A DNA stretch of 29,899 nucleotides from a virus. The translations under genes were made by a program, and so were the position numbers. Positions 1 to 29,899 of this stretch are shown here, piece by piece. The stretch is from positions 1-29,899 of IMG/VR virus record IMGVR_UViG_3300002835_000782; one strand, written 5' to 3'. Position 1 is the first letter of the stretch. The number at the start of each line of letters is the position of its first letter. The notes below the pieces were generated by a model. The model made no database searches and was not told the origin of the DNA. It worked only from the letters and a program-made list of their open reading frames with translations.

Positions 1-569
1 TCAACTACAAGAGCACCGGTGTCTTTATTGGTAGATTCAGTTATATCGCCAATATTAATTGCTACGCCATCGGCAAATGCCCAATCAGCACCTTCTATTT
101 CAAATCTATTATCAGTCGCTTCATCATATCTAAGCTTTACATCTTTATCATTACCAAAACTTAGATAATTATCATCAACAATATTAACTTCACCAGTTCC
201 ATTTGGATCTAAAACAATATCACCGTCAGTGTTGGTTGATAAAATAGTATTGCCATCAAGACGTAAGTTATCTACGTTCCACTGATCTACTTTTCTATTA
301 TTATCAAGAACAGCAACTATACCACCATCACTATTTCTTGTATTTGAAACACCAGCAACAGTACCTGGTTGGTGCTCCATCATGGAGGTATAATAATATC
401 CACCTACTGGATTTACATTATTACCATCATCACCAACATAAACCCTATCTTTATATTGATTAAGACCGCCGTAACTTCCAATACCTGTTACATATGCTAA
501 TTCACCCCAATTTAGACTGGAAGGTTTGTTAGTACCTGAGGATCTTTTGATCCTAATAATACTTGCCAT
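1..569 (-). CDS. Tail-fibre-like virion structural protein, N-terminal part (cut by window edge)
   Basis: This gene starts with ATG at 569 and runs off the low-coordinate edge still open, so about 189 N-terminal residues are visible. The protein begins MASIIRIKRSSGTNKP and continues with NWGELAYVTGIGSYGG. Further on it has LDGNTILSTNTDGDIVLDPN and a region rich in Gly, Asn and Asp. This beta-rich pattern is one I recognise from cyanophage and pelagic myovirus fibre proteins, where an N-terminal segment attaches to the baseplate and the distal part is fibrous. The start codon lies directly next to the stop of the 75-residue gene (570-797), so the two are probably co-transcribed from the late promoter at 824-831. 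The role as a fibre or host-contact protein is inferred; the receptor-binding end is outside the window. Confidence 0.7.
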   Translation of the reverse strand, partial: MASIIRIKRSSGTNKPSSLNWGELAYVTGIGSYGGLNQYKDRVYVGDDGNNVNPVGGYYYTSMMEHQPGTVAGVSNTRNSDGGIVAVLDNNRKVDQWNVDNLRLDGNTILSTNTDGDIVLDPNGTGEVNIVDDNYLSFGNDKDVKLRYDEATDNRFEIEGADWAFADGVAINIGDITESTNKDTGALVV

Positions 570-797
570 TTAGAAATTTCCCCCATTGATGTCTAAATTC
601 TGTGTTGCCCCTGGTGTCAGGGTTAGTGTAGCGTCCCATTTTCTGGTAGCACCATTATAAACAAGAACCATTCCATCAAGTAAATTTGTAGCATTGACAT
701 CACTAAGTTCGGATAAAGACAGACCTTGAGCGCCAGCAAGCGAAGATATAACTTTTACAGCAGGTTGTTGCCCTACTCTGACCTTAATTTCTGCCAT
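570..797 (-). CDS. Small fibre-associated structural protein (75 aa)
   Basis: A 75-residue protein starting MAEIKVRVGQQPAVKVISS. It carries the segment LSDVNATNLLDGMVLVYNGA followed by KWDAT. I recognise this LSDV-N-DGMVLVYN-W module as a recurrent unit in tail-fibre and structural proteins of T4-like cyanophages, often near the attachment end of fibres. There is no signal peptide or membrane segment. The gene is the first in its unit: an exact TATAAATA box at 824-831 lies 26 nt upstream of its ATG, and its stop abuts the start of the fibre-like gene below. No clear Shine-Dalgarno sequence precedes the ATG. Function as a fibre adaptor or connector is inferred from the motif and from position. 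Confidence 0.65.
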   Translation of the reverse strand: MAEIKVRVGQQPAVKVISSLAGAQGLSLSELSDVNATNLLDGMVLVYNGATRKWDATLTLTPGATQNLDINGGNF

Positions 798-823
798 TTA
801 TAAACAGTTCAGGATCTAAAATA

Positions 824-831
824 TATTTATA
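824..831 (-). promoter_or_regulatory. T4-type late promoter (TATAAATA) for the 75-aa gene and fibre gene
   Basis: The minus strand reads TATAAATA exactly, the consensus of T4-type late promoters recognised by the phage late sigma factor (gp55) with the sliding clamp. It overlaps the stop codon of the 66-residue gene (827-1027) and lies 26 nt upstream of the ATG at 797, a normal spacing for a short late leader. No -35 box is expected. Confidence 0.75.
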
Positions 832-1027
832 CTTCATCAAATCCAAAAGATTTAAATGAATTGCCAAATGAAGAAACAACTTCTTGTTGCTTAAAATATA
901 ATTTCATATAAGATTTTGCAATATTTCTTAGAGTATCTAAACACTCAATATTATCAATTTCGGAAGCAGCTTTGAAATATTCAAAACTTTTGCTCAAATT
1001 TTCTAAATTAATTTTGTCTGGATCCAT
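827..1027 (-). CDS. Small unknown protein (66 aa)
   Basis: A 66-residue, mostly helical-looking protein beginning MDPDKINLENLSKSFEYFKA and containing ECLDTLRNIAKSYMKLYFKQ. It has no signal peptide, membrane segment or catalytic motif that I can recognise. Its ATG at 1027 lies inside the 3' end of the preceding gene, giving a 20-nt out-of-frame overlap, which suggests translational coupling. Its stop overlaps the late promoter at 824-831. Location between the DUF4815 virion protein and the fibre genes suggests a virion or assembly role, but the sequence itself gives no function. Confidence 0.6.
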   Translation of the reverse strand: MDPDKINLENLSKSFEYFKAASEIDNIECLDTLRNIAKSYMKLYFKQQEVVSSFGNSFKSFGFDEV

Positions 1028-1244
1028 TTGTAAGTTCTCTCAATAAAGATTTAATTTCATCAATATCCTTTTTAAGTTGATCTATCTCAGATCTTTCTCT
1101 TTGTTTTTGTTCTTTCAATCTCATGTATTGTATGTATCCAGATTTATCATTATTAAGGATAGCACCAGTATTACGGTCTCTAAAAAGATTATTATGACCT
1201 TCAACTGGTACTAAATCCTTGTCAGCATTAGTATTATCAGTCAT
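1008..1244 (-). CDS. Small coiled-coil protein downstream of the DUF4815 gene (78 aa)
   Basis: I chose ATG at 1244 (MTDNTNADKDLVPVEGHNNL), one base after the stop of the 2535-residue gene, over an upstream start at 1259 that would overlap that gene. The protein has an N-terminal motif LVPVEGHNNLFRDRNTGAIL followed by a charged helix (roughly residues 40-73, with KEQKQRERSEIDQLKKDIDE and KSLLREL) that looks like a coiled coil. I recognise the VEGH-(N/K)-L-x-RD-x-x-(S/T)GAIL pattern plus coiled-coil tail from small proteins encoded among cyanophage structural genes. Their function is not known to me. Coupling to the large virion gene suggests a structural or assembly partner. Confidence 0.65.
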   Translation of the reverse strand: MTDNTNADKDLVPVEGHNNLFRDRNTGAILNNDKSGYIQYMRLKEQKQRERSEIDQLKKDIDEIKSLLRELTNGSRQN

Positions 1245-1245
1245 A

Positions 1246-4200
1246 TTACGCAAGAGCAATACATCTAAAATCTTTAAGTTTTACGGGAGTTGATTCATTT
1301 GTAGAAGACATAACAATTTTAATAGCAAATCCATTAAATTGTTCAAGATTATTTGCACTAAATTGATATTCCGAGAATGAATTTGGATTATTTGGTGCTA
1401 CAAAAGCGTCTGCTCTTCCACTATTCTTATATTGATCAATTACAAAATCTCCAAATCCATCACCATCGGTGTCAAGTAAGTTATCATAACCTGGGAATGG
1501 TGTGTAACTTTGTGGAACATCACTTGAATCTGCTTTAAACAGACGATAGAAAACTCTAAAATCTGCGCCTTCCTGTCTATTTGCAGCAACAAGAACTCTT
1601 AGACTTGTTGCAGGTTGTGCAAGAGAAATAATCTGAGTAACAAAAACACCACCATGTGGATCTCCATTAATTCTATTTGATCTAGAATCAACTACATAAT
1701 CTCTAATAGGACTATTAGATCTATTTCTACCAAGAACAAAAGTGGCATTTTGAATATCCATTACTGGGGATAGATTTTCATCCTCAGTCTTAAAGTCAAC
1801 CTTCAATGATAATGACTTATTGGAAGGTAAAGTTGTCAATCTTGTAATTTCATTAATTCTGGAAGCAACCATTCTAGGTGTAGGATAATGCACTACCGTG
1901 TTTAATGGGATAGGATCATAACCTTGATCTAAGAATGAAACTTCAGATCCACCAGCACTAGTTCCAGAAATGGTTCTAAGTTGTGCAGATGCTGTGGTTC
2001 CTTTACCTGGTGTAATTATATTAAATTGGGAATCAATAGAACTAAATTGGTGATTTTGAGAAATTCTAACAACATCTCCACCAATAGCTTTTTGTGTAGC
2101 AAAATTAAGCATTGATGCACCACTACTTCTATCTGTTGGTGTAGTCCTGTCAACTTCTAAGAAGAAGTTGTCAAGATTTGAACTTTCAGAATTGTAGTAA
2201 TTTGCTGGTGTATCGTGGAATTTATTGATTCTCATCAAAGAAACTCCACTAACTTCATATGGTTGTATAAATTCATTGGCATTGTGAGAAGTTTTCACAG
2301 TTCTGCCCTGTGCTCTACCATCAATAGTAAGTGTTCCAGCATTACCTGAAACTTGGGTAATGGCACTATAAGATACAACTTCATTATTCAATAGGGCATA
2401 TCCACGACTTGTTGTTATTCCCTCAAATGTGCTAAAGATAGTTGTATTTGCAACCGATACTACTGTATCGTTTAATCCAAATGGAGCAGTTGTAGTAGTT
2501 TTTTCTCTATCGGGAAGAACATCAGTTACGTTAATTTTTCCATTTCCACCATGATTTGCATGATTATACTGCTTGATTCTGAAAACATTTCCAGAATATT
2601 CATTAGAGATGAGAGTTGATGAACCATTTACGGTTGCACCACTAGTTGTTCTAGAAGACTCTGTGTTTGGATTTGCATAGTAAACAATGGAAGTAGTATT
2701 AGTAAAGTTTTCACCCTGAACATTAGTGAGATAAATTGTATCCGTAGTTCCACGTGTTTTAACACCAAACTGAGCTCCACTACCAGATCCAACACTACTT
2801 GTAGTTACTCCTAAAACTTCACCATTTACATAACCACTGCCATTACTTGTAATACTATATGTTCTAATAGATCCATTAAGGAATTGAATTGTTGCTTGTG
2901 CGCCAGTTCCTTTACCAGTAATGGAATACAAATCAACATTTGTATAGGTTCCCGCAACATATCCAGATCCACCAGCAACTACTGTTGCTACTCCTACTGG
3001 ACCACCAAGATTTTCAACAATACCTGTAATACTTGGGCTTGATCCCTGTCCAATTTTAGTTCCAGGAACAACAGCAGCATTAAGTGTGCCAGAAATTGGC
3101 AATTTCAGTTTTCTTGGTAATGTTTCTATTGGATTGTTTACCAATTTTCCAACGTTTGTACCTCTTGCAGTAATATCAGTATTATAAAATGTTACTGTGC
3201 CAGAAGGTACAAATTTTGCTTTATAAAGTTTGAATGTTAAATCTTGGTATTGGCTTGCGGTCCAGATAGTTCCATTTTGCGATTTAAACAAGCTACCACC
3301 AATGTATTGCTTAGTAACAACAACATTCTGAACATCAGGAAGATTTTGGGTTTTAACTGTCTTTTTACCCATCGTAGCAGTCCACATCTCATATGCATCA
3401 GATGCTGGGGAGAGGATAACAATTGCATATTCTCTTCCCGCTTCTAAGAATACAGGGGATGGGAAACGAATTCTTGTTGGAACTGGTTCTGGTATCGTAG
3501 GCTTATCATATCTACCCCAATTTGGATCTTTTAGGATATCTTGCATTTTTGGACCAATGGTTCCACTGTACACATTTTCTAAGAAATACCTAATGTCCGA
3601 ATCTGAAAATCCTTGTGATTTTGCATAAGGATAATCATTTTCATATCCAAACTGTCCTGGTGTAAATCCACTAGCGGCATCATTAAATCCAGCCATACTT
3701 TTAACACCAAACGATGCTTCGGCAATGTTTATTTGATCTGGATTTAAAGCAATCTGAGTATAATCCTGTACCAAGAATGAAGTTGGAGTTCCTAATTCAA
3801 CTGTTCTAAGTTCAATATAAATTTTTGCTGATGGATCTTTCGATGCAAAATACAAGTCAAAAGAAGTTAAGAAAGCTCCTTTTCCATCAACAGTAAACGA
3901 TTGTGCAAGAGGGTCTCTATGAGGAGCCTTTATTTCAACCTGAACTTCAGTTGGTTTTGCTGCTGGTTTGGGTGGATTTCTAACGGAGACCCTACTAGTT
4001 TCTTGTGTTAAAATAGTTCCAGATCCACTATATGATCCTATTGCCTCACTAGCAAATACTGTTGATCCTGGAAGAGGAGTAACTCCTGGTGGAACGGCAG
4101 TAACTTTAACAGTTTTTGTTCCACTGGTGACTTTATATGGTGGTGGAGGACTTGAATTTGGATCTCTGAAGAAGAAGCTAGCAACAATATCGCCCCAATT

Positions 4201-7200
4201 ATCCGAAATTAGTTCTGCTCTTGTTATTGTAGCAGTTGCACCACTTGTTTCACCAACAATAGTTGCGCCAGATGCAACATATCCATAATATTGTTCTTCC
4301 GTAGCTAAAACTCTTACACCAAAATTGATAAGTTTTGATGTTGCTGAATAGGATTCTCCTGGTGCTGGTCTAGTCTTATCATAAGGATCAACACTATAAT
4401 TTTCAACAAGAACTGATGGAGATCCAAGTCCTGCTCCAATATCTGGTCTGGAAGTGTCGCCAAACTTATGATTTGGTTTTTGAATTCTAATATATCCAAT
4501 TTGTCTTCCACCAAAATAAATACGTGCATTTTCAAAGACCTGGAAAGTTCCAGATTGCATAGAAATTTCACAAAGTTTTGGAACAATATCAACCTGTTGA
4601 CTATCCAAATAATGATAATGCTTTGTGAATGGTCTTAAACCATTGGCATTAAAATAAACGTTTCTAGAACGCATAAATGGATCAACAGTTCCACTTATCT
4701 TAACATCCTCAACATAATTAAATTCTCTAGCAGGTCCAGTTAATTTAGGTGTATATTGTGTAGTAGTTGTAGTAGTTGTTGTTGTTAAAGTTCTTACACC
4801 CTTTTCACCTCTACCACCACCTTTATTATATGTTTCAGTTTCTGTTTTTTTATTAACATCAGTATTAACGCTTGCTTCTTGAACCCATTCTGCTCCAGTT
4901 GATTCTGTTCTTTGATCATCGATATAAATGGTTCTAACCCAATTATCTGATGCAGGATCAAGTACTACGCCACCAACAAAAACAATAACATTAAATGGAT
5001 TTACATTCTCAACATTTGTTGCGTGAGGTTGTTCAATCCAATCAACTTCCGTATATGCTAATGTTAAAAGATCTCCGGTTTTTTGGATATTTGGATCTAA
5101 TAGTTTTAAGTTCTGAGTTATATCTGTTTGTGTTCTATCAATACCAGGATCCAATGCCAATTCTGCTGGAATTGACCAAAAATCAACGGGAACAATACCA
5201 GTAGGATCAGATTTGCTAATGTCAATAGTAGTATATCTTTTATCAGCAAGTGACTTATCCCTAAAACTGGTAACAATAAATCCAGACTTAAATCTATTGA
5301 GTCCAGTTGCATCTGTTACTTCAAGCGTTTGTGCTTTAAGTTCAAGCATACTTAGACTTGTAACATCTTCTAGATTTTCAATTCTTTGTTCTAACTTTGC
5401 GATATCACGCATTGTAAATCTTCTATTATCCCTTAATAGAATTTTTGGATCTTTTTGGGGGTTATAAAGATATGCGGGATAACTAATTTGAGCGAGCTCC
5501 ATCGCATCGTCAGAAAGAATTGGAGAACGAGGATCATCACTAGGTTCACCTTGTACAACTTCAACTTCTCCAAAACGATTGACAGTTACTAAATCAACTC
5601 TTGGTAAGTAGTAACTATATCCGATAAATGAAGTCTCATCTGGTGAAACAATATATCTAAAATTACTTTCATAAGATCTTGAACTGAATGCAAACGGTGA
5701 AGAAGTTGCCGTAGATGGATCAAATTCTTGAACTCTTGGTCTAAAATCAAGAATGTCAGACGCACGAGTTCCATCTGGAACAGTAGGTATATCACTTGAA
5801 TACCTATCTTCCGTATATGAATTTACTGTGAATAAATCTCCACTATTTCCTGGCGCTATCTTATAATAATCAAAAATGATTAATAATTGACGAGATGGAA
5901 TAGCACTTCCAGTCTTTCTTCTTATTTTTGAGTAATCGCAATATTGATTTTTATGTCCTTTATCTAAAATATAATTAGTAGTTCTATCAATATAACTACC
6001 AGGAGTTATTTGTTGAATTACTGCATTAATAGAGGATTCTTTAAATGTAACATTCTCACCAACTTCAAAATTATTTTCATTTAAATAAACGAATTCAATT
6101 GTTGACGCAGTTTTATTAACAACTTGTGCAACAGATCTACTATTTTGACCTACTATTTTTTCTCCGGTAATTGCATTTGTATCTAATGCCAATCCAGTAG
6201 CAAATGTTAACGTATCTAATACAGGCGTCGATGTATTTGTCGATTCGTATACTGCACGAATGTTGACAACATCTGGAACATTCAATGATACATCTTCATC
6301 TTCCACCCTAAGACCATAATACTTACTTGTGGTGAGTCCAGAAGCAACTGATCCTGTTTGTGTTGAAATACCACTAGTTCTAGTGACTGATATTTGTCTA
6401 CTTCTTATGAAGTCTTTTGATTTATTTGTAACCTGTCTCTTATTTAATGTTACAATAACAGTAACATTTGATTGACTTGCTCTCAATCCTGTAAAGGTTA
6501 TTGAGGTTCCATTAGATCCCAAACTAAATTTACCAGAATTTAATTCATCTGTTATACCATCACTATAATGGACAGAATATCTCTCAGCATCAAACGCCTC
6601 AAAAAATACGCTTGTAATTCCTGCACTAGAATCTAAAGCGTCTGCTGTAGTGATTGTTAATGATCCTGATCCATTTGTAGATCTTCCGGTAATTTGCTTT
6701 GTGATTGTAAGTTCGGATTGAGAAAGATCAACAGAAGCAATATTTATTTTTGGAAGATTTGCATATAGACCAGAGGAAACAAGATTTAAGATCTTTGGCT
6801 CCATCAATGAAAATACAGAATCAGTTGTTGCAGCTGGTAATCCATTATCACAAACTGACGTAACTGCATATCCAGTTGCAGCAAGAGTTAATGCAGTTCC
6901 GTCAGCAGAAATTGCTGATATTCTATTAAATGTTGGATCTGTATTTCCACTTTCTTGATACCTTATTATTGCCTCAGTTTTAATTCCAGTAGTTCCAGAG
7001 AAAAATCTACCAGGAGATTTTGCTGTACCACCTGTTGTGATATTTAATTTGTCAGTAATTGCAAAATTAGGAGGAGTTCTCTCATATAAAACTGTATCTG
7101 CAAAGAAATCTGTTTGTATTGCAGTATTCAGTGAATTCGAATCTTGATATACTGATTTAATATCTTCTGTTGTATAAACATTAAGTGCTTGAATAGCAAC

Positions 7201-8853
7201 TTTAAGTTCTGGATTTTCATTAATAATAACCTGCTCACCAACTAAAAATGTTCCAGAAGTTTGAGATAGACTGAAAGCACTGCCATTTGGTTTTGCTGCA
7301 AGGTATCCAGTTGCACCACTGGAAAGACCTCTAACAAAAGAAGTTAAAGGAACCTCAGTTGTTGTATAATCTTTTGCCAGATAAAGAGTGGTATATGTTT
7401 GAACGTCAAATAGATATAGATCCCATACAGTGCTGTCACCAGAATATGCAGCATCTGAAACTCCATACCAATAAACTCTCGCTTCTCCTATTTTAACTCC
7501 ACCACCACCTGCTGTTCCTGGACCATCTCCACTGGCATCTCTTCTTCTATTATAAAGTTCTATAATGTTTGCCTGTGTGGTCTGAGCACCGCTTTGAGAA
7601 GCACCAATATTTAAATAAGGAACTCCATGAACGTTATTAACCTTTAAAAGGCTACCCATTGCAAAAGGAACTAAGGCACCATCAACTTTCTTAGTTGTTC
7701 TTGGTTTTGGAACATCAACAACTGCCCCACCAACTAAATCAATATCAAATCCCTTAACGTATGCTGTGCCAGCAGACACTTTAACCGACATTAAATTATC
7801 GGTTGGAATATTACCTTGATCTGTTCTTTGACCTTCTACATAAAGACCACCATTACCAATTTCATTGTTCAGAGAATTGGCAACAGATATAGTAAATGGA
7901 TTTATAGCATAATTTCCAGATTCCTCAAAAGTTCTTTTTGCAAAATAATCTTTAATTATATTGTAATCTGATTTATTTTGTAACTTTTTAATTTTTCCTT
8001 GATCGACCTTAACTAATTCTACAAAGTTTGTATCGTTAAAATCTAATAAATCTTTTTTAGACAGTTTAACACTAATTTTCAATCTATCTGCGCCAGGTGC
8101 AGCATAGTTTGTAAATCCTTTTGCATTATCATTTAGATCTGTATCATCATCTGATGAAATTATCTCTTCAAGAATATCAAAACCAACCCTATATGATGGT
8201 TCATTGCTATATGGATCTAAAACAATTTGGGTATTTGGTACATCAAGAAAAACACCCCTAATAAAATAAACACCCTGTGAAACTCCAACAGCATATCCAG
8301 TTGCTGTGGCATTTGTAGAAACAAGAGTTAAAACTGTATCTCCACTATTTAATGTTGTATTTCCGTATGTAATATTCTCTTCAAGTATTAATACTTCACC
8401 ATCCACAAATTCTACACCTTCTCCATCATCTGCACCATCACGGTACTTGACAAATAGTGTTATATCCTCAACTCCTTCCTCAGGTGGTAAAAGATACCCT
8501 TTAATAGTGCCAACAACTCCTGATGTTTGGCCTCTTACTTTTGTTCCTCTTCCAGTATTGGCATTTTTTAATGCATCAAGATAGACTGTAACATCAATTC
8601 CCAGGTGATCTGGATTCACCTTTATAGTTGTGAAGGCATTGTCGCAAGTAACTCCGCCAGGAATTACCATAGAACCTTCTTTAAAAAGGTGACTTCCAAA
8701 AGATTCTATTTGATTTTGTAAAATCGATTGAAGACCTGTTAATTCTCTTGCCTGAACAGGATATCCAGGTTTAAAAAGAACTCGATAATAATTATCTGCC
8801 TTATCGAAATCATCATAATAAGGACTTACGTTGAGATTAGTCTTTTGTGGCAT
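1246..8853 (-). CDS. Large virion structural protein with DUF4815-type N-terminus (2535 aa)
   Basis: An intact 2535-residue frame. The N-terminus (MPQKTNLNVSPYYDDFDKAD, then FKPGYPVQARELTGLQSILQ) matches the DUF4815-type opening of T4-like cyanophage virion proteins as I remember it. Around residues 1140-1165 is the characteristic helical stretch RDIAKLEQRIENLEDVTSLS, followed by LNRFKSGFIVTSF. Residues 1357-1365 are nine consecutive threonines. Near residues 1950-2020 are two GGSGY/NGSGY beta modules (AGGSGYVAGTYTN, SNGSGYVNGEV). The C-terminal third is beta-rich and resembles fibre or baseplate-appendage proteins. It lies directly after gp8, where T4 has gp9, gp10 and gp11, so a peripheral baseplate role is likely. 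There is no signal peptide or enzyme motif. The exact T4 counterpart is uncertain. Confidence 0.85.
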   Translation of the reverse strand: MPQKTNLNVSPYYDDFDKADNYYRVLFKPGYPVQARELTGLQSILQNQIESFGSHLFKEGSMVIPGGVTCDNAFTTIKVNPDHLGIDVTVYLDALKNANTGRGTKVRGQTSGVVGTIKGYLLPPEEGVEDITLFVKYRDGADDGEGVEFVDGEVLILEENITYGNTTLNSGDTVLTLVSTNATATGYAVGVSQGVYFIRGVFLDVPNTQIVLDPYSNEPSYRVGFDILEEIISSDDDTDLNDNAKGFTNYAAPGADRLKISVKLSKKDLLDFNDTNFVELVKVDQGKIKKLQNKSDYNIIKDYFAKRTFEESGNYAINPFTISVANSLNNEIGNGGLYVEGQRTDQGNIPTDNLMSVKVSAGTAYVKGFDIDLVGGAVVDVPKPRTTKKVDGALVPFAMGSLLKVNNVHGVPYLNIGASQSGAQTTQANIIELYNRRRDASGDGPGTAGGGGVKIGEARVYWYGVSDAAYSGDSTVWDLYLFDVQTYTTLYLAKDYTTTEVPLTSFVRGLSSGATGYLAAKPNGSAFSLSQTSGTFLVGEQVIINENPELKVAIQALNVYTTEDIKSVYQDSNSLNTAIQTDFFADTVLYERTPPNFAITDKLNITTGGTAKSPGRFFSGTTGIKTEAIIRYQESGNTDPTFNRISAISADGTALTLAATGYAVTSVCDNGLPAATTDSVFSLMEPKILNLVSSGLYANLPKINIASVDLSQSELTITKQITGRSTNGSGSLTITTADALDSSAGITSVFFEAFDAERYSVHYSDGITDELNSGKFSLGSNGTSITFTGLRASQSNVTVIVTLNKRQVTNKSKDFIRSRQISVTRTSGISTQTGSVASGLTTSKYYGLRVEDEDVSLNVPDVVNIRAVYESTNTSTPVLDTLTFATGLALDTNAITGEKIVGQNSRSVAQVVNKTASTIEFVYLNENNFEVGENVTFKESSINAVIQQITPGSYIDRTTNYILDKGHKNQYCDYSKIRRKTGSAIPSRQLLIIFDYYKIAPGNSGDLFTVNSYTEDRYSSDIPTVPDGTRASDILDFRPRVQEFDPSTATSSPFAFSSRSYESNFRYIVSPDETSFIGYSYYLPRVDLVTVNRFGEVEVVQGEPSDDPRSPILSDDAMELAQISYPAYLYNPQKDPKILLRDNRRFTMRDIAKLEQRIENLEDVTSLSMLELKAQTLEVTDATGLNRFKSGFIVTSFRDKSLADKRYTTIDISKSDPTGIVPVDFWSIPAELALDPGIDRTQTDITQNLKLLDPNIQKTGDLLTLAYTEVDWIEQPHATNVENVNPFNVIVFVGGVVLDPASDNWVRTIYIDDQRTESTGAEWVQEASVNTDVNKKTETETYNKGGGRGEKGVRTLTTTTTTTTTQYTPKLTGPAREFNYVEDVKISGTVDPFMRSRNVYFNANGLRPFTKHYHYLDSQQVDIVPKLCEISMQSGTFQVFENARIYFGGRQIGYIRIQKPNHKFGDTSRPDIGAGLGSPSVLVENYSVDPYDKTRPAPGESYSATSKLINFGVRVLATEEQYYGYVASGATIVGETSGATATITRAELISDNWGDIVASFFFRDPNSSPPPPYKVTSGTKTVKVTAVPPGVTPLPGSTVFASEAIGSYSGSGTILTQETSRVSVRNPPKPAAKPTEVQVEIKAPHRDPLAQSFTVDGKGAFLTSFDLYFASKDPSAKIYIELRTVELGTPTSFLVQDYTQIALNPDQINIAEASFGVKSMAGFNDAASGFTPGQFGYENDYPYAKSQGFSDSDIRYFLENVYSGTIGPKMQDILKDPNWGRYDKPTIPEPVPTRIRFPSPVFLEAGREYAIVILSPASDAYEMWTATMGKKTVKTQNLPDVQNVVVTKQYIGGSLFKSQNGTIWTASQYQDLTFKLYKAKFVPSGTVTFYNTDITARGTNVGKLVNNPIETLPRKLKLPISGTLNAAVVPGTKIGQGSSPSITGIVENLGGPVGVATVVAGGSGYVAGTYTNVDLYSITGKGTGAQATIQFLNGSIRTYSITSNGSGYVNGEVLGVTTSSVGSGSGAQFGVKTRGTTDTIYLTNVQGENFTNTTSIVYYANPNTESSRTTSGATVNGSSTLISNEYSGNVFRIKQYNHANHGGNGKINVTDVLPDREKTTTTAPFGLNDTVVSVANTTIFSTFEGITTSRGYALLNNEVVSYSAITQVSGNAGTLTIDGRAQGRTVKTSHNANEFIQPYEVSGVSLMRINKFHDTPANYYNSESSNLDNFFLEVDRTTPTDRSSGASMLNFATQKAIGGDVVRISQNHQFSSIDSQFNIITPGKGTTASAQLRTISGTSAGGSEVSFLDQGYDPIPLNTVVHYPTPRMVASRINEITRLTTLPSNKSLSLKVDFKTEDENLSPVMDIQNATFVLGRNRSNSPIRDYVVDSRSNRINGDPHGGVFVTQIISLAQPATSLRVLVAANRQEGADFRVFYRLFKADSSDVPQSYTPFPGYDNLLDTDGDGFGDFVIDQYKNSGRADAFVAPNNPNSFSEYQFSANNLEQFNGFAIKIVMSSTNESTPVKLKDFRCIALA

Positions 8854-8856
8854 TGT

Positions 8857-10416
8857 TTAAAATTCCAGTACTATTTTGATGTCTTCTTTTTGGCGAGAAT
8901 TCCTACTAATTGTAGGTCTATTATCAAGATAAATTGTTTCTCCTGATCCTTTATTTATTTCAGGAGTAGATAACCCAGATGTAAAATTAACACCTAAGTT
9001 AATTAATTTTGTTCCTGTTGGATTTGTGGAAATTCCAGAAAATCCAGTATCTATTGATGCTGAAAAACCGGAAGATTTTCCGATAACTTGATTAGCGGAA
9101 GATTCGAATGGATATAATCTTCCATTTGTAGAAATACCAACGTAATCTTGTTGGTCATAAGTTGTTTGATTATAATAGAGAGAACGATCTCTCAAATATT
9201 TTAAAACTTTCGTTTCACTATCCCAAGAAGCAACATATCCAGTTGCTTTACCAGATCCACTAGCGACTATTTGCTCAATTTTTTCACCAACTGTTGGAGT
9301 TCCAGTAATTGAAGAAAACTTCAATGAGTATAATCCGGTAAAAGTATTATCTGTGTAAATATTTGAAGATCCAAACGTAGTTGGATTTTTAATGATTGAT
9401 ACTTGCGCAAAACTAGTATCAATTGGAAAATCCTTTGTCGAATCATCAAATCTAGCATACACTAAAACTTTATCTGTTCCCAATTCAGTGTAGATGTCAT
9501 ATCCATGTCCCTGAGAAGGTGGAATAATGGGAACCAATTTAGCATTAGTTCCTGTTGAATTTAAATTTATAGATCCCAAATCAACTAAACCATAATTATA
9601 ATTTTTACCACCAGATGTAACAACTGTATTTGTTATTTTACCGCCTTCAACATCTACTCTTACTCTACCACCAGATCCATCGCCAAGTATACTAAATTCT
9701 TGACCTAATCCGTTTGAGTAGTTAGCACCTGATTTTTCAATATATACGGTTTTAATTTGATTTTCGTTTACAGTAGAGTCGCCAGATTCCCTAACTGCCT
9801 GTATTTGGGAATCTGTTGATGTTAACCAACCGTTGGGGACCGTTATATACTCTGTGGAATCAAACTTGACAATATCACTTGGTGAGATTGTAAAAAGATA
9901 TTTCCAAATATAACCATCACCACTATCACCAGCCCTTGATGGTTCAAGATCAGTAAATGTTGGTTCATCTTGTGAAACATTACCTTTTGGGTTAGTCCCA
10001 CTAGAACCATTTTGAATACAAATATAAACTCTATAATCACTATTCATTACATAGTAATTTGTATCATATAACCTAGATGAATTAGTCAATGGACTTGGAT
10101 TGATAATACTATAATCATCTCGATACATTTCGTATCTACTTCCAACTGTCCAATCTATTCTTCTTATTATTCTTCTAATATTTGCAGATGTGATTCTTTT
10201 ACCATATAAAACAGTATCCGCATAATGATCTATATACGAAAAATTATCTACGGGTGAAGGCGGGTTGGTATTCCAAGTACTAGATCTTCCAAACCCAACT
10301 GCAGATGGGTTTGGTAACCCAACTGCAATATAATAAGAATTATTTGTGGACTCCACAGAATCTACAAAATTACTAGCATTCAAAATTCTAAACTGATCAG
10401 TAACAATTGCTGACAT
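8857..10416 (-). CDS. gp8: Baseplate wedge protein gp8-like (519 aa)
   Basis: A 519-residue protein beginning MSAIVTDQFRILNASNFVDS. It continues with YYIAVGLPNP, DNFSYIDHYADTVLYGKRIT, RRIIRRIDWTVGSRYEMYRD and GDGYIWKYLFTISPSDIVKF, the pattern I associate with gp8-type wedge proteins of T4-like cyanophages. T4 gp8 is shorter, about 334 residues. The extra length here includes two modules of the kind EKSGANYSNG and TSGGKNYNYG, related to the GSGY repeats in the neighbouring large proteins. Gene order gp25, gp6, large protein, gp8 also supports the call. An exact TATAAATA late promoter at 10435-10442 lies 18 nt upstream of the ATG, so gp8 and the DUF4815 gene can be expressed separately from the huge gene before them. 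Confidence 0.8.
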   Translation of the reverse strand: MSAIVTDQFRILNASNFVDSVESTNNSYYIAVGLPNPSAVGFGRSSTWNTNPPSPVDNFSYIDHYADTVLYGKRITSANIRRIIRRIDWTVGSRYEMYRDDYSIINPSPLTNSSRLYDTNYYVMNSDYRVYICIQNGSSGTNPKGNVSQDEPTFTDLEPSRAGDSGDGYIWKYLFTISPSDIVKFDSTEYITVPNGWLTSTDSQIQAVRESGDSTVNENQIKTVYIEKSGANYSNGLGQEFSILGDGSGGRVRVDVEGGKITNTVVTSGGKNYNYGLVDLGSINLNSTGTNAKLVPIIPPSQGHGYDIYTELGTDKVLVYARFDDSTKDFPIDTSFAQVSIIKNPTTFGSSNIYTDNTFTGLYSLKFSSITGTPTVGEKIEQIVASGSGKATGYVASWDSETKVLKYLRDRSLYYNQTTYDQQDYVGISTNGRLYPFESSANQVIGKSSGFSASIDTGFSGISTNPTGTKLINLGVNFTSGLSTPEINKGSGETIYLDNRPTISRNSRQKEDIKIVLEF

Positions 10417-10434
10417 CGTTAAACGTTTTTTATG

Positions 10435-10442
10435 TATTTATA
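10435..10442 (-). promoter_or_regulatory. T4-type late promoter (TATAAATA) for gp8
   Basis: Exact TATAAATA on the minus strand in the 31-nt gap between the stop of the 4127-residue gene (10448) and the gp8 ATG (10416). Position and exact match to the T4-type late consensus make this a confident promoter. The leader would be very short and lacks an evident Shine-Dalgarno sequence. Confidence 0.8.
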
Positions 10443-10447
10443 TCTTG

Positions 10448-13400
10448 TCATGATAAGTTAGAAAGTTTTCTAATTGCACCACTATTTCTTAATCCAAATG
10501 TCCTTCTTTGGATAGTTGGGAATGTTGACAATCCAGCATCTACAACTAAACCAGTAACACCAATAGAAATTGGATTTGGTCTGATTGCAAAATTATATAA
10601 TCTACCCCAAGAAATATTACCCAGAGGTAAAGTAGTAGAACCTGTTGTTGCAATTCCGACAATATTAGTATTAGTTTTAATATTGCAAATTATCTCAGCA
10701 TTTGGACCAGAGTTAGTTTTGGAATTTACAATATAAACATTATCTAAGAAACTAGTTCCTATTCCAACAATGGAAGAATCAGAACTATTTACTGAAGTGA
10801 CTCCAGTTCCAACAGTTGTATTGTATACCAATATCGGATATCCTGTTTGCAAATCATTAGCATCAGACGCATTTGCACGGAAATTAATTTTCAATGCTAA
10901 TGGATGTCCACCAGTTCCAGTTGTAGTACTAATACCAGTAATAATACCACTAAATCCTTGAACGTTTGCAATTCCAGTGATTGTTTCTGTAGTTGCTGAT
11001 GGAACTTCAACGATAAGATTTGGTGCAATTGTGTATCCAAATCCAGGATTTGTAATAGTAACGGAAACAACTTTTCCACCAGAAACATTAGCAATTGCTG
11101 TTGCGGTTGTCCCAATACCAATTCCTACACCTAGACCAACAGATTCCAATGCAAATGTCCCAACACCAACTGTTGGATTGGAAATTTTAATAGGAACATT
11201 TGTAGAATAACCAAGACCAGCATTTGTAATTGTAATTGCGGATATAGTTCCTGCTGCTGAAACTGTTGCTGTAAATCCAGCAGAAATTGGATCTGTACCC
11301 TGAACAATCAATCCATCTACGGAAGTGATCGTAACTCCATAGTTATTTTCTTCATAGTTGAAAAATTGTGCATTATCAACAAAAATATTAGAACTTCCTG
11401 AAGTAAGGTCTCCAATAATCTTAGCAGTTGGGTAAACATATGGTTCAAGAGAATCTCTGGTTTTGTAAACAATATCACCTTTAATATATTTGTCATTTTT
11501 TTGCTTAATCCATTCTATTGGTCTATAATAAGTTTCGTTAATACCAGTTCCAACATAAAGATCTGTTTCAACAGTATCTGATCCGATAATATCAACGATT
11601 GTTCTATCTCTTTCTTGACTTGATATTGATGGATAGAATGGACTTGTCTTAACAAAGACATCATCCCCAATTTTAATGGTTTCATTAACATCAATTAATG
11701 AAATATCAACTCCATCTTGACCAATATAGAAGAAAATATCGACTTTATCTGATGATTTTGGCGGTTCCGTAAATTCAAATGATGTACCACCAAAGAATCT
11801 ATATGCATAGGATGGTTCTTGTATTACTCCATTTACAAAAATTAAAAGAACCGCATCGAGATTAATTGCACCAGAAAGAGGATTATTAGGATCAACTTCA
11901 AAACTTAACAATTGACCATTGTAGTATAATGGGAATCTTGTTCTACTTCCATTTTGTAAAGTAGATACACTGTCAATATAGTTCATTTCACCGAATGACC
12001 AAGATGAGAAGAAATCTTGGTAAGTTTCAACAACTTCTAATTTAAATTCATCCAGTGGTTGTGCATAATCTTTTGCAGTCACGAGACCAATTGGTTTAAA
12101 TACATCACCAACTTGGAATGCATAACCAGGTCTTGAAATTTGGAAAGACTCAACTACAAACAAGGTAGAACCAATTCCAACAGTTGATGGTGAGGGTCCT
12201 ATCTTTATATTCATCAGTAGATTTGATCCAGTTTGAGTTGTTGATCCGACACCAACTCTAGAAACACCTATTACTGGTAGATTTTCATATATTGGTTCTG
12301 GTGTTCTAATATATGGTTCAACATAACCAGATCCAGCAGTTACAACTGTAAATGCTAATGTACCACCAGCACCAACGGTTGCTCTAATACTTGCAGCAAC
12401 TCCTGTATGATTTGAATCAGTAACTGCTATTGAAACTGGATCTCTGTACCCAGAACCATAATTTAAATCATACCAAGGAAAAACAGTACCAAGTCCAATG
12501 TAAGAATGTGGTAAAGTGCTTGTTCCCACATTTGCAGTAAATGACTTAGCAGAGAGAATTCCGACTATATCGTAAGAATAATCTAAACCACGTGAAGGGA
12601 AATAAGAAACAATACCAGCACCTGATGGGCAAGTAAATCCTAATCCAACTAATTTTATTCTATCACCACCAACAAAATTATGATCAGTTACTGTCGTTAT
12701 TTCAATAATACCAGTTTGATTGTTATATGATGCTGTGCTAATTGATTGTCCAGGTCCAGTATGAGAAATTCCAGTTATACTTACGATAGATCCAGATCCA
12801 TCTAAAACTGCTCTTACTTTTGCTCCAAGTAGGGGAGCATATCCTAGACCAGGTGTAGAACCAAGTGAAACAATTAGCCCACCTCTTGGAAGTTGATTTT
12901 GGTTGATATCAAAATCTGACTTAATATAAGTTCCATCAGTTGAAGTAATACCAGTAAATACAACACTAGAAATACCAGCAACATTGTCATTTACAAATTC
13001 ATAGTTATTTCCTGCATTATTAATAGTTGTTGGAGTTTGGAAGACACCATTAATGAACAATATACCATTGCCGATGGAAACACCAGTTGTATTAATTCCT
13101 TCAACAGTTGTAGTATAAGTTTTTCCAATTCCGGTAAATTGATCTGAGATGTCATCAAACACCATATTTGTGTCATAATTTGATCTTAAGAAAGTTCTAC
13201 CAGCATACTGTGCTCTTACATAAGGAAGATTGCTTGCATCTCTTCTTGCTCTCGTGTTTCCCTTTGGTGGATCTGCAAACCAAATTTCAGATCCAACTAT
13301 GTTGAACGATCCTCTATAAACTTGAACAGTCGCACCATCACTATGAGTTGTTGCCGTACTTCCAACCGATGCTCTTACAACAGAAACTGTTGGGAATGTT

Positions 13401-16400
13401 GCAATTCCGCTGGCATTGATAATTCCAGTAATATTTCCACCTGTGTTGGAACTTACGCCAACTTCAACAACCTTCATGTATTCATCATCAATTTTCAATA
13501 TATCTCTTGGTTGAATTGAAGAAATGCCACTTAAATTAAAAGTTGCAATACCAACACTAATTCCACCACTGTTGTATTGTAGTTTATGTGATATTGGAGT
13601 AAATGTAATTGGTTGCTGAACAATACCATCAAGAGAAATAACACTCTTTGATAGTTTCTTTGACATATCCAATTCATGTGCATTTCCAAGACCAGCAGAT
13701 GTGAAGGTTACTGCAATCCCCAATGCTGCATAAGATTTTTGAGTTGCTAACTTAAATGTATCTGGTGTGAGAGCAATAGGATATACTTTTTCTGGTAGTT
13801 TATCAGTTACAATTCCAAGATAATTTGCAGTTGCACCAATACCCATTGCACTTTGACCAACACCAATAAATGTTGATCTTGGATTATAAGTTAATTCTTC
13901 ACCGGTATTGAAGAAGTGGTTTCTAATGGTAAAGATTCCTGTTGCAAAATCAACTGTGGTAGTATCCGATGGGTCAAATATTTTTTTATAAATTGGTACA
14001 CCTTCATGCTTTAAACTGAAGTTAACTTTATTAGCTCTCGTCCCATTTATACTATCATATGCAGAAAGGAACAGTCTTTGATTTGTATTTCCATAATTTA
14101 ATTGAAGTGGTTCATTGTCGAAATCGCTGTAAGTATATAAAACTTCATTAAATCCTTGAACACTTGTGTTTGTGTTTGAAGAATCTGGATAGAAATTTAG
14201 ATAAAATTTATCTCCAAAGATTTGTCCACCAAATGTTCCAAGACCAGTTACATTATTTGCAGGTGAAAATGGACCAGGAACGATCGTAACGTTCTCAGTA
14301 TCGTTCAAAATAGAAACTTGATGAATTGCGGAACTACTACCAGATGAAACTCTTACAATAGATGAAACTGATGTTACCAAATTCAAATCAAAGGTTCCAA
14401 CTACAATAGATGTTGTTCCAACTCCAACCGTTGATTCTAATTTTGCACTTCTTTCCGAACCTGCTGGTTGCCCACTAACCAAGAATCTATATGTACCTAT
14501 GCCAGCACTAGTTGCTGCAAATCCAACAATATTTGCTCTTACATCAATAACATTATTTTCTTCATTTTGAACTCTAAATGAAACAATTCCAGCAGTAGAA
14601 TCATAAATTGCAGTTACAAGACCAATAGAAGATGAACTGTAAGATTGAGTTTTAGTATCAAAGTAATACTCACTTAAATGAGTATTAGATCCATCAAAAT
14701 CTAATGCCGCTTCAATATAGTTTACTTCTTTACTTAATGTATTTGTAACCTCAATGTTTGCAAATAGACCATTGAAATTGGTATTAGAAAATTGTGCAAT
14801 AGTTCTTATACTATTTGCTGTTCCTACAGTAGAAATTCCAATAATACTAGATCCTATCAAATTAATAGAACCAAAAGCATATGTTCCAATTCCAGTAGAT
14901 GGTGCTGCAAATGTTTTTTTCAAAATCTTAATATCATGATCTCTATCAAACCTATTTGTTGGTGTAAACAATAAGGTTTTTCTTCCAGAGTCGTCTACAT
15001 TGGCGCTAAATTCCCCAAGTAATTCATCTGTATATGCTGTATATTTTTCAAATAAAATAGAATCTAATGTAGATGTCTGTAAAACTAATTCAGTTATTTG
15101 GGAATATAATGTGTCTGGATCAACAACCTGAATAGTGTATCTTACATGAGTATCAATAGCATCAATCTCTTCTATTTCAACAAAAGGATCTTCAAATCCT
15201 CTGCTAGAAAATCTATTGCTAATGTCATCATGTATTAGTACTCTATTTGTTCTACACTCGGTGTAATCGGTTAACTTTTTATTTTGAATTTTTAAGAATT
15301 TGGATTGCTCTGGATTTGTTCTTGTATCATAATCAACAACGTTATCAAAATTATTAATAACGTCTACTCTTCTCTCCTCTATAATATCAAGAACAGCTAT
15401 ACTATTTGTAGTTCCAGAAAGTCCTACGGAAGCTTTCGTTGCGGAAATAATTCCAACATCAGCAAAATTTTTCAGTCCAGCGGGGTGAATAATGCTGTTT
15501 ACTGGTGATGAGGACTTATCCCATGTTATTGGACTCTTGATAGAATATGATAGATTTTGATAATAATCATTATCTGGTGTAACTTGGTAATCTTCGCTAA
15601 GTTTACCAGTATCATTTCTCCATCCAATATTTTGTTTTGATGAATAATCAACTTTAAATCTAGATTTATTTTCTTTAATAGAAATTACATCTGCTATTAC
15701 GCCACTTATTTTTCCTTTAATTTGATCACCTTTTTTAAGAGAATAAGATCCATTAACCTTAATAAATTCATCTCTTATTGCTGACACAAACAAATCCTGT
15801 TCAGCGAATCCTGATCCAACATTAACGAAAAGTTGCTCATTTGAAGCAAATTTTGCTCTCTTTTTAATTATATTAATTTCTGGATAATATTTTTTGTTAA
15901 TAATGGAGGCATATCCAGACTGGAAAGTTTTTGCTATACCTGGATTTGTTGATAGACCAGCACCAAGCTCATCTACAACTGCAAAAGTTAATACCGCTGG
16001 ATTGGAATTGACATAAGATTGTATTTTAAAGAATCTATAATCATAATTTTCCGAATTGTATCCAGTTCCAGTGCTACCATCAATTAAATCAATACCCTCA
16101 ACAAAAATTTCATCACCATCAGCAAATAGTGGAGATGAGAATCCTAAAATTGGAGTTGCTAATGTACACGTCGCTACACCAGCATTTCCTGTTACAATAG
16201 AACTAATTCCAACACCATTAGAATTATTAATAGAAATTATTTTATGTAGATCTGATTTTAATCCATATATTGGTGCTATTTGTTTTACTTCAGATATTGC
16301 ACCACTTGGAGTAATTGCAACTAAAGAAGAGTTATCAATAACAGTTTTTGTTTTATCATTCCAAAGTAGTAAATCTGGTGCAGTTAAATATCTAGATCCA

Positions 16401-19400
16401 CCAAAAACTATATCAATTTGATCAATTGTATCTAAATTATCTAAATTTATGATTGGAGAAATAAATGCCTCTGGTGTCAGTGTTTTGTCTGATGGATATT
16501 CGTAACCAATGTCTTTAATTCTGACATTTTTAATTTTTCCAATTGATGTAGATATTGCCAAGACATTAGCATTTTGACCATTTTCACTTTCAATATTGGC
16601 AAATTTTGGAAGTTTTTTGAAATTAAATCCTTCTGAAATAATTTTTACCTTTCCAATCGTTCCATTTATAGCTGTTGAAGATTTTGTTGAATATTCTAAC
16701 TTATCAGTTTGGTCAACCGTATATTTTAAGACAGTTGGAACTTTTGAAGGGGATATACTGAATGAATCTGTTGAAACCCCAAAAATATTGTAGGTCCCAT
16801 TATATTCACTATTCACATAGTTAATTTGTGAATTATTTGCAACATCTTTATCAGATGTGCTTATATATCCAGATTTTTCTAGTGCATAGAAAAGTTTAGA
16901 TGGTAAATTCTCAGTATATTCAATTGAAAGTGCTGCTGTTCCAAATCCAACTGTACCAATTCCAATAACATTAAAATCTCCTGAATCGCTTGTACTTATG
17001 AATTCATCAGTAAATTTAGCATCTTTGAAAATTTTAAGTTTATACCCACTCAAAGACGAATCTCCGAGATTAAACTTAATAGTAGAATTTTTAACTACAT
17101 CAATACTCGGATTTATAAGTGCAAACGTATGAATAGATGCACCAGTTCCTACAATATTTACAACCTTTTGATTTGGTGGGACTGTTTCATAACGGGTTTC
17201 TGCAAGTCTAAATTGACTACTACTATCTCTAATTACGTAATAAGATCCAGTTTCTAATCCAGAAGCAACTTGTGTACTGTTATAAAATATCTTATCGCCA
17301 GTATTGTACCCATGATCTGCTATTGTAATTGTATTTGTTGTGATATTGATCTGCGAAGAATTAATCCCAATTGGATTGATTAATAACTTCTTCTCATCTT
17401 CGTTAAATGCAACTGTTAAAGCCGATGTAGTTCCTAGACCAACAACAGTATTTGGGGATACTGTTAACTTGATAGTATCTCCTTCAGATAATCCATGAGT
17501 CTGAGCAACACTTATTGTAGTAACTACTCTATCTACTTGTCCGGTTACTTGATTGTAATTAGTTTGTAACAGATACTCAGAATTATTTGACCCATCACTG
17601 TAAAAATATAATCCCTCACTATTGGTTGTTAACCCAACCTGAGTTACTAATCCAACATAATCCTTCCCTTTACTGATTATATAAACATCAGATGTTAATG
17701 TAGTTGTGTTTGGAATTTGGAATGTATTCAGATTAGATGGATCATTTCCAACAATCAATGAATCAACACCTGCAAGGTCGGATTTTGTAAATGTAATTCT
17801 TTGTCCGGTCTTAAAGGGGTGATTTGGAAGATATATGCTTCTATATGGAATCGATACTGTTTGAGTAGTAACTCCTATTGTAAATTCTTTATATACCGCT
17901 CCTCCTGGTGTAGTTCCAACACCAACAGAATTTTTTGCATTAAAATAAACTAAATCATTATTTTTAGACTCAAATAATGGAATTTTGGATTTGCTCTTAA
18001 TAGAAATTCTATCACTTATAACATTTAAACTACTACCGTAAGTATGTGCAACTCCAGAACTTGCATATCTTTTAACTCTTAAAACTCCATTATTGTAATC
18101 ATTCAATACTCTTACAGTTTCTGTACCGAGATCTGATCTAATAAAAATGCTACCTCCAATAGAAACTGTTGGTCTTGTAGAAACAAAAATATCTTCTATT
18201 AATCCACCAGGAGTTGAAGAATAACTATTCATGGTCTTTGCAAGACCAACAGTTTCAGTGGTAAATCCTATTTTTTTAGATCCAGAAAGATTAATAATAG
18301 ATGTTGAAAGTCCACTGATTAAAACTGTATCATTGTCGATTAAATTAAATCCAGATCTATAATGTGCAGAAACAACTTCATCTGTACTCCATACAAAGAC
18401 ACAAGGAGAATATGATTCGAAATTTGTTTCAATCTGAGTAATGTTTTTACCTATTAGTTCAGAAATTTCTGCTCTGAGTCCGATTCCGCCAGTATCTTCT
18501 TGATCAAAATTAATTGTTTCTCCAATTTTATATCCAGTTCCACCATCAACTATGCTAATATCATTAACATCACCTTTTTTAACTGACTCAATAACACTTA
18601 CTTGAGGTAATACTTCATATGGCTCAACTAGAAAATCGTAATTGGCATATTTATCATTAAGTTTATATGGAAGTGTATTCCTAATGAGATTTGAATTATT
18701 AAAATCAAAACTTTGATCTAAGTAAGAATTTTCCTGTATAAAGGAAGACTTGAAAGTATTTCCAATAAAGTATGGGTATAAGGGTTCAAGTTTATTAGAT
18801 ACAATACTTGTAGTTACACCAGCGAAGTAAGCATAAACTCCATTTGGAAACTCGGGAGTTTTGCAGAATCTTCCATTATGTCTATCAAGATCACCATTAC
18901 CATCATATTCAAAATCTTCAATGAAAAATCCAGAAGAGAATGATGGTCTATTAGAAACTTTTGTGGTATTTAAACTATAACTTGGATTTATAATTCTAAC
19001 GCCAGACTGAACATCATCTGGATTGGAATATCCATATGGTCCATAGATTGGATTTCCATCATATGCCCATCCAATAATTGGGGAATGGGAAACACCATTA
19101 TCGGAATAATTAGTTGCCAAATCTTCGGAATATCCGTATATTCCATATACAAGAGAATTGTCAACAAGATTTTTATTAAGACTTGAGAATATTTTTGGAG
19201 TTCTTAATCTTGAATATGCTGCGTATCTCTCTGCGTCATTGACTGTAAGATCTCTAACCTTTACATCAAATAGTGCTCCAGAACCTTTTGGTTTTACTTG
19301 AATTGTTGCATTAGTTGAACTGTAACCAATGCCAGAGTTAATTACAATAACATCTGTAATTTTTCCATCATTAATTACAGGTCTAAGAATAGCACCAGTA

Positions 19401-22400
19401 CCATCACCTGTTGCATTTAAATCAGGAGTAGAATAATATTCAGAACCCGTACTTAAAACTTGAACATCAATAATTCTACCATTTGAAACAATAGGATTTA
19501 ATTGAGCATTTTTACCATTCTTTAATGTGATTAAAGGTTTTTTATGTAGATTTAATGTATTTGATCCATATTCAGTTCCATTCTCATACAGATAAGATCC
19601 TATAATCTCACCAGTGACGATTGGAGTGAATGTAAAATTGCCGGTAAAAGTTGACCCATAAGAAACATTGGCGTTGACTTCAATTGGTGGATATTCGAAA
19701 ATGTGATATCCAGATCCTACTGATTTAATATCAACGTATTTGCCTCTTGTAAGATCTGTGGTTACAGTAGCTCCAATTCCTACGTTAATTAATCTAAATG
19801 AATCTGAGTCAATTAGATCTATCGAGTAATTGGTAGTAGTTGATAATCCTGAAATTGAGGTTCCAGTTGTTGAATAGAATACAATATCACCCGAAGAAAA
19901 CCCATGATTCTTAAATGTAACAGTATTATATTCAGTAGAAATTCCTGATGGTTGGACTCTTAATTTTCTGTATTGATATCCAGATCCACCTGCTAAAACT
20001 TTTATACTTCTAAGAGTATTTTTTGATACAGTTCTAAATTTATGAATACCTGCAAATGAAGTTGAAGTTGAAAATCCAATTGTATTAATACCAGCTAAGT
20101 AATCAGATCTTGTGTTAAAAAGTTTAATCGTTCTGGTATTAACAAATTTTGCGACATACTCATCGCCACTCACCAAAGTTCCAGTAGGAGTATTTGAAAT
20201 ATCTCCAAAAGTTCCAACTAAAATAGGATTGTTTCCATTTTGATTGTAAATTACTCTTTCACCATCAGCAAAATTGTGGAACGTTGTGAAGGTAATAGTT
20301 TCGTCAGTTAAATCAACTCCACCACCAATAGTAAGTGCTCTACTATCAAAATCAACTTCTCTAAATCTTTCACCCATTACTGGTTCTAGGATGCATCCAG
20401 ATCCATTACCACCAGTTACAGTAACTGAAAGAACCTTATCAATATCAAAATCTTGTGGATCAACATAAACTGCTTTTACAGTACCACTAATAATTGGATC
20501 AACAAGCGCAGTGACTCCTGTTCCAGTGGTAGATCCAGTGGAAATTGTAATTTTTGGAGGATTAACAACATCATAATCTTTACCAGAATTTAATACATCA
20601 AATTCCTTTATAGGTCCATAGTAAATTTTATCAAGTGATTCTGGACTAGAAATTTCAACACCATCAATTAAAATTCCAATTCCACCAATAGTATTATTAA
20701 TCGATCTTCTCAAATCAGTGCCTGGATTTGAAGAAATCTTTTGAATTGGGAACTTTCTTAAAATCTTATTTGGCGATATTGATCTATCTTCATGTTTTTT
20801 TAATGTAAATCTATGAATTCCAGATGTTGAATTCTCAGAAAACTTGACATATTCAGACCCACTTAAAAGTCCTTTCGAGGCATATAATCTTATACTATTC
20901 GATGCAACTACTTTGACATAGTATTCAAATCCAGATACTAATCCAGAAAGTGGTTCATCAGAAGTATATACTACTATATCACCATCAATAAATCTAACAT
21001 TTGATGGGAATTTAATTATTGAATATGCCTGAGCAACATTATCATAGTCATCCAAATAAGTTGAAGATCCATTAGGTATAGAAGCATCTATAATTTCATC
21101 ATTGATTTGATACGAAGGTAAAGAATTTGATGCAACATAACCTAATTTATCACTATCGCTATAAACGTTTAAAATATTTGAAATATAATTGTTATTTCCC
21201 AACAAGAGTGGTACATTTAAACTACTCGATTTTTTAATTTTTCTTCGGATGTCATAAGACTGGGTTGAACTTGGTAAAAATCCAGAAATATTACTTAGAA
21301 TAACTTGGTTTAAAGCACTATTGATGTTGGTAACTACTGCATTTGCAGAAGCAATATTATTAGTATATGCATATAAAATATCAACAATATCACCCTCACG
21401 TAAACTAGACTTATCAATCACACTCAACAGTGTAAAAGTTGATCCAGAAATATTTGATACTTGATATCTTGTGCTTGTATTGTAAATCCAAGAATTTGCA
21501 AATATTTCTTTATAAGTCCTATCTTCCGCTGGATTTTTAATTACTTCTCCAAGATTTTTAACCGTTAGTTCTTCACCCTCATCTACAAGAGAGATATCCC
21601 CAACCTCTTCAAATTCTGAAATAACACCTGTTATGCGAAGATCAACTCTTTTTGATATATCTCCATTTTCATAACCATAGATCGTTTCATTTGATCTAAT
21701 GTCTGAGGCAATAGTTATTGTACTAGTAATTCCTGTACAACCAAAAAATTGATTTATACTCTTTGATGTATATTCGATTATATCATTTCCACATATTAAA
21801 GTTCCTGTCTGCCCAAATCCAATTGTAGAATCAACAGGAATAATTGAAGATCCTACTGAAACTGATTCTAAAATTCTTGTTTTACCTGGAATTGTAAAAA
21901 TACCTTCAATTAGGTCTCTTTCATTATATCCTACAAATAATCCCAACTTGTAATATGTTTCATTATTTCTTGTAAAAACTTCAATATCAGAGACTGATGC
22001 ATTTGTGTTTACATCTGTCGATTTAAATATAGTTTGACCTTCTAATTTAAAAGGATCTCCAGAAATATTTTTGGCTACAACAAGTTCTCTTCTAATATAA
22101 TCGGCAGATGATGGTTTAATTAATCTACCTTCAAGATCTAAAACAATTGCATCTGCACCATATAAAACTTTAAATAAAATTTTAACAGACTCTTCAATAC
22201 CTTTTGATTGGTAGAAGTTTCTTGCATGTTTAATAAAATTACCTACATCAAGATCAGAAACAAAATCATAATTTTCCAGTCCAGGAGTAAATGTATACTT
22301 TAACTTTTTATAAAATTCTTGTAAGAATAAAACGCTTAAATTGATTACTTTTGAATTTTTGGTATGACTTGCTTCAGTTGTCTTGGAAAAAGTTAAACTT

Positions 22401-22831
22401 TGTTTGTTGACGTTATCATCAAAACTTGATATGCCAACATTGTTGTAGTTTGTAATTCCACTAAATCCACGAATACATCCAGTAAAGGTATTTGTCGTAA
22501 TACCACTGTAAGTGATAATTTCATTATCAATTTTTAGAAGTCCATATTCGGATGGAAATCCTTTTGTTGAGGTGACAGTAATAATTCCAACAGAAGATGT
22601 TACATCATATGATAAAATTGTTTCTCCATTAATAACTTCTGGAACCAAATTATCAAGCTTTAAATACTGATCTAAATTTTCAACAATGTCTACATTTCCA
22701 CCTTGAAATTCTTGGGAAATGTAATATTGTTTGAAGAATTCAGTTGCTTTTGGAAAATCCGAAACTATAAATTCTGGAAGTTGACTCTCAATAATTTTAT
22801 TGATTTGTACTCTCTTCTCAAAATCTGACAT
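10448..22831 (-). CDS. Giant baseplate/virion structural protein in the gp7 position, with YHYH domain (4127 aa)
   Basis: An uninterrupted 4127-residue frame of 12.4 kb, 3 nt downstream of gp6. A GAGAGGAAA ribosome site inside the gp6 stop region decides the start. The N-terminus (MSDFEKRVQINKIIESQLPE, then ATEFFKQYYISQEFQGG) has a helical look. Most of the rest is repetitive beta modules of two kinds. One is GSGY-like (for example GGSGYQYRK, NSGIGYSST, TAGSGYVEP, NAGLGYSTN, NPGFGYTIA). The other is H-x-F/Y/L-x-x-G-D, as in NHGFSSGDIVFY near residue 973 and DHGYNTGDKIFY near 1838. Residues about 1245-1340 carry a YHYH-type domain: SHSPIIGWAYDGNPIYGPYG, then LDRHNGRFCKTPEFPNGVYA. T4 has gp7 (about 1032 residues, the wedge initiator) in this position, so gp7-like is a positional inference. 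Adhesion or glycan contact by the beta modules is speculative. Confidence 0.85.
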   Translation of the reverse strand: MSDFEKRVQINKIIESQLPEFIVSDFPKATEFFKQYYISQEFQGGNVDIVENLDQYLKLDNLVPEVINGETILSYDVTSSVGIITVTSTKGFPSEYGLLKIDNEIITYSGITTNTFTGCIRGFSGITNYNNVGISSFDDNVNKQSLTFSKTTEASHTKNSKVINLSVLFLQEFYKKLKYTFTPGLENYDFVSDLDVGNFIKHARNFYQSKGIEESVKILFKVLYGADAIVLDLEGRLIKPSSADYIRRELVVAKNISGDPFKLEGQTIFKSTDVNTNASVSDIEVFTRNNETYYKLGLFVGYNERDLIEGIFTIPGKTRILESVSVGSSIIPVDSTIGFGQTGTLICGNDIIEYTSKSINQFFGCTGITSTITIASDIRSNETIYGYENGDISKRVDLRITGVISEFEEVGDISLVDEGEELTVKNLGEVIKNPAEDRTYKEIFANSWIYNTSTRYQVSNISGSTFTLLSVIDKSSLREGDIVDILYAYTNNIASANAVVTNINSALNQVILSNISGFLPSSTQSYDIRRKIKKSSSLNVPLLLGNNNYISNILNVYSDSDKLGYVASNSLPSYQINDEIIDASIPNGSSTYLDDYDNVAQAYSIIKFPSNVRFIDGDIVVYTSDEPLSGLVSGFEYYVKVVASNSIRLYASKGLLSGSEYVKFSENSTSGIHRFTLKKHEDRSISPNKILRKFPIQKISSNPGTDLRRSINNTIGGIGILIDGVEISSPESLDKIYYGPIKEFDVLNSGKDYDVVNPPKITISTGSTTGTGVTALVDPIISGTVKAVYVDPQDFDIDKVLSVTVTGGNGSGCILEPVMGERFREVDFDSRALTIGGGVDLTDETITFTTFHNFADGERVIYNQNGNNPILVGTFGDISNTPTGTLVSGDEYVAKFVNTRTIKLFNTRSDYLAGINTIGFSTSTSFAGIHKFRTVSKNTLRSIKVLAGGSGYQYRKLRVQPSGISTEYNTVTFKNHGFSSGDIVFYSTTGTSISGLSTTTNYSIDLIDSDSFRLINVGIGATVTTDLTRGKYVDIKSVGSGYHIFEYPPIEVNANVSYGSTFTGNFTFTPIVTGEIIGSYLYENGTEYGSNTLNLHKKPLITLKNGKNAQLNPIVSNGRIIDVQVLSTGSEYYSTPDLNATGDGTGAILRPVINDGKITDVIVINSGIGYSSTNATIQVKPKGSGALFDVKVRDLTVNDAERYAAYSRLRTPKIFSSLNKNLVDNSLVYGIYGYSEDLATNYSDNGVSHSPIIGWAYDGNPIYGPYGYSNPDDVQSGVRIINPSYSLNTTKVSNRPSFSSGFFIEDFEYDGNGDLDRHNGRFCKTPEFPNGVYAYFAGVTTSIVSNKLEPLYPYFIGNTFKSSFIQENSYLDQSFDFNNSNLIRNTLPYKLNDKYANYDFLVEPYEVLPQVSVIESVKKGDVNDISIVDGGTGYKIGETINFDQEDTGGIGLRAEISELIGKNITQIETNFESYSPCVFVWSTDEVVSAHYRSGFNLIDNDTVLISGLSTSIINLSGSKKIGFTTETVGLAKTMNSYSSTPGGLIEDIFVSTRPTVSIGGSIFIRSDLGTETVRVLNDYNNGVLRVKRYASSGVAHTYGSSLNVISDRISIKSKSKIPLFESKNNDLVYFNAKNSVGVGTTPGGAVYKEFTIGVTTQTVSIPYRSIYLPNHPFKTGQRITFTKSDLAGVDSLIVGNDPSNLNTFQIPNTTTLTSDVYIISKGKDYVGLVTQVGLTTNSEGLYFYSDGSNNSEYLLQTNYNQVTGQVDRVVTTISVAQTHGLSEGDTIKLTVSPNTVVGLGTTSALTVAFNEDEKKLLINPIGINSSQINITTNTITIADHGYNTGDKIFYNSTQVASGLETGSYYVIRDSSSQFRLAETRYETVPPNQKVVNIVGTGASIHTFALINPSIDVVKNSTIKFNLGDSSLSGYKLKIFKDAKFTDEFISTSDSGDFNVIGIGTVGFGTAALSIEYTENLPSKLFYALEKSGYISTSDKDVANNSQINYVNSEYNGTYNIFGVSTDSFSISPSKVPTVLKYTVDQTDKLEYSTKSSTAINGTIGKVKIISEGFNFKKLPKFANIESENGQNANVLAISTSIGKIKNVRIKDIGYEYPSDKTLTPEAFISPIINLDNLDTIDQIDIVFGGSRYLTAPDLLLWNDKTKTVIDNSSLVAITPSGAISEVKQIAPIYGLKSDLHKIISINNSNGVGISSIVTGNAGVATCTLATPILGFSSPLFADGDEIFVEGIDLIDGSTGTGYNSENYDYRFFKIQSYVNSNPAVLTFAVVDELGAGLSTNPGIAKTFQSGYASIINKKYYPEINIIKKRAKFASNEQLFVNVGSGFAEQDLFVSAIRDEFIKVNGSYSLKKGDQIKGKISGVIADVISIKENKSRFKVDYSSKQNIGWRNDTGKLSEDYQVTPDNDYYQNLSYSIKSPITWDKSSSPVNSIIHPAGLKNFADVGIISATKASVGLSGTTNSIAVLDIIEERRVDVINNFDNVVDYDTRTNPEQSKFLKIQNKKLTDYTECRTNRVLIHDDISNRFSSRGFEDPFVEIEEIDAIDTHVRYTIQVVDPDTLYSQITELVLQTSTLDSILFEKYTAYTDELLGEFSANVDDSGRKTLLFTPTNRFDRDHDIKILKKTFAAPSTGIGTYAFGSINLIGSSIIGISTVGTANSIRTIAQFSNTNFNGLFANIEVTNTLSKEVNYIEAALDFDGSNTHLSEYYFDTKTQSYSSSSIGLVTAIYDSTAGIVSFRVQNEENNVIDVRANIVGFAATSAGIGTYRFLVSGQPAGSERSAKLESTVGVGTTSIVVGTFDLNLVTSVSSIVRVSSGSSSAIHQVSILNDTENVTIVPGPFSPANNVTGLGTFGGQIFGDKFYLNFYPDSSNTNTSVQGFNEVLYTYSDFDNEPLQLNYGNTNQRLFLSAYDSINGTRANKVNFSLKHEGVPIYKKIFDPSDTTTVDFATGIFTIRNHFFNTGEELTYNPRSTFIGVGQSAMGIGATANYLGIVTDKLPEKVYPIALTPDTFKLATQKSYAALGIAVTFTSAGLGNAHELDMSKKLSKSVISLDGIVQQPITFTPISHKLQYNSGGISVGIATFNLSGISSIQPRDILKIDDEYMKVVEVGVSSNTGGNITGIINASGIATFPTVSVVRASVGSTATTHSDGATVQVYRGSFNIVGSEIWFADPPKGNTRARRDASNLPYVRAQYAGRTFLRSNYDTNMVFDDISDQFTGIGKTYTTTVEGINTTGVSIGNGILFINGVFQTPTTINNAGNNYEFVNDNVAGISSVVFTGITSTDGTYIKSDFDINQNQLPRGGLIVSLGSTPGLGYAPLLGAKVRAVLDGSGSIVSITGISHTGPGQSISTASYNNQTGIIEITTVTDHNFVGGDRIKLVGLGFTCPSGAGIVSYFPSRGLDYSYDIVGILSAKSFTANVGTSTLPHSYIGLGTVFPWYDLNYGSGYRDPVSIAVTDSNHTGVAASIRATVGAGGTLAFTVVTAGSGYVEPYIRTPEPIYENLPVIGVSRVGVGSTTQTGSNLLMNIKIGPSPSTVGIGSTLFVVESFQISRPGYAFQVGDVFKPIGLVTAKDYAQPLDEFKLEVVETYQDFFSSWSFGEMNYIDSVSTLQNGSRTRFPLYYNGQLLSFEVDPNNPLSGAINLDAVLLIFVNGVIQEPSYAYRFFGGTSFEFTEPPKSSDKVDIFFYIGQDGVDISLIDVNETIKIGDDVFVKTSPFYPSISSQERDRTIVDIIGSDTVETDLYVGTGINETYYRPIEWIKQKNDKYIKGDIVYKTRDSLEPYVYPTAKIIGDLTSGSSNIFVDNAQFFNYEENNYGVTITSVDGLIVQGTDPISAGFTATVSAAGTISAITITNAGLGYSTNVPIKISNPTVGVGTFALESVGLGVGIGIGTTATAIANVSGGKVVSVTITNPGFGYTIAPNLIVEVPSATTETITGIANVQGFSGIITGISTTTGTGGHPLALKINFRANASDANDLQTGYPILVYNTTVGTGVTSVNSSDSSIVGIGTSFLDNVYIVNSKTNSGPNAEIICNIKTNTNIVGIATTGSTTLPLGNISWGRLYNFAIRPNPISIGVTGLVVDAGLSTFPTIQRRTFGLRNSGAIRKLSNLS

Positions 22832-22834
22832 ATT

Positions 22835-24811
22835 TTATTTCCTCTCGATTTCTCCGTTAGAATAACTTGAAGTATAGTAGTCTCTTGTAAAAGTAACTCC
22901 GGAAATATCCTCTCCCGAAGCAATAACATCTCTAAGCATATTTATCTCACTATTTGAAATATCAAAACTCAAATACAGATCTTTTAGTCCAACGACATCA
23001 TTAGAATCTGGGAACGCCTGAACTTCAATAATTTCATTATCCGCAACAGTTGAAGTGATGTTAATTGTATTAACAATGATTTCTCCATTTGTATAATCAA
23101 CTGTGCCAATTGATTTTAGAACAACCTGATTTTGTCCCTTTTCTGTCGGTAGAATAACTGCCAAATCACCCATGTATATAATGTTTCCATTTCCATCCGT
23201 TTTACTATCATCCAATTTAACAACTTCTTTACCGTTACTACCAATTACTATTTTTGTTTTTGGAACATCTGTGAAATAGACAATATCATCAGAACCTTGA
23301 ACTTTAAATCCTGTGCTTTTGATATTAAATCCTTCTGGGTTAATATGGAAACGATTTCCAAAACATAGTTCATATTGTGCAAATTGATTCACAAGAACTT
23401 TCATATCTCTTCTAATTCTTACCTTTGTAATATTAGAAGTAATTGAATTATCAACTCTGTCAATCAATTGTACAACTTTACTATATTTGAATCTACCACC
23501 AAATCTATTCATATCAACATTTTTGGAATATTCAGTCAATGAAGAAATAATCGATGTTTTTAAATCATCGACATTTGAAACTTGATTTACATTATAATAA
23601 ACAGTTGAATCAATTTCAACGTATAGAACTTTAAGATCAACAATTTTTTGATTAATACCTGCAATAGAATATTGTTTTAATCTATTCAAAATATTTTGCT
23701 TATCAAAATCTGAAACATATGTTCCATTTTTTGGTTTAATGCTAATCTGAACCGTTCCAAATTGTGGTGGGATTAATTCTTCACCACCAACAACTGCAAC
23801 AGATTCTGCGTTTGGATAAATCGATTGAATGATTGCCTCATAATCCCTTGACGTTACTGCTCTATACTGTGCAGAATAAAGTCTTGGAGCAAAATACTTA
23901 ACAGATGCTATTGGTTCAATTTCTCCACCATTTGATGACTTTTCAATCGTATTGATTGTGATAGATCCAGATGGAATTACTCTGATATTTGAGGCATCAA
24001 CAAAATTTCCCTGAAAATCAAATACAGTTGCACCGTTACCTCTTTCACCATCTGTTACAATGTATTTTGCAGTAATAACCGAATTATTATCAAGTTTCTT
24101 ACCAAAATATCCATCACCAAAAAGAAGTTCATATTTCTCATCCTGAACTTCTTGAACCAAATAAATTTCAGAATTCTTATCTAATCTTAGAATATTATCT
24201 ACTTTATAATACTCTCTACCAACTCCACTATCATTGATACCCTTTACATAGACAACAAGTCTTGAAATATCAATGTTTGGGTTTTCGAGAATAAATCTTT
24301 GATCTTGAGAATTATCAACGGTCCATTGCTTCGTTAATAAGTTTCCTTGATAAATGTAAACTGGTGAAGTTGATGATCCAAACTTTGCAACTCCATTCTT
24401 TACTGTTGTCGTAATATCTTCGGAAATCGAAAATCTATATGATGTGTTATCATACGATCCAACACATACCAGACCCGCTTGAAGCGTTAGAAAAGCACTC
24501 GAGGTGCTAGTAGGAACCTCAAAGGTAACTGCCGCCCTAGAAGCGGTTTTAGAGCGGGGTACGTACCCAATGTTTCTTGCAAGAGAGACTACATTTTCTC
24601 TAACAGTTGCAGAATCCAAGAAGGATTCGTTAACAACCATGTTTGAGTTGAATGCCGTAATATAAGTGTTATATGCAAGAGTATCAATTAAAACAGAGAA
24701 ATTAGACCCTTCAAAGTCAAAATCCGTGAAATTTGAATTTGCACGGAGATAATCTTTGATCTGAGTTTTAATCTGATCGAAATCTAAGTTCGTAAACTGT
24801 GTAAAAGGCAT
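22835..24811 (-). CDS. gp6: Baseplate wedge protein gp6 (658 aa)
   Basis: A 658-residue protein, close to the 660 residues of T4 gp6. It begins MPFTQFTNLDFDQIKTQIKD and has FTDFDFEGSNFSVLIDTLAY, then NESFLDSATVRENVVSLARN and IGYVPRSKTASRAAVTFEVP. These are the conserved N-terminal blocks of gp6 and the baseplate J family. The central block TSRDYEAIIQSIYPNAESVA, followed by GGEELIPPQFGTVQIS, is the baseplate-J-like core. In T4, gp6 dimers form the continuous inner ring of the baseplate and hold the wedges together with gp7, gp25 and gp53. The gene starts one base after the gp25 stop, so the two are co-expressed from the late promoter at 25237-25244. This is a confident family call. Confidence 0.92.
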   Translation of the reverse strand: MPFTQFTNLDFDQIKTQIKDYLRANSNFTDFDFEGSNFSVLIDTLAYNTYITAFNSNMVVNESFLDSATVRENVVSLARNIGYVPRSKTASRAAVTFEVPTSTSSAFLTLQAGLVCVGSYDNTSYRFSISEDITTTVKNGVAKFGSSTSPVYIYQGNLLTKQWTVDNSQDQRFILENPNIDISRLVVYVKGINDSGVGREYYKVDNILRLDKNSEIYLVQEVQDEKYELLFGDGYFGKKLDNNSVITAKYIVTDGERGNGATVFDFQGNFVDASNIRVIPSGSITINTIEKSSNGGEIEPIASVKYFAPRLYSAQYRAVTSRDYEAIIQSIYPNAESVAVVGGEELIPPQFGTVQISIKPKNGTYVSDFDKQNILNRLKQYSIAGINQKIVDLKVLYVEIDSTVYYNVNQVSNVDDLKTSIISSLTEYSKNVDMNRFGGRFKYSKVVQLIDRVDNSITSNITKVRIRRDMKVLVNQFAQYELCFGNRFHINPEGFNIKSTGFKVQGSDDIVYFTDVPKTKIVIGSNGKEVVKLDDSKTDGNGNIIYMGDLAVILPTEKGQNQVVLKSIGTVDYTNGEIIVNTINITSTVADNEIIEVQAFPDSNDVVGLKDLYLSFDISNSEINMLRDVIASGEDISGVTFTRDYYTSSYSNGEIERK

Positions 24812-24812
24812 T

Positions 24813-25214
24813 TTATCTTGTTGCCTCTAATAAGAATGTAAATTGTTGTGTTGGAAAATCTTCTCCAATGATATCAAAAATGACAGTCACTTCGAAAGTA
24901 TTGTCATCTGGCCTTGCATCAACATTAACAACTACATTATCTACACGAGTTTCAAAATTATTAATTGTAGTTCTAATTTGATCCTCAATTACTCCTGCTG
25001 TACCATAATCTACAAATTCAAACAGACTTCTACGAACATTAGATCCGAGAAGAGGATTGAAAAACCTTTCTGTTGGAATTGTTTCAACCAAATTTCTTAC
25101 AGACCTGGCAATCGCTCTCTCATTAGATAAAACAGGCAGATCTTTTGTCACAGGATGAGGTTCAAAAGATAAACTAATATCCTTGAATGATCTGGATATT
25201 CTTGTGACTGCCAT
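24813..25214 (-). CDS. gp25: Baseplate wedge protein gp25 (133 aa)
   Basis: 133 residues, against 132 for T4 gp25. It starts MAVTRISRSFKDISLSFEPH and carries the conserved core NERAIARSVRNLVETIPTER followed by FFNPLLGSNVRRSLFE. This is the gp25/lysozyme-like fold domain with its conserved E-x-R region, shared by contractile tails and type VI secretion TssE. gp25 is a structural connector of the sheath-baseplate junction and inner wedge; enzymatic activity is not expected. It is the first gene of the late unit gp25-gp6-giant protein, behind an exact TATAAATA box 22 nt upstream. No strong Shine-Dalgarno sequence is visible in the short leader. Confidence 0.93.
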   Translation of the reverse strand: MAVTRISRSFKDISLSFEPHPVTKDLPVLSNERAIARSVRNLVETIPTERFFNPLLGSNVRRSLFEFVDYGTAGVIEDQIRTTINNFETRVDNVVVNVDARPDDNTFEVTVIFDIIGEDFPTQQFTFLLEATR

Positions 25215-25236
25215 TGATGGATAGGTTTTCTTGCTT

Positions 25237-25244
25237 TATTTATA
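25237..25244 (-). promoter_or_regulatory. T4-type late promoter (TATAAATA) for gp25-gp6-giant protein
   Basis: Exact TATAAATA on the minus strand, just below the stop of the 79-residue gene (25246) and 22 nt upstream of the gp25 ATG (25214). This is one of three exact late boxes in the window, all in short gaps in front of structural genes, and it would drive about 15 kb of baseplate genes. Confidence 0.82.
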
Positions 25245-25245
25245 C

Positions 25246-25485
25246 CTAGTGCCAGGAAGATCCATAGTTTGGTTCTGTTCCATATTCCCAATCATCATAG
25301 TCTTCATCATTACGAATTTTTTCGTGCAATTCAGTTTGTTTTTTAAGGTCATGACGTGGTGCAGAGTCGTGCATGACCTCTTGAATCACTCTTTTTGGTT
25401 GTTCAGTATAATCAGTGATTAATTTTGTGGTTCCCCACATTGAATACATGTAATTTGAGTCTCTATCGACTGGTAAATTAGACAT
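25246..25485 (-). CDS. Unknown acidic/aromatic small protein (79 aa)
   Basis: A 79-residue soluble-looking protein starting MSNLPVDRDSNYMYSMWGTT. The middle is helical and charged (HDLKKQTELHEKIRND). The tail is acidic and aromatic (DEDYDDWEYGTEPNYGSSWH). It has a strong Shine-Dalgarno (AGGAG, 5 nt before ATG), unlike most neighbours. The last bases of an 8-bp hairpin at 25494-25515 overlap that site. I have the impression that related short proteins occur between speD and gp25 in cyanophages, but I know of no assigned function. The gene sits between a terminator-like hairpin after speD and the late promoter of gp25. Confidence 0.65.
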   Translation of the reverse strand: MSNLPVDRDSNYMYSMWGTTKLITDYTEQPKRVIQEVMHDSAPRHDLKKQTELHEKIRNDEDYDDWEYGTEPNYGSSWH

Positions 25486-25493
25486 TTTAGCTC

Positions 25494-25515
25494 CTGTTTT
25501 AAACGAATAAAACAG
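25494..25515 (-). promoter_or_regulatory. Perfect hairpin overlapping the ribosome-binding site of the 79-aa gene
   Basis: On the minus strand CTGTTTTA and TAAAACAG form a perfect 8-bp stem with loop TTCGTT. The 3' arm ends in the first bases of the AGGAG Shine-Dalgarno for the ATG at 25485. In RNA this could partly hide the ribosome site. A control role is inferred; it may also act as an mRNA-stabilising 5' hairpin. Confidence 0.5.
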
Positions 25516-25525
25516 AACTTTTATA

Positions 25526-25545
25526 AAGGAGGTTGCTATCTCCTT
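25526..25545 (-). terminator. Terminator-like hairpin after speD
   Basis: AAGGAG and CTCCTT form a 6-bp stem with an 8-nt loop, beginning 9 nt after the speD stop codon (25554). On the minus strand the stem is followed by TTATAAAAG, so the T-tract is short and the terminator would be weak. It could also be a processing or stability hairpin. No strong alternative was seen in this gap. Confidence 0.45.
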
Positions 25546-25553
25546 ATGTCTAT

Positions 25554-25895
25554 TTAACGATCGACTTCACGCAGCGAATAAAAGTCCGAATTGAGATATT
25601 TGAGTATTTCTAGGGCGATTAATTTGGGATTTCCTTCACCACAAGTGTATACATCCACTGCCAGACACCCATTTTCAGGCCAAGTGTGGCAAGAAACATG
25701 ACTTTCGGCAAGTGCAATCACGACTGTACAACCTTGTGGTATGAAACAGTGTGAAAATACGTTCAAAACGGTCATTTTCGCACGTTCAATACCTCTAATC
25801 ATGACGTTTTGTAGAGATTCTACGTCATTGATCAGGTCAAAATTAACATCATACACCTCGAGGAGCAGGTGTTTGCCCATTGAATGTTGTTTCAA
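25554..25895 (-). CDS. speD: S-adenosylmethionine decarboxylase proenzyme, SpeD type (113 aa)
   Basis: SpeD decarboxylates S-adenosylmethionine to give the aminopropyl donor for spermidine synthesis. The enzyme self-cleaves and turns a serine into its pyruvoyl cofactor. Here the site is in ALAESHVSCHTWPENG, with predicted cleavage between Glu64 and Ser65. The other catalytic residues of the short bacterial class are present: His70 and Cys85 (DVYTCGEGNP). Length (113) and residue spacing match the short prokaryotic enzyme such as that of Thermotoga maritima. All key residues are intact, so it is probably active. In cyanophages speD is a known auxiliary metabolic gene. It may supply polyamines for DNA packaging or host physiology, but no spermidine synthase is in the window, so the phage would rely on the host. 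An AATAAATA box lies 21 nt upstream. Confidence 0.93.
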   Translation of the reverse strand: MKQHSMGKHLLLEVYDVNFDLINDVESLQNVMIRGIERAKMTVLNVFSHCFIPQGCTVVIALAESHVSCHTWPENGCLAVDVYTCGEGNPKLIALEILKYLNSDFYSLREVDR

Positions 25896-25916
25896 CTCAG
25901 GATTTTGTAAAAATTT

Positions 25917-25924
25917 ATTTATTT
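25917..25924 (-). promoter_or_regulatory. Possible variant late promoter (AATAAATA) for speD
   Basis: The minus strand reads AATAAATA, one mismatch from the TATAAATA late consensus, 21 nt upstream of the speD ATG. This is the same spacing range as the three exact boxes. It overlaps the 3' end of the 211-residue gene. Local A/T richness makes a chance match possible. Confidence 0.45.
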
Positions 25925-26554
25925 TTGTTCCAAATCAGTGATTTCGTACATATAATGATCTGATGTTTCAATTTTTCTTTTATTTTCGACAGAATAAACT
26001 GTTAGATCTATTTCATAACCAGGATTTTTATTAATTCTGTTGAATGTCCATGCATTATCATACCAAATAATGCGATTATTTGGATATGCGTAATAATTTC
26101 CCGTTTCTACCTTGAATAAATGGGCACATTTATGTTCAGGTGTCTCGGAAAAATTAAGATCCGTAACACCTTTGTTTTCCCAAGACCAATCAAGGGTAAA
26201 CATATAAGTTCCAACGACTTTTTTTCCATCAGGACGAACTAATTCTGCCTGCAATCCTGCAAGCCGCGCACGTTTTTGGACATCGATATAGGGAGAAAAG
26301 CAGTCCCAATACATAATGTCTTCTAAGGGTTCGATTGGTGCATCTGGTTTCCAACAAAAAGCGTGAAGAGGACGACGAGTCCAATTCACGCCATTTTCAA
26401 GAAATGCCTCAAATAGAGGAACTCTTTTTTCAATACTTGCAACACAATGTACATCACATTTTGTTACTTCACCATGTCCCATTTTATGGTTAAAAAGAAA
26501 TTCGTTACGAATATAACAAGACCAATCTGGAAGACTATGGTTTAAATATGCCAT
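25919..26554 (-). CDS. Unknown protein (211 aa)
   Basis: A 211-residue protein beginning MAYLNHSLPDWSCYIRNEFL. It is rich in Trp and Tyr and contains GEVTKCDVHCVASIEKRVPL, FCWKPDAPIEPLEDIMYWDC, TYMFTLDWSW and NNRIIWYDNAWTFNRIN. There is no signal peptide and no clear membrane segment. Several Cys and His residues (KCDVHC near residues 32-37, FCW, EHKCAH) could bind metal, but I see no standard finger. I recall similar proteins beside speD in T4-like cyanophages, always without a function. It starts 2 nt after the stop of the 50-residue basic protein with an AAGG ribosome site, so it belongs to the same operon. Confidence 0.65.
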   Translation of the reverse strand: MAYLNHSLPDWSCYIRNEFLFNHKMGHGEVTKCDVHCVASIEKRVPLFEAFLENGVNWTRRPLHAFCWKPDAPIEPLEDIMYWDCFSPYIDVQKRARLAGLQAELVRPDGKKVVGTYMFTLDWSWENKGVTDLNFSETPEHKCAHLFKVETGNYYAYPNNRIIWYDNAWTFNRINKNPGYEIDLTVYSVENKRKIETSDHYMYEITDLEQK

Positions 26555-26556
26555 GA

Positions 26557-26709
26557 TTAACCCTTACCTTGTCCTCTATACTTTTTACGAGCCCCATTGC
26601 GAGAAGACGCGGCATATTTAGTTCCCCCTCCATCGCCTTGGCGAGACTTTTTAGGAGGACCAGGAATATAAGATGTGCGCTTATTCAGTCCACCACTTGC
26701 TTTTGCCAT
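26557..26709 (-). CDS. Very small basic protein (50 aa)
   Basis: A 50-residue, Lys/Arg/Gly-rich protein starting MAKASGGLNKRTSYIPGPPK and ending NGARKKYRGQGKG. It is strongly basic and probably unstructured at both ends, so it could bind nucleic acid, but this is inference. A GGAG ribosome site lies 9 nt before the ATG, and the stop is 2 nt from the start of the 211-residue gene, which makes a chance frame unlikely. I believe near-identical short proteins occur in other T4-like cyanophages; no function is known to me. Confidence 0.6.
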   Translation of the reverse strand: MAKASGGLNKRTSYIPGPPKKSRQGDGGGTKYAASSRNGARKKYRGQGKG

Positions 26710-26712
26710 TGT

Positions 26713-26877
26713 TTAATTCTCCAAATAAATTTCAGTGTCAAGTTCGCTTGGATTTGGAGAACCTGTCTGATAAAACTGTTGAGACAGATCCTCCATAGTG
26801 TCGAAGTATTCTTCCTCTGTAAGATTCTGAAAAATTTTACGACCCTTACAGAGAATATTATACCGCTCTTGTGCCAT
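26713..26877 (-). CDS. Small acidic conserved-type protein (54 aa)
   Basis: I chose ATG at 26877 (MAQERYNILCKGRKIFQNLT), one base after the stop of the glycosyltransferase gene. The longer frame reaching 27030 would overlap that gene by 150 nt. The 54-residue product continues EEEYFDTMEDLSQQFYQTGS and PNPSELDTEIYLEN. The NLTEEEYFDxMEDLS-x-x-FY-TG-P pattern is one I recognise from short cyanophage proteins of unknown function. It is acidic, while the next gene product is basic, and they are 3 nt apart, so the two could be partners; that is only an inference. Confidence 0.62.
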   Translation of the reverse strand: MAQERYNILCKGRKIFQNLTEEEYFDTMEDLSQQFYQTGSPNPSELDTEIYLEN

Positions 26878-26878
26878 G

Positions 26879-27634
26879 TCAGATGATTCGTGACTTTTCG
26901 TGACCAACGCGAATGCGAGGATCACACCAGATTTCAAATCCTGCTTCTTTTGCATCCAAACAGAAGGATACGTCTTCTCCACACATGTCTTGTACTTCAC
27001 CAGACTCAAAGACTTGCATCTTAGGAGCAAACCAAGGATACTTCATGTCCGTATGTTCAAAGACACCGTTCTTAATCAGAACCCAACCAAAACCAGTGTA
27101 GTCAACAGTAAATGGTTTACGACGCTTTGAAATACTTTCACCAGTTTCATGATTCATCACTCCACCATTGCCTCTAAAATCATCTTCATCGAGCCAATGT
27201 GCAACAGAGGTCGTTTGACCATCTTCGGTCATATACCAACCAGCGGCAATGTCCTGATCCATCAGAATCAGTTGCCAGAACTTTTCGGTATTGAAGACAA
27301 TATCACTATCAATCCAAAGTTGCCAATCATATTTCAGTTTACCATCCCATGGCTTCTGATCGGGACCACGAAGAACATTTGCACCAAGACACTTACAACG
27401 TGCAAAGTTCACCATAGAACTATAATCTTGTGAGATCTGAATACTTGCACCTGCCTGTACTAGATCAAAACAAAGTTGAACAAAGTTTTTTAGAAACGTA
27501 TAAGAAACACCACGACCAGGAAGACAGAATACAATTGTCTTTCCACGTACCATTTCTCTTGCCTTATCGAAGTCCCATTCAGGTTCTTTTGCGACGACTG
27601 GCGATTTTGCTTTTACAGTAAATCCTTTTGTCAT
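26879..27634 (-). CDS. GT-A-type glycosyltransferase-like protein (251 aa)
   Basis: A 251-residue protein with a nucleotide-sugar-transferase look. After a short tail there is a beta strand and turn KTIVFCLPGRGVSYTFLKNF near residues 32-51. Then comes the DxD metal and sugar-nucleotide site in WQLWIDSDIVF (Asp109 and Asp111), as in GT2-like GT-A enzymes. Further on, CGEDVSFCLDAKEAGFEIW (Glu220, Asp221) resembles the acidic catalytic block ED-x-x-(F/L) of this fold, followed by VGH near 245. No membrane segment is present. T4-like cyanophages carry such genes; proposed roles include modifying phage structures, phage DNA or the host surface, and the acceptor here is unknown. It is the first gene after a near-perfect sigma-70 promoter (27657-27685) and leads a chain of tightly packed small genes. 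Confidence 0.72.
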   Translation of the reverse strand: MTKGFTVKAKSPVVAKEPEWDFDKAREMVRGKTIVFCLPGRGVSYTFLKNFVQLCFDLVQAGASIQISQDYSSMVNFARCKCLGANVLRGPDQKPWDGKLKYDWQLWIDSDIVFNTEKFWQLILMDQDIAAGWYMTEDGQTTSVAHWLDEDDFRGNGGVMNHETGESISKRRKPFTVDYTGFGWVLIKNGVFEHTDMKYPWFAPKMQVFESGEVQDMCGEDVSFCLDAKEAGFEIWCDPRIRVGHEKSRII

Positions 27635-27656
27635 AACTTGATTAATTTACATTCAT

Positions 27657-27685
27657 ATCATACAATATTATGTAGCGGTTGTCAA
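27657..27685 (-). promoter_or_regulatory. Sigma-70-type promoter for the glycosyltransferase operon
   Basis: On the minus strand a perfect -35 TTGACA (27685-27680), a 17-nt spacer and -10 TATGAT (27662-27657, one mismatch) precede the ATG at 27634. The expected start site near 27650 gives a leader of about 16 nt. The -35 overlaps the stop codon of the upstream 52-residue gene. This is a host-type promoter, unlike the TATAAATA boxes of the structural genes. Confidence 0.8.
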
Positions 27686-27840
27686 TTGGGGATCTCTTCG
27701 TATCTTAGGTCTTCAAGACTATAATCAGTTTTCATAATACCGACCATATTACGAAGAGTCTTCCAAGTTACATCAAATTCTCTTTCATCGACAGAGTGAA
27801 ATAAACACTTATCTTTTGCATAGATATCGTATTTTTTCAT
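27682..27840 (-). CDS. Small unknown protein (52 aa)
   Basis: The 52-residue product starts MKKYDIYAKDKCLFHSVDER and continues EFDVTWKTLRNMVGIMKTDY, ending LEDLRYEEIPN. It has no membrane segment or recognised motif. A good ribosome site (AGAGGA) lies within the end of the preceding gene. The ATG overlaps that gene's stop as ATGA, indicating translational coupling. The pattern of a short alpha/beta protein with KCLFH near the N-terminus is one I have seen among cyanophage small genes, but no function is known to me. Its stop codon overlaps the -35 box of the next promoter. Confidence 0.6.
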   Translation of the reverse strand: MKKYDIYAKDKCLFHSVDEREFDVTWKTLRNMVGIMKTDYSLEDLRYEEIPN

Positions 27841-28010
27841 TCACTTTCCTCTGAAAGAATAATATCATTACCATCTAAATTAAAGGTAATTTCTGTGTCC
27901 TCATACCAGGATAATTCGTTGATCATCCATTCTGGTATTTTAACCGAATATTCACCTGTAATTGGATCAACCTCTATGGGGCGTTTTTCCTCTCCGGATT
28001 TTTTTCTCAT
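27837..28010 (-). CDS. Small AbrB/MazE-like protein (57 aa)
   Basis: A 57-residue protein: MRKKSGEEKRPIEVDPITGE, then YSVKIPEWMINELSWYEDTE and ITFNLDGNDIILSEESE. The order strand (SVKIPEWMINEL), short helix, W-x-E-(D/G)-T/D-E-(I/V), then strand plus DGNDIIL resembles the swapped-hairpin AbrB/MazE/SpoVT fold, which dimerises and binds DNA. That would make it a small transcriptional regulator or an antitoxin relic. There is no toxin gene next to it: the coupled downstream 52-residue protein (ATGA overlap) does not look like a MazF or PIN toxin. The fold assignment is by eye and moderate. The basic N-terminal tail (RKKSGEEKR) would suit nucleic-acid contact. Confidence 0.55.
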   Translation of the reverse strand: MRKKSGEEKRPIEVDPITGEYSVKIPEWMINELSWYEDTEITFNLDGNDIILSEESE

Positions 28011-28041
28011 TCTCTGGATTATATTTTTGAATTATATATGA

Positions 28042-28788
28042 TTATTCAATAATTAAGTTCCAAATCATTGTTTTTTTACATCTAGAACTTGCAAGATTTG
28101 AAGCGATACGACTTACGGTTCTATTTTTATTTTTCATTCTCATATTTACAAAGTCATAATTCTCTTTTACCCATTCTCTAAGATTATATCCTTCCCATTC
28201 CTTTCCACTTAGAGTGTCTATGATTTTATAATATTTTTTATTTCCTTCTGATGCATTATCAAATCTGCTGATCCACCTCAGATTTTTGTAATGATTGTTT
28301 TTCTTATTCTGATCAATATGATCTATTTCAGTATAATTTTGAGGATTTGGTATAAAGGTTTCTGCAACTAATTGATGAATACTTCTTTTAATTTGTTTAT
28401 AGTTTCCATTCTCATCATATATTGAAATGTTTATACATTCATAACGTAATTCTGGATATTTTGGATGTCCTCTAAAAGCAGGTTTTAGATAAATTAAACC
28501 ATATTCATTTACTTTACCGTATTTTCCAGTTCGATCATATTTTCCAGGTTTGCGATATGCTCTACCATCTTCTGTAATATAATAACCAGGATACTGAGTT
28601 TCCTTCATATCCTCAGGAATTTTTATTTCTGGATAATTATAAGTCACTTTTTCTTTTGGTTTACCTATGGGAATATTCCAATTTTCTCTTGGTTTTTTCA
28701 AGTAAACCCATTTTCCATCTTTTTTGATGAATTGTGCGCCTTGCTTATTTGTTTTAATTGTTCCTTCTGGAAGTTTCTGTTTTCCCAT
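28042..28788 (-). CDS. Free-standing HNH homing endonuclease (248 aa)
   Basis: I take ATG at 28788 (MGKQKLPEGTIKTNKQGAQF), preceded by AAGG 6 nt upstream; an in-frame TTG two codons earlier is less likely. Around residue 66 is a NUMOD4-like DNA-binding module (QYPGYYITEDGRAYRKPGKY). The HNH nuclease core follows: His138 in SIHQLVAETFIPNP, Asp156-His157 in EIDHIDQNKKNNHYKNLRWI, and Asn165. The C-terminal segment (GKEWEGYNLREWVKENYD, then RTVSRIASNLASSRCKK) looks like a NUMOD1/helix-turn-helix DNA-contact region. Such enzymes cut a specific target and spread by copying themselves and their flanks into related phages. All core residues are intact. It has its own position beside the sharp composition change at 28.9 kb. 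No flanking intron was recognised. Confidence 0.85.
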   Translation of the reverse strand: MGKQKLPEGTIKTNKQGAQFIKKDGKWVYLKKPRENWNIPIGKPKEKVTYNYPEIKIPEDMKETQYPGYYITEDGRAYRKPGKYDRTGKYGKVNEYGLIYLKPAFRGHPKYPELRYECINISIYDENGNYKQIKRSIHQLVAETFIPNPQNYTEIDHIDQNKKNNHYKNLRWISRFDNASEGNKKYYKIIDTLSGKEWEGYNLREWVKENYDFVNMRMKNKNRTVSRIASNLASSRCKKTMIWNLIIE

Positions 28789-28794
28789 GATCAA

Positions 28795-29015
28795 CCTTGT
28801 ACTGATAAATTTTTTGCGAAAAATTTTTTGATTTTGAATGTATTTGAATTTATGATTTTGAAATGCCTTTATGATTTATCGCGCTTTCGTAACACTTTGT
28901 AGACTCAGGGATCCATTGCGATTTAGAACGACCCCCCCCCTTATACCCCATCACGCGCCGCGCCCGACCCCCGCACCCCGCGGGGGACCTGCATCCTCAC
29001 GAACGCAGAGGGGGG
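28795..29015 (-). other. Gene-free junction between AT-rich and GC-rich DNA
   Basis: No convincing gene lies in these 221 bases. The 28801-28860 stretch holds only 11 G/C of 60 bases and includes an AAATTTTT/AAAAATTT hairpin around 28808-28827 and two copies of GATTTTGAA. A run of nine C follows at 28932-28940. From there to 29015 the DNA is extremely C/G-rich with nested inverted repeats. No clear promoter for the HNH gene was found. The arginine/proline-rich plus-strand frame here is not credible. Confidence 0.6.
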
Positions 29016-29023
29016 TCACCCCC
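28966..29023 (-). repeat. Nested GC-rich inverted repeats after the 57-aa gene (possible terminator or RNA structure)
   Basis: GACCCCC (28966-28972) pairs with GGGGGTC (29011-29017). Inside are a CCCCGCGGGG palindrome (28976-28985) and a CTGC/GCAG pair (28989-28992 with 29005-29008), which together could form a three-way junction. The same GGGGG run can instead pair with CCCCC at 29019-29023, around the TGA stop at 29016-29018, so two folds exclude each other. No U-tract follows. Low-complexity C/G sequence gives such repeats easily, so function is unproven. Confidence 0.4.
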
Positions 29024-29189
29024 GCCCTGCGTGTGCCTCAGAGTACTGGGCGGCGATGGCGGTAGCGGGCACTCCCCAATGGATGTACTGAGAGGGGCGG
29101 GATCCGTTCTTCAGTTGATCAGCGCGGGAGATCCACTTGATCTGGCGGGTCTGGAGGTCAGAGCACATGGCAAGGGGGAAGCGGGTCAT
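29016..29189 (-). CDS. Small unknown protein of the GC-rich block (57 aa)
   Basis: I chose ATG at 29189 (MTRFPLAMCSDLQTRQIKWI, then SRADQLKNGSRPSQYIHWGV). A longer frame reaches a GTG at 29255, but a promoter with -35 TTGACC and -10 TACAAT (29214-29243) lies inside that extension, so its first 22 residues are probably not translated. The 57-residue product has no recognised domain; it is basic and ends EAHAGRG. Third codon positions favour C and G, unlike every gene from 28.8 kb downwards. No Shine-Dalgarno sequence precedes the ATG. It is the last gene of the array, and its stop lies inside a GC-rich inverted repeat. Confidence 0.55.
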   Translation of the reverse strand: MTRFPLAMCSDLQTRQIKWISRADQLKNGSRPSQYIHWGVPATAIAAQYSEAHAGRG

Positions 29190-29213
29190 CGGTCTGAGGT
29201 GTGAACTGAGAGA

Positions 29214-29243
29214 ATTGTAGAGCACGAAGGGGGCAGGGGTCAA
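29214..29243 (-). promoter_or_regulatory. Promoter P3 of the GC-rich array
   Basis: Minus strand: -35 TTGACC (29243-29238), 18-nt spacer, -10 TACAAT (29219-29214), followed by TCTCTCAGTTCA, almost the same leader as P2. The ATG at 29189 is 24 nt beyond the -10. The -35 contains the TGA stop of the upstream 62-residue gene. Confidence 0.75.
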
Positions 29244-29428
29244 TACCCCAGCCACGAAAGGAACTCACCCGCATCCACGGGACCGAATCGGGCGGTCACC
29301 CCATAGTCGGTTCGGAAGTCATCCCACAGACCATGATCCTTTGCTGCCTGGCAGGCGGCGGACCAGCGGATGCACCCGTTCTCATCGGCGCAGTTCCAAA
29401 CGATGGCGGGGAAGGTGGAGCAGTGCAT
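29240..29428 (-). CDS. Small cysteine-bearing unknown protein of the GC-rich block (62 aa)
   Basis: A 62-residue protein, MHCSTFPAIVWNCADENGCI followed by RWSAACQAAKDHGLWDDFRT. It has four Cys in the first 26 residues (positions 3, 13, 19, 26), which could bind a metal, and an acidic C-terminal half ending AGEFLSWLGY. The spacing C-x9-C-x5-C-x6-C is not a finger I recognise. The ATG lies 21 nt beyond the TACAAT of promoter P2 and has no Shine-Dalgarno. Codon third positions are strongly G/C. Its stop forms part of the P3 -35 box. The ending FLSWLGY resembles the FLNGY ending of the partial gene at the window edge, so they may be distant relatives; this is weak evidence. Confidence 0.6.
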   Translation of the reverse strand: MHCSTFPAIVWNCADENGCIRWSAACQAAKDHGLWDDFRTDYGVTARFGPVDAGEFLSWLGY

Positions 29429-29442
29429 GGGGTTGTCTGAAC

Positions 29443-29462
29443 TGAGAGTATTGTAGCAGATC
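29443..29462 (-). promoter_or_regulatory. Promoter P2 of the GC-rich array (20-bp repeat copy)
   Basis: The plus strand reads TGAGAGTATTGTAGCAGATC, identical base for base to P1 at 29811-29830. On the minus strand it gives an extended -10 TGCTACAAT (TACAAT at 29455-29450). There is no convincing -35, so the TG extension may matter. The ATG at 29428 is 21 nt beyond the -10, as in P1. The repeat overlaps the stop of the HELIH gene. Confidence 0.75.
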
Positions 29463-29796
29463 AGGGGTTGAAGCGGTCGGCGTAGACCTGTTCCAGGCGG
29501 TATGCTTCGGATTCGCGGGAGTCGCTGTCCAGGTTGCCCTCCAGAGTTTGGCGGCAGTGGATCAGTTCGTGAATCAGGGTCACCACGTATTCAGAGCGGG
29601 GCAGGTTGCGCTCCACTTCCACCAGGAACTCCAGGTCATCCTCCTGCTGCTGCCATCCTACCACACCCTCAGAGGTCAGGCGCTTATGATGAACCGTGAT
29701 CGCCGCGGCCCCCAGCAGCGGTTCCTGATCAAGCATGAAGCGGTAGATCTGCTGTGCCAGGCGGGGGCGTTGCTTCTGTCCTGAGGTGAGCAGCAT
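29461..29796 (-). CDS. Small HExxH zinc-metallopeptidase-like protein (111 aa)
   Basis: A 111-residue protein with the zinc-binding helix YVVTLIHELIHCRQTLEG: His76, Glu77 and His80 form HExxH. It is followed 17 residues later by ESEAYRLEQ, where Glu97 is a plausible third ligand as in gluzincins. This is a minimal SprT/M78-like metallopeptidase layout, and helices flank the site. There is no signal peptide or membrane segment, so it would act in the cytoplasm. Targets are unknown; cleavage of a host regulator would be one possibility but is speculation. The gene sits behind promoter P1 with no Shine-Dalgarno. It is G/C-rich at third positions, and its TGA stop overlaps promoter P2. The family name is uncertain; the motif itself is clear. 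Confidence 0.68.
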   Translation of the reverse strand: MLLTSGQKQRPRLAQQIYRFMLDQEPLLGAAAITVHHKRLTSEGVVGWQQQEDDLEFLVEVERNLPRSEYVVTLIHELIHCRQTLEGNLDSDSRESEAYRLEQVYADRFNP

Positions 29797-29810
29797 GGGT
29801 CGGTTGCGGA

Positions 29811-29845
29811 TGAGAGTATTGTAGCAGATCGGCGGAGCGGGTCAG
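29811..29845 (-). promoter_or_regulatory. Promoter P1 of the GC-rich array (20-bp repeat copy)
   Basis: Minus strand: -35-like CTGACC (29845-29840), 16-nt spacer, extended -10 TGCTACAAT (TACAAT at 29823-29818), followed by ACTCTCA. The block 29811-29830 is identical to that at 29443-29462. The ATG at 29796 is 21 nt past the -10. The upstream gene's TGA stop lies within the -35. Confidence 0.78.
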
Positions 29846-29899
29846 TACCCGTTCAGGAAGTCCGCCAGTGCCTCACGGTACTCTGCCTCCGTCTCAAAG
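29842..29899 (-). CDS. C-terminal end of an unknown gene (cut by window edge)
   Basis: Only the last 18 residues are visible, FETEAEYREALADFLNGY and a TGA stop at 29844-29842, with the gene entering from beyond the high-coordinate edge. The frame is open to the edge, codons are G/C-rich at third positions like the rest of the block, and the stop overlaps promoter P1 in the same way as the other genes of the array. No function can be given. Confidence 0.5.
   Translation of the reverse strand, partial: FETEAEYREALADFLNGY

Follow-up and report, generated by a model that had tools for sequence, protein, structure and literature searches.

At one end of a 29,899-nt stretch of viral DNA, hereafter the window, three TACAAT boxes stand on the minus strand, each ahead of a small gene. 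Why should successive small genes each carry nearly the same promoter, and is the arrangement peculiar to this contig or part of a wider system?

Near-identical putative promoters at the end of the window

Reading inward from the contig edge, the first feature is the 3' end of an F27-family small gene (29842..29899, minus strand), truncated by the contig end and recognized from its translation, which closes with FETEAEYREALADFLNGY; full-length F27 homologs are positioned ahead of other cassettes in loci L006, L072 and L100. The putative promoter P1 follows (29811..29830, minus strand; GATCTG-C-TACAAT-ACTCTCA), with TACAAT at 29818-29823, an extended -10 TGC and the core of a 205-member motif set described below. 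It precedes gene F11 (29461..29796, minus strand), whose 111-aa product is a predicted small zincin-like metallopeptidase with a HELIH motif and conserved E95, E97 and E102. P2 (29443..29462, minus strand; TACAAT at 29450-29455) repeats the P1 20-mer and contains the TGA stop codon of F11; behind it lies F2 (29240..29428, minus strand), which encodes 62 aa of unknown function modeled as helical and has a dN/dS of 0.35. P3 is a third copy, a shorter variant of the 20-mer without the extended -10 (core CTACAATTCTCTCA, 29207..29220, minus strand; TACAAT at 29214-29219), and sequence reading places a -35-like hexamer, TTGACC (29238..29243, minus strand), 18 nt before its -10 and overlapping the F2 stop. 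The last gene, F1 (29016..29189, minus strand; 57 aa), has 28 homologs in arrays and a dN/dS of 0.61; a longer reading from a GTG (29016-29255) is less likely than the ATG start behind P3. On the 3' side of this cassette, the GC-rich region ends in non-coding DNA (28902..29015, minus strand) that has no Rfam match and folds no more stably than its shuffles.

The original prediction of an identical 20-bp block in two of the promoters proved exact at P1 and P2 (plus-strand form TGAGAGTATTGTAGCAGATC, minus-strand form GATCTGCTACAATACTCTCA). With up to three mismatches the 20-mer occurs in the window only at these two sites, against 0.01 occurrences in shuffles, and a search for the core with at most one mismatch found no minus-strand copy in the window beyond P1-P3. 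The distances from -10 to ATG are likewise as proposed, at 21 nt for P1 and P2 and 24 nt for P3. A further proposal, that every promoter overlaps the upstream stop codon, holds with some qualification: at P2 the F11 TGA lies within CTGATCTGC (29461-29463), at P3 the F2 stop (29240-29242) sits in the TTGACC hexamer, and at P1 the upstream stop (29842-29844) is outside the 20-mer, 18 nt before TACAAT.

The suspicion that the array runs past the window edge was correct: a 61-kb contig (G012/L094), 99.7% identical to the window over 3.1 kb across the GC junction, carries the same three cassettes and more upstream. Differences between the two over these 3.1 kb are found only around P1 and its leader (29785-29860), where there are four substitutions and one 6-nt indel; upstream of the P1 leader, the window's version agrees with the sequence at the F27-F2 junction of L072. 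The comparison suggests a recent promoter swap at P1, which is close to the contig end.

Anatomy of a compact cassette

Further copies, sought on the strength of the same prediction, turned up well beyond this contig: the exact 20-mer is present in 83 stretches of IMG/VR viral contigs. In 27 larger records nearly all core copies fall in one cluster on one strand, with one array per record and an almost empty reversed-pattern control. In these larger relatives the typical cassette spans about 240 bp and is arranged in tandem, each unit consisting of a promoter, an A/C-rich leader and a gene of about 60 aa; the small open reading frames following a core and an ATG mostly encode 45-115 aa.

To describe the element we used a motif set of 205 distinct promoters, whose related members are not independent. 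The proposed design of promoter plus small gene is supported by an exact TACAAT in 193 of the 205, an ATG start in 203, and a base composition of its own. The extended -10 (TG) occurs in 146 promoters, and a TTGAC -35 at 15-19 nt spacing in 35, as compared with 0-2 at control offsets. This -35 is found in 22 of 59 promoters lacking the extended -10 and in 13 of 146 having it (Fisher p=5e-6, kinship ignored). Leaders measure 13-24 nt in all but one case, are composed of 47% C and 27% A with little structure, and contain a Shine-Dalgarno-like site in only 18 of 205. In 89 cases the promoter is fused to the stop codon of the gene before it. Where the stop is not fused, the 42 nt upstream fold more stably than shuffles (-13.6 vs -11.1 kcal/mol); where it is fused, there is no excess (-10.7 vs -10.2 kcal/mol). 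No T tract of a stem-loop terminator was seen in the promoter contexts inspected. This anatomy is observed directly, and its features fit a compact early promoter read by host sigma-70; such use is inferred from sequence, as activity has not been demonstrated and there are no transcription data.

Other promoter types recur as well, CTATACTGATCTCAGTTCA in 124 cassettes and TAGAATTCCAAAGCAAC in 22; these types, the exchange of cassettes, the GC-rich island and its place in a known hot spot were not part of the original prediction. Families are not bound to one type: 28 of 43 occur behind at least two, and more than one type is present in 123 of 166 loci, the reversed control being zero. Among homologous cassettes, 304 of 761 fit none of four promoter patterns, some starts perhaps being misplaced. 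In 62 loci lacking the exact 20-mer, sampled via their proteins, the core still precedes 81 of 247 homologous cassettes (reversed control, 0). A second recurrent promoter, GACCCCCTATACTGATCTCAGTTCA, lies before many small genes in L165, L167, L168 and other related arrays.

Cassettes are exchanged with joints at the promoters

The clearest exchange involves a 225-bp F12 cassette that is 99.1% identical between L013 and L055 and has unrelated neighbors on both sides in each. The shared block begins at the GATC of the cassette's own promoter and runs to the CTCTCA of the next, placing both joints in the flanking promoters. Two further single-cassette exchanges resemble it when near-identical arrays are counted once, which leaves three clean cases only. 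More broadly, 36% of the 418 ends of blocks with at least 92% identity lie within 30 nt of a TACAAT, compared with 13% at random (2.8-fold), and they pile up at both edges of the 20-mer. For 81 pairs of homologous cassettes whose upstream DNA is unrelated, identity is 0.95 at the core and drops upstream to the unrelated background of about 0.6. Separately, L131 and L134 agree in their upstream DNA and almost entirely in their F2 gene, but the leader from TACAAT to ATG has been exchanged (ACTCTCATCCGCAACGGACCCC vs ATCAAAGCAACCGACACCGACCCG). Immediate neighbors vary, while family order is largely kept (307 vs 23 pair observations), which suggests cassettes gained and lost along a common order more than it suggests free shuffling.

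We consider it probable that in this locus a T4-like cyanophage carries an array of small early genes directed at the host, shuffled at repeated standard promoters. The host's housekeeping RNA polymerase would read the near-identical promoter of each cassette of about 240 bp, an extended -10 TGCTACAAT set between GA(T/C)C and CTCTCA; a promoter missing the extended -10 would often rely on a TTGAC -35, possibly laid over the previous stop codon. Each transcript would begin with a C/A-rich leader of 13-24 nt lacking a Shine-Dalgarno site and encode one high-GC small gene (median 62 aa), its stop often in or against the next promoter. Each cassette has its own promoter, and therefore every gene could be transcribed at once as the DNA enters, before the late promoters (TATAAATA) switch on; this early timing is inferred. 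The repeated promoters would also supply homology for gain, loss and exchange of cassettes when phages co-infect a cell, leaving every phage with an individual subset of a common pool. Most likely the products are directed at the host, in takeover or anti-defense, a role that is likewise inferred.

That cassettes are exchanged as modules, with the joints lying at promoters, is thus an observation, and the promoter repeat as the cause, like homologous recombination as the mechanism, an inference. Phage genomes are mosaics whose joints generally fall at gene boundaries, and the cassettes might share nothing more than a strong early promoter, with illegitimate recombination and selection for between-gene joints doing the rest and the repeat not serving as a recombination site. 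That account remains a serious possibility, short of likely. It too predicts junctions at gene ends, and it agrees with the largely kept order and with near-identical array pairs, in which differences are not enriched at promoters. It does not anticipate the F12 block running exactly from GATC to the next CTCTCA, or block ends accumulating at the 20-mer edges; neither is decisive, however, because a functional promoter would likewise make a block seem longer. The array could be an integrase-free viral counterpart of an integron gene-cassette array, with one array per phage drawing on a pool of immediately expressed anti-host or anti-defense proteins shared by a community of cyanophages and the promoter acting as both expression signal and recombination joint, a reading that we put forward tentatively and with somewhat more doubt than conviction.

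Relation to known promoter-marked gene clusters

The host-takeover module of the Bacillus subtilis phage SPO1 comprises about two dozen small early genes by which the phage redirects its host. The array resembles it as a cluster of small, putatively early genes; to our knowledge, cassette exchange is not known for that module. The array also resembles the PeSLs (promoter early stem-loop), which Arbiol in 2010 and Comeau in 2014 are said to have described as mobile regulatory cassettes of T4-type phages. PeSLs are early promoters repeated beside small accessory genes, for which modular shuffling between related phages was proposed (PMC4503421). The likeness extends to T4-like phages, repeated putative early promoters by small genes, and a proposed role in shuffling. 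The array element differs in being an extended -10 with GA(T/C)C...CTCTCA, mostly without a -35, in often holding the upstream stop codon, in showing excess stem-loop folding only where that stop is not fused, and in its host group, the cyanobacteria. The marine cyanophage S-PM2 has only sparse elements of this kind, promoters and stem-loops alike (PMC4503421). It also carries an 'ORFanage', a cluster of small ORFans also reported from freshwater metagenomes, where synteny is seldom conserved; this matches the array as a small-ORFan cluster in a T4-like cyanophage and differs in that the reported promoters and stem-loops are sparse (PMC4503421).

A near-identical early promoter also marks unrelated small genes in archaeal viruses, and some of the proteins inhibit CRISPR or toxin-antitoxin defense (PMC11065993). 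That system uses a TATA/BRE promoter, and no cassette exchange is described in the parts consulted (PMC11065993). The idea is known in outline from T4 PeSLs and archaeal anti-defense promoters; what differs here is the element itself, the group of hosts and the form of the cassettes.

The Start Associated Sequences (SAS) of Cluster K mycobacteriophages lie 3-7 nt before the start and have a Shine-Dalgarno core (PMC3203893). Like the array element, they are short repeats before many small non-structural genes in one orientation, sometimes with a stop codon inside (PMC3203893). They raise the question of whether the 20-mer is mainly bound by a phage regulator or acts in starting translation, in the manner of SAS or a stoperator, and is no promoter at all. 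That GATC is conserved on the upstream side and CTCTCA on the downstream side, beyond a sigma-70 consensus, would suit such a role, as would the fact that SAS likewise mark many same-orientation small genes, some with the upstream stop inside (PMC3203893). The array's -10 element, however, lies 20-30 nt from the ATG and does not meet the SAS position and Shine-Dalgarno criterion: the core ends 13-24 nt before the ATG and Shine-Dalgarno sites are rare. The core is moreover centered on a -10 hexamer, and a missing extended -10 is often offset by a -35. We regard this alternative as unlikely, although an operator superimposed on the promoter is not excluded.

A pool of small protein families

The 20-mer had also been proposed as the marker of an unexplored set of small genes, and in a first sample it led to 300 cassettes in 52 families with a median product of 62 aa. 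Cassette genes are 62% GC overall and 74% at third positions. Most of these open reading frames are real genes, because 10 of the 11 families examined have a dN/dS of 0.13-0.62; purifying selection is thus observed for most genes tested, the remaining family, F0, having a dN/dS near 1. Almost all families are of unknown function (F5 corresponds to DUF7249), and a search with PADLOC for known defense and anti-defense families gave no convincing match among the cassette products.

In F11 (dN/dS 0.18), residues H76, E77 and H80 of the HELIH are invariant in 12 sequences; the protein has weak Pfam metallopeptidase matches, and its AlphaFold model (pLDDT 87.5) gives weak matches to zincins (best E 0.009; 3e11, TMq 0.52). 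On this modeled and sequence evidence F11 appears to be a minimal zincin-like metallopeptidase; the HExxH is present and activity is untested. A longer F11 relative (SGYGY...HELVH, about 150-170 aa) occurs in four sequences, from three array loci and S-SRM01 (L005, L016, L023 and L117). The F2 model (pLDDT 84) is helical and has no confident PDB match, low-scoring calmodulin matches having been discarded.

The diversity of these families bears on a different history, in which tandem duplication of a single promoter-gene unit, followed by divergence, gave rise to an old, vertically inherited cluster. Units are similar in length and design, and their order is semi-conserved. Yet the 52 families have no detectable similarity at E 1e-5; no family occurs twice per array in the strict set, and paralogs are exceptional in the wide set (two F2 genes in L013). 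One cassette is 99% identical beside unrelated neighbors, and a single family can stand behind different promoter types. Such a history seems improbable to us.

The array is probably a store of uncharacterized proteins produced early in infection, their timing being inferred. Its promoter can be read as a bar code that lets host-directed candidate genes be listed straight from sequence: one motif of 13-20 bp picks from metagenomes dozens of families of about 60 aa, almost none with a known function. The same logic, applied to archaeal viruses, yielded new anti-CRISPR and anti-toxin proteins (PMC11065993). The array would also make testable the long-discussed idea that repeated early promoters drive gene shuffling in T4-like phages, because single cassettes can be traced between phages.

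A GC-rich island in uncultured cyanophages

In the larger stretches examined, the array forms a GC-rich island of 1.3-5.1 kb (56-61% GC) with flanks of 43-55% and 35-38%. An abrupt change in GC near a contig end might betray a chimeric assembly joining a GC-rich end to a cyanophage contig, an explanation that we find barely credible, given that the independent contig G012/L094 spans the junction at the identity reported above and over 20 larger contigs carry the same island with flanks of matching kinds.

Arrays are widespread in uncultured cyanobacterial viruses. DNA-level scans found no array in phage GenBank, the 20-mer was in none of the cultured phages searched, and F1 and F2 had no match when sought in GenBank phages; this absence from the cultured phages searched marks a cultivation gap. 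Other repeats in cultured relatives (CTCTTATAAACCTTCT, TCTCGACGAG) were set aside as short tandem repeats or as not regularly placed before genes. A host origin of the promoter was also rejected: a scan of bacterial and archaeal genomes gave 10 scattered matches in unrelated taxa, near our own chance estimate of 6-12, and none in picocyanobacteria.

By its gene content the window is a fragment of a T4-like cyanophage. It encodes gp25 (phrog_261, E 2.5e-53), speD (S-adenosylmethionine decarboxylase, phrog_3125) and a gp6 with 61-66% identity to those of P-SSM2, S-SRM01 and S-SKS1. The T4 late motif TATAAATA, seen before structural genes, lies on the coding strand ahead of three window genes including gp25; its count in the window is not by itself above chance, and it is the positions that are telling. 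The array promoters lack this late -10 element and have TACAAT as their -10.

Marine T4-like cyanophages have a small-gene hot spot between gp46 and gp25 (Sullivan 2010, PMC3037559). The array occupies this same place, directly upstream of the gp25 region, and small accessory genes surround the array element in this T4-type myovirus genome. The matching regions of P-SSM2, S-SRM01 and S-SKS1 contain small genes but no core copies (at most one mismatch) and no comparable GC-rich island.

Between the array and a small gene at 27837-28010 lies an HNH endonuclease gene (28042-28794, minus strand). Apart from L094, relatives resemble the window only from about 28038 on, so this gene looks like an insertion here and may encode a homing endonuclease next to the hot spot. 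Farther away, the tail/baseplate region holds two giant minus-strand genes of 2535 aa (1246-8853) and 4127 aa (10448-22831), the latter directly after gp6, at the position of gp7 in P-SSM2.
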